Source: Artemia franciscana (taxonomy: Eukaryota; Arthropoda; Branchiopoda; Anostraca; Artemiidae). Taken from it: a stretch of DNA of 64,000 nucleotides. The notes beneath the pieces are model-generated. The model saw only the letters and a program-made list of their open reading frames with translations. It was not told the DNA's origin and did not search any database. The translations under genes and the position numbers were made by a program. Below, piece by piece: positions 1-64,000 of this stretch (positions within the stretch are counted from its first letter, which is position 1; every line of letters starts with the position of its first letter). The stretch spans positions 38,423,132 through 38,487,131 of the forward strand of contig NC_088872.1 of the NCBI RefSeq assembly GCF_032884065.1. Reading direction: 5' to 3'.

Positions 1-3000
1 ATTATTCTCTCCTTGTCTATAATTGGTTCTTGAGCCCTTTGGCTATCTCCTTGTTTCCATCTATCGGTAAATCATATTTTCTTACAGATGTATTTGGCTT
101 ACAAGAAGCTAGCGAGGCTTATAAAGTTGGACTTTTTGAGGAAATCAACTTGTGTGCCATTCACATACAGAAAAGACCATCATGAAAAAAGACATTCAAC
201 TTGCCTGTCGTGTTGATAGGCTCTACCGCCAGATATTTTTCTTGTTCCGTTTGTTTCATTTATGTTTCGTAGTTGTATAACTATGTAGTTAAAATTTTCT
301 TTCGTACAAGCGCCTGTGGCGAAATCATTAGCCCACTGTCCGGGAACAGTTCATGGTGCCTCTTTCTACATCATTAAGTAAAGAAGCAACCATTTATTTT
401 TCTTCGGTGCAAATTTTCTTACACACGACTAGGAGAAACACAACATGTTTATCTAAGAGAGTTTTTTGAGAAAATTCTAGAACTATTTTCTATAAATTAT
501 GTGCTCAACTCTTTCATATACTTGTGTTCTTAGGCACAATTCTTTGATAATATTTCAAACCCGAAAGTTTATCTAGGGATTAATCTTTCCCAAAGGAACC
601 ACTGATCAATGATCAAACATGACCCATTAATTTCTTAGCATGCATAGACCATACAGTTTTTCCATAACGTATGACATATGAAAGGGCAAGAAAAAAGAGA
701 AGTTCCAATGTTTGGACAGGGAAGCTTGCAAATGCAGTCCACTACTCCCAAAAATTACGCTGTCGAGTTTTCCTATTTTGGGGTAATCACAGGGATCAGC
801 CAATCCGAAGTGCAATGAAAGACCTCACCCAGGGAGTGGCTCTATCAAGATCAAGGAAGCTATTCCAGTGTTTCCGCTTCAATTTTTGAAATGCCTAGAA
901 GACTAGTAGAAAATACCAAAATTCAACATTTTAATACAAAAATCCAAAAAGTGTCCCCAATTTCTGCATTCTTTCTAAACCACTTGTAGAGACTTTTTAT
1001 GCTGACTTTTAATATAATTTGTTCAAGTCGACTTATCTCGCAACTCAATACCTTTACTCGTACCAGTATTTCTACTTATGACGTTTAAAGCAATTTATCG
1101 TTTAGTTAAATTTTGTTTTAATTCACAAATTCCAGAGCCATACGCCCCTGGCCTTAACCCCTTGTTACTTAGGGTTTGGAGATGAGTTGGCATGTGGTTT
1201 TGGAACCACTCAAAGTTGCATATTAAAAGGAGAATTACTTATTGCTATGCTTGCTTATTCAAATTCCTTACTAATTTTCACTATTTAATTGACAGGATAA
1301 AACTACTTATAATTTAGCTTATAGAGAAATCATTGTACTGAAAACCAATTTGAATTTTTTCTGTGATATTCTTTTAGTTGTTAGGTTACATTGTATCCTT
1401 TTTTTTCTTTTTCATTTTATTGCTATTACAAATCTGTATGTTCAAAGTTGTTTGGTCTTTAGCAGGGGGTAAGGGAAGTCGAGTTAAATAAGTTAGAAGT
1501 ATAAAAACTTTGCTAATGCTTTCAAAACCTTAAAAATCTTCTTTAAAATGTAACCACTTCTACAACCCCAAAGAAATCTATACGCTATAACAATATTAGA
1601 AATTATTTTTTAATGTGCAGTTAATTTTTATATAGAAGAGTGCTTGTTTCCTTGCTTGTACTGTGTGGCATCAAACTTATTTAAAATGTTAGACCTAAAC
1701 CAATGTCAGTTCTAATGTCGGAACACTCAGCTTGTTCCATTCTACACTTCTCTTCTTGGTGCCTATACATGCAGTTTATTTTGTAAAGTATGAATAATAG
1801 ACTTTTTGTTGTAAACTTCACATTTTACAGCAATACTCACCTAGTTCAATATGAATATTATTCATATATCCGATAGTACGAGTATATTAAAAAAATGTTT
1901 AAATTTTTTTACATTTTATTGATTTTTCTATTACAATTGATCTTTAAACACACAGTGGCTATAAAGCATTCATTTCTGCAATGGATTTTTTTCAAGATTA
2001 CCTTCTTCAATGTCAAATCACTTTTCCAGTTGACACTTTAATCCTTTTAGATTATTTTTAAGGAAATCCAGAGATCCCTGCAACCTTCTATAAAGTACAC
2101 AAGTACAAAAGTACACAACTCCTTCCTAGTAATAGAGAACGGTTGCTTAAATTTGTTGACAAAAATTCCACGTATGTTTGTAATGCTCCTCGTACTATTG
2201 TATTTAAGATACTAGGAAGGTAAATTCAAACCCAGGAATGAGAATTGAATGGTGGGGGGATGAGGAACGAGGAAGGCTCACGAAACTTCGGGATAGATAC
2301 GGAAATTATGCTTAGGTTTTGAAGACCTTGAAAATATTCTTTGGGAAAATAGTTACTTCTAGAATTTCAAGGAAATTGATGCACAATACAAATCTTAGAA
2401 GTTGATTAATTAAAAAAACAGTGTTCTTCTGAAGGAAGTAAAGAGTGAAGTCAGAACTTAAAACAAACAAAAATTATTACTTCACTGTCTATTTAACATA
2501 TATCAATAAAACTAGAAAAAAATTAACGGAAAACTAGCACTATACTGAAAAGCCACGGAGGGTATAGAGCTAGCTTACCAGCAGGTCCTCAGCCACCAGA
2601 GAATGCCTTTTAACGAGGAAGCTGACCAAAAAGCAAACCAAGCAATCCAGAAGTGTTCTGGAATCGGCCGAAACACACTATCTATCACCCTTAGGGATTC
2701 CCCGAGACGTAAAAATTGCAAATTGCTTCACTATAGACCGGTGAAGCTCTTATTTAAGGACCGGAAGGATAACTTGTCGTTTCTGAGGATTAAGAGCCAA
2801 GCAATGATTTCATAGGAGGAAAGAACACGGGTGAAAAAACACCAAAGCCCTTTCTGTCCCAAAGGCGCATCAACAATAAAAACTATTCAGTATCTTTTGC
2901 TGGAATATCTAAGGTCAGCAATAATCTCTTCTGAGCTGAAAAGAACCAAAAAGAAGTTGGGATTATAGGAAAATATTAAACTGATGCAAGATGCAGATCT

Positions 3001-4060
3001 CTGAGCCCAGGAAGAGAGATGGATATTCAAAAGGATCATTGACTTCTTCCAAAGTCTCGATATTTTACAAAAGAAGTCCTGCAACTTGTAAGAAGATGAG
3101 TCGACAAGCAGAAGAAATAGAAGGTCCTATCGCAAGAGCCGTAGGGGTATCTGCCGAGTTTAATCTTAAATTGCGGGGAAAAGGTAGCAGCGCTTTACAC
3201 TTCCCTTGTTTGACACTTATGAAAAAGCCAAATTAGTTTTCTTTCCCCCTTGGAAGAATATAAATTCAATGCTATGGAGAAGAATAAACCAACTTTGAAG
3301 CCAGAAGGATGAATAATGCAGTCTAAGTGCTATATAACGAAGAAGAAGGAGAAGGAAAATGCAAGGTAGACTGTCTCTGACTGAATTGAGCGCCTGGGAA
3401 CTGGATGAGGCCAATAAAAACAACTTATATGAATTCAAAAAATAAGGGGCTAGACATGAACGATCAGACAAACAAATTATAGACGAAAATAGGCAGGCTT
3501 TTAAGGCACTAGTTGCTACCAGTCCATTCCATCCTTCAAACTTGCTTCAATTTAAAAGACCCTGTTTAAAAACAAAGTTATAGAAATACAATTAAACGAT
3601 AAAATACAACGACTCTATTCTTTTTTTAAAATAAAATGATTCTAGATTTTTATTATCTGCAATTGAAGCTGAGCTTTCATTACCGAGAAGTTTAGACATG
3701 CACAATTCTTTCCTAGAAAAGGAAAATACAACATTGCCTGTCTCTGAATTAAGCATCTGGGTCCTCAACGAAGTCAAAATAAACGATTCATGCAACTTAA
3801 AAACTAAAGGAGGGTGTATCCCCCTCACACCTCCTTCGAGCCACCCTTGTATCTGAACTCTCCACATGGTTTTGCGCATTATTTAATTACATTATGTGCG
3901 CATCTCAAGGCAAGGTTCCGTTCAGTGAAAAAAAATTTAGGAGGTTTTCTACTAGCTAATCAAATTTCCAGGACGTAAGAGAATGCGCAACCGTGGAACA
4001 TTTTAGCAAATAAATTTAAAACTAGAAAATGTTTTGGCCCGTTCATTGAAAACCCTCTCC
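1..4060. other. Upstream flank without recognised gene
   Basis: About 4 kb before the first coding exon of the phosphatase. Short ORFs exist but none resembles a known family or has convincing splice sites. Faint ancient repeats are visible: the stretch near 1480-1620 resembles 2290-2420, and 3350-3440 resembles 3710-3800, both strongly diverged. A fragment near 2400-2475 resembles an arm of the foldback family seen later. The promoter and 5' UTR of the downstream gene must lie towards the right end, but I cannot place a TATA box or initiator with confidence. Confidence 0.5.
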
Positions 4061-4118
4061 ATGGAGGAAATTAGAGCTTTTGTTGCTTCAATAGATTATG
4101 TTTTAACAGATTGTGATG
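4061..4118 (+). CDS. Phosphatase exon 1 (start, motif I)
   Basis: Encodes residues 1-19 plus one base of G20: MEEIRAFVASIDYVLTDCD. It ends at the donor GATG|GTAAAA, inside the DCDG catalytic motif, so the glycine codon is split (G|GT) with exon 2. The in-frame TAG at 4004-4006 and the absence of another ATG before 4061 fix the start. Confidence 0.88.
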
Positions 4119-7100
4119 GTAAAACACATTGTTTGTCTGAAAGTTTTTCTTTTTTTCACCTGTAGGCCTACTACAGGCAAAAGCCTTAGATGCAGTAGCC
4201 TATCTCAGAGAGATCTTTATGTTGCTTATTTGAAGATATTTCTATTACTAAGGTTTGAATTAGATAAACATACCACTCAATTCCTTTTTTATACTGTTTC
4301 CAAATATAGCCCAATAAGGTAAGAAATCAGTGTCCAATTGAGCAAAATTAGGTAAAACCCAAACCCTCACATCATGTTACCAATTAGGAATTGAGAGAAA
4401 TTGTATTTAAAAAGCTCCCACAAATTTGTTTTTGAAATATTATTTTGCTATTAAGATTGATTAAATTCCTGAATAAGCTACAAATGGCAATATTTTTGGT
4501 AAAATTCTAGTTAATTGACTTATTGCTATCTCAGAAAGGGTTTACGTTAGGGAAATAAAACTTTCAGGAATATGTCTACAGGCTAAAATATGTCCCAGGA
4601 AGGTATTTTAAAGTACCCACCTCCACTCCTTCTCCCTCTAGAGGGCCCTGAAATTTGCCTACATGACAGGTCTAAGCCTATTGAAATTTTCACAAAACAA
4701 CGTTTTACCTTAATTCTCAGTTACTAGTTGCTTTTTCTCTGCTTTTAGTGATGAAAATGCAATTCCTGTTATTTGAGTAGAATTTTGAGCCATATCAATG
4801 TTTTTTTTCAAAATTTAGGAAATGTATTTGCATATCTTTAAAACCTTTTAAAATGGGATCAAGCAAAGTTATGAAGCTGAAAAAATTTTTGTTGTACTTC
4901 AATTAAGCAGAAGATCTATTTTGCAAGTTTTCACTTTTATAACATACATATTTTTAATGGTCATCAAAGGTCAGGGCCCTCTAGAGGGAGAAGGAGTAGA
5001 GGAAGTTACTTCAAAATACCTTCCTGGGACATACTTTAGCCTGTAGACCCATCCCTGAAAATTTCATTTTCTGAACCTAAACCCTTTCTAAGATAGCAAG
5101 AAGTCAATTAACTAGAATCTTACCATATTTTCTCACTAGATATATGTTTTAGAAATAGCCTATGTTTAAAACTTTTGGCTAATATGGGCTGTTTTGTGTA
5201 TCTTTAAGAGCTGAAACAATAATTTGTCCCAGAAGTAATTAGCCCATTAAATCAAGAAAGAGCAGAAAAAAGGCATCAACTGGTGTATTCACTATCTTTC
5301 TGGCTAAGTTAGCCAAAAATGTATAAATTTATTGCTATCTCCTCTAGAATAGAATTTAATAGTTTATCATATTTTGGTGGAGAATTCCTCATCCAAAATA
5401 GCTACAATAACAGTCTTATCTTACTCCTTTGATGATTCTGCTGAAAAGCACTTTGAAATAGATTTAAAGTTCTGTTTAGTTGTCTAAAATGGGTACTACT
5501 TTTTTTTATTCATCAGTATTAGCCTCTGTGAAAATTCAGGAGTTAGCCACTTCTAAAGGAAACATGTTAATAAATTAAAAAAAGGTTGTTTTAAAACATT
5601 TTTTTGCATGCTAACCAATGGTGTGTATAGTGCAGGTACTTATTTCCTGATTATCTGGTGATGGCTAGGAATGTGGTAAATGTATCATAGTTCATATAAT
5701 TGACTTATCAATAAAGTGAACATACCACTTGATGCCTTTTTTATGCTCTTGACAAATATAATAATTGCTTTTATTTCAAATTCAAATTTAAGCAATTTTT
5801 GATCTAGCTTAGTCTAACTTTAAATAATTTTGGTACTAAGAAATTGAAGCATTATTTTGCCAAAAATGATCAAGAAATACTGCACTAAGAACATATAGTA
5901 TTATTTTGTCAAAAATAGCTTGAAAACTCACACTTTAATTGAAAATTCCTCATTATTAAGAGCTTGAAAAGTGCCTAAATTTGAATTTGTAATGGAAGCA
6001 ATCATAATATTCATAAAGAGCATAAAAAAGGCATCAAGTGGTATGTTTACTTTATTGGTAAGTCAATTATATGAACTGTGATACATTTACTGGGAATGCA
6101 ATTTGTGGTTAAAGGTAAATCATCTGATACTTTTTTTATTTTCCCCCATATTCCTCCATGCACCCATTTAAAGCTTGGTTTACTCTGGCTGAGGTTACAG
6201 AGTCAGGCCACTGACCTCTGTTCCAAATTTAATCACCAGCAAGACTAGGACTCAAACCAATGTCCTCAGGATTTCAAGTACAGCATGCTAACTGCTTGGA
6301 TAGAACAGCTCAATTTTAAGCTCTTTCCAAATATGGTTGCTTTTCTGACAATACACCCCATTCTTTGATGATGTAATGTATAATTCTAATAAAATATTTC
6401 CCTATTATGCCAAATTTCAAGGAATATTATGTCTTCTCTGTTAACCAGTTTTCTTGCATTATTGACCTGGTGAAAATCATTCTGCCAAGATGTTTCAAGA
6501 CAGTTTTTGGATAAAAATATTGTTTAGAATGATATTAATTTTGATAACCATGTAAGGAAACATAACAATCTTATTAATAGAAATATTGCGCATATTGTAA
6601 AGTAATAGTTTTCTTGTTTTATTGTTTTCTCTTAGTTTTTTTTTTATGTATTCTAGCTGCCAAGCTAGATGTAGGTAGGGGAGTGAGGGCAAGTACCCTA
6701 GGAGGGACACCCCAGGATGGCAAAAGAAGCTAAGTACTGTAATAAATTAAATTTTGTAAAATAAGGACTAATTCAGCATTTGAAAAGACACATAAAAGTA
6801 TTTTAGAAATTGATGGAAAATATGTTCTAACATATATTTCTAATGAGACTTTATTTCATTTAATCAGTTGCAGTAAAAGTCAAACTTACATCATTACTCC
6901 ATGTTGAAACAGTTTTGAAATAAAAGTTGTAAGCCTTAAGTTGCAGAAACTAACACTAATTATTCCCAGGCAAAGTAAGCATAATCACATCATTGCCTAC
7001 AGTTTTGTTTAATTTACATTTAATGCCTAGGCAACTCAGTGTCAGTGAAAGAGATGAAATAAAAGTTATTTTACCAGCCATAAGACTGCTGTAATTGGCA

Positions 7101-10100
7101 CTGTGGCTAGTCTTAATTGATGGATAACAGTATTAATGATCCTTCAATTCTGGGCATTAACATTCATAAGACAAATATTAAACAGTTTTTGGTAACAAAA
7201 CTGTAATTAAGGAGTGACTCTGCCCCTTTAAAAGTCAAGGAATCCTAATGACAGTTATACCATCAGGTTCAAGTTATCAGAGAACCCTGCTTTAGAGGCT
7301 TTCAGCTCTCATCTGCAAAAATATGGGATTTTTTTTATATCATAGATGTATGTTTATTTTTTTTTTTTTTTTTTAACCCTGGAGTGATTGTCTTAAACTA
7401 GAGGTCCTAGATGATCAGGAGAAGGTTCTCTCTCTTAATAAAAAAAAAAAGAAGTTCTAGATCTTTTTCAGTGATTGAAAACATTGGAGGGCAACTAGTC
7501 TCCATCTCAAACCCCTTTTTCCCCAAAGTTACCTGATAAGAATTGTGAGATAGCCTCTTTGTTAAGCATAGTTGAAAGGTCTAATAACTCTGCATCTTGG
7601 GATGACATCTCTGTCTCCAATCCCATAACCCCTGGGGATAGAACTAAGCTAATGAAGTTTCAAGGGGAAATTTGTCAGAATTTCTATACAAAATTATTTG
7701 TGTTTGGCTTTCTTTCTCTTTGGCAACTCTTGTATGTGGAAATCTGAGATGATTGTCTGGCTGAAATCTTCAGCAGGTTTGAAAATCCATGCTTGGAATT
7801 CCTGAGGATTTTATACTGGAAAAATTGTCCATGGGGAATTTTTGGCAGGAAAAAATCCAATGGGGGGGGGATTTCTGGGAAAATTTTCCCACAGTAGAGG
7901 ATTTTCCAACATGATTTGAAAAAGGAGCAGAAATTAAATGAAAAACAAGTATTTTTTTCAAATCAAAGTAGACTAAGGACATACATTACCTATAGATTGT
8001 TTTGGGTGCCTGACTGATGACTGTAACTCAAATAGTCTTAGTATTTGGCATTGAAACCCTCATAAAAAAATACTAATCTGCAAATTTTACTAAATTTCAA
8101 GTTCAGAAAAAAATTCTGATTATATTTGTGTAAGGTTTCTTTTAATTAATGAAAAATAGCATGTTTTCTAAGGGAACTTTGATAATATGAAAACAATTAG
8201 AAAAACCCTAGGTTCATGTAGATAAAAAGTTGCTGGGAAAGGCAATATTTGTTAGTTGCATCAGTGAGTAATTTTATTTGCACTTACACAATTTGCAGGT
8301 CCTGGGATTTAAAGCAATTACTATCTAAATTACTAGCATCTATTAAATTACTAGCTTTCCATGAAAGTCCCATGCTTTCTAGTTGTTGCTTGAAAAAATT
8401 ACCTATTGCCTGATCAAGGCCATATCCAGAAGGGGGAAAGGGCCACAGGTTTACACCCCCCTCCAGCCCTGAAATTTTTGTCTGGCTTTTGTAAAAACAG
8501 AACACACATGCATATAAAATAATTTTGATGTATTTTTTAAAAGTGTTTATTTTGTTTATTCACCCACTCCCCATCCCCCCTGAACAAAAATCCCGGATAT
8601 GCCCATGTGTTTGACAAAATTAAAGGTCTTTTTACTCTATCAGCTGCTTGACAACTTATCTAAAACAACCTAAATTATAATGAAAAGAAAATCCTGTGCC
8701 TCTATGTACCAAGGTTAAAAATGTTAGCTTTAAAAATAAAACCTGTATTGTTACTCAGGGAATCTCTGAACCAAATTCTTATAGCAAGCTTAGGTCATAA
8801 ATAAAATGTTCATTATCTTATTTAATTTTAGGTGTACTTTGGAAAGAGTTAACTCCAATAGATGGCTCTGCTAAGGTTCTCAGTCTCTTAAAGTCCATGG
8901 GTAAAAAAGTATTCTATGTTACCAACAATAGTACAAAGACACGAGAAGAGTATGTCAGCAAATTTGAGAAATTAGGATTTTCAGCTTCCAAGGTATTTCT
9001 ACCTGCTCAAAAGTTACCATTCCTAATTAAAAAAGATCTACTGTATCTGACCTATGGTCTGTCTTCTAAGGAACATATTTACATGAGGTTTGGTGCAGTT
9101 CTCCTGTTCATTGTATTTAAAAGCTTCTTTTATTGTGGAGGTTCCTGAATTTTGTCATTTAGCATCAGCCACAATCTCTTTGCATATAAGAGCAATAATA
9201 GCTTTTTTAAATACTCAGTATTTCTCACTTTGAAATTAGAAAATACTTATAATCAGTAAAATACATGATCAGAGATCTTATATCAAATTTACAAGCACCT
9301 GAAACTTAGTTGCATGGTCTATTAGGTGGTTGCTATACCACTCAATAAGTCTAGTCACATTAAAACAATAAATCCATTTTCTCTCGTGTCAGTTATACTC
9401 AGAACCTATTTTACCAACAGGCTAAAAACCGGGATTGGAACATGATTTCATTGATTACATTCAGCTTGTTGTCTGTCAGAACTGCCCCCACGAGCCGTGG
9501 GATGAAATTCCTATCTGAGGTATCTGAATGTAGTATTTTTATAGTACAAGGAGAAACATTTAATTGCCACTAGGTATTGAATGCATTTAATTTGCATTTA
9601 GTGTTCAACATGCTATAAGAAGGTTAAAGGTTTAATTCAAATTGAATAAGTAAAATTTGAACAGTATAATATGTATTTTCATTTCAATGCTGTAATAACT
9701 GGAAAAGGGAAAATTTGTAATATAATTCGCTTTCAGAGAAGCGCCAGTGATGCACTAGGCTTTATATGTAGTAGGCTTTTTATAAAGGCTAGAAAAGGAG
9801 GCAGTAGATAAATTCTTGTTTGCAGTGAAACTAAATTTGTCATAAATGGTCTTGGGAAGAAATAAGGTTAAATTACATATTTGATATATAATGATATCAA
9901 CTGCTGAAAAGTCTGTTAGTTCAAAATTTGATTTTACTGTAATTTCATTTCTATTTTCGATGTTGTAATAAGTACAAAAGAAAAATGTTGTAATAAAGTG
10001 CCATTTTCAGTAAAGCTCCAATGACGCAGTAGGTTTTAAGCTTTTACCGTTAGGGAATGAGGTAGTACCTGTGCTCTTCTTTGAAGTGATTTTGTTTGTT

Positions 10101-13100
10101 TCAATCCTGATTTGCATATTTAATTAAAGCTTTTCTCGTTTTAAGGCTTATTTATTCACTTATGTTAGTATATGTTGTATGTTTTGCTATGATTGTTTAT
10201 TTAATTTTTGTTTGTTTTGGGTTTCATTTATGCTTGATTTGCATATTCAATTTAAGCTGTATTCGTTTAAGATTTATTTATTCATTTATATATACAACAA
10301 AAGCAATATGAAAATCGAAGAATGGAACTACAAGAATAATGCAAGAAGAGTAAGAAAACTAGAAACCTTTTTTTAAAGAGAAAACCGAAAACAACTGACC
10401 CCCCTACTGCACAAAAAAAACTGACCAAATGTATTTAAGCTACTCCAACCAAATCCAGGTAATAAGCATACTCCAAGTCTAGCCTGATTCAGGTTAGATT
10501 TGAATTACTTTTAGTTTTAATGACAGACAATTCTGATTTTCACCTTATTTTCTTCACTTGATTAGTTGCAATCCCCTTTTTCTTATTTTTAGACGTTTTT
10601 GTTCTTCTTTAATTTTTATTGGCATTGAACATGGCTCGTTTGACGCGTATTTTTTATTAAAATAATTAGTATTCTAATTATTTATCTTTGCCTGTCCTTT
10701 TTCAGTGGCTGGTGTTAAGTCCCCTCCAGAAAATACCTCCCGCGGAAAATAACCCCTTGAAAATAACCCTCCATGGATTCCCCCGGAAAATGCCACCCCC
10801 ACGCAAAGGACTAGTACTGTCAATTTCTGATTCAAATAACACAATCCAAAGTTTCTGTGACCTTGAGGTGGAGATGTGGATAAGGAAGGGGCAGTCCTTC
10901 TCCTCTATGGAATAAATTCTGCTCATTTTGGGGTTTATTATTATTCTTTACTTTCGTAATAACAGCGTAGACCAGACATATTCCCAGAAATCCTAAGGGA
11001 GTAGATATCAATTTTACATTTTTGATGCGTTTTTTCAAGTTTATTTTGAAAAAAGAAGTATTCCCAGAAATCCTAAGGGAGCAAATATCAATTTCACATT
11101 TTGATGCGTTTTTTTCAAGTTTCTTTTGTACCCCTCCCCTCTAAAGATCCTTTGCTGGAAAACACTCTTTTGCTGCCTTTTTGCTGGGAAACTTTTCCAC
11201 CAAGAACGGGATTACCGTTATGATTTTTAAAAAATAATAAGAAATCAAATTCTTTTTTCAAATGAAAGTGCGGTAAGAAATTTTTTTTACCCCAGATCAT
11301 TTCTGTAAGAAATTTTCTGGATGGAATTTTCAGCTAGAATGGAATTGTCTTGGAGGAATTTCTCTGGAAAGGGGGGAGGGCATTTTTAAATAAACACAAC
11401 TTTCCACAGTGGATTTTTTCCTTGGACCAAGAAATTTTTCAAGGGGGTGGGGGTCGGATTTTGTTGTGCTATTAAAAGCAATCAGAAATTAAATTATAAA
11501 AGTCTTTTCAGCTGAAAGTAAGGAGCAACATCAAAAAAGAAAAAAAATAGTCCTTATGAGTAGGGCTGCACTTTCCTAAATCCATTGCCGATTAAACTAA
11601 CGTCTCTATTGCTTTGACAAAGCTGTTTATTCTAATCAAACGCTCCTAATGTTTATTAGTCTTTCTTAAAAGAATTGGGAAAGATATCAAACGTTAGCGT
11701 AAAGAGAGAGGGGCTTAAGAGGTGGAAGCCCCCTCATTTATGGAACTTGTTTATTTAAAGTTTAAATTTGGTCTTTACTATTAATTAAAAAACTTGTTTT
11801 CTTTATTTAATTTCATGAAAGGGCTGCTGTATTGAAATAAAAGATAAATTATTCGCACAAAATTCTGATCAATGGATAATTCTTCTGGGCTTGGTTTGCT
11901 TTGGTCGGCGTTTTCGGGATGAAAAATCTCTTCCTAGGTAATTTATCTGCTACGGGCTGTCTCCTCGTAGTAGCATAATATTTGTAGGCATGAATATATA
12001 ATGAATCAGAGGTAATAGGCTTGAGACTGTCAGTACAGGATTTCGAGTCTTGTTGATAGAAGAGCATCGCCAAGTGCTGAAAACAATGTTGTGAAAAATA
12101 AGGCGGGGGCAATCCTTCTTGTAAGGAATAAATCTTCCAAAATTAATTTGCAAATTTTGTTTTAATTTTTCATGTTTGGTGAGCCAAATTCGAACATACA
12201 ATAGTTGAAAACGTTCAGAAATTAAATAAGAAACAAGTGTTTTTAACTGAAAGTAAGCAGCAACATTAGGAATTAAAACGAACAGAAATATGAAAAGGGG
12301 TTGTTCCCTCCTCAAAGCCTCACTCTTTACGCTGAGTTTTTTTTTCATTGTTTTAAAAAGTGACAAAGAGTCAAACTTAGGGTAAAGAGCGAGGTGTTGA
12401 GAAGGGAACTGTTCCTTTCATATACGGAATAATTTCTGTTTGTATAAGTTTAATTCAAAAATGAAAAGCCTAGTGCCTATTGCTTACACATAGCATTTGT
12501 TTTCGGGAAGTAAATAGACAATTTGTGGGATGTGAATTTTCTCTTGAGGAATTTTCAGTGGTGGGATGTGGGGGATGTCCCCTCTTAAATATATTTTTTA
12601 TAAAATTTTTTTATAATAATATATTATTTATATTTGATAAATAAGTAGAATAAAATAGTTTTTTGAACATTTTGAGTAACGTTAACGTAAAGAACGAGGT
12701 ATTTTGGAGGGGATATCCTCCCCATATGGTAATAATATTTTTTTGTTTAATTTTGAATTTTGGTCCTTACTTTCAGTTGAAAACAGCTTTTTTTGTTTTA
12801 ATCCCTCAAAGACACAAACAATTCTGAGGGGAAAACATTGAAATGCCACTGATTTTTCAAAGCTGAAAGTAGTTCGCTTTGGATGTGTGAGCTAGTTGCC
12901 TGTAGGCAGTTAGATTGTCTCTGCGGAGCCTTTGTTAACGTAGCGTTAATCAGCTATGCAAGGGGAGAATGTGACGTAGATTATGCAAATAAGGTACAAA
13001 ATTTTCCCGGGGTTCTGACCATAACTGATGTTACACTTCTCTGCTAATTTATAGATAATAATTTAAAATTCAGAGCTTAGTGCATGCTATTATGATGTCA

Positions 13101-16100
13101 GGAAACTTCTCCTTAATGACATGTTGAATATTATTGACTGTCAATTTGAACTAGCTATTGCAGCTAGTTTTTACTATTCCTCTTCTGTTAACTTTTCTCC
13201 TTCATACAATTTTTGATTTGAAATTGAAAGATTGAGTTTTAATTACACAAGTCATGAATTAATTTACACGAATTAACAGTCATGAATTAATTAAAAGCAA
13301 TCAAAACATGCATTGATTCAAAAACGTTCAGAAATTAAATAAAAAAAACAAGTTTTTTTTTAACTGAAAGTAAGGAGCGACATTAAAACTTAAAACGCAC
13401 AGAAATTACTTCGTACATGAAAGAGGCTGCTTCCTCATCAACGCCCCGCTCTTTACGCTAAAGTTTTTTACTGTTTTAAAAAGAAGAATTGAGAGAAAGA
13501 GTCAAACTTTAGCGTAAAGAACGGGGCGCTGATGAGGAAGCAGCCTCTTTCATATACGAAGTAATTTCTGTGCGTTTTAAGTTTTATTGTCGCTCCTTAC
13601 TTTCAGTTAAAAAAACTTGTTTTTTTTTTTATTTAATTTCTGAACGTTTTTGAATCAATGCATGTTTTGATTTTGGCTCTCCGCTGAGGAATAATCAAAA
13701 CGAAATTTGCATATTTTTTTTTTTTTTTTGGCTAAATGGCTTTCTCATAATTTTGATCGAATGATTTTGAGAAAAAAAAGAGCAGGGGACGAAGCCTAGT
13801 TGCCCTTCGATTTTTTTGAACTCAAAGCCTAATCTTTTAAGCAAAGTTTCTATTATCAATTGTTTATTCTTTGACACAGAGCCAAGTTCGTATATGTTTA
13901 CGAAATATTATAGAGGCTTTTCAGAATTAGGAAAAGTAATTGCTACTATAGCTATGTTTATTGCTGTAATTCTGTGTCTTTGTGTTTAAATCTTTTTGTC
14001 TCTTTTCGATCATTATCGAAGCGGGATTTTTGTGTATTTTAGTATTTATGATTTTATGCTGATGATAATTTGTGTATTGTTTTTAACTTATGCTGTTTCT
14101 TTCAAAGTATGCTTTAAAAAGAATCAAAATTGACTATTTAAGATCATGGTTAAACATAGGGGATTTTTCTTCATATGAAGAATATTTTAAGATTCATTCT
14201 AGGAAGATTTTACTAAGTCTGAACCTTAAACAGTACTGAAAGAGAAAATACTGAGTGATTGGTAAGGTACATACAGAGAGGGTACTATCTTTTATTCTTC
14301 CAAACTTTTTTCAACTGTGAAAAAACACCCTGCGCCTTGGCTATTCTGCTTTTAGTATCTTCACTGCCCCCACCGTCTTTACCAATAATAATACCAAGAT
14401 AAGTGAAGCTGTACACCTGGTCAATCATTTCATTACCTATGTCACCTTTTCATCTTCACTTATTCCATAGCCTTAGAGACCTACTCTTCTTCATATCAAT
14501 TTTTAAAACTGTTCTAGCTCCCTGAATTTGTAAAACCTCTTAAAGTTCATTCATTTTGCTCACACTTTCATCTAGGATTATTAGATTATCAGCATAATCT
14601 AAGCCCAGGAGAATTTTTCTTCTCATTTGTTTCCTTGTTCTCCCATTGTCTTTCCTGTGCTCTTTAAGACAGATTCCATCAAAATGATCCATATTAGCTT
14701 GTGGAGATAGAACACAACCCTGTTTAACTCCTGATTTAATACGAAACCAGCTGCTAACCTCATTTCCCACCTTAACTGCAACAGTGATATCCTTGTACAT
14801 AGCACCAATTACTTTAATATATTTGTCTGGTATATCATATAAGGATAAGATCTTTGCCAAAGCTCTTCTATCAACAGAATTGAACGCTTGCTCAAAATCA
14901 ATAAGACTGAGAACCAAAGGTGTTTGATAACTCAGGCATTTCTCAATTATTAGCCTAAGAGTGAAAGTTTGGTCAACATATCATCCACCCTCTCTAAAAC
15001 CGCACTGTTCTTCTCTTATAACTTTGTCTACGGTATTTCAGTCTAAAATTATCATATTACTAATATTACAGGTTTGCTACCTACACAGGCCACGCTAATG
15101 CCTCGATAATTGCCACACTCACTTTTATCACCTTTCTTATACAACAGTTTAACTAGGATTTTCCTAAAATTGCTAGGTACAGGGTGACCCAAAAAGATCC
15201 GTACCCATATTTTATTTGATAAAAAATTCTTTTTTTTTACAAATATCCTTTCTGTTGCAGGACATGAAAGGTGAACCTTTGGATGATCGTTTACAGCTAT
15301 AGTTACCCCAAAAATGTCTTGGACCAATCAGCAGGAGATGTTCTCCCTGGAGACCTATTTTGTGACAAAATCATACCAGAGTGTACAAATCCAGTTTCGA
15401 AAACTTTCATTGTCGCAACTTTCCACCAAATTCACGATTGTTACTTGGGTTACGAAATTCAGTGATCATTGGATGGTAGTGGACTTATTTCTAAAGCCAC
15501 AGGGGGAACTTATTCAGGCAGGAAAGAGAGTGCAAGGAAAGAAGAAAACATTGCTGTAGTGAGGGACTACACTGTCCAATTAAACGTGAGAACACGCCAC
15601 AGTGACTCCCTTGTCATTCTTGGTTCTTTGCCTTTAGTTCTTGGCTGTGTCTACGTACTGATTTTCTAGGGCTGCGTCCTACTGAGTCCATCCATTATTT
15701 GTCAATTTCTGCCTTGATTATTCCTTGGAGACAGTACCTGCCTTACTTCTCATAGGGCATAAACAGGAATGCATTTTCGAGAGAAAGTGTAGCCTAATTG
15801 GGGAAATGATTTCTTACAATCGTATTTTAACTAAAAAAATATTTTATTCTATTTAATGTTCTTATTTAAAGGATGTCCGTTCAATTTTGTATATCCTGGC
15901 TTTATTTGAAGTTTGAACTTTGATAGAAATTTTACAAACCTTTTTATATTAACAGCTTTTTATATTAGTTGACTTATGACTGCATAGAGGGTGTAGAGGA
16001 ATTTTTTGTCCTAACCCTGACATTGGTCCAAAATAGAAGTTGTATAATTGTGGCCTAACAATGAGCTTTTTTGTGTTTCAGGCCCCTCTCTAAAACTATC

Positions 16101-19100
16101 CACTGGCCCAAATAAACTCAGACTGTATTATAATGGATTGAGTATTGATTTATCATCCCTGTTAACTGATGTTTCTTACCTTTATTTAGGAAGAAATCGT
16201 CGGTACTGCCCGCATTGTTGCAACTTATTTAAAGGACAAGAATTTTACTGGAAAAGCCTATCTTATTGGAAGTAAGGGTCTTGGCAATGAATTATCTGCT
16301 GCAGGAATCGACTTCTTTGGACTGGGAGTAAGTACTTATTTTTGTTATTTTCGCAGTAATCTTCCACTTTTATAATATCTTCACTTTTACTAAAGGCATC
16401 ATTACTCAAGCAGAGTGAGGGAGGTGAGATTTTAGAAGGGAGGGGGGACTGACTTGGGGCAACATTTCTTGAGGGTTTATGAAAAGCAATGTTGTTTAAA
16501 CGCCAGGAAGTGTGTATTCTCCTTTCATTATGGATGATTAAATTGCTTCTCAGAAGAAAGAAAGTGTAAGTAATTTTACCATCATCAAAGATTATTTTAA
16601 GGCACCTTTTTTTAAACTGTGCCTATTCTGTCCAGCAGTTTGGTAGAGGTACCAGGATGCGAAACAGGACCGGCGTACTCAAGGATCCGGTGCACAAATG
16701 AGAGGAAAATTCTTGGGCATTGCGATTTAAGACATGTAATCTTTTAAGGATTTTAAGGAGGGAATAAATCGTATTTGAGTGTCTTAGAATATCATTAATA
16801 TATTAATTCCGTTTTAAATCGTTTTAGATGCTAACAGTCAGTAATTTCATAGTACTAACCAAAATTACAGGAGGGATAGGGCAAGTGCAAAAAGCGAAAG
16901 TCTTCAAGAGAGTAACTGTTAACTCTAGGTTATCCATTGGGTTGCTTCGGGGATTTTTATATCATGTCTCTAAGATCGTTAGATCATCAACGCATTTCTA
17001 TGCATCCAAGAAATCAAGACCAAAGTTGTTCGTTATTACAAGGGATAAGATTGGACTTAAAAGCGTAATTGGCAAAGGATCGGAATGTACGTGTAGCTAT
17101 TTGAAAACTTATGTTCTACCGTAATTCATATCCTAGCCGAATGGTTAGTGCACTGGACTTGAAATCTTGAGAATAGGGATTCTAGTCCTGGAATTGCAGC
17201 TTATTTGGTATGGAACTGGGTCATTGGTTTATCTCTGTAAGTTCAGCCAAGGTTGACCAAGCTCTAAATGTGTACTTTGAGAAATGTTGGGAAAAACAAG
17301 GGAAGCTTCGGATGATTTGCCCCCATCCACGTATTGTCTTCCGGGCTGAAGGCAGTGAATTAGGAGATTGGTACCTGCACAACGTAGACCATTGGTCAGC
17401 ATGCGAAAAACTTTTAAGCTATATCAGAGAAGAAAGTCGCAATTATTCTAATTACATAGGGGTCAATATGGAATTCATTTAATTGTGAAGTATGTAATTC
17501 AACCCTTGCTGGCGGTGGCTTTACTGATGGGAAGTAATTTAAGCAAAAGTACTGGAAGTACTTCTTAAGCACAAAATTGTAGTTCTTGGGTTCAAGCACT
17601 AATTTCAGGGATTACTTAACGCCTAAGTAAAAGATCCCTTTATGATTACCGCTTAAGTACCCCGAAGCCCACAAGCACCAAGTGCTCGTCAGAACGTCAA
17701 GTACTTTTGTAGGTACACTTTGCTTATAAAACACCCCCTTTTATTTTTTTTTCAAACTTGATAAAAGATTGACTATGAAAAAAACTGAAGATTCAAAGTC
17801 AAAAATTTAATATATTGGAATTTTTTTTTGAAATAAACATGGCATTTATTTTAACGGGAATGTTTAAAAAATTCAAGAAATAATTCATTAGGATCGCTCC
17901 TTAGATGCTGCTCAAACACAAACTGAACAGTTCAAACAGAATTTGTTCGAAAACAGTCATTAAGGGCCATACAATTGTAACAGGAAACGTTTCTTAGCAT
18001 CTAAGGATAGGTACTGGCCTCTAGTATGGCTTCTTTTGCGAACGTTTGAGGATGGAGTTTTTCACAGTATTAAAAAGACGGATTGTCCTCAATACTGACG
18101 ACGAAAAGTCTAATCTTTTTCACATTGTTGTTTTTATGAGTTTTCAGAGGTCAGCAAGCAATTTGCCGAAGTCAACCTCTGCAGTTACGTAAGTTAGAAC
18201 ATAAACCCTGGACTTCTGGAGAGACAAGCAGAGGGAGCTTGTTGTTCTTAAAGACTACCTTTACGTATATGGATATGGAGTTTCAAAAAAGTCTCTGTAG
18301 TTACCAAAATGACCACTTCTTTGAATTTTTGTCATCTCTCTCTGCTTACTCTAATCACTAAGTTTGGCAACTCCGGTCATTGATAGTTTCATATGCCGTT
18401 GGTTTTTGTCGCCTCATTTGGCTCACTACGTTCGGTTACTTCGGCCCTCCGTCTTTGCAAATATAAAATAGTGAAATACAGACTAAGAGAGAGGGGGGGG
18501 GGAGAGTGAGAGACCTTGAACTTGATATTCAAGAGCAGTTTGGAGGCTTAGAGTTGCCAACCTGCAGAGGCTGTAACTTCCTTAAATAAAAAAAAAATAA
18601 TAATAAAAAGAAAGTCGACCTTCCTTGGTGCCATCTTTAAGTGTGTTGTGTGTAGTTAAGAGTTTCTATTGTGCAGCAACTATGACTGTATTTCTCTTAT
18701 TTATTTAATTGAAGTATGTATTTTAAGAAGTGAGATTGTGATCTTTTCTCTTTTTGTTTTTTGTTCTTTGTTTTCCATTTTCTTACGAATATTTCTGAGT
18801 AAAGGATAATAATAACAGAAGAATCAACGATCGGTTGAATAAGATAATGTTAAAGATATTACCGTTCTATATTTCTCGGGATCGAAATGTATGAATATTA
18901 TTAGGAAATACCAAACTATGGCCCATTTCAATGCGATTTGTGTTGTGATTAGTAGGTGTGGTGGTAATAAGTTAAAGCACTTTAAACGCACTAAAGGGTT
19001 TTAATATCTTTCTTAAAATTGACATGACTAAGCTTCATGTTGATCCAAGGACAAAGGGGCAAATATACAGCGGCCTAGATCCCAAAGTGAATTTTTTATT

Positions 19101-22100
19101 CTTTTTCTTTTTACCAGGGGGGGGGGCCTTCAGTGAGTTTTGTATAACGAGCCTTTCAATTCTATTCTTATCACTTTAGCCCGATCCAGTGCAGACCGAC
19201 AATTTACCAGAAGTGTTCGATGCGAAGTTTGAAAAAGATGTCTCTGCTGTTGTAGTTGGGTTTGACTTGCATATTTCGTACCCAAAACTTCTTAAAGCTG
19301 CCACATTCCTTAGCAATCCTAAATGTCTCTTTGTTGCAACTAATACTGATGAAGTTTTTCCTGCTGCTTGTGATAACACTGTTCCAGGTATTTTGGATTT
19401 GTTTTTGTTTTTTCTCTGACCTTTTTTTCCTTCTTCTTTTTCTTCTTTTTACTCTTGGATTACGTGTAGTGATGACATTTCCGTGTTTGTGTCTATAAAA
19501 ATGGGTTTGATTTTTCAGGCAACAAGGGTATTCTTCATACTACGGAAATCGAAGCCCCCCAATCATTTTTATCGCATTTCTTTGAGCTCCCCTCTAAAGC
19601 AACCTTAGAAAAGGGTATGTCAGACTCATCCCCAACTCTGACTTAAGTTTAGCGAGAGCTGTTTAAAGAATAGTGCTGATCTTTTGAATGATTGTTCCTA
19701 ATTCTGGTTTGCTAGAAGTGGAAAGGTACGAATGACAATTATGTTGCCCATAAAAGAATATAACGGTTTTGCAATAGAGTAAATAATAAAAAACGAAAAA
19801 AAGAAAAAAAAAACAAGAGCTAAGAGCTCATATGGCACTTGTGACGAGGCAAGAAGAGCTAAGAGCCAAGAGATCATATGGTATGAGCTCTAACAAAATT
19901 CTATGAATCAATAGATTGATTTAAAAAAGAAAATAAGAGGCTTAATGCCGGTCAGGATGTAAAATAAGAGCTCTGAGTCACGATGTCCTTCTAAATATCA
20001 AAATTCATTAAGATCCAATCACCCACTCGTAAGTTATAAATACCTAATTTTTTCTAATTTTTCCTCTCCCTTTAGCCCCCCAGATGGCCGAATCTGGGAA
20101 AACGACTTTATCAAGTTAAATTGTGCAGCTCCCTGACACGCCTACCAATTTTCATCGCCCTAGCACGTCCAGAAGCACCAAACTCGCCAAATCACTGAAC
20201 CACTCCCCCCAACTCCCCCAAAAAGAGCAAATCCAGTACGGCTCTGTCAATCACATATCAAGGACATTTGCTTATTCTATCCACCAAGCTTCATCCCGAT
20301 TCCTCCACTCCAAGTGATTTCTAAGTTTTCTCCCTCCAACTCCCCCCAGTGTCAAAAGATCTGGTCGGGATTTGAAATAAGAGCTCTGAGACATGAATTC
20401 CTTCTAAATATCAAATTTTATTCGTAAGATAAAAATACCCCAATTTTCACGTTTTCCAAGAATTCCGGTTTCCCCCTAGAACTCCCCCCAATGTCACAGA
20501 TTCTGGTCGGAATTTAAAATTAGAGCTTTAAAGCACAAGATCCTTCTAAATATCAAGTTTCATTAAGCTCTGATCACCCTTTCGTAAGTTACAAATACCT
20601 CAATTTTCAAAATTACCCCCCCCCCCCCAACTCCACCAAAGAGAGAAGATCCGGTCCGGTTGTGTCAGTCACGTATCTTAGACAGGTTTTTATTCTTCCC
20701 ATCCAGTTTCATCCTGATCTCACCGCTTTAAGCATTTTCTAAGATTTCCGGTCCCCCCCCCAGTTACGCTGGATCCGGTTGAGATTTAAAATAAGAAATC
20801 TGAGTTACAAGATATTTTCAAATATGGAGTTTCATGAAAATCCGATCACTCCTTCGTAAGTTAAAAATACTTCATTTTTTCTAATTTTTAAAAATTAACC
20901 CCCCCCCCCCAATAGAGCGGATCCGTTCCAATTATGTAAATCACGTATCTAAGACTTCTGCTTATTTTTCCCACCAAGTTTAATCCCGATCCCTCATATC
21001 TAAGCGTTTTCCATGATTTTATGTTCCCCCACCCCAAATTGCCCCCCCCCCCCAATGTCACCAGATCCGGTCGGAATTTAAAATAAGAGCTTTGAGACAC
21101 TATATCCTTCTAAATACCAAATTTCATCGAGATCCGATCACCCGTTCGTAAGTTAAAAATACCTCATTTTTTCTAATTTTTCAGAATTAACCCCCCCCCC
21201 CCCCCCAACTACTCCAAAGAGAGCGAATCTGTTCTGGTTATGTCAATCATGTATCTAGGACTTGTGCTTATTTTTCCAACCAAGTTTCATCCCGATCCCT
21301 CCACTGTAAGTGTTTTCCAAGATTTTAGGTTTCCCCCTCCCATATCCCCCCCATGTCACCAGATCCGGTCGGGATTTAAAATAACAGCTCTGAGACGCGA
21401 TATCCTTCCAAACATCAAATTTCATTAAGATCAGATCAACCGTTCGTAAGTTAAAAATATTTCAATTTTTCTATTTTTCCGAATTAACGGGACCCCACTC
21501 CCCCCCAGATGGTCAAATCGGAAAAACGACTATTTATAATTTAATCTGGTCCGGTCCCTGATACGCCTGCCAAATTTCATCGTCCCAGCTTACCTGGAAG
21601 TGCCAAAAGTAGCAAAACCGGGACCGACAGACCGACAGAATTTGCGATTGCTTTATGTCACTTGGTTAATGCCAAGTGCCGTAAAAACACAAGTAAAACG
21701 GAAACTAATACTCAGTCATTACCTGGGAAAATAAATGAGGTTTATCAAGTATTTCGAAAAATCTTCCATGACGACTCTCAGCTACAGTCAGAAGCTCAGC
21801 GAAGCCAGAAGCGGTGATCAGCTGCCTGTTATTGGACCCAAGGGGACTTCAAAAAGAATTTTGTATATCAGAAACAAATAGGATGGATGATCTTTTGTTC
21901 AGTGGGCTTAAAGATGCTTGGAAGAGCGAACGATTTGTTGACCGTTGCTAGGATATGCCTGTTGTATCGCCCTTGGCAGCAAACAATAAGTCGATAAGCT
22001 TTTCGCCTCTTTTGGATTAATATTTACAAGCCGGAGGGAGTGTGCTGATTTGACACTGATGACACCTAGCTCTTTCTCCTTGCCAACTACTTCCATAGAA

Positions 22101-25100
22101 ATCGATAAGGATGCAAATAAGCTGTTTTTATTGAATCAAAATGATGGATGGGGAATTCTGACACGTTGAAGTTCAAAAGCCATTGATTGGTCCAACTGCT
22201 AAGTTGGTTTAAATCAAGTGAAAGAATATATGCTCTAAATTGACCTGTAACTCAGTCAATAATTTTCTAATCATCAGCACATAGAGCAAAAAGGCTCTAT
22301 GCTCTTCGATTCATGTTAGTACCCTTACAACAGAAGGAAGTATTGACTCCTTACTTAAAACATTGAAATGCGATCTTTCTAAAAGTGAAGCTTACTTTCA
22401 ACAGTAAAAAAAGCTTCCCCATATAAGTTTCTTCCTTAAAACCAATGTAACTGACCATACTGGCTTAGGACTAAGCAGCAAGGACTTTGTAACACTCTTA
22501 GGTGTTTGGTTAGACTGTGATCCGAACTTCAGTTCACATGTATCTAATATGGTTAAATCTGCTAGCTTTTTGGTAGAATCCTTGCCTCAAATTAAAAGAT
22601 TTAGTATCCTTTTGACTACTTTAAGAACTATTTTTTATTAGCTTGACGTTTTCCTTATATTGTATTGTGCTGATCTTGAAATATATAGTTGCCTTCTTGC
22701 TAGTTTGGGTTTGAAGCTGTTTTTGTAGCTCCTTGTATTAATTTAGCTTAATTTTTTATTGACCCTTTGGAATCCCTTTCTTGAGCTGAAAAGTTGGAGT
22801 AAAAGAGGTAAAACAGGAGCCATAGACCTTCGTCTGCTGAGTTCTGTCAGCTATTAAATAAATAAAAACAAGTATCTTTAAAAATAAAAGTTAAAAAAAG
22901 AGAAATTGTCCTATGTAGTATGTAGAGGACGCTTCCCCTCATATATGTTTATCTTTCCCCTCCTAGTCTTTACGCTAAAGTTTTGTTATAGCTTTTGTGA
23001 AAGTATTTTAAATGTAAGAATACAGCAAGTAGCCACTTGGAATTTTTTTTTTATTTACCGATTGCTTATCAACATATTTAAACCGTAAATCCTATTGGCC
23101 AAAACAGAGACAATGAGGCCTAATGCTCCTGTAGTATTGTGACGAAAATACAAATATTTTATCTTGTTGTTTTTCTGTTAGAGCATCATTTACCGAAGCA
23201 TTGAGACAAAAAAGGTCAAACTTTAGGGTAAAGAGGGGTTTGGCTTAGGATGTGGCAGCACCCCTCATATTAAGGACAATTTTAAGTTGTTTGACGTTTT
23301 AAAGTTGTTCTTTATTTTCGTTAGATTTTTATATACCTGTTCATTTTTGCTATCATGCTATGAGTTATCCCAAATGTGGGGAAATATGATTAGATGTGCC
23401 ACCCCCTCCTCAGCCTCTCAATCCTGTTATTAACGCTGAAATCTTGTCAATTACCTTCACAAGTGTTACTTTCGTGTTTTCACTCAGTAAGTGTAAGATA
23501 GTTGGATTACTTAAAATATCCTGAAAAAGCTATGTAATGAGAAAGTCAAATTTTAAGCAATGTATGCTATTTAGTATGAGCATAAACAATTCAACAGAAT
23601 TTGTCATGAATATTTTAAGATGCGTAAAGCACACGTAAAATATGAGTGATTTGGGATTTAGCCTATTTTATTAGGGTTTTTGTTTGTACTTATAATTTTT
23701 GTGGTGTGAATCTATGTTTGACAGCTGCATCATTTTAGAATAAAAAATGTCATACTTTCTTACCTATCACCTCTCGTAAAATGGCAATGTTTTATTAATT
23801 TAAACAAAATAAAATGAATTTTCACAACCTTGTGGTGTGGCCCATTGTTTGGTTTGGAAGGAGGGTCAATGGCGGGACTCAAAGCCTAGCAAATAGCCAC
23901 TACACTTCTCGACTGAAGGTTGACCTCCTGAATGAAAGGTTGCAAAGAATGTTTTGCGGGAACTCGCGGGGTGTAGTTGGAAGGTTGGCTACGTTGTAAA
24001 GTTTGGTGCACTTCTTTTCCTTTTCCTTGTTTTCGGCTAGATCTAGCGAAACCATACCAATTTTCGAACAGTCCTTGCCCCAATCATGACTGATTTACCC
24101 AACTATTTATAACGTAGTTACGCTCCTGCAAAGTTGCTCTGGGGAAAATGAATTCATCGAACACTAAGTAATTTCTGAGACCACACTGGCTAATCACGAT
24201 CAAACATAAAAACATCGGTCATCCTATTTTATTTTTGTGTTTTATTTTAAGGTTCGGTTTTTATATATTTATTAGTTTTATTCTGCACTGAGAACGGGCA
24301 AGCATTTTTCAATTTTTTCACTGGCTGTTTATTGTTCTCATTTTCTTCCTTTCTTCGCGATTTATATTTGATTGAACACTAGAGCACTCTTTGAAGCGGA
24401 ATAATTCATTTTCAGAACATTTGTCACTTGCATATTTTTGTTTGTGTCCCGATATTATTGATTTGGCGTTTTTCTGAGTTTTATATCTTCGTGTTTTACT
24501 TAGCATTCATAAAAAAAAAACTAATAATGTCAGATATTTTAAGAAGATTTGACACACGAAACAAAAAAAATGCTTTTATCGACTCAAACAAATCTTGTTT
24601 GTTAAAAAAAGTTTTTATTTACTTTTTATGAAAACAGACGAGATTTTGGAGAAATATTCGAAATTTTGGAGAGACATCTAAGCCTAGACCCTACCTCTTT
24701 TATCTTCATTTATTTACCATTTATTTGTATATGCCTTTATGACATTAATTGTTTTTGTTTTTTTTTCATTTAAAAGGTACTGGAACACTTGTGGCTGCTG
24801 TTGAAACGTGTTCACAGAGGAAAGCTCAAATCATTGGTAAACCGAGCACTTTGATGTTTTCTGCTTTGGCCAAGGAGCATAATATTGACCCTAAGCGAGC
24901 AATTATGATAGGTGACAGGTAATAATAGGATTATTGTCATCACCAGGGGTATTTTTTTCTTTTATTTAAGTTTGTCCATTATGTAAAACACTAGTATTGT
25001 TTATTTAAGTTCTACAAATTTAGTTAATTTTTTTTATTAATTTTTTATCAGAACTCGAAAATATCGACTACTTTCATACTCTTCTGCTTTGTACAAGGGG

Positions 25101-28100
25101 TGTAATATTAAACGTAAACTTAAAATTGTAGATGCGATTGGCATTGATGATATAACGCAGCATATCAGCTTCATATGCTTCCATAGTCTTTGCTAAGCTT
25201 CGTTTCAATTGCCGTTATCTTGGAACGCTGTACAACACTCTTGCTTGGAAACAACTCCCTCTACAATAATTACACTATCAGCTCTTCTTCTTCATTTTTA
25301 TTACACATTTGTTAGTATTCACTTTTTTTAAGCTTTTATGAGTCGGACAGACATTTCGGGAGGGATAGGGGTTCAACCTCCTCCCCTGGATAAGGCCTCG
25401 AATGACAGTAATTTGTTAAAACTTGGGTAATTATGTAAAACAGTTAGACAAGATTAAAAAGGAAGAATCCGCCTGGAATTCAGCTCATACACTATAACTA
25501 AAAGCCTCACATAAACCTAGTGCTGCTTTGAATGCTTAGGTTAAGATGTCAAATTGCCGCTTGTGAATTTAAGATCTAAATCACTTATGTGTCAGTAAAC
25601 ACTTGTGTTCTTTTTATTTATGTATTTTTGGATTGTCTTTCGTCCTAGAAAGTATCCGCTCCGCTTTCTTTCTTTTCGCAAAATGCCTACTGAGATATCC
25701 CTTGTGACACAAAATTTGAAGGTCATCAATAGTCTTCATATTGCAGATCCTACTATAGCTGCACCTAAACTTATAGACAAATACAACCAGAATGTTTCTA
25801 ACCATGCTTGGAAACAACTCCCTCTACAATAATTACCCTGTCATACTCTTCTTCTTCACCTTTATTACGTGTGCGTGTGTTCTTTTTTTTTTCTTCCTTT
25901 TTTCGAATTCTCTTTCGCCCTAGAAAGTATATTGCTCTTTTACCTTTTTTTTTCGTAGTGCTCCGTTATTTTCTTTTTGTATGAAAATGTGTTTTCAGTG
26001 AATAATACTAGTAAAGCGATACTCGTTGCTGTCAATAACTGTAATGGAAAAAGCTGTTTTAGATGGGATAGCCTTCTGTCTTTGCACTATTTAAGACTGA
26101 AGACCCGTGGAATTATATTAAAAAAAATACATTTTTAATTTTTCCTCTGTATTTTATCGTCTCTAAATTTTCTGTTTAGAGTTTATTTATAGTTCCCTGT
26201 TAGAGGGAGCTAACAAATTTTCTGCAAACATCTTCAGCACAAACTCGGACAAAAATCAACATTTCTTAACAAAATGCACAATTCCACAACACACATTAAG
26301 GTAACTCCTTAAATGATTTTGATTTTTAACTAGTTTCCGTCTTCACTTTCGTATTAAGAAATGAAAACATGGAGTCTCTGTTTTAAGTTGGTCACTCACC
26401 TAATTTAGTACCCATTGTCCTGCGGCTGTAGTTTCAAGTTGACCATGAAGGGGGGCGTATTTCTGACATTTATTTGGCTGTTATGACTGATACTGCGCGA
26501 CCGTAGTTAAAAAGGTTGACCTAAATAATTTCTTAGGCCACACCGCCTTTCCATATACAAACATAAGTAGGACAAATTAGGTTGCCTCTCCTGCTTATGT
26601 TTATTTGGGTGCTAGTGTATGGTGAACGTTTCCATAATGGATATTATTAAGTTTTTTTCTTTTGATACAGGTTTCCACAAGTGAAGCCGAAATGTTAGCA
26701 CTTATCTTATTCTTAGTGGAAAAAAATGTTCATGTTATTTTTCAATGTATTTAAGTATTATACCCGTTTTTCTATATTTTCATTTCTTTTTTTTGGGAAG
26801 GTTTACCTGGTACCTCCAATGCATTTTGTCACTAATTAAAGGCACTAGGTTTAAAAATGTGTGATCGAATAAGCCAATTTTTTGCAATCTTCTCTATTAT
26901 ATAATCGGAAGTAGGTCGGAAAAAACAAAACTGGAGGCACCTTGCTCTTTACCAATTCTGTGGCATTGTATAAAATATGACGAGTTTCTTCGATTTGCAA
27001 TGGTAATTTTTTTTTCGTCATTAAGACTAACAAATTCGACATTTTGGCTGTTAAATTTTCGAAAAATTCGATATCGGCTGTTAAAACAAACAAAAGAAAT
27101 ATCCGAAGTTATATTATTGATGCTGATGTTCTACGTTTGAAATTCGCTAGACGGCTGGATCTATGGACAAGGTCATCAAGTTTCTGCTACTATATTAGAT
27201 TTTTGCTTGGGAAAAAATATTCCTTTTTAGTCTCTACAAAAACATGCTCATGTCAAAAAGAGTTGTTTAACTTTGTCTTTGTGCCTGCCCTTCTATGAAT
27301 GTCCATGCTTGTAACTGTCTTTTTATATAATTCCATATGTCTTTAAATCCAAGCTTGTAATGGAATAATGTAATTGGGCTCTTTCAAAGTAAACAAACAC
27401 ATAGTCACTGTATTCATCTGAAACACTAATTATGTGTCCATACAAAAACAAAATAACTATCTAGAGGTTTATTATTATAAAAACCTTAATAATAACTCGT
27501 GATTATGTACTTGCCAAATTCCCCTTTTCCTCTATTGCCGTTTTTATTCTTTTTTGATTTACTGGAATGTTTTTGTAATTTAATTGTTAAGTTTACTGAT
27601 TTGCCTTTATCTTTGATGATTTTGCTTTTTTAATTCCTTTTAATTTTAAGTGTTTGACTTAATGTATTGTTTTGATTTTTTTTTTCTTAGCTTTTACTGA
27701 CATATAAAGCGAATTCGGCTCTATAGAGCTTGTGATAGTCTTTTGAAAATAAATATTATGTTATCTTATCTAGAGGTATGAAGCTATTTTAGCTTCTGGC
27801 AGAATATTTTAGAAAAATGACGGATGCATCTTCTCAAAGACAAGAGATTTGAACGCTTAATGTGGACACTATTGAATGTGTATAAATGCTCAATTTTCAT
27901 TGCTGCGAACAAGGAGCATAGAAAGAGAGGATAAAGGGAAGAAGGGGGACCATAGGAAGGGAGGATAAATACTTGGATTGAAAATGTAATTTCAAGCTTG
28001 GATAGTGTCAATGGCAATGGGATCGTAGCTTCGTAGCTTCAAATTGTCGTTGAATGTGCCGGTAGGATGTGCCGCCGCCACGACTTATATAAGCTAAATA

Positions 28101-28572
28101 TAAAAGCTGTGAAACTTCATGAAGATTATGGGGGTTCTGAGTTATGTTCATTTGTTTGAATTACACGAATATTAACTTGTTTCATGGTCACATGTTTTTT
28201 ACGTGATATATGATAATGATTTAATTTTGTTGATCTGTGATATTAACTGCAAAGATCTTTGTCAGAACCGAAAGTTTTAGTTTCGAATCAGTTGCTCTTC
28301 TTTCATTTATTTTTGCACTGTGCTATTGCGGGTACAGCACTCTAGGTAAGAGTGATGATTTTTCTTTCCTTTTTTTTAGAGCTAAAAGTGACATTTTGTT
28401 TGGTAAAAATGTTGGAATGACAACACTTCTGGTTTATACTGGAGTCAACAGCAAGGAAGATGTTGAGATGTGGCAAACGTCATTAGATCCCAGTGATAAG
28501 CTGCTTATCCCTGATTACACCCTCGATTCACTTGGTGATCTTTTACCGTTACTGGAAAATTTAACTAAATAG
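4061..28572 (+). CDS. HAD phosphatase, phosphoglycolate/pyridoxal-phosphate phosphatase-like, six exons
   Basis: Exons join(4061-4118, 8832-8992, 16190-16327, 19180-19387, 24777-24918, 28380-28572), all with GT-AG borders and matching phases. They give 900 nt, or 299 residues plus stop, the usual length of the chronophin/PGP family (about 300). These enzymes are Mg-dependent cytosolic phosphatases acting on phosphoglycolate, pyridoxal 5'-phosphate or related phosphometabolites. HAD motif I is DCDGVLW with nucleophile D17 and general acid/base D19. Motif II is T50 in YVTNNS, motif III is K210 in IGKPST, and motif IV is D235 and D240 in GDRAKSDILFG. Residues about 85-205 form the C2-type cap, including VVVGFD and PGTGTLVAAVE. 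The start is the first ATG after an in-frame TAG at 4004. Sequence alone does not separate PGP from PDXP substrate preference. Exons 5 and 6 recur about 15.34 kb downstream. Confidence 0.93.
4494..5128. repeat. Foldback (palindromic) element in intron 1
   Basis: The left arm, about 4494-4655, is largely the reverse complement of the right arm, about 4970-5128. Landmarks are CTCTAGAGGGCCCTGA on the left against TCAGGGCCCTCTAGAG on the right, and the shared outer sequence TTCTAGTTAATTGACTT and its complement. The loop is about 310 bp and there is no coding capacity. This is typical of a non-autonomous foldback/MITE, with arms diverged by substitutions and indels. Confidence 0.75.
5675..6090. 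repeat. Second foldback element in intron 1
   Basis: Arms about 5675-5791 and 5975-6090 are reverse complements: GTAAATGTATCA at the left edge against TGATACATTTAC at the right, and CACTTGATGCC against GGCATCAAGTG inside. The spacer is about 180 bp. Sequence near 4245-4320 and 5215-5310 resembles partial arms of the same family, so several copies cluster in this intron. Confidence 0.75.
6125..6310 (-). repeat. tRNA-derived SINE, minus strand
   Basis: Read on the minus strand, the 5' part has a pol III A-box-like segment (GTTAGCATGC) and a B-box-like segment (GGTTTGAGTCC). A body follows that matches the SINE at about 17127-17480 and the one at about 32400-32620. Shared body landmarks include a CTGGCTGAGGTTACAGA-type segment on the plus strand. 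The copy is diverged. Confidence 0.65.
7785..7985. repeat. G/C-run repeat relic with foldback-family flank
   Basis: Alternating GGAAAAATT/GGGGAATTTTT-like units (reverse-complement sense of the CCCC-GAAAATA tracts seen at 10722 and 36361), including a run of ten G. They are followed by an AGAAATTAAAT...AACAAGT segment matching the outer arm of the foldback family. Non-coding; the reading frames here are composition artefacts. Confidence 0.5.
8832..8992 (+). CDS. Phosphatase exon 2 (motif II)
   Basis: Begins after TTTTAG, completes G20 and encodes V21-K73. It contains VLWKELTPIDG and FYVTNNSTKTREEY with motif II T50. It ends in phase 0 at AAG|GTATTT. Reading through the donor gives a spurious longer frame to 9148. 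Confidence 0.92.
10722..10805. repeat. CCCC-GAAAATA short degenerate tandem tract
   Basis: Units of about 14-17 bp built on GAAAATA followed by CCCC or CCTCC, e.g. CCAGAAAATACCTCCC then GGAAAATAACCCC. The same style of tract occurs at 29815-29925, 36361-36510 and the matching positions of the second 15-kb copy, so it marks a dispersed repeat family. ORFs over it are artefacts. Confidence 0.6.
10978..11125. repeat. Two-copy direct tandem repeat, about 80 bp period
   Basis: The segment beginning TATTCCCAGAAATCCTAAGG at 10978 is repeated starting near 11059 with few changes, both ending in TTGATGCGTTTTTTCAAGTT. A local tandem duplication inside repeat-derived sequence. Confidence 0.75.
11472..11830. 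repeat. Degenerate foldback-family member
   Basis: Left arm trace at about 11472-11530 (CTGAAAGTAAGGAGCAACAT) and right arm trace at about 11690-11825 (GTTAGCGTAAAGAGAGAGG, then CCCCCTCATTTATGG, ending near an AACTTGTTTTCTTTATTTAAT segment). More diverged than the copy at 13299-13672. Confidence 0.55.
12203..12465. repeat. Foldback-family member, right arm shortened
   Basis: Left arm 12203-12335 starts GAAAACGTTCAGAAATTAAA and reaches the CTCTTTACGCTGAG core. Right arm about 12368-12465 starts GTCAAACTTAGGGTAAAGAG and runs to about TTTCTGTTTGTATAAG. The two halves are recognisable reverse complements; the outermost part of the right arm is lost. Confidence 0.7.
12660..12800. repeat. Half-arm of foldback family
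   Basis: Contains GTTAACGTAAAGAACGAGG, CCTCCCCATATGG and CCTTACTTTCAGTTGAAAAC in the order expected for one arm only. Confidence 0.55.
13299..13672. repeat. Near-perfect palindromic foldback element
   Basis: Arms 13299-13463 and 13510-13672 are almost exact reverse complements around a loop of about 46 bp. Outer edges are ATCAAAACATGCATTGATTC and its complement; the inner core is GCTCTTTACGCTAAAGT against ACTTTAGCGTAAAGAACG. Only a few substitutions and homopolymer-length changes separate the arms, so it is the youngest-looking member of this family in the window. There is no ORF, and no convincing target duplication was found. Confidence 0.88.
14520..15178 (-). mobile_element. LINE fragment (reverse transcriptase), minus strand
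   Basis: The minus strand encodes the start of RT in LYKKGDKSECGNYRGISV (about 15170-15090), then in another frame LSLIDFEQAFNSVDRRALA (motif A, about 14917-14850), SGVKQGCVLSP (motif B) and LGLDYADNLIILDES near the left end. The last is motif C with YADD changed to YADN. The order and spacing match the RT of an APE-type non-LTR element, RTE/BovB-like in style. The frame is broken between the first two segments and the catalytic aspartate pair is altered, so this is a dead remnant. A mariner-like ITR interrupts it at 15178. Confidence 0.8.
15178..15670 (+). mobile_element. Mariner-like DNA transposon fragment
   Basis: A TA dinucleotide (15178-15179) followed by CAGGGTGACCCAAAAAGATC looks like the outer end of a mariner-type inverted repeat. 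Downstream, the frame from 15314 encodes MSWTNQQEMFSLETYFVTKS and ...TKFTIVTWVTKF, the amino-terminal helix-turn-helix of this arthropod transposase group. After a frame change near 15465 the homology continues with SGRKESARKEENIAVVRD. The catalytic domain and the second inverted repeat were not found before exon 3, so it is a frameshifted, truncated copy inserted into the adjacent LINE. Confidence 0.72.
16190..16327 (+). CDS. Phosphatase exon 3
   Basis: Follows TTATTTAG and encodes residues 74-119 (EEIVGTARIVATYLKDKN to GIDFFGLG), ending in phase 0 at GGA|GTAAGT, a strong donor. It covers the linker into the C2 cap, including the conserved AYLIGSKGL segment. Confidence 0.93.
16328..19179 (+). 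other. Intron 3 of the phosphatase gene
   Basis: 2.85 kb, GT-AG. It contains a plus-strand SINE (about 17127-17480) and short low-complexity runs (G-rich near 18491-18515). The ORF at 16828-17124 shows no family resemblance and I do not call it. Nothing else recognised. Confidence 0.75.
17127..17480 (+). repeat. tRNA-derived SINE, plus strand
   Basis: The tRNA-like head has an A-box-like TAGCCGAATGGTTAG and a B-box-like GGGATTCTAGTCC about 35 bp later. A body follows (TGGTATGGAACTGGGTCATT ... CAAGCTCTAAATGTGTAC) that aligns with the SINEs at 6125-6310 and 32400-32620 read on their minus strands. This is the longest copy. Its conserved tail (GGTACCTGCACAACGTAGAC) is absent from the other two as far as I can see. 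Confidence 0.72.
19180..19387 (+). CDS. Phosphatase exon 4 (cap domain)
   Basis: Follows CACTTTAG and encodes PDPVQTDNLPEVFDAKFEKD through FVATNTDEVFPAACDNTVP plus the first base of G189. VVVGFDLHISYPKL and FVATNTD are typical C2-cap segments of the family. It ends at CCAG|GTATTT in phase 1, matching the acceptor phase of exon 5 in both 15-kb copies. Confidence 0.93.
19811..21693 (+). mobile_element. Non-autonomous Helentron/HINE-like element with ~300-bp tandem monomers, copy 1
   Basis: Head AACAAGAGCTAAGAGCTCAT then ATATGGCACTTGTGAC. About six tandem monomers follow, each with a TTCGTAAGTTAAAAATACCT-like segment, a poly-C run of about 8-18 and an AGATCCGGTCGGGATTTAAA-like segment. The end has a GACCGACAGACCGACAG microsatellite, a hairpin CACTTGGTTAATGCCAAGTG and GCCGTAAAAACA. 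The subterminal TATGGCACTTG at the head is the inverted complement of the tail CAAGTGCC(A/G)TA. A subterminal inverted repeat, internal tandem block, GACA microsatellite and 3' hairpin are features of HINE/DINE-like elements; the class call is inference. No protein is encoded. A longer copy lies at 59989-62532. Confidence 0.6.
22140..22720 (+). mobile_element. Degenerate LINE reverse-transcriptase 3' part
   Basis: About 22430-22640 on the plus strand reads FLKTNVTDHTGLGL... DFVTLLGVWLDCDPNFSSHV then SLPQIKRFSILLTTLRTI. This resembles the FLGV.LD..L.F..HI segment and following thumb of jockey/CR1-type RTs. Upstream sequence to 22140 is probably the same relic but I cannot align it. Stops interrupt the frame. 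Confidence 0.45.
22862..23335. repeat. Degenerate foldback-family member spanning the duplication border
   Basis: Left arm trace about 22862-22985 (CCCCTCATATATG ... GTCTTTACGCTAAAGTTTTG) and right arm trace about 23205-23335 (GGTCAAACTTTAGGGTAAAG ... CACCCCTCATATTAAGG). The 15-kb block begins near 23102, inside the loop, so the second copy of the block (38437 on) carries only the right half. Confidence 0.6.
24777..24918 (+). CDS. Phosphatase exon 5 (motif III), copy A
   Basis: Follows TAAAAG and encodes T190 to the split R236: TGTLVAAVETCSQRKAQIIG, KPSTLMF, ..., RAIMIGD. It holds catalytic K210 and D235. Donor GACAG|GTAATA, phase 2. Identical to 40124-40265. Confidence 0.93.
24919..28379 (+). 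other. Intron 5 of the phosphatase gene
   Basis: 3.46 kb, GT-AG. Around 25050-25270 a plus-strand frame (RKYRLLSYSSALYKGCNI, KRKLKIVDAIGIDDITQHI) looks like the carboxy-terminal part of a retroelement ORF. A 30-bp segment, GCTTGGAAACAACTCCCTCT and on, ends both this stretch (25240) and the one near 25806-25838. The remainder is unassigned AT-rich sequence. Confidence 0.6.
25040..25840 (+). mobile_element. Possible LINE carboxy-terminal remnant
   Basis: Two adjacent stretches end in the same 30-bp string (about 25240 and 25806). The first encodes YSSALYKGCNIKRKLKIVDA followed by DDITQHISFICF; the second encodes NLKVINSLHIADPTIAAPKL. They look like pieces of a retroelement ORF end, but I cannot name the family and the frame is broken. 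The same block recurs at about 40387-41180. Confidence 0.35.
28380..28572 (+). CDS. Phosphatase exon 6 (motif IV, stop), copy A
   Basis: Follows TTTTTTAG, completes R236 and encodes AKSDILFGKNVGMTTLLVYT to LLPLLENLTK and TAG. It holds catalytic D240 and the family-typical TGV segment. A polyadenylation signal AATAAA lies at 28650-28655. A longer frame starting at 28237 is intron read-through. Identical to 43721-43913. Confidence 0.94.
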
Positions 28573-28649
28573 TCTTTAGTCAAATTATAGTCTTTAGCTA
28601 AAAGTCTTATGATGCCAAAGCTACAGCATAGTTTTTTTCTCTTTAATCG

Positions 28650-28655
28650 AATAAA
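28650..28655 (+). promoter_or_regulatory. AATAAA polyadenylation signal, phosphatase copy A
   Basis: Canonical AATAAA 78 bp after the stop codon, followed by a T-rich stretch (TTTTCTTTTTTTATT). The same signal is at 43991-43996 in copy B. Confidence 0.7.
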
Positions 28656-29269
28656 TGTTTCATGTTTAGAAGTTTTCTTTTTTTATTCAAGTTAGAAAAG
28701 ATTGATTGACACTAGTGAAGAAAAGACGTTTACAAGTGTCTGTGGGTAGATGGCTTTATTAAGTATTCGTTCCCAAGAGCAGCAGTTTCTTGGAATATTC
28801 GTATCATACTGAGTAATTCATAGGCAGTATATTTTTGATTGAAGACCATCTACCTCTAATGGAAGATCATTTTTTATTAGAGGTCCTCACCAGATTTACC
28901 ACATATTAGATGGTTTCTCGGCATTATGTCACTAATAATAAGGCAAAATCAGTAAGATTGATGAAATTAGTCTAGTGATAAATTGGGCCCAAATTCTGGA
29001 AAATATAATTACGAAGCTGGAAAAAAAATGTCAAGAAAGAGCGACAGACAGCGTTGATGACGTTTTTTGTTGACAATAGTAGCCCACCAGTTTCCACTGT
29101 TGTTGATTCCACCAAGTTACCCATACTCTTTGATGAATTCATCCAATTGAAAATGACTTCCATTAGAAATTATAGAACATGATTTTTCATTAGATGTCTT
29201 GACAAAAATTGTCTTTTTCCAAAAGATATACTACTACTATTATTGCTAACAACTCAATGCAGCACCAAG

Positions 29270-29640
29270 CCGCCTGAAAAATCAAAAACAAGTTTTTTTT
29301 TCAACTGAAAGTGAGGAGCAACATTAAAACTTAAAACAAACAGAAATTATTATGTTTATGAGGGGGGTTGCCACCTCCTCAACACCTCGCTCTTTACACT
29401 AAATCTTTTAGTACTTTTAAAAAAGCTTTTTATAGTTCTAATTAAACGAATCTTGGGTTTCAGGAGGTGTTCTTTAAGAATTGGTACAAAATTGAAACTT
29501 TAGCATAAAGAGCGGGTGTTGAGAGGAAAGGAAAAACCCCCTCATATACCTAATAATTTTTTTTTAAGTTTTAATGTTGCTCTTTGCATTCAGTTAAAAA
29601 AAACTAGTTTTTTATTTAATTCCTGATCGTATTTCAATAA
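29270..29640. repeat. Foldback-family member, copy A
   Basis: Left arm AACAAGTTTTTTTTTCAACT, GAAAGTGAGGAGCAACATTA, CACCTCGCTCTTTACACTAA. Right arm AAACTTTAGCATAAAGAGCG, CCCCCTCATATACC, TTAATGTTGCTCTTTGCATTC, ending near AATTCCTGATCG. The arms are moderately diverged. Confidence 0.72.
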
Positions 29641-29814
29641 TGCCAGGAATTCTGGCTCCATCTCCACGAAACAATTCCTCCTCCTCACGGATATATCCTC
29701 TAGACAATTCAATCCTAGTGAAAATTTAACCCGGAGAATTATCCTTAAGATCTGCATGCGTAAAATAGAGTTGGCAAAGAGAAAGTAAGATATAAGAAAA
29801 ATGTCGTGTGGGAA

Positions 29815-29925
29815 TTCTGGCAAGCTCCCCCAGTGCGAAATCTCCCCTGAAAAATTCACTCCCTCCTGGAAAATTAACACCCCGTTGAAAGTTCTCCCCA
29901 TGAAAATCCTCCCAGTAGAAAATTT
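29815..29925. repeat. C-rich GAAAA tandem tract, copy A
   Basis: Successive units such as CTCCCCTGAAAAATTCACTC, CCTCCTGGAAAATTAACACC and CTCCCCATGAAAATCCTCCC. Minus-strand frames of 88-116 codons over it are products of this composition. Confidence 0.6.
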
Positions 29926-31233
29926 GTCTTCCCGACCCAAAAAATATATGCATACTTCTCAATAACAAATACCATGCGTAAACAATGGGCACATTTTATA
30001 CCTTAAAGATCTTTCCACAGGGGCTATGGGAGAGGGTCAAGTTATCTTTAAAGGAACAGTTATTCGGCCTTTCAACTATGTTCAACAAAATGGCTATCTC
30101 AGAATTTTGATCAGAAGAATTTGAAAAAAGAGGCCTAGTTGCCTTCCAATATTTCTGGTCATTTAAAAAGGGCACTAGAACTGTTAATTTTTCGTCCGAA
30201 TGAGCCCTCTCCCAATACAATACCCCCTGGATGATGATACAATAACCCCTGAAAAAAACAAATAAACAAATCCGTGATCTGTCTTCTGGCAAAAAAAAAA
30301 TAAAAAAAAATCCGCATTTATGAAGGTATTTACGACAGTAGATTTTTCTGATACGCTGAATCTGGTCCTGTAGTTTTTATGTATATTTTATCCCTTTTAG
30401 CGAGTTTTCCCCCTTTTTTCCTTAATCAGGCTAATTTTCTCATGTTCGTACCCTGTTATGGGTAAAATCAAATTTAATGAAACTTATATATTTGGAATCA
30501 GCATTATAAGCCGATCTTGATACGTCTGTTGGTATTAAAATTCCGTTTTTTTAGAGTCTTGCTTGATATTGAGCCGGGTCGCTCCATCCTTACACTTAAT
30601 TGCTATGAACTGTTTGGTTTTATTACTAGACTGGCTGGCTGAATCTTCCAGCTCTTCAGCAATTCTAACAAGTGCCTCTAAACACGTAACTCGTTAATTC
30701 CTATTTCAATTGTTTCTCCGCTATCTTTATATTCTCCTTATTTTCAAATGATCTATCTCTCAAATAATCTTTGTCAAGCCCCTTCTCCTCTCTATGTAAC
30801 ATAAAGCAGCAAGGAAAATCCTTTGATTTGAAAAACAAGGAAACAATTGCATGGGAGCATCTCTTTTCTTTTTATGTTTTTTTTTTTCTCTGCTGCGAGT
30901 GAGGCACAAACTGACATCCCCATTTCTGAGGGAAGGTTGCTTTGTACTTCGGTAACTGTCTACTACTAAAACACTATTAACTACAATGTGACAAAAGACT
31001 ATTTCACCTCCGACTCATCGCTGCTTTCAGCTAAATTCAAGACTAACTTTTGACTAAATTCAAGACTTTTGAAAGCGTTATTTTGAAAAAGTTGTCCCTC
31101 GGCCGAGAGCAAAGCATGTGTCGTAATGCTAGGTCAGTATTTTACTATACTTCTTCATAGCAAAAGAAGCTCCTCTAGGTACTATGCATAACATTTCATA
31201 CACAAGAAAAATAAAATAGTGCTTAGAGAATTA

Positions 31234-31370
31234 GCTGAGTCAAAATGACTTTACCAATATTTGTATATTGGTAGAGTCATTTTGACTCAGCTCAAAATGA
31301 CTTTTTGACTCAGCTCAAAATGGCAGTCATTTTGAGTCATTTTGACTCAGCTCAAAATGGCAGGCATTAT
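31234..31370. repeat. TGAGTCAAAATGAC hairpin plus short tandem array, copy A
   Basis: A hairpin at 31234-31291 has two 27-bp arms (GCTGAGTCAAAATGACTTTA... and complement) around loop TTGT with one mismatch. It is followed by two or three further partial repeats of TCATTTTGACTCAGCTCAAAATG. Copy B has a perfect stem and a shorter array. Confidence 0.85.
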
Positions 31371-32379
31371 CTGCTCAGTTTGATCTGAAATACTCTAGCC
31401 AAAAAGCAAATTTAATATCTAGGAAGAGAGTCTTATTATATAAAAGCTTGCAATTACCCTTCCAAATAAGCTACTGTGGGGTGTGCAAAAGGCTGCTGCA
31501 TTTGTTTACGCGAGTATTGCTCCACAGAGACACGCTCATGGCCTTAATAGTGGTTTTGACATCACTTTGCCAATTCCGTGTCTGCATCCTTCATGATTAA
31601 ATTAAAAACAAAAAGTTGTTTTTTCAAATGAGCGATTTTAAGATTTAAAGCGACCAGAAACTATAATATGTAGAGCGCAATAACTATTACAGATTGGTTG
31701 TTGTAAGTGCCTTTTCTTAATATTTACCTGACTGACTTTCAAATATATGAACCAAAGGTTTTGTTATTTGAAAGAAATTTGGAAAGAGAGAAACTCTATC
31801 AATCTGAAAGCATTGTGGGAAGAACATTAAGCTCTTCATCATACTGCCCTCATATTGACCTTGAATCACACTTGAAGCACTGAAACAACGATAGTAAAAC
31901 TTTAGTATAAAACTTTATACTAGTATAAAACTTTAGCATTTGAAAGAGTTTGTTGATATAAGTACGATTGCTGTGTGTTTTAATGTTACATTAAGGGTCA
32001 TCCTCAATACAACAGGGCAGTTCTCCCGTCAACCCGTTGCTTTTTACGCTAAAAATTTAACTATTGTATAGCAATGCGCTATATACTTTTCAAATAAAAT
32101 AGACTGTATGAAATAGGCTGTTGCCCCTGTCAAAACTCAGTGCTTACACCTAAGTTCAAGTTTTGTAACTATCAAGTGGATTCTTGACTGTTTCTAATGA
32201 GAAGCAACTTCTGAAAAGCTGCTTCTCTGGCTGTTGTCCCATATTTGATTGACTTAGCTGGGTGATGATTCACTGTGGTTCCTATTTTACTATTCCAAAT
32301 AAGAAAAAAGGTCCATAGGCTTTTCCTGTGTGTAATAAAAAAAGTAAAGAATACAGAATTAGACTTTACAGCCCCTACC

Positions 32380-32640
32380 GGCGGTGCTGATCTCCGTTTC
32401 TTGGCCCTTCAGCCAGGAAGTGCAATGAGGGGTTGGGGGCCAACCATCCTGTGCTTTTTCACACCCTTTCTGTTTACCTTCCCCATATTTCTCCAGGTAC
32501 CCATTTAGAGCTGGGTCGACTCTGGCTGAGCTTACAGAATCACACCACTGACCCCCGTCGCAAACAAAATAATTGGGAACACTAGGATTCGAACCATCTT
32601 CCTCTCTGGCAAAGGATCCTGTATTGTGTAATGTATATAA
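32380..32640 (-). repeat. tRNA-derived SINE, minus strand, copy A
   Basis: On the minus strand, a B-box GGTTCGAATCCTAGTG (about 32580-32600) precedes a body with CTGTAAGCTCAGCCAGAGTC and a 3' part GGGTACCTGGAGAAATATGG. It aligns with the SINE at 6125-6310. Plus-strand ORF 32275-32508 lies over it and is not a gene. Confidence 0.65.
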
Positions 32641-32719
32641 TTATATGCCTATTAGCCATACAATCTTTTCGGGTAGGCATAAGAATGATTGGTTTTTTCA
32701 ACTCTGTAGATAATTTTGT

Positions 32720-32812
32720 TATGGCCACGAAAAATTACAGACTAGTCTCAATGCAGCTTATGAAGATTTACTCTCACAGGGGAAAAAAGATCATGGCCAC
32801 TAAAAATAAAAG
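32720..32812. repeat. Inverted copy of an internal LINE segment, copy A
   Basis: These 93 bp (TATGGCCACGAAAAATTACA to CCACTAAAAATAAAAGA) are the exact reverse complement of 33707-33799 inside the minus-strand LINE 0.9 kb away, by my reading without a mismatch. Confidence 0.88.
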
Positions 32813-32822
32813 AGACAAACTG

Positions 32823-32858
32823 ATTCACTGAGACTAACTTCAGTTAGTCTCAGTGAAT
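32823..32858. repeat. Perfect 16-bp hairpin, copy A
   Basis: ATTCACTGAGACTAAC, loop TTCA, then GTTAGTCTCAGTGAAT. In copy B (48144-48180) one extra A disrupts the stem. Confidence 0.9.
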
Positions 32859-33164
32859 GCAGATATAGAGAAGAGATAAAACCCTACTGATTTCGTGCTC
32901 AAGGTATCTGCAATCATTACAACTATCGTCAATTATACATAGATAGATAAGTGTATTTGAAAGCCAAATATACGGCCATGAATACAGTAAAATAACACAA
33001 ACGGAAAGCATAAATAACATAAGCTCTGATCAGCGATCATCACAAAACACTTGAATGAAACACTACGTTAATCTAATAGTACTTAATATTTGAAAATACG
33101 GTCACTGAAAAGAAAATTAATACTTGGAAAAATACATAAATAAAACATTAGATTTACTTTATGA

Positions 33165-35790
33165 TGCAATTCTTTTATTTTATTTTTTTGTTTTTATGTA
33201 ACAAAATTTCCAGATGCTTTGCTATTCTACAAATAAACTTAGGGGTCGTACTAGTTAAGACACCTGGAGGTACCGACCCTTCTTTTCCAAACATCCTTTC
33301 CCTTATCGTAGAGAGCTGGCTTAAGCAATGGCACCGGCTTAAGAAATGCACTAAATAATTCTCTTTAGCTCTACAAAGTGGGCAACTATATCTGTCTTCA
33401 TTGGCCCATATTTCTTTAGCACATAATTTAAATCTTGCACTAATTGGCAGGCAGTTAGTCTTGAGCTACATCCACAACGACAAATATCTAGCTGGCAAAT
33501 TCAGCTTAAAGTAGAACTCCTGCCCATAAGCCCCCTTAACATCCTTATTAAACTTTAATGTTTCTGATTTTTTTTTATCTCTTCACTCCATTTTTGGATC
33601 ATTTAATTCTCTAGTACTATCTTAATCTCATTCTCCCAATTTGTACTTCCGTTGGTCCTCTACCTTCATTCCAAACAAAAGAAAACTTGATTTTGTCTAA
33701 AATGTCTTTTATTTTTAGTGGCCATGATCTTTTTTCCCCTGTGAGAGTAAATCTTCATAAGCTGCATTGAGACTAGTCTGTAATTTTTCGTGGCCATATA
33801 ACTAGATCGCCATTTAAAAACTAGGAATGAATTGTTCTGTGCAGCCCAAACAATCTCTTGAAGTACACTTATTGAATATTCTCTAGCTGATCCGCTTTTT
33901 CATGCCCCCAAATCTCTACTCTGTAACGTAGAATGGGAATTATTCTCGATGAAAAGACCCTTTTATGAAACGACAAACTTTTTATTCCCTTTACATTATT
34001 ACGGAAAATTGTAAACATTGCTGCTCTTCCACGATTTAACGTTTCCTTTATATGTGAATTCCATCTTCCATCACTTTGATTAATACGTCCAAGATAGTTT
34101 AATTTTAAGCACAACTTGTATCTCCACCTCCTTAAACCAAAATTTACTTTCTCATTTATCATTCCTCGTGTTAAATACAACTACTTTTGATTTATGAACA
34201 TTTACCAGATGGCACTTCATCTTTAGATGATCATCTGTCAAATCCAGTAGCTTATGTAAATTATCTGCTGAATTTGCCACTAGAGCACTGTTATCCGCAA
34301 ACAACAACACTGGGACGTTTCTAATACCTAATCTCACTGTTGGAGCTTATTTTTTGTTAAAAATTCAACAATGACTTTAATAAAAAGACCAAAAAGTCGA
34401 GGTGACAAGGCACTTCCATGCTTTATTCATTTCTTAACTATAGAAGGCCTCGAAAGACCCGACCCACATACTACGAATATTGCACTAGTTTCAAAATACA
34501 TATTTACAACCAAACAAATGGGCTATCTGATAGGCTTTCTGTTATTATCATTTGATTTCTTTTTGACCAGAAATCTTTTGTATTACCTAGATTGAAAACT
34601 TGTTCCAACTCCTCCTGTTCTTCTCTATGCTTCTGTCACTTTTTTTTTCAACCTTTTATATTCTCTTTTTTTCTTTAAATCTTTGTAATATTTCCTGATT
34701 TTCCTCAGATGAAGAGTAATTTCTAACTGCCTCTGATAAATCTTACACGCATTGTCAAAGAAATTTACATTCATTTATCCTTTTACACTTATGAGCACAA
34801 TCATAAATAATTGAACCAAATTCACTCAGAGTCATATCAACATCCATTGATGACTTGTACATAATTTCAAGCCTTTCAATTACCTCAGGCCTTTAGTTCA
34901 TTTCCCAACAACTCCAGCTCCTCACTACTCCACTCGGTTTTTAAAGGCTCCACATAATAATTTTTTTTCCAAATAATCATTACTCTTCCTCACTACATTT
35001 GTTTTTCCCACAATTCCTGTTTTAAGGCTTAGTTTACTTTCCACTGGAAGATGATCTGACCCTACGATACTTGGAACCTCAACGCACACTGTAAATTTCA
35101 CAAGCTCGAGGCTAACCCATACATAATCAATTGTGCTCTGACAAACAGGTAAACTCACCCATCTCTGCATCCTTACAAAATCGTCCCTTTCCAGCCACAA
35201 GAGCACTAAGAGAGCATAACTCTAGAAGCCTCTTACTCCAACAATTAACCTTACTTTTAAAGTCCTTGAAAAGGATTCCTGTTGATACGAGAAGAAGACA
35301 AATTGGGAGGGTTCTTTATAGGGAAGGATGGTAAGGCAAGATGATGCTGGGAAAGAAATGTAGAGTAGAGGGAGTCTGAGAGAGGAGTCTCTAGAAGCCT
35401 CTTACTCAAACAATTAACCTTACTTTTACAGTCCTTGCTACTTCTAGATGTCTTGCAAATATTCCAAGCATTAAACTTTTGCCCTTTGTAAGATGAATTT
35501 TAGCCCATACAATGTTTTCGAGCTTGCTCGGAATACGTAAATAATAGTGTAAACTACCCTGCTTAATTAACACTAAAATACCACCATATTATTTGATATT
35601 TCCAACCACTTTTTGAATAACTTTTTCTACTGAACAACCTCTGAAAGTTGGCACTGAATCTTCACTGTGCCACGTCTCAATTAAAGCAATAGCATCCACA
35701 TCATGTCAATCTTGTAATAAATGGTTTACTTTATTTTTTACACCTTGGATATTCAATGTAACTATACGCAAAGGGTGGATATGACCGTAG
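33165..35790 (-). mobile_element. Degenerate LINE, minus strand, copy A
   Basis: Read right to left: an AP-endonuclease start (LNIQGVKNKVNHLL, AIALIETWHSED, then GGILVLIKQGS, about 35760-35500); its end (TIDYVWVSLELVKFTVCVEV, VGSDHLPVESKL, about 35140-35020); RT motif B (SALSPRLFGLFIKV) and motif C (VPVLLFADNSALVANSADNL, about 34310-34250); the RT tail (LNYLGRINQSDGRWNSHI, IPILRYRVEIWG, about 34110-33890); and a final CPLC-type zinc segment (about 33400-33370). This is the order of an APE-type non-LTR retrotransposon. Several stops and frame changes and FADN in place of FADD mark it as dead. The clade is uncertain (CR1/RTE range). Confidence 0.85.
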
Positions 35791-36360
35791 TATCCCTATT
35801 CACTTGGCGATAAGACATCATGTACTGGTAGGACATAAGGCGAGACAGGATCATCACTATGTGGGAACGAAAGACGATAGTAATCGCTAGTATATGCAGG
35901 AGCCAGGCCCTTTGATGGACCTTTATAGTTAATTTCTCTTCTCACAACATTTCAAACGTCGCAACGGTTCTTTTTCTTACAAATTTTCCCACTCTTTTTT
36001 CATTTTTGTTCGTAGCTTCTGGAGATTTTTTATTTTTTCAATAGACCTTGATGCACTTTTGGAGCGTTGAGGTGACGGATGTTTCATATTGAGCTCCACC
36101 ACCGTTTTGGTATCGCGCTCAGTAGTGATACTGGTATTCGGTGTCGCTATATAGTTTTTACTTTTTAGGTCATTTATAGTTGTAAACTCTGATTATAGCG
36201 TCATTTATAATCTTCTATGCGGAAATGTAGTTTTTTTTTTGTAGCAGAACTGATTTTATTTGAATGTTGTGTATTGTTAATCAAAGAAGCAAGAAGATGT
36301 GAAGTTCTACTTATTAAATTTATCTTTGATAAAGGTTATTTCCTTTGGTGGCCGGCATTT

Positions 36361-36510
36361 AACCCCCCCCCCCAGAAAATACTCCCCAGAAAATACCCCT
36401 GCAGAAAATAAGCCCTCCGAAAAATACCCCCTCTGTGGAAAACATCCCCCGGAAAATACACCCTGGAAATATATCCTGAAGAAAATACCCACCCCCTTCC
36501 CTTGGAAAAT
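36361..36510. repeat. CCCC-GAAAATA tandem tract, copy A
   Basis: About ten units of 14-17 bp: CCCCCCAGAAAATACTCCCC, AGAAAATACCCCTGC, AGAAAATAAGCCCTCCG, AAAAATACCCC and so on. This is the clearest member of the dispersed tract family. ORFs on both strands over it (36217-36648) are artefacts. Confidence 0.75.
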
Positions 36511-37953
36511 AAGGTTTTGAAGATTTGAGAATTTTATTTGAGTTTCGTTTTTTTTCCGTAGGGAAAAGGAATTTTGGTACTTGTCTATGGTAGGCCACTC
36601 ATCCAAGTTTACGCTGTGTAAAACTGCAGAACGAACCGGTTTCTTCATTAGTTTTGTTCAGTTTAGCATGGGACAAGACAAAGACAAGTAACAGAATAGA
36701 TGGGAAATATATAATTTGGGCTGTATATTTGCACATGAGGGTGCACATGTTCGTTTTGAGTTTTTTTTATTTATTAATGATGATTTGTGGTATTTTACAC
36801 TTGGAAGACAAGTAAAACTAATTCGTAGAATTTGAAAACGTTTTCGTCTGTAAAAACATGAATATTAAAATTTGATGTTTCCCAAAGCCAACTATCTTTT
36901 TAAAAGAAAGCTAAACCTTAAATTTGTTGGTGCCATATGTTTTTCACCTACATTTTTTCTTTTTTTTTCTAATTTGGCAAAAATCACAGCCCACTGCAGC
37001 AAAACATTGCAGAAGTTCATATGGATGTGTTTTCAACAAAATTGGAATTGCATTTTTTTTTTGTAAGTTTATTAAGATACTTATGATGTCTAAATTTCTC
37101 TTTTTTACTTTCTTTAGCACTTTTCAACGAAACAAAAACAAAACAAAACTCAAATAAAATTTTCAAATTTGAAAACTTATTTTCCTTGGGAGGGGGTATT
37201 TACAAACATATTTTGTTTACATTTAATTGTAAACTCAGGTGGGCAGTTTAATCAGCGGAGTTCCTGGAATATGGAAGAAACAACAAAAAGGACCAGAAGA
37301 AACAATCCCGTCATACCAGTTGGTGAACTGAAATTCTATTTTATACTGTTAAATTTCGTTTAGGGAAAAAAGCTTAAAAGTAAATAGAAGTAATAAAGAA
37401 ATAAAGGTGTCTGGATTGAAAAGAACCATCAGCTTTTTCTGTGTTAGTCGATAAAAAATCAGTCGTATTCTCTCGAAGTGCCACGGATGTCCAAAGGGGA
37501 ACAGTGCAGGACTACATGAAAAAGTTGAGAAGTTGAATATCCCTCAACAAAGTGTGGACATGTGTTTCTTTACACTCCCTTGTAACATATGATAAATATT
37601 TACAGATAAACAAGAAAAATGACTAAAAACTTACTTTAAAGCGATAGCAGATATGTATTTCGACTCTACTCCCCTAGTAGCACGTAAATTTGCATACATT
37701 TATGTCATTATTAAGAGCATAAAAGTTCCGGATAACTTGATATGCAAAGGCAGTGGAGATAGTGGAGAAAGTGTAGGAAAGATTGGTACCGTGGTTTTAT
37801 GAATTGCCTTGAAAATCTATCAGTAAGAACGTCAGAAGGTACAAGCTTATGACAGACAAATGCTTTCAACCGTCATTGTGGAGGAGCTTTCTCTAACAAC
37901 CTGGAGCAAGGTCTAGACAAACACAATTTCATACCACAAGACATTTGAATTGT

Positions 37954-38436
37954 TTTACGAATTCGATTTGTAAACATTCACAAACCTGGTAAGATCATTG
38001 TATATTGAGGCCAGAAGTAAAAAGGGAAGGTTAAATAAACAAAAAGAGGTCAGGTGACCGTGCTTTGTGCTGGTGTACTGCATCTCATTCTTTGTTTTAC
38101 TTGCAGCTTTTTATCAAAAAGTCAAATCTTCCAAACAGTCACCTGCACTTCTGAAAATGGAAGACCAGATCAGCCGAACGAGAATCAAGGAAAATAAAGT
38201 TTTGGGTCTGAGCTTGCCTCCAACCTTAAAATATGCTATTTACCAGCTTTTACAAGCATAGTTCACTTTTGGACACCTTGGTACGGCATTCCGAGCCTAC
38301 CCCGGGTATTGTGGCTGAACGTGGGAGTTTGCCATCCCATGGGATGAAAAAATGCTAACAGCAAACAGGTTAGCTAACTAAAATAAATTCTTAAATTACG
38401 TCTCAGAAGCTGTCATAAGACTGAACAGAGAGGCCT
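37954..38436. other. Spacer between the two 15-kb copies
   Basis: About 480 bp that has no counterpart before copy A or after the gap. It contains a possible terminal exon (38107-38261). The right edge reads GAGAGGCCTAAACAGAGACA, against TATTGGCCAAAACAGAGACA at the left edge of copy A, so GGCC-AAACAGAGAC is shared at the border. Confidence 0.7.
38107..38261 (+). CDS. Possible terminal coding exon, unrecognised
   Basis: After an acceptor-like TGTTTTACTTGCAG the frame reads FYQKVKSSKQSPALLK, MEDQISRTRIKENKVL, SLPPTLKYAIYQLLQA and TAG, about 51 residues. Codon use looks protein-like, more so than in most frames here, and the polypyrimidine-AG context is good. I do not recognise the family, cannot find an upstream partner exon, and see no polyA signal nearby. 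It may be a real last exon, a retrotransposed fragment or chance. Confidence 0.25.
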
Positions 38437-40123
38437 AAACAGAGACAATGAGGCCTAATGCTCCTGTAGTATTGTGACGAAAATACAAATATTTTATCTT
38501 GTTGTTTTTCTGTTAGAGCATCATTTACCGAAGCATTGAGACAAAAAAGGTCAAACTTTAGGGTAAAGAGGGGTTTGGCTTAGGATGTGGCAGCACCCCT
38601 CATATTAAGGACAATTTTAAGTTGTTTGACGTTTTAAAGTTGTTCTTTATTTTCGTTAGATTTTTATATACCTGTTCATTTTTGCTATCATGCTATGAGT
38701 TATCCCAAATGTGGGGAAATATGATTAGATGTGCCACCCCCTCCTCAGCCTCTCAATCCTGTTATTAACGCTGAAATCTTGTCAATTACCTTCACAAGTG
38801 TTACTTTCGTGTTTTCACTCAGTAAGTGTAAGATAGTTGGATTACTTAAAATATCCTGAAAAAGCTATGTAATGAGAAAGTCAAATTTTAAGCAATGTAT
38901 GCTATTTAGTATGAGCATAAACAATTCAACAGAATTTGTCATGAATATTTTAAGATGCGTAAAGCACACGTAAAATATGAGTGATTTGGGATTTAGCCTA
39001 TTTTATTAGGGTTTTTGTTTGTACTTATAATTTTTGTGGTGTGAATCTATGTTTGACAGCTGCATCATTTTAGAATAAAAAATGTCATACTTTCTTACCT
39101 ATCACCTCTCGTAAAATGGCAATGTTTTATTAATTTAAACAAAATAAAATGAATTTTCACAACCTTGTGGTGTGGCCCATTGTTTGGTTTGGAAGGAGGG
39201 TCAATGGCGGGACTCAAAGCCTAGCAAATAGCCACTACACTTCTCGACTGAAGGTTGACCTCCTGAATGAAAGGTTGCAAAGAATGTTTTGCGGGAACTC
39301 GCGGGGTGTAGTTGGAAGGTTGGCTACGTTGTAAAGTTTGGTGCACTTCTTTTCCTTTTCCTTGTTTTCGGCTAGATTTAGCGAAACCATACGAATTTTC
39401 GAACAGTCCTTGCCCCAATCTTACCCCAATCATGACTGATTTACCCAACTATTTATAACGTAGTTACGCTCCTGCAAAGTTGCTCTGGGGAAAATGAATT
39501 CATCGAACACTAGGTAATTTCTGAGACCACACTGGCTAATCATGATCAAACATAAAAACATCGGTCATCCTATTTTATTTTTGTGTTTTATTTTAAGGTT
39601 CGGTTTTTATATATTTATTAGTTTTATTCTGCACTGAGAACGGGCAAGCATTTTTCAATTTTTTCACTGGCTGTTTATTGTTCTCATTTTCTTCCTTTCT
39701 TCGCGATTTATATTTGATTGAACACTAGAGCACTCTTTGAAGCGGAATAATTCATTTTCAGAACATTTGTCACTTGCATATTTTTGTTTGTGTCCCGATA
39801 TTATTGATTTGGCGTTTTTCTGAGTTTTATATCTTCGTGTTTTACTTAGCATTCATAAAAAAAACTAATAATGTCAGATATTTTAAGAAGATTTGACACA
39901 CGAAACAAAAAAAATGCTTTTATCGACTCAAACAAATCTTGTTTGTTAAAAAAAAGAGTTTTTATTGACTTTTTATGAAAACAGACGAGATTTTGGAGAA
40001 ATATTCGAAATTTTGGAGAGACATCTAAGCCCAGACCCTACCTCATTTATCCTCACTTATTTACCATTTATTTGTATCTGCCTATATAATATTAATTGTT
40101 TTTGTTTTTTTTTCATTTAAAAG

Positions 40124-40265
40124 GTACTGGAACACTTGTGGCTGCTGTTGAAACGTGTTCACAGAGGAAAGCTCAAATCATTGGTAAACCGAGCACTTTG
40201 ATGTTTTCTGCTTTGGCCAAGGAGCATAATATTGACCCTAAGCGAGCAATTATGATAGGTGACAG
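40124..40265 (+). CDS. Phosphatase exon 5, copy B
   Basis: Same 142 bp and same flanking splice signals (TAAAAG acceptor, GACAG|GTAATA donor) as 24777-24918. Copy B lacks exons 1-4, so on its own it cannot encode the catalytic nucleophile. It could only be used as an alternative 3' end of the upstream gene, or be an assembly duplicate. Confidence 0.85.
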
Positions 40266-43200
40266 GTAATAATTGGATTATTGTCATCACCAGGGGTATT
40301 TTTTTCTTTTATTTAAATTTGTCCATTATGTAAAACACTAGTATTATTTATTTAAGTTCTACAAATTTAGTTAATTTTTTTTATTAATTTTTTATCAGAA
40401 CTCGAAAATATCGACTACTTTCATACTCTTCTGCTTTGTACAAGGGGTGTAATATTAAACGTAAACTTAAAATTGTAGATGCGATTGGGATTGATGATAT
40501 AACGCAGCATATCAGCTTCATATGCTTCCATAGTCTTTGCTAAGCTTCGTTTCAATTGCCGTTATCTTGGAACGCTGTACAACACTCTTGCTTGGAAACA
40601 ACTCCCTCTACAATAATTACACTATCAGCTCTTCTTCTTCATTTTTATTACACATTTGTTAGTATTCACTTTTTTTAAGCTTTTATGAGTCGGACAGACA
40701 TTTCGGGAGGGATAGGGGTTCAACATCCTCCCCTGGATAAGGCCTCGAATGACAGTGATTTGTTAAAACTTGGGTAATTATGTAAAACAGTTAGACAAGA
40801 TTAAAAAGGAAGAATCCGCCTGGAATTCAGCTCATACACTATAACTAAAAGCCTCACATAAACCTAGTGCTGCTTTGAATGCTTAGGTTAAGATGTCAAA
40901 TTGCCGCTTGTGAATTTAAGATCTAAATCACTTATGTGTCAGTAAACACTTGTGTTCTTTTTATTTATGTATTTTTGGATTGTCTTTCGTCCTAGAAAGT
41001 ATCCGCTCCGCTTTCTTTCTTTTCGCAAAATGCCTACTGAGATATCCCTTGTGACACAAAATTTGAAGGTCATCAATAGTCTTCATATTGCAGATCCTAC
41101 TATAGCTGCACCTAAACTTATAGACAAATACAACCAGAATGTTTCTAACAATGCTTGGAAACAACTCCCTCTACAATAATTACACTGTCATACTCTTCTT
41201 CTTCACCTTTATTACGTGGGCGTGTGTTCTTCTTTTTTTCTTCCTTTTTTCGAATTCTCTTTCGCCCTAGAAAGTATATTGCTCTTTTACCTTTTTTTTT
41301 CGTAGTGCTCCGTTATTTTCTTTTTGTATGAAAATGTGTTTTCAGTGAATAATACTAGTAAAGCGATACTCGTTGCTGTCAATAACTGTAATGGAAAAAG
41401 CTGTTTTAGATGGGATAGCCTTCTGTCTTTGCACTATTTAAGACTGAAGACCCGTGGAATTATATAAAAAAAAATACATTTTTAATTTTTCCTCTGTATT
41501 TTATCGTCTCTAAATTTTCTGTTTAGAGTTTATTTATAGTTCCCTGTTAGAGGGAGCTAACAAATTTTCTGCAAACATCTTCAGCACAAACTCGGACAAA
41601 AATCAACGTTTCTTAACAAAATGCACAATTCCACAACACACATTAAGGTAACTCCTTGAATGATTTTGATTTTTAACTAGTTTCCGTCTTCACTTTCGTA
41701 TTAAGAAATGAAAACATGGAGTCTCTGTTTTAAGTTGGTCACTCACCTAATTTAGTACCCATTGTCCTGCGGCTGTAGTTTCAAGTTGACCATGAAGTGG
41801 GGCGTATTTCTGACATTTATTTGGCTGTTATGACTGATACTGCGCGACCGTAGTTAAAAAGGTTGACCTAAATAATTTCTTAGGCCACACCGCCTTTCCA
41901 TATACAAACATAAGTAGGACAAAATAGGTTGCCTCTCCTGCTTATGTTTATTTGGGTGCTAGTGTATGGTGAACGTTTCCATAATGGATATTATTAAGTT
42001 TTTTTCTTTTGATACAGGTTTCCACAAGTGAAGCCGAAATGTTAGCACTTATCTTATTCTTAGTGGAAAAAAATGTTCATGTTATTTTTCAATGTATTTA
42101 AGTATTATACCCGTTTTTCTATATTTTCATTTCTTTTTTTTGGGAAGGTTTACCTGGTACCTCCAATGCATTTTGTCACTAATTAAAGGCACTAGGTTTA
42201 AAAATGTGTGATCGAATAAGCCAATTTTTTGCAATCTTCTCTATTATATAATTAGGTCGGAAAAAACAAAACTGGAGGCACCTTGCTCTTTACCAATTCT
42301 GTGGCATTGTATAAAATATGACGAGTTTCTTCGATTTGCAATGGTAATTTTTTTTTCGTCATTAAGACTAACAAATTCGACATTTTGGCTGTTAAATTTT
42401 CGAAAAATTCGATATCGGCTGTTAAAACAAACAAAAGAAATATCCGAAGTTATATTATTGATGCTGATGTTCTACGTTTGAAATTCGCTAGACGGCTGGA
42501 TCTATGGACAAGGTCATCAAGTTTCTGCTACTATATTAGATTTTTGCTTGGGAAAAAATATTCCTTTTTAGTCTCTACAAAAACATGCTCATGTCAAAAA
42601 GAGTTGTTTAACTTTGTCTTTGTGCCTGCCTTTCTATGAATGTCCATGCTTGTAACTGTCTTTTTATATAATTCCATATGTCTTTAAATCCAAGCTTGTA
42701 ATGGAATAATGTAATTGGGCTCTTTCAAAGTAAACAAACACATAGTCACTGTATTCATCTGAAACACTAATTATGTGTCCATACAAAAACAAAATAACTA
42801 TCTAGAGGTTTATTATTATAAAAACCTTAATAATAACTCGTGATTATGTACTTGCCAAATTCCCCTTTTCCTCTATTGCCGTTTTTATTCTTTTTTGATT
42901 TACTGGAATGTTTTTGTAATTTAATTGTTAAGTTTACTGATTTGCCTTTATCTTTGATGATTTTGCTTTTTTAATTCCTTTTAATTTTAAGTGTTTGACT
43001 TAATGTATTGTTTTGATTTTTTTTTTCTTAGCTTTTACTGACATATAAAGCGAATTCGGCTCTATAGAGCTTGTGATAGTCTTTTGAAAATAAATATTAT
43101 GTTATCTTATCTAGAGGTATGAAGCTATTTTAGCTTCTGGCAGAATGTTTTAGAAAAATGACGGATGCATCTTCTCAAAGACAAGAGATTTGAACGCTTA

Positions 43201-43720
43201 ATGTGGACACTATTGAATGTGTATAAATGCTCAATTTTCATTGCTGCGAACAAGGAGCATAGAAAGAGAGGATAAAGGGAAGAAGGGGGACCATAGGAAG
43301 GGAGGATAAATACTTGGATTGAAAATGTAATTTCAAGCTTGGATAGTGTCAATGGCAATGGGATCGTAGCTTCGTAGCTTCAAATTGTCGTTGAATGTGC
43401 CGGTAGGATGTGCCGCCGCCACGACTTATATAAGCTAAATATAAAAGCTGTGAAACTTCATGAAGATTATGGGGGTTCTGAGTTATGTTCATTTGTTTGA
43501 ATTACACGAATATTAACTTGTTTCATGGTCACATGTTTTTTACGTGATATATGATAATGATTTAATTTTGTTGATCTGTGATATTAACTGCAAAGATCTT
43601 TGTCAGAACCAAAAGTTTTAGTTTTGAATCAGTTGCTCTTCTTTCATTTATTTTTGCACTGTGCTATTGCGGGTACAGCACTCTAGGTAAGAGTGATGAT
43701 TTTTCTTTCCTTTTTTTTAG

Positions 43721-43913
43721 AGCTAAAAGTGACATTTTGTTTGGTAAAAATGTTGGAATGACAACACTTCTGGTTTATACTGGAGTCAACAGCAAGGAAG
43801 ATGTTGAGATGTGGCAAACGTCATTAGATCCCAGTGATAAGCTGCTTATCCCTGATTACACCCTCGATTCACTTGGTGATCTTTTACCGTTACTGGAAAA
43901 TTTAACTAAATAG
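43721..43913 (+). CDS. Phosphatase exon 6, copy B
   Basis: Identical 193 bp to 28380-28572 including TAG, with the TTTTTTAG acceptor kept and AATAAA at 43991-43996. Together with 40124-40265 it forms a spliceable 3' cassette identical in coding sequence to copy A. Confidence 0.85.
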
Positions 43914-44589
43914 TCTTTAGTCAAATTATAGTCTTTAGCTAAAAGTCTTATGATGCCAAAGCTACAGCATAGTTTTTTTCTCTTTAATCGAATAAATGTT
44001 TCATGTTTAGAAGTTTTCTTTTTTTTATTCAAGTTAGAAAAGATTGATTGACACTAGTGAAGAAAAGACGTTTACAAGTGTCTGTGGGTAGATGGCTTTA
44101 TTAAGTATTCGTTCCCAAGAGCAGCAGTTTCTTGGAATATTCGTATCATACTGAGTAATTCATAGGCAGTATATTTTTGATTGAAGACCATCTACCTCTA
44201 ATGGAAGATCATTTTTTATTAGAGGTCCTCACCAGATTTACCACATATTAGATGGTTTCTCGGCATTATGTCACTAATAATAAGGCAAAATCAGTAAGAT
44301 TGATGAAATTAGTCTAGTGATAAATTGGGCCCAAATTCTGGAAAATATAATTACGAAGCTGGAAAAAAAATGTCAAGAAAGAGCGACAGACAGCGTTGAT
44401 GACGTTTTTTGTTGACAATAGTAGCCCACCAGTTTCCACTGTTGTTGATTCCACCAAGTTACCCATACTCTTTGATGAATTCATCATAGAACATGATTTT
44501 TCATTAGATGTCTTGACAAAAATTGTCTTTTTCCAAAAGATATACTACTACTATTATTGCTAACAACTCAATGCAGCACCAAGCCGCCA

Positions 44590-44945
44590 GAAAAATCAAA
44601 AACAAGTTTTTTTTTCAACTGAAAGTGAGGAGCAACATTAAAACTTAAAACAAACAGAAATTATTATGTTTATGAGGGGGGTTGCCACCTCCTCAACACC
44701 TCGCTCTTTACACTAAATCTTTTAGTACTTTTAAAAAAGCTTTTTATAGTTCTAATTAAACGAATCTTGGGTTTCAGGAGGTGTTCTTTAAGAATTGGTA
44801 CAAAATTGAAACTTTAGCATAAAGAGCGGGGTGTTGAGAGGAAAGGAAAAACCCCCTCATATACCTAATAATTTTTTTTAAGTTTTAATGTTGCTCTTTG
44901 CATTCAGTTAAAAAAAACTCGTTTTTTATTTAATTCCTGATCGTA
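44590..44945. repeat. Foldback-family member, copy B
   Basis: Counterpart of 29270-29640 with a few substitutions (e.g. AGAGCGGGGTG instead of AGAGCGGGTG). Confidence 0.72.
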
Positions 44946-46555
44946 TTTCAATAATGCCAGGAATTCTGGCTCCATCTCCACGAAACAATTCCTCCTCCTC
45001 ACGGATATATCCTCTAGACAATTCAATCCTAGTGAAAATTTAACCCGGAGAATTATCCTTAAGATCTGCATGCGTAAAATAGAGTTGGCAAAGAGAAAGT
45101 AAGATATAAGAAAAATGTCGTGTGGGAATTCTGGCAAGCTCCCCCAGTGCGAAATCTCCCCTGAAAAATTCACTCCCTCCTGGAAAATTAACACCCCGTT
45201 GAAAGTTCTCCCCATGAAAATCCTCCCAGTAGAAAATTTGTCTTCCCGACCCAAAAAATATATGCATACTTCTCAATAACAAATACCATGCGTAAACAAT
45301 GGGCACATTTTATACCTTAAAGATCTTTCCACAGGGGCTATGGGAGAGGGTCAAGTTATCTTTAAAGGAACAGTTATTCGGCCTTTCAACTATGTTCAAC
45401 AAAATGGCTATCTCAGAATTTTGATCAGAAGAATTTGAAAAAAGAGGCCTAGTTGCCTTCCAATATTTTTGGTCATTTAAAAAGGGCACTAGAACTGTTA
45501 ATTTTTCGTCCGAATGAGCCCTCTCCCAATACAATACCCCCTGGATGATGATACAATAACCCCTGAAAAAAACAAATAAACAAATCCGTGATCTGTCTTC
45601 TGGCAAAAAAAAAAAAAAAAAAATCCGCATTTATGAAGGTATTTATGACAGTAGAGTTTTCTGATACGCTGAATCTGGTCGTGTAGTTTTTATGTATATT
45701 TTATCCCTTTTAGCGAGTTTTCCCCCTTTTTTCCTTAATCAGGCTAATTTTCTCATGTTCGTACCCTGTTATGGGTAAAATCAAATTTAATGAAACTTAT
45801 ATATTTAGAATCAGCATTATAAGCCGATCTTGATAAGTCTGTTGGTATTAAAATTCCGTTTTTTTAGAGTCTTGCTTGATATTGAGCCGGGTCGCTCCAT
45901 CCTTACACTTAATTGCTATGAACTGTTTGGTTTTATTACTAGACTGGCTGGCTGAATCTTCCAGCTCTTCAGCAATTCTAACAAGTGCCTCTAAACACGT
46001 AACTCGTTAATTCCTATTTTAATTGTTTCTCCGCTTTCTTTATATTCTCCTTATTTTCAAATGATCTATCTCTCAAATAATCTTTGACAAGCCCCTTCTC
46101 CTCTCTATTTAACATAAAGCAGCAAGGAAAATCCTTTGATTTGAAAAACAAGGAAACAATCCTTTTTTTGCATGGGAGCATCTTTTTTTCTTTTTATGTT
46201 TTTTTTTTTCTCTGCTGCGAGTGAGGCACAAACTGACATCCCCATTTCTGAGGGAAGGTCGCTTTGTACTCCGGTAACTGTCTACTACTAAAATACTATT
46301 GACTACAATGTGACAAAAGCCTATTTCACCTCCGACTCATCGCTGCTTTCTGCTAAATTCAAGACTAACTTTTGACTAAATTCAAGACTTTTGAAAGCGT
46401 TATTTTGAAAAAGTTGTCCCTCGGCCGAGAGCAAAGCATGTGTCGTAATGCTAGGTCAGTATTTTACTATACTTCTTCATAGCAAAAGAAGCTCCTCTAG
46501 GTACTATGCATAACATTTCATACACAAGAAAAATAAAATAGTGCTTAGAGAATTA

Positions 46556-46680
46556 GCTGAGTCAAAATGACTTTACCAATATTTGTATATTGGTAAAGTC
46601 ATTTTGACTCAGCTCAAAATGACTTTTTGACTCAGCTCAAAATAGCAGTCATTTTGACTAAGCTCAAAATGGCAGGCATT
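46556..46680. repeat. TGAGTCAAAATGAC hairpin plus array, copy B
   Basis: The hairpin at 46556-46613 has fully complementary 27-bp arms. The array after it is about 10 bp shorter than in copy A and has GACTAAGCTC in place of GACTCAGCTC. Confidence 0.85.
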
Positions 46681-47700
46681 ATCTGCTCAGTTTGATCTGA
46701 AATACTCTAGCCAAAAAGCAAATTTATTATCTAGGAAGAGAGTCTTATTATATAAAAGCTTGCAATAGTTTGTATTACCCTTCCAAATAAGCTACTGTGG
46801 GGTGTGCAAAAGGCTGCTGCATTTGTTTACGCGAGTATTGCTCCACAGAGACACGCTCATGGCCTTAATAGTGGTTTTGACATCACTTTGCCAATTCCGT
46901 GTCTGCATCCTTCATGATTAAATTAAAAACAAAAAGTTGTTTTTTCAAATGAGCGATTTTAAGATTTAAAGCGACCAGAAACTATAATATGTAGAGCGCA
47001 ATAACTATTACAGATTGGTTGTTGTAAGTGCCTTTTCTTAATATTTACCTGACTGACTTTCAAATATATGAACCAAAGGTTTTGTTATTTGAAGGAAATT
47101 TGGAAAGAGAAAAACTCTATCAATCTGAAAGCATTGTGGGAAGAACATTAAGCTCTTCATCATACTGCCCTCATATTGACCTTGAATCACACTTGAAGCA
47201 CTGAAACAACGATAGTAAAACTTTAGTATAAAACTTTATACTAGTATAAAACTTTAGCATTTGAAAGAGTTTGTTGATATAAGTACGATTGCTGTGTGTT
47301 TTAATGTTACATTACGGGTCATCCTCAATACAACAGGGCAGTTCTCCCGTCAACCCGTTGCTTTTTACGCTAAAAATTTAACTATTGTATAGCAATGCGC
47401 TATATACTTTTCAAATAAAATAGACGATATGAAATAGGCTGTTGCCCCTGTCAAAACTCAGTACTTACACCTAAGTTCAAGTTTTGTAACTATCAAGTGG
47501 ATTCTTGACTGTTTCTAATGAGAAGCAACTTCTGAAAAGCTGCTTCTCTGGCTGTTGTCCCATATTTGATTGACTTAGCTGGGTGATGATTCACTGTGGT
47601 TCCTATTTTACTATTCCAAATAAGAAAAAAGGTCCATAGGCTTTTCCTGTGTATAATAAAAAAAGTAAAGAATACAGAATTAGACTTTACAGCCCCTACC

Positions 47701-47961
47701 GGCGGTGCTGATCTCCGTTTCTTGGCCCTTCAGCCAGGAAGTGCAATGAGGGGTTGGGGGCCAACCATCCTGTGCTTTTTCACACCCTTTCTGTTTACCT
47801 TCCCCATATTTCTCCAGGTACCCATTTAGAGCTGGGTCGACTCTGGCTGAGCTTACAGAATCACACCACTGACCCCCGTCGCAAACAAAATAATTGGGAA
47901 CACTAGGATTCGAACCATCTTCCTCTCTGGCAAAGGATCCTGTATTGTGTAATGTATATAA
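47701..47961 (-). repeat. tRNA-derived SINE, minus strand, copy B
   Basis: Counterpart of 32380-32640, apparently identical in the B-box and body. Confidence 0.62.
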
Positions 47962-48485
47962 TTATATGCCTATTAGCCATACAATCTTTTCGGGTAGGCA
48001 TAAGAATGATTGGTTTTTTCAACTCTGTAGATAATTTTGTTATGGCCACGAAAAATTACAGACTAGTCTCAATGCAGCTTATGAAGATTTACTCTCACAG
48101 GGGGAAAAAGATCATGGCCACTAAAAATAAAAGAGACAAACTGATTCACTGAGACTAACTTCAGTTAGTCTCAAGTGAATGCAGATATAGAGAAGAGATA
48201 AAACCCTACTGATTTCGTGCTCAAGGTATCTGCAATCATTACAACTATCGTCAATTATACATAGATAGATAAGTGTATTTGAAAGCCAAATATACGGCCA
48301 TGAATACAGTAAAATAACACAAACGGAAGGCATAAATAACATAAGCTCTGATCAGCGATCATCACAAAACACTTGAATGAAACACTACGTTAATCTAATA
48401 GTACTTAATATTTGAAAATACGGTCACTGAAAAGAAAATTAATACTTGGAAAAATACATAAATAAAATATTAGATTTACTTTATG

Positions 48486-51097
48486 ATGCAATTCTTTTAT
48501 TTTATTTTTTTGTTTTTATGTAACAAAATTTCCAGATGCTTTGCTATTCTACAAATAAACTTAGGGGTCGTACTAGTTAAGACACCTGGAGGTACCGACC
48601 CATTTTTTCCAAACATCCTTTCCCTTATCGTAGAGAGCTGGCTTAAGCAATGGCACCGGCTTAAGCAATGCACTAAATAATTCTCTTTAGCTCTACAAAG
48701 TGGGCAACTATATCTGTCTTCATTGGCCCATATTTCTTTAGCACATAATTTAAATCTTGCACTAATTGGCAGGCAGTTAGTCTTGAGCTACATCCACAAC
48801 GACAAATATCTAGCTGGCAAATTCAGCTTAAAGTAGAACTCCTGCCCATAAGCCCCCTTAACATCCTTATAAAACTTTAATGTTTCTGATTTTTTTTTAT
48901 CTCTTCACTCCATTTTTGGATCATTTAATTCTCTAGTACTATCTTAATCTCATTCTCCCAATTTGTACTTCCGTTGGTCCTCTACCTTCATTCAGAACAA
49001 AAGAAAACTTGATTTTGTCTAAAATGTCTTTTATTTTTAGTGGCCATGATCTTTTTTCCCCTGTGAGAGTAAATCTTCATAAGCTGCATTGAGACTAGTC
49101 TGTAATTTTTCGTGGCCATATAACTAGATCGCCATTTAAAAACTAGGAATGAATTGTTCTGTGCAGCCCAAACAATCTCTTGAAGTACACTTATTGAATA
49201 TTCTCTAGCTGATCCGCTTTTTCATGCCCCCAAATCTCTACTCTGTAACGTAGAATGGGAATTATTCTCGATGAAAAGACCCTTTTATGAAACGACAAAC
49301 TTTTTATTCCCTTTACATTATTACGGAAAATTGTAAACATTGCTGCTCTTCCACGATTTAACGTTTCCTTTATATGTGAATTCCATCTTCCATTACTTTG
49401 ATTAATACGTCCAAGATAATTTTAAGCACAACTTGTATCTCCACCTCCTTAAACCAAAATTTACTTTCTCATTTATCATTCCTCGTGTTAAATACAACTA
49501 CTTTTGATTTATGAACATTTACCAGATGGCACTTCATCTTTAGATGATCATCTGTCAAATCCAGTAGCTTATGTAAATTATCTGCTGAATTTGCCACTAG
49601 AGCACTGTTATCCGCAAACAACAGCACTGGGACGTTTCTAATACCTAATCTCACTGTTTTTTGTTAAAAATTCAACAATGACTTTAATAAAAAGACCAAA
49701 AAGTCGAGGTGACAAGGCACTTCCATGCTTTACTCATTTCTTAACTATAGAAGGCCTCGAAAGACCCGACCCACATACTACGAATATTGCACTAGTTTCA
49801 AAATACATATTTACAACCAAACAAATGGGCTATCTGATAGGCTTTCTGTTATTATCATTTGATTTCTTTTTGACCAGAAATCTTTTGTATTACCTAGATT
49901 GAAAACTTGTTCCAACTCCTCCTGTTCTTCTCTATGCTTCTGTCACTTTTTTTTTCAACCTTTTATATTCTCTTTTTTTCTTTAAATCTTTGTAATATTT
50001 CCTGATTTTCCTCAGATGAAGAGTAATTTCTAACTGCCTCTGATAAATCTTACACGCATTGTCAAAGAAATTTACATTCATTTAACCTTTTACACTTATG
50101 AGCACAATCATAAATAATTGAACCAAATTCACTCAGAGTCATATCAACATCCATTGATGACTTGTACATAATTTCAAGCCTTTCAATTACCTCAGGCCTT
50201 TAGTTCATTTCCCAACAACTCCAGCTCCTCACTACTCCACTCGGTTTTTAAAGGCTCCACATAATAATTTTTTTTCCAAATAATCATTACTCTTCCTCAC
50301 TACATTTGTTTTTCCCACAATTCCTGTTTTAAGGCTCAGTTTACTTTCCACTGGAAGATGATCTGACCCTACGATACTTGGAACCTCAACGCACACTGTA
50401 AATTTCACAAGCTCGAGGCTAACCCATACATAATCAATTGTGCTCTGACAAACAGGTAAACTCACCCATCTCTGCATCCTTACAAAATCGTCCCTTTCCA
50501 GCCACAAGAGCACTAAGAGAGCATAACTCTAGAAGCCTCTTACTCCAACAATTAACCTTACTTTTAAAGTCCTTGAAAAGGATTCCTGTTGATACGAGAA
50601 GAAGACAAATTGGGAGGGTTCTTTATAGGGAAGGATGGTAAGGCAAGATGATGCTGGGAAAGAAATGTAGAGTAGAGGGAGTCTGAGAGAGGAGTCTCTA
50701 GAAGCCTCTTACTCAAACAATTAACCTTACTTTTACAGTCCTTGCTACTTCTAGATGTCTTGCAAATATTCCAAGCATTAAACTTTTGCCCTTTGTAAGA
50801 GGAATTTTAGCCCATACAATGTTTTCGAGCTTGCTCGGAATACGTAAATAATAGTGTAAACTACCCTGCTTAATTAACACTAAAATACCACCATATTATT
50901 TGATATTTCCAACCACTTTTTGAATAACTTTTTCTACTGAACAACCTCTGAAAGTTGGCACTGAATCTTCACTGTGCCACGTCTCAATTAAAGCAATAGC
51001 ATCCACATCATGTCAATCTTGTAATAAATGGTTTACTTTATTTTTTACACCTTGGATATTCAATGTAACTATACGCAAAGGGTGGATATGACCGTAG
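48486..51097 (-). mobile_element. Degenerate LINE, minus strand, copy B
   Basis: Counterpart of 33165-35790 with the same endonuclease, RT and zinc-segment remnants. Small deletions relative to copy A occur near 49418 and 49656. The inverted internal segment at 48041-48133 again mirrors the LINE interior (about 49028-49120). Confidence 0.83.
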
Positions 51098-51667
51098 TAT
51101 CCCTATTCACTTGGCGATAAGACATCATGTACTGGTAGGACATAAGGCGAGACAGGATCATCACTATGTGGGAACGAAAGACGATAGTAATCGCTAGTAT
51201 ATGCAGGAGCCAGGCCCTTTGATGGACCTTTATAGTTAATTTCTCTTCTCACAACATTTCAAACGTCGCAACGGTTCTTTTTCTTACAAATTTTCTCACT
51301 CTTTTTTCATTTTTGTTCGTAGCTTCTGGAGATTTTTTATTTTTTCAATAGACCTTGATGCGCTTTTGGAGCGTTGAGGTGACGGATGTTTCATATTGAG
51401 CTCCACCACCGTTTTGGTATCGCGCTCAGTAGTGATACTGGTATTCGGTGTCGCTATATAGTTTTTACTTTTTAGGTCATTTATAGTTGTAAACTCTGAT
51501 TATAGCGTCATTTATAATCTTCTATGCGGAAATGTAGTTTTTTTTTTGTAGCAGAACTGATTTTATTTGAATGTTGTGTATTGTTAATCAAAGAAGCAAG
51601 AAGATGTGAAGTTCTACTTATTAAATTTATCTTTGATAAAGGTTATTTCCTTTGGTGGCCGACATTT

Positions 51668-51817
51668 AACCCCCCCCCCCAGAAAATACTCCCCAGAAAA
51701 TACCCCTGCAGAAAATAAGCCCTCCGAAAAATACCCCCCCTGTGGAAAACATCCCCCGGAAAATACACCCTGGAAATATATCCTGAAGAAAATACCCACC
51801 CCCTTCCCTTGGAAAAT
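51668..51817. repeat. CCCC-GAAAATA tandem tract, copy B
   Basis: Counterpart of 36361-36510 with minor C-run changes (ACCCCCCCTGTGG against ACCCCCTCTGTGG). Confidence 0.72.
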
Positions 51818-53260
51818 AAGGTTTTGAAGATTTGAGAATTTTATTTGAGTTTCGTTTTTTTTCCGTAGGGAAAAGGAATTTTGGTACTTGTCTATGGTAG
51901 GCCACTCATCCAAGTTTACGCTGTGTAAAACTGCAGAACGAACCGGTTTCTTCATTAGTTTTGTTCAGTTTAGCATGGGACAAGACAAAGACAAGTAACA
52001 GAATAGATGGGAAATATATAATTTGGGCTGTATATTTGCACATGAGGGTGCACATGTTCGTTTTGAGTTTTTTTTATTTATTAATGATGATTTGTGGTAT
52101 TTTACACTTGGAAGACAAGTAAAACTAATTCGTAGAATTTGAAAACGTTTTCGTCTGTAAAAACATGAATATTAAAATTTGATGTTTCCCAAAGCCAACT
52201 ATCTTTTTAAAAGAAAGCTAAACCTTAAATTTGTTGGTGCCATATGTTTTTCGCCTACATTTTTTCTTTTTTTTTCTAATTTGGCAAAAATCACAGCCCA
52301 CTGCAGCAAAACATTGCAGAAGTTCATATGGATGTGTTTTCAGCAAAATTGGAATTGCATTTTTTTTTTGTAAGTTTCTTAAGATACTTATGATGTCTAA
52401 ATTTCTCTTTTTTACTTTCTTTAGCACTTTTCAACGAAACAAAAACAAAACAAAACTCAAATAAAATTTTCAAATTTGAAAACTTATTTTCCTTGGGAGG
52501 GGGTATTTACAAACATATTTTGTTTACATTTAATTGTAAACTCAGGTGGGCAGTTTAATCAGCGGAGTTCCTGGAATATGGAAGAAACAACAAAAAGGAC
52601 CAGAAGAAACAATCCCGTCATACCAGTTGGTGAACTGAAATTCTATTTTATACAGTTAAATTTCGTTTAGGGAAAAAAGCTTAAAAGTAAATAGAAGTAA
52701 TAAAGAAATAAAGGTGTCTGGGATTGAAAAGAACCATCAGCTTTTTCTGTGTTAGTCGATAAAAAATCAGTCGTATTCTCTCGAAGTGCCACGGATGTCC
52801 AAAGGGGAACAGTGCAGGACTACATGAAAAAGTTGAGAAGTTGAATATCCTTCGACAAAGTGTGGACATGTGTTTCTTTACACTCCCTTGCAACATATGA
52901 TAAATATTTACAGATAAACAAGAAAAATGACTAAAAACTTACTTTAAAGCGATAGCAGATATGTATTTCGACTCTACTCCCCTAGTAGCACGTAAATTTG
53001 CATACATTTATGTCATTATTAAGAGCATAAAAGTTCCGGATAACTTGATATGCAAAGGCAGTGGAGATAGTGGAGAAAGTGTAGGAAAGATTGGTACCGT
53101 GGTTTTATGAATTGCCTTGAAAATCTATCAGTAAGAACGTCAGAAGGTACAAGCTTATGACAGACAAATGCTTTCAACCGTCATTGTGGAGGAGCTTTCT
53201 CTAACAACCTGGAGCAAGGTCTAGACAAACACAATTTCATACCACAAGACATTTGAATTG

Positions 53261-53360
53261 NNNNNNNNNNNNNNNNNNNNNNNNNNNNNNNNNNNNNNNN
53301 NNNNNNNNNNNNNNNNNNNNNNNNNNNNNNNNNNNNNNNNNNNNNNNNNNNNNNNNNNNN
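53261..53360. other. Assembly gap, 100 N
   Basis: Exactly 100 N, the conventional placeholder for a gap of unknown size. It truncates copy B of the large repeat. Sequence after it does not continue copy A (37954 on), so order, distance and even linkage across it are unproven. Frames running through it are meaningless. Confidence 0.98.
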
Positions 53361-53545
53361 GCAGTCTTAACTTTCTTCTCTGAGACACCATCAGCAACTT
53401 CTCAAATTGTTTTTCTAAGATTATTCCATCCATCTTCCACATTGTCAAATTTTAAACTCTTCAGTTTATTATTCAGCTATTCCTGGAAAGTTTCTCTCAG
53501 ATTTTCATCCTGGAGTCTACCATCATTGTGACTTGAAGTGAAAAA
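53361..53545 (-). mobile_element. LINE fragment, endonuclease-RT linker, minus strand
   Basis: On the minus strand the frame reads RLQDENLRETFQE, then LNNKLKSLKFDNVEDGWNNL and VADGVSEKKVKTA with stops between. It resembles the linker between endonuclease and RT of RTE-type LINEs, where a W..l...i.eaa...lg.kk pattern is common. It is cut by the gap, and may belong to the same family as the fragment at 14520-15178, which covers the next part of the protein. Confidence 0.5.
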
Positions 53546-55001
53546 CATAAATTGTAACTTAATTTTTCTTCTTTTACATCCAAGTGAAAAATAGATCAAC
53601 ATAAAAAAAAAAAATGACAAAGATACGTATTGTACGATTGATATCAACTTAATACATAATAGCTATCTAATGTCCAAAGCATCTACATTTCAAGAGCGCT
53701 ATTTGAAGTTTTCTAAGTAATTGGTGTGGAATATGTGGAGAAAGTGATATTAAGGGATAGTGTCAATCCTGGCAGTAAAATTGGATTTATTGCAAAAAAA
53801 ATTCAGATAAATTTTTGACCTTTTTTTTTGCCATTTTGGACAGGATCTAGATACACTACTAGCATGGAGACCCAACAGTTTAATTCCAGCGCCACGAAGT
53901 CTTCTGCATCCATACACGTTTTGATGAATATTAATTTTTAGTGGTTTTTATACTGTGCATGTAATTGTCTATGGTAAGTGGTCAAGTAACATTATGTTAA
54001 GTATAACCTTTGCGCTTAAAGCACCTTATTTAACGTTATGCTGACGTAAAAATCCATAAAACCTTCATTATCATCGTCTGAAATCAACACGGTCTTAATA
54101 AGCAGATTTTTCAAATTAAAATGTGGACTGGAAATGGTGATTCAAGCTCTGATCAAGCGTAGAAAGGCTTTTTCGAAAAAGTTTAATTTTCAAACATAAA
54201 ACTTATGTAAAACTCGAGTCTACTTGGCACTGCCTACGTTATGGATAATGTTTGCTCCTTCAGATTACATAACATGACACACAGTCTTAAGTTATGCCGG
54301 TGTGAAAGATTTTGCGGTGTAATGTGAAAACATCATTACTTTTTTTGTTATGTTGAGCTTACTCCACTGAGGTTTTATTGGAGAAATAAAAGGACAGCCT
54401 TGTACTATAGAAAGGAACTGTGCTGTTCTACGACACAACAGATTGTCCTGTATCGTGTTTTAATAGAAGGAAACGAAGAGGAAGAAGCATTAACGGTCAT
54501 ATAATAATTTTTGAACTTATATGTTCGGAGAACTTTATCCAAATTTAGATTCATCCCTGAAAAACTTTTGATCTACAAAAAAAATCAAGTAGCTTTTGTC
54601 TGGTGTGTTCACAGTGAAATCGATAGTATTTATAAAAGAGATAATATTTTGAAAAGAATAGGACTGTAAACCTCAAAGGCTTTAAACACATAACATTTAT
54701 TTGTTTTCATGTGGCTTATTATTTCCTTTTTTAGTTAGCATTACACTCCTCTTCGTTTTGATTATTGCACTTTGGTTTTCCACTTTATTTCTTCTATTCT
54801 TTACGTTTTTCCTTGAATTTTTTTTTTCACATTAATTTATTTCTTTCCCCTTAGTCTTGTTTTTGTTGATCCTCTTATCAAGTCATGTTTTTTTAGCTTC
54901 CTTCACTTTGTTATTGATATTATTCCTAATAATAAGCTTTTAATGTAGGTTATATTATTAGCTTGTATTTCAATATGTATATGGTTCAGTGTTTACATGG
55001 G

Positions 55002-55004
<3 letters not shown>
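53546..55004. other. Unassigned AT-rich sequence
   Basis: No exon, RNA gene or repeat recognised in 1.46 kb between the LINE scrap and the (TA)n tract. It probably includes intron or intergenic DNA of the BEACH-gene scaffold and perhaps the 5' flank of the Penelope-like element. Confidence 0.5.
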
Positions 55005-55071
<67 letters not shown>

Positions 55072-55150
55072 TATATATATATATAATATTATATATATAT
55101 ATAATATTAAATATATATATATAATATATATATATTATATATATATTTAT
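55005..55150. repeat. (TA)n microsatellite, 5' border of Penelope-like element
   Basis: Uninterrupted TA repeat to about 55067, then TA blocks broken by TTA, AATATT and TTAAAT to about 55150. The ORF of the retroelement starts 16 bp further on. Confidence 0.95.
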
Positions 55151-55165
55151 TTTCAATAACTTTTT

Positions 55166-57928
55166 ATGCAACAAAACACAAATATTAGCCTCGGAACTCG
55201 GAACGATTTTTTGAAAGTTAGTAAGTGTAAAAGTCGTTGTTTTCTTTGCCAAGATCATTTTGTCCCACGGACTTCTGTTAAAAGTACATTGTATAATAAA
55301 AATTTTGCATGCAAGTTACGTGGTAATGTTAATTGTAGAACAACCAATGTAATTTACCTATTAGAATGTAATAAATGCTGCCTACAATATGTGGGAGAAA
55401 CAACTAATAATATATATAAAAGATTTTCTGGACATAAGACAACAGTTAATAATAAAAAAACTAATAACTATCTAGTTCAACATTGTAATAATGGTAAATG
55501 TTCCATATCAGATATAACTGTCACAATTTTAGAAAATTTAGAATTAGAAAATTTAAAAAAAGAAGAGAAGAATAATAGACTACGTAAACAGGAGGATTTC
55601 TGGATCCATACTCTTGGTACAGCTTATCCTTTTGGGCTAAATGATCGTGTAGCAAAATATGGTGACATGTCTCATGTTGTTGTTAAATGTATTGATGGTT
55701 TTATGGACCATCCTTCTTTTACTTGTCCTACTAAACGTAAAAAACGATCGAGAGGACATAGGAAAAATAATAGAAAAAATGAATTAGATGTACATATGCT
55801 TTCTATAGATCTATGCCAGCTACTTGAATCTAGGGGTATGATTTCTGTAATAAAGTGTCTAAATAATTTATCCAAGAGGAATTTAATCAAACTTTTCTGG
55901 ATTGTTAAGAATAATACAGCTCTTGATTATAATTTTAAAGTAATATGTGATACAATTTGCATTCTAACTAAAACGAAATTTATTTCAAAAAAGAAAAAGT
56001 TCGATAAGATTAGTAATAAGGATAACAGATTATATTTACTTATTAATTTTACTTGTAAGCAGATTGAAGATATTAATTTACCAGAAATTTCAAATCAGCG
56101 GCATGTGAAACAGGCCCTTCCTAGTAATTTAAATTATAATGATAGTCCAGTTTTAACTTATAAATTTTCAAAAACTATTGGGCAAATTATTTTTAATTAT
56201 AATTTAATACTAAAAAAACTAGATAGTGATATAAATTGGAAACCGGTTTGTAATTGTAAGCAACTTGGCCCATTTGTAAATCCTACTTACAAACATGTTA
56301 TAACAGGGGACTTGTCAATAATAAAGCAAGATGATCTTCAAATTATAATGAATAAAGGGGCTAATTTCCGTCTTTCTCATCATTTGAAACCATCGAGTGT
56401 TCTTGATGGCTTGGAAAATGATTTTGATTTATTTATTGATAAGTGGTGTAAGAAAGAGAATAAAAATAAAGAGAGTTTTCAAAGTTGGAAGAATTTAATT
56501 ATTAGTAGAGTAAGAAATAAAATATATTCTAACTTAAAAAATAGTAACACTAAATCATTATTTTATAATGCGAAGATTAAACAAGCAATTGCTAATCTAA
56601 AGAATGAATTTGTAATTGTGCCAGTGGATAAAGCTAATAATAATTTTGCCATAATTTGTCAGAAGCTGTATTGTGATATCTCAAAAAGGGAGTTATGCAC
56701 AACTATCGTTTACGAAAAGGTAAATATAGAGGATGAGAATTTAATTGAAAAGACTGAAGAAATACTTTTTAAAAATTTTAATATTAAAATAAATGACAAT
56801 GATAAAAAGTTCCCTTTCCTATATTGGACTGTAAAATTTCATAAGAATCCCCCTAAACCACGGTTTATTGCTGGAGCTGCTAAATGTCCAACCCGCATTG
56901 CTGCTACTGACCTCTCTTTAATTTTAAAGGAAATTGTAAATAAACTTAAAACCTATTGTTCTGGTATTAAAAAATTTTCGAATTTTAATCCATATTGGAG
57001 TGTTAATAATTCACTGCAGGTGATAGATTCTTTAACAATGGTTTCAGCTAAAAGAATTGAGTCTTTCGATTTTGCGACAATGTATACTAATTTATCACTT
57101 AATGTAGTGTTTGATAATTTAAAAACTGTTATAAAGAAATCTTTCCTCTTATCTAGTAAAAGGTTCTTAAAAATAGACATTTATAATAAAAAAGCTATAT
57201 GGACAAACTGCTTTAATACTACAGTTAACTTGAGATGTTACAGCTTGGATATGATTTTTGAGTTATTGGAATTTGTTTTATACAATACTTATATAAGATT
57301 TGGGGGTGATTTGTACAAGCAAATTATGGGAATTCCCATGGGGGGGGGGAATGCCAGCCCATTTATAGCTGACTTGTTTTTAAGTCAACTAGAATATAAA
57401 TATATGATGGATAAGAATAATCCAATTAATTTAAAACATGCTTTGTCAAATAATAAAAGATATTTAGATGATATTTTGGTCTTAAATTGTAAGGATTTCA
57501 TTGATATTTCTAAAAATATATATCCATCAGAGCTTATTCTTGAGCCTAGTCATGGCGCTGGTCATGAAGATCATTTCTTAGATTTAAATATTAATATTTG
57601 TGATAATAATAAATTAAGTTTTAAAATGTATAATAAAACGGATGATTTTGATTTTGAAGTGATTAGTTTCCCATTCCCTGAAAGTAATATACACTCAAAT
57701 ATCACATATTCAGCGTTTTCCTCACAGTTACTTCGTTATGCAAGGATTTGTAGTAATTATATTGATTTTAAAAATAGATGTAAAATCTTAAGCCAAAAAT
57801 TGATATCAAGAGGTTTTTCTGCAAATAAATTAACTTGGCAATTTAAAAAATTTAGTTTTCATTATAACGAACTTTTAAATAAATATCAAAAGAATTATCT
57901 AGAAATACTTAAAGAAATTTTTAACTAA
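55166..57928 (+). CDS. GIY-YIG / reverse transcriptase polyprotein of Penelope-like element
   Basis: 920 residues, uninterrupted. Residues 21-28 hold a cysteine cluster (C21, C25, C28). Residues 61-146 are a GIY-YIG nuclease: NVIYLLECNKCCLQYVGET (Y64, Y75-V-G), R86 after the second strand, and E133 in RKQEDFWIHTLGTAYPFGLN. Basic KRKKRSRGHRKNNRK near 191-205 may bind nucleic acid or be a nuclear signal. RT follows from about 470: D635 in FDFATMYTNL (motif A), MGIPMGGGNASP from 721 (motif B), D768-D769 in RYLDDILVL (motif C), and a FLDLNINICDN segment. All catalytic aspartates are present. The ORF is strongly A/T-biased, unlike the host exons. It presumably nicks target DNA and primes reverse transcription there. 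A run of nine G inside motif B is a possible sequencing risk, yet the frame is open. Confidence 0.92.
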   Translation: MQQNTNISLGTRNDFLKVSKCKSRCFLCQDHFVPRTSVKSTLYNKNFACKLRGNVNCRTTNVIYLLECNKCCLQYVGETTNNIYKRFSGHKTTVNNKKTNNYLVQHCNNGKCSISDITVTILENLELENLKKEEKNNRLRKQEDFWIHTLGTAYPFGLNDRVAKYGDMSHVVVKCIDGFMDHPSFTCPTKRKKRSRGHRKNNRKNELDVHMLSIDLCQLLESRGMISVIKCLNNLSKRNLIKLFWIVKNNTALDYNFKVICDTICILTKTKFISKKKKFDKISNKDNRLYLLINFTCKQIEDINLPEISNQRHVKQALPSNLNYNDSPVLTYKFSKTIGQIIFNYNLILKKLDSDINWKPVCNCKQLGPFVNPTYKHVITGDLSIIKQDDLQIIMNKGANFRLSHHLKPSSVLDGLENDFDLFIDKWCKKENKNKESFQSWKNLIISRVRNKIYSNLKNSNTKSLFYNAKIKQAIANLKNEFVIVPVDKANNNFAIICQKLYCDISKRELCTTIVYEKVNIEDENLIEKTEEILFKNFNIKINDNDKKFPFLYWTVKFHKNPPKPRFIAGAAKCPTRIAATDLSLILKEIVNKLKTYCSGIKKFSNFNPYWSVNNSLQVIDSLTMVSAKRIESFDFATMYTNLSLNVVFDNLKTVIKKSFLLSSKRFLKIDIYNKKAIWTNCFNTTVNLRCYSLDMIFELLEFVLYNTYIRFGGDLYKQIMGIPMGGGNASPFIADLFLSQLEYKYMMDKNNPINLKHALSNNKRYLDDILVLNCKDFIDISKNIYPSELILEPSHGAGHEDHFLDLNINICDNNKLSFKMYNKTDDFDFEVISFPFPESNIHSNITYSAFSSQLLRYARICSNYIDFKNRCKILSQKLISRGFSANKLTWQFKKFSFHYNELLNKYQKNYLEILKEIFN

Positions 57929-58452
57929 TTTCGGAGGTTCGAGAAATGTTGTCACAGCGCCATTTATTTTGAATTGTGTTTCTAATTGAGCGGATTTTCT
58001 AAAAAATTAGCCACATGGTAAAGATGAATTCTATAATTGTTTAGTTCATTCAGGTTTTTTGCAATGTGTTAATATTTGTGATTTGGTAAAATTTATAATA
58101 TTTAGTTTACCTATTGTTGCTAAAAGGAGGGATATATTAACAGGATAAGCTTGTTTTTGGTTTTACTTGGTTGTTTTACATTTGTTTTTTTTTTTCATAG
58201 GCATGTATTTTGGGGGTGATACCTGACGCGGGGATGCCATGGATATTCTGTGGTAGCCACAACACTGTGCTGGGTAGAGAATTTAGAGTGGCGAAACCCT
58301 ATATAGGCCAGTGTATTCTCCTGATGAGCCCTTATGTTGGGTGTTGCCTCTGAATTATTTGTCTATATTATTTTTTCTATTGTTTGGTAAATGACGACTT
58401 ATACTTATTGACGACATGACTGCCTGTCCATGGATTATTCTTTATGGTTGAT
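57929..58452 (+). other. 3' untranslated region of Penelope-like element
   Basis: Non-coding. Around 58290-58345 it has GGCGAAACCC followed by TATATAGG and, 30 bp later, CTCCTGATGAGCCC. These are the two core strings of a hammerhead ribozyme, as known from Penelope-like elements, but in permuted order. I could not fold a complete ribozyme. Confidence 0.55.
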
Positions 58453-58576
58453 TGTGTGTGGCTATGCTGTTTGACCTATGTGATTGTATGGATGAGTAGG
58501 GTTAAGGCCTCATTCAAGTGCTGGTCTATATTAATCACTAATTTAGGAAAACAGTCTTCCTTTTCTCCTTCTGTCT

Positions 58577-58654
<78 letters not shown>

Positions 58655-58692
58655 TGTGTGTTTGTGCTGTAGCATTGGTGATTTCTCTTTTC

Positions 58693-58774
<82 letters not shown>

Positions 58775-58946
58775 GAAAAGAGAAATCACCAGTGCAACAG
58801 CAAAAACACATGAAAAAAAAAGACAAAAGGAGAAAAGGAAGACTGTTTTCCTACATTAGTGATTAATATAGATCAGCACTTGAATGAGGCCTTCACCCTA
58901 CTCATCCATACAATCACATAGGTCAAACAGCTTAACCATACACATG
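58453..58946. repeat. Inverted duplication (snap-back) at the 3' end of the retroelement
   Basis: Left arm 58453-58694 and right arm 58772-58946 are reverse complements: GCTGTTTGACCTATGTGATT, CCTCATTCAAGTGCTG and GGTGATTTCTCTTTTCAT each recur inverted. The centre is (TA)n, about 58695-58771. The left arm carries about 75 T (58579-58653) where the right arm has only nine A. Both-strand ORFs here are microsatellite artefacts. Confidence 0.9.
58579..58653. repeat. Poly-T tract of about 75
   Basis: Homopolymer inside the left arm of the inverted duplication. Its partner in the right arm is A9, so it has expanded in one arm, or the assembled length is unreliable. Confidence 0.9.
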
Positions 58947-59194
58947 AATTTTATAATTCATACCAATGAATTTTGGAACAAGGTAATGGTTTGGTAAAAT
59001 TCTCCAGGCTTGGATTGGTCTCCAGACAGTTTTTAAGGGGATTTGAATGCCTCTTAATGAGAAGAGATATTCCCTTTTTGTCTCCCTCCATTTTGTTGGT
59101 GTGCCCTTAATTTGATTTGTGAATTAAAATGAAATTCGCTGTTTTTAAGTGATGAAGTTTTTATGTTGTTCCTCACTGTGCTGCCTGATTTCAG

Positions 59195-59556
59195 ATTTGA
59201 CAAGTGGATACTCGATGTAAGTGAAGGCCCTTGTCGCATGCGCAAGAAACTTATCAGAAATGAATTGTTTTATCATCACTACCCATACAGACCAGAATTG
59301 GAATCTGGAGACCGCCAAGCCAAGTACAAAGTGGCTATTAGTCTGGATAGCAAACTGCATCATCATCTATATGAAACTCAGCATAGGTCTCTACGTTTTG
59401 CTGAAACGGGACAACCAAAGGAAAAACTCGCCTGTGATAATGAATCAAATGATGAGATAAATCAAAATAGTTGCGATTGTTCGTGGACTACGGCAGCTGA
59501 AATCAAACCTTCGCGAGAAGACTCTACAGAAATATTTGAAGAAAAAAATGATCTTG
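59195..59556 (+). CDS. WDFY3/blue cheese-like BEACH protein, internal exon
   Basis: Acceptor CTGATTTCAG|A, donor CTTG|GTAAGA, about 120 residues. It opens FDKWILDVSEGPCRMRKK, then LIRNELFYHHYPYRPEL and KYKVAISLDSKLHHHLY, and continues into a low-complexity acidic part ending EEKNDL. The TEGPCRMRKK..RN..FY.HYPYRPE block is, from memory, the segment preceding the PH-BEACH module in WDFY3/Alfy (Drosophila blue cheese), a huge PtdIns3P-binding scaffold for selective autophagy of aggregates. The phase joins exactly to 62831 (G|GA). The rest of the gene is outside this window or across the gap. Confidence 0.75.
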
Positions 59557-62500
59557 GTAAGACAAAACATTCTATCTATTTTGTCTTCTTTTATTTTTAC
59601 TAATGACAGCTAGCAATAAAGGGTTTTTTTTTTCTTCCAAGAATAAACCAGTGATATTGATAACAAAAGTTAAAATGTTAGCACCTTACCAGCAGTTAGG
59701 TAAGTAATCAGGGACTAATTGTTAATGAAACCAACCAAGGACAGCATAAAAGCATATTTTATGAGGTAGAGAAACGAAGTAATGGGAAACCTTGAATTTG
59801 TAACTTATGCCTATGAAGTATGGCACCACCAATATTCGTGTGCGCAATTTTCTCGTGTGCGCAACTTTGTACTTTCTAATGCTGTATCTTCTTAAACATT
59901 GATGTGCATAAGTTCAATCTAAGCTGGAGAGGAAGGGGTGTATTTGAAGACGTTCCAAAAATAAAAACACTATTGTGGTCAAAACAAAAACAAGAGCTAA
60001 GAGCTCATATGGCACTTGTGACGAGGCGAGAAGAGCTAAGAGCCAAGAGATCATATGGTATGAACTCTAACAAAATTCTATGAATCAATAGATTGATTTA
60101 AAAAGGAAAATAAGAGGCTTAATGCCGGTCAGGATTTAAAATAAGAGCTCTGAGTCACGATGTCCTTCTAAATATCAAAATTAATTAAGATCCGATCACC
60201 CACTCGTAAGTTATAAATACCTAATTTTTTATAATTTTTCCTTTCCTTTTAGCCCCCCCAGATGGTCGAATCTGGGAAAACGACTTTATCAAGTCAAATT
60301 GTGCAGCTCCCTGACACGCCTATCAATTTTCATCGTCCTAGCACGTCCAGAAGCACCAAACTCGCCAAATCACTGAACCCCTCCCCCAACTCCCCCAAAG
60401 AGAGTGAATCCAGTACGATTCTGTCAATCACGTATCAAGGACATTTGTTTATTCTATCCACCAAGCTTCATCCCGATTCCTACACTCCAAGTGTTTTTCC
60501 AAGATTTCCCCCTCCAACTCCCCCCAATGTCAAACGATCTGGTCGGGATTTGAAATAAGAGCTCTGAGACATGAATTCTTTCTAAAAATCAAATTTCATT
60601 AAGATCCGATCATCTATTCGTAAGATAAAAATACCCCAATTTTCACGTTTTCCAAGAATTCCGGTTTCCCCCTCCAACTCCCCCCAACGTCACAGGATCT
60701 GGTCGGAATTTAAAATAAGAACTTTAAAGCACAAGATCCTTCTAAATATCAAATTTCATTAAGATCTGGTCACCCTTTCGTAAGTGACAAATACCTCAAT
60801 TTTCAAAATTACCCCCCCCCCCCCCTCCAATTCCACCCAAGAGAGCAGATCCGGTCCGGTTATGTCAGTCACGTATCTTAGACAGGTTTTTATTCTTCCC
60901 ATCCAGTTTCATCCTGATCTCACCGCTTTAAGTATTTTCTAAGATTTCCGGTCCCCCCGCCCCCCAACTGCCCCCCCCCCAATTACGCTTGATCTGGTTG
61001 AGATTTAAAATAAGAGATCTGAGTTACGAGGTCCTTCTAAATATGAAGTTTCATGAAGATCCGATCACTCCTTCGTAAGTTAAAAATACGTCATTTTTTC
61101 TTATTTTTCAGAATTAACCCCCCCCCCCCCCAATAGATCGGATCCATTCCAATTATGTAAATCACGTATGTAAGACTTATGCTTATTTTTCCCACCAAGT
61201 TTCATCTCGATCCCTCCAATCTAAGCGTTTTTAGGTTCTCCATGATTTTAGGTTCCCCCACCCCAAACTTCCCCCAACGTCACCAGATCCAGTCAGGATT
61301 TAAAATAAGAGCTTTGAGACACGATATCCTTCTAAATATCAAATTTCATTGAGATCCGATAACCCGTTCGTAAGTTAAAAATACCTCATTTTTTCTAATT
61401 TTTCAGAATTAACCCCTCTCCCAACTACCCCAAAGAGAGCGGATCCGTTCCGGTTATGTCAATCATGTATCTAGGACTCGTGATTATTTTTTCCACCAAG
61501 TTTCATCCCGATCCCTCCACTCTAAGTGTTTTTCAAGTTTTAGGTTTCCCTCTCCTAACTCCCCCCCCCCCCAATCTCACCAGATCTGGTCGGGTTTAAA
61601 ATAAGAGCTCTGAGCCACGATATCCTTCTAAATATCAAATTTCATTGAGATCCCATCACCTGTTGGTAAGTTAAAAATACCTCATTTTTTCTAATTTTTC
61701 AGAAATACCCCCCCCCCCCCCCCAACTATCCCAAAGAGAGTGGATCCTTTCCGTTTATGTCAATCATGTATCTATCACTTGTGTTCATTTTTCCACCAAG
61801 TTTCATCCCGATCCCTCCACTCTAAGTGTTTTCCAAGTTTTAGGTTTCCCCCTCCCAACTCCCCCCCCCCCCAATGTCACCAGATCCGGTCGGAATTTAA
61901 AATAAGAGCTCTAAGACACGATATCCTTCTAAACGTCAAATTTCATTGAAATCCGATCACCCGTTCGTAAGTTAAAAATACCTCATTTTTTCTAATTTTT
62001 CAGAATTACCCCCCCCCCCCCCCCCCCACTACCCCAAAGAGAGTGGATCCGTTCCGATTATGTCAATCATGTATCTGGGACTTGTGCTTATTTTTCCCAT
62101 CAAGTTTCATCTCGATCCCTCCACTCTAAGTGTTTTCCAAGATTTTAGGTTTCCCCCGTCCAACTCCCCTCAGCGTCATCAGATCCGGTCGGGATTTAAA
62201 ACAAGAGCTCTGAGACACAATATCATTCCAAACATCAAATTTCATTAAGATCCCATCACCCATTCATAAGTTAAAAATACTTCATTTTTTCTATTTTTTC
62301 CGAATTAACCGGCCCCCCCACTTCCCCCCCCCCAGATGGTCAAATTGGGAAAATGACTATTTCTAATTTAAGCTGGTCCCGTCCCTGATACGCCTGCCAA
62401 ATTTCATCGTCCTAGCTTACCTGGAAGTGCCTAAAGTAGCAAAACCGGGACCGACAGACAGACAGACAGACAGACCGACAGAATTGGCGATTGCTATATG

Positions 62501-62830
62501 ACACTTGGTTAATACCAAGTGCCATAAAAACAGTGCATATTAGGCCTAAATGTCTCTTATTTTCCTGAGGGGTTATTTGTACCAATTTTACGAGAGGGAA
62601 TTCTCCTCGTTCAAACTAAAACTGTTTTTATTGTTAACTTCTATCGTTTAAAAATCGTCAATTTGGACTATTCTAAGAGATCAGTATTTCAAGATATGTT
62701 GTGAAAGAGGCATAACTGTTACGGGGATTCCCTATAAAATGCATGAGGTATTGATGCTGAAGAAAAACGCTATATTTGTGCCTGCAAATTGTAGTTAAAA
62801 CTCATCGCATTCATATTTCCTTTAATATAG
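59557..62830 (+). other. Intron of the WDFY3-like gene
   Basis: 3.27 kb, GT-AG, phase 1. It is mostly filled by the tandem-repeat element at 59989-62532. The remaining flanks show no feature. Confidence 0.75.
59989..62532 (+). mobile_element. Non-autonomous Helentron/HINE-like element with ~300-bp tandem monomers, copy 2
   Basis: Same head, monomers and tail as 19811-21693, but about eight monomers (their TTCGTAAG segments lie near 60195, 60605, 60770, 61065, 61360, 61660, 61960 and 62260). Every later monomer has a C run of about 8-18. The tail has GACAGACAGACAGACAGACC, the hairpin CACTTGGTTAATACCAAGTG and GCCATAAAAACA. The tail CAAGTGCCATA is the exact inverted complement of the head TATGGCACTTG. 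Short ORFs in it (60262, 61740, 62060) are monomer repeats, not genes. Confidence 0.62.
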
Positions 62831-63018
62831 GACTTTCAGAGTTGCCATCGCTACTGAAGAATTCAGGTAAAAGGACAACGAACGATGTAGATGAAGATTT
62901 TGATGGTCCCGAAATTGACATTGGAGTAGACGCTTCTGCTGATGTTGTCTCTGATATGTCTTCTGATCAGTGCTCGGCTCATCAGACTTTGTTAGCTTTA
63001 TTAGATGATGGAGAAAAG
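62831..63018 (+). CDS. WDFY3/blue cheese-like BEACH protein, next exon
   Basis: Acceptor TTTAATATAG|GA, then LSELPSLLKNSGKRTTND, an acidic stretch (DEDFDGPEIDIGVDASAD) and CSAHQTLLALLDDGEK. It ends in phase 0 at AAG|GTTCTT, a somewhat weak donor before a polypyrimidine tract. The (N/H)QTLL.LL..GEK ending matches the entry into the PH-like domain of WDFY3, where ISHM-type residues follow; that next exon is not in the window. Reading on past 63018 gives only serine/leucine/phenylalanine repeats from CT-rich intron. Confidence 0.75.
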
Positions 63019-63029
63019 GTTCTTTCTTT

Positions 63030-63310
63030 ACATTTTTTTCAATCTCTCTTTCTCTCTCTCCTCCCTCTCTTCCTTTCCTCTCTCTCTTTTCCTTTCGCTC
63101 CCACCCTCCTTCTTTCTCTTCCTCTCTCTTCGTATTTTCCCCTCTCTTGCTCTCTCCCTTTCTTTTTCATCTCTTTACCTTTCCTTCCCTCCCTTTTTCT
63201 CACTTCCTCTCTCTTCGTCTTTCTTATTCTCTCTTCTTCTTCCCCCCTCCCGCTCTCTCTGCCTCTTCCCTCTGTATATCCCTGCTTTCTTTCTGTCTTT
63301 TTTTCCAATA
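63030..63310. repeat. Polypyrimidine (CT-rich) tract
   Basis: About 280 bp of almost pure C/T on the plus strand, built of TCTCTCTC, CCTTTCCTCCC and TCTTCCTC blocks. It starts just after the donor at 63018. ORFs on both strands here are composition artefacts. Confidence 0.92.
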
Positions 63311-64000
63311 GTTTCAGGTTGTTTTTTCTTAAGAATTGCATTTGCCATGTCTTTCTAATGTTATCACTATTATTAAATCTGTTGTCTCGGGATCATAAGG
63401 TAGGTGAAGAAAAAGGACAGGGCTGTGTAGGGAGAATAGAAAACGTGTTTCAAGTTATAAAAAAAAAAAAAAACTCTGGAAATAAAACATCATTCTTTGT
63501 CCTGGAACAATAGCAGTGAGCAATACTGCCTTGCTTAGCATAAAAGACATGTTGACAATGAATGCGTTACAGGCTTTATCCACTGCATCCATTTATTTGT
63601 GCGTTTTCGGGTATTGTGTCATTTTGTTTGACGATTTATACTGTTAATCTAACCCCAAATATGGCGGATTTTCTTCCTCCATAATTTGGCCACAACCATT
63701 ACCTGAGTAATGGATATCGTCTTCAAGTTTCTTTTCCATTTTGGCTTCTTCTTATTAATCATATGGTTCAAAATTTCGATCTGTGTATGAGTTATGTTCA
63801 GCTTCTTGACCATAGGTCAAGATTTTAGGCAAAATTAAGGGATGCTACAATTTATTTTTCGGGGAGGAAAGGTTTGAAATTTCAATGTCTGTGTGTGTAG
63901 GTTGGTTATGGGGTTTGGATCAGCTTCGAGTATAAATTGAGGCGAAATAAGGCCTCAATGTAATGAAAGGGTTCGGTTGTGCAGTTAAAAATCTCCTTGG
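63311..64000. other. Intron sequence after the last WDFY3-like exon
   Basis: No exon encoding the expected start of the PH-like domain was found. No other feature seen. Confidence 0.5.

Follow-up and report, generated by a model that had tools for sequence, protein, structure and literature searches.

To our knowledge, the steps by which Penelope-like elements (PLEs) insert have been little studied. Permuted PLEs, the Naiad and Chlamys types, are said to have been described by Craig et al. 2021 as spread in invertebrates, and Naiad reportedly carries, immediately ahead of its GIY-YIG domain, a group of cysteines of the form CX2-5CXXC. Both names are in use for annotation, with PLE/Chlamys and PLE/Naiad among the listed categories in PMC10941475 and PLE/Chlamys in PMC12477816. 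Behind a full-length PLE insertion there is a second copy in tandem, usually 5'-truncated, and the arrangement forms a pseudo-LTR (PMC8969392). PAc, a PLE of the lizard Anolis, cleaves AT-rich DNA, and its reverse transcription begins at an internal RNA site that is homologous to the cleaved DNA (PMC11167929). For Artemia, the word Penelope is absent from the main text of two genome descriptions (PMC11492255 among them), an open-literature search combining Artemia, Penelope, and transposable elements gave a sole match, on penaeid shrimp, and no report of a PLE inserting into (TA)n was among the matches listed from the open literature.

Here, we describe a PLE in a 64-kb window of the Artemia franciscana genome (the whole stretch analysed, 64,000 nucleotides, 34.66% GC), which we confidently read as a member, truncated at its 5' end, of a young, permuted, Naiad-type family, and for that family we propose a (TA)n insertion cycle. 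The kind of element is already known, the family being a member of the permuted PLEs, and the copy itself is ordinary; the interesting part is the (TA)n target rule.

The window copy encodes a single 920-codon frame on the forward strand (55166-57928) with no internal stops, as originally claimed. From the stop-codon frequency of the window, ~1.7e-20 open runs of that length are expected, and the second-longest ORF in the window has 245 aa. Pfam returned one domain over the cut-off, GIY-YIG (PF01541, residues 62-137, E 7.5e-6), whose end we extended to residue ~160 (55349-55645, forward strand) from a conserved PFGxND stretch in the alignment. Upstream of the nuclease lies the Cys cluster C21-X3-C25-X2-C28 (55226-55249, forward strand), which is kept in all four sequences that reach this region (the window protein and its relatives L011, L006, and L014; a further relative, L013, falls short of it). 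The same four sequences all keep Y64, C68, C71, Y75, G77, R86, H90, and E143. The original prediction of a complete nuclease core thus held for Y64, Y75, and R86 but not for E133, which reads E, E, T, and A in the four; E133 was rejected as the catalytic Glu, and E143 (in RKQEDFWI) is E in 4/4.

RVT_1 gave no Pfam match to the window protein at E up to 1, and the reverse transcriptase (RT) assignment comes from alignment with relatives that do match RVT_1, namely L070 above the curated cut-off and L006, L014, and L013 below it. Aligned with these, the RT core spans residues ~482-812 (56609-57601, forward strand; the limits are ours), and D635, D768, and D769 are kept in all five of the window protein, L011, L006, L014, and L013. 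Other routes yielded little: PDB sequence searches found no match at E <0.2 (profile A1 reached a maturase RT at E 0.41), an NCBIfam search gave nothing useful, and an AlphaFold model built from five sequences (mean pLDDT 43, pTM 0.27) was set aside. An RT and a GIY-YIG nuclease share one ORF, as in Penelope-like elements. Their order, with GIY-YIG at residues 62-137 and RT from ~482, is permuted; in Penelope/Poseidon and Neptune the nuclease lies C-terminal to the RT, whereas the sole GIY-YIG stretch of the window protein is N-terminal. The order claimed at the outset, GIY-YIG before a Penelope-type RT, is therefore borne out by Pfam and alignment together.

Relatives outside the window came from a pattern scan of a prokaryote genome collection, which returned 19 loci, four of which (L006, L011, L013, and L014) encode a relative by tblastn. 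All four are in metagenome bins and presumably represent contaminating eukaryotic DNA. One of them, L011, comes from a bin with the label GSL (which we read as Great Salt Lake); its ORF has 919 aa and the permuted domain order, and it matches the window at 99.03% DNA identity over 55145-58653. Its differing 5' flank was considered as a sign of a different insertion site and this was rejected, since that flank is the family leader. The permuted order is also that of L006 (997 aa) and L014 (904 aa), whose overall identities to the window protein are 33% and 32%, respectively, and L013 is cut by a contig end before the nuclease. The overall identity of these three to the window protein is 32-42%; over the RT stretch it is 40.1% (L006), 37.6% (L014), and 43.1% (L013). 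No relative was found in scans of IMG/VR, in plasmids at the protein level, or in phages, the last searched for near-identical DNA only.

Further copies came from the Artemia franciscana genome itself (1,270,528,402 bases in 6468 contigs). When the best 50 of 6778 first-look candidates were scored, all 50 covered the protein from residue 1 to residue 919 or 920, with 98-100% amino-acid identity, and 49 of the 50 had stop-free frames; 30 of these were fetched and, with L011, gave 31 ORFs for comparison. Both the scored and the fetched sets are the best scorers, biased to long, similar copies, so these figures do not describe the average copy, and some copies are tandem neighbours (e.g., L030/L031 and L044/L045) and hence not independent. 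Pairwise ORF divergence among the 31 was 0-1.16% (median 0.69%), with 73 of 465 pairs below 0.2% and six ORFs (L040-L045) identical. As judged from these sequences, the family is young and recently amplified, because the 31 ORFs diverge by at most 1.16%, which agrees with the recency originally proposed.

The same ORFs bear on whether the reading frame was under selection. Variants common to at least two copies comprised 27 synonymous and 17 non-synonymous changes, and singletons comprised 29 synonymous and 35 non-synonymous changes and one stop, set against a random expectation of ~28% synonymous, 69% non-synonymous, and 3% stops (~29% synonymous among non-stop changes). The synonymous excess, which copies scored at the protein level favour by their choice, suggests selection on the frame during the spread of the family. 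Co-option of the copy or the family as a host gene would likewise leave one long intact frame and shared variants that lean synonymous, but we find this scarcely credible given at least 50 dispersed near-identical copies, and given that the private codon changes of the window copy (3 synonymous, 7 non-synonymous, plus a 3-nt insertion) stand near the random ratio.

Other PLEs are present in the same genome. A GIY-YIG search in which 150 of 1778 candidates were scored listed matches over the cut-off, several of them in frames of 869-898 aa and some ~2.8-2.9 kb apart. One locus, L070, of which 2.2 kb were read, resembles the window element in having PLE RT motifs and a GIY-YIG domain, but differs in its opposite domain order, with RT first and GIY-YIG last (residues 660-724 of 733), and in its 21% overall identity to the window protein, compared with the 32-42% of L006, L014, and L013. 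The genome therefore holds both domain orders.

A full unit of the permuted family measures ~3.75-3.8 kb: a leader of ~240 bp is followed by a single ORF and then by a structured 3' region. Units occur mostly in head-to-tail partial tandems, with tandem pairs spaced 3.75-3.82 kb. Among the 30 fetched copies, 25 have the full ~240-bp leader with a unit fragment directly before it, and in 8 the 3' end ...TTTCTCTTTTCAT runs into a further leader (GATATTATTCC or GATATTACTCC); in two others the locus holds no tail (L036 meets a gap and L029 stops short of the usual 3' end). Together with the 5' truncation at 18 of 20 sampled junction sites described below, these are the pseudo-LTR-type partial tandems and truncations characteristic of Penelope-like elements. 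In the window copy, the 3' untranslated part (57929-58694, forward strand) includes a long hairpin (58197-58366) and a poly-T run, and the fold of 58196-58380 has a z-score of -3.88, with none of 200 shuffles equally stable.

A hammerhead in the pseudo-LTR, which we take as frequent among PLEs and not as defining, was sought with Rfam at E up to 1, and none was found in 54000-60000 (where two low-complexity miRNA matches were the sole returns) or in L006, L011, L013, and L014. In a descriptor scan, a degenerate type II order is visible at 58290-58330 of the window; the scan gave this order with 3 bp both here and in L011, whereas L014 has a better core.

The window copy itself (L020) occupies 55145-58694 on the forward strand (3,550 bp), with borders set by the match to L011 and by comparison with the 30 copies of its own genome. 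Its 5' border lies 21 nt ahead of the ATG, directly after a TA-rich stretch, and its 3' border reads ...TTTCTCTTTTCAT before (TA)n. The copy had been thought whole, and this does not stand: it has nothing of the ~240-bp leader, although the leader is full in 25 of the 30 fetched copies and partial in three (L024, L026, and L035), with ~12 nt left in L038. It is also solo, with no tandem unit adjoining. L066, an internally deleted copy, begins at the same base. The shared start might reflect RNA processing at the 5' end, although a pair of cases is too few to say more.

Its RT motifs had been described as complete, which is right for the three Asp residues, but one motif reads IPMGGGNASP where all four relatives have IPMGGNASP. 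The extra Gly (residue 726 in the alignment) comes from a 10-G run (57340-57349, forward strand) in place of the 7 G found in 29/29 other fetched copies and in L011. That it is unique to this copy was ruled out by 116 exact occurrences of the 10-G form genome-wide, a count that takes in the window copy (reversed control 0). Recurrence, inheritance, or an assembly error would each account for the change, and with 116 occurrences it is no proof that the window copy is dead.

Whether the window copy is nonetheless a currently active source, as its possible mobility would have it, can be judged from the same comparison. Its frame is intact, its catalytic residues are conserved, and it might have daughters among the 116 copies of the 10-G form. 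It nevertheless lacks a leader, carries the extra Gly in an RT motif, has 11 private substitutions as well as the insertion (7 G to 10 G) against the other 30 ORFs, and its nearest ORF, L011, is 0.69% away while other copies are identical among themselves. Being 5'-truncated, solo, and altered in an RT motif, it is a poor candidate, and we consider activity of this particular copy very improbable as far as its sequence tells. Wholeness was rejected on the missing leader, activity less firmly, on divergence and private changes; the family, by contrast, may still move. Overall, the observations in the original prediction proved largely right, and its interpretation is partly supported.

Only two TA tracts of at least 12 units occur in the 64-kb window, and the pair brackets the element, one (55003-55067) in the TA-rich 5' flank that runs to 55144 and the other (58695-58772) at the element's 3' end. 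Beyond the latter, an inverted, more diverged fragment of the family 3' end (58773-58944, reverse strand) faces the copy tail to tail, and the arms 58453-58595 and 58802-58944 are 91% complementary.

The 3' junction recurs through the family. Among 20 fetched copies with a terminal 3' end, 19 read TCAT-GATAT and the window copy reads TCAT-TATAT; a TA run of at least 14 letters (counted from that T) follows at 15 of the 20, window copy included, and the remaining five have no TA run of 14 letters. The exact junction TTTCTCTTTTCAT-GATATATATATATAT occurs at 2,099 places in the genome (1085 + 1014; reversed control 0). To view both ends of such insertions, 20 junction sites were taken from the first 21 listed, all on contig C1, with one near another left out; they were selected by TA at the 3' end. 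Eighteen of the 20 are 5'-truncated, with lengths from 130 to 3126 bp, one (L061) is at a gap, and one (L063) is a full unit.

At the unit boundary, GATAT/(AT)n is the trace that an internal start like that of PAc would leave, and from it we propose a cycle of cutting and annealing, in which insertion probably primes at (TA)n via annealing to an internal GAUAU. The element RNA would be translated; the GIY-YIG domain would cut AT-rich DNA, preferably (TA)n; a strand of the cut (TA)n would anneal to the internal GAUAU in the RNA, at the leader start of the next tandem unit; the RT would copy toward the RNA 5' end, mostly stopping early; and the cDNA end would be joined to the DNA across the cut, in many cases at TA. 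The sequences themselves establish the domain order, the near-identical copies, the tandem units, the GATAT/(AT)n 3' junction, and the frequency of 5' truncation; the enzymatic steps, the priming by annealing, and any continuing activity are inferred.

The 5' ends of the sampled sites weigh this cycle against a different origin of the 3' (TA)n, in which it is made during insertion instead of being the target, with the RT slipping on the AUAU of the RNA and adding TA repeats. Telomerase, a relative of the PLE RT, adds repeats. Pure (TA)n lies directly at the 5' end in just 8 of the 19 gap-free sites, compared with TA runs at 15 of the 20 terminal 3' ends above, and 11 of the 19 have no pure TA tract there; likewise, in 9 of the 19 the 300 nt upstream of the 5' end contain no six-unit TA tract. 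Since 5' flanks are so often without TA, some of it could arise during insertion. In the other 10 of the 19 those 300 nt do hold a tract of at least 6 units, a share that far exceeds the 1.0% of window positions, a local and not a genome-wide background. Where TA flanks the 5' end (8 sites), the element itself starts with TA or AT in 7, letters that BLAST takes into the element when it sets the border. Furthermore, the insert of L066 is flanked on either side by (TA)n plus a 26-nt sequence. A target-site duplication including the tract would produce this, and the TA is on the outer side of the duplicated flank, where a pre-existing tract would put it; 25 nt of unexplained sequence separate the duplicated flank from the element 5' end. 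A script found no convincing target-site duplications among the 21 copies it covered. A pre-existing target is favoured by L066 and by those 5' ends that TA flanks, but the 11 of 19 that lack pure TA would allow both processes; TA synthesis as the source of the 3' runs is unlikely, if far from negligible.

Returning to (TA)n as the target, that a permuted PLE inserts there by annealing to a unit-boundary GAUAU, on the internal-initiation logic of the Anolis PLE with its C-terminal nuclease, is a tentative claim to which we give a little less than even weight. If true, the priming rule would belong to the RT and the RNA, independent of nuclease position, and TA might also be added in the manner of telomerase. 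The family has about two thousand exact 3' junctions at a simple target ((TA)n beside GATAT) in an easily reared animal, and so lends itself to the questions of how an RT related to telomerase picks its start site and whether nuclease position matters.

Compared with known systems, the family matches the Naiad type, to which we assign it on architecture: Naiad and Chlamys, like the family here, place GIY-YIG ahead of the RT, and Naiad, like it, has a Cys cluster upstream of the nuclease (here C21, C25, and C28). The Penelope/Poseidon group, represented by PAc, shares with the family a PLE RT, a GIY-YIG domain, pseudo-LTR tandem units, and an AT-rich target (PMC11167929). PAc has a hammerhead, whereas Rfam finds none in the family here, and PAc differs further in its C-terminal nuclease and in a start within an AC-rich stem loop (PMC11167929). 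PAc nevertheless resembles the cycle proposed here in the internal start of reverse transcription at a target-homologous site.

Among the relatives of the window's Penelope-like element (PLE) that are encoded by metagenome-bin loci, inferred to be eukaryotic contamination, L013 carries, on the minus strand and in a single frame (L013:1172-3808), a PLE reverse transcriptase (RT) fused at its C-terminal side to a ubiquitin hydrolase domain (E 5.6e-27 for Pfam UCH) in which both the Cys- and His-box motifs were found. L013, the single contig with this fusion, ends before the nuclease; its retroelement may encode a deubiquitinase of its own. The permuted PLEs of L014 and L006, with the GIY-YIG nuclease ahead of the RT, are each preceded by an upstream ORF1 (L014:226-870 and L006:4129-4584), and these are ~28-30% alike; the sole domain match, to the L1 ORF1 trimer domain in L014, was weak and below the cut-off. 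In L014, ORF1 is duplicated (second copy, L014:5499-6050) inside a 780-bp direct repeat (93%), which is perhaps a pseudo-LTR.

Near the window's copy, an open stretch, FDKWILDVSEGPCRMRKKLIRNELFYHHYPYRPEL (window 59163-59480), is reminiscent of a WDFY3/blue cheese-type exon, and if this reading is right, the PLE copy may lie inside an intron; Pfam and PDB searches with the stretch gave no match. A C-rich satellite (period ~295-301 bp) occupies window 60092-62333 and 19804-21689, with up to 88.7% similarity between the two, and further near-palindromes, ~70-90% complementary, lie at 5676-6090, 13299-13672, 29279-29617, and 44593-44931. The window also holds a 14.9-kb direct repeat of 98.7% identity (23097-37952 vs 38432-53260), the second copy of which runs right up to a 100-N gap (53261-53360). 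Either the segment was duplicated recently or two haplotypes were left uncollapsed in the assembly. Elsewhere in the same assembly, five GIY-YIG matches on one strand, spaced ~2.9 kb apart (G000:C17:23289952-23301756), probably belong to another PLE family, with its copies arrayed in tandem.

Rfam returned no hammerhead for either of two hammerhead-like motifs, at window 58290-58330 and L014:5159-5222. The latter, between ORF2 and the second ORF1, has a hammerhead-like core (CTGAAGA-GCCC ... GGGC-GAAAC) with a script-detected 5-bp stem II, and the former, inside the strongly folded 3' part of the PLE copy, reads GGC-GAAA ... CTGATGA-GCC, the order of type II hammerheads, with a 3-bp stem.
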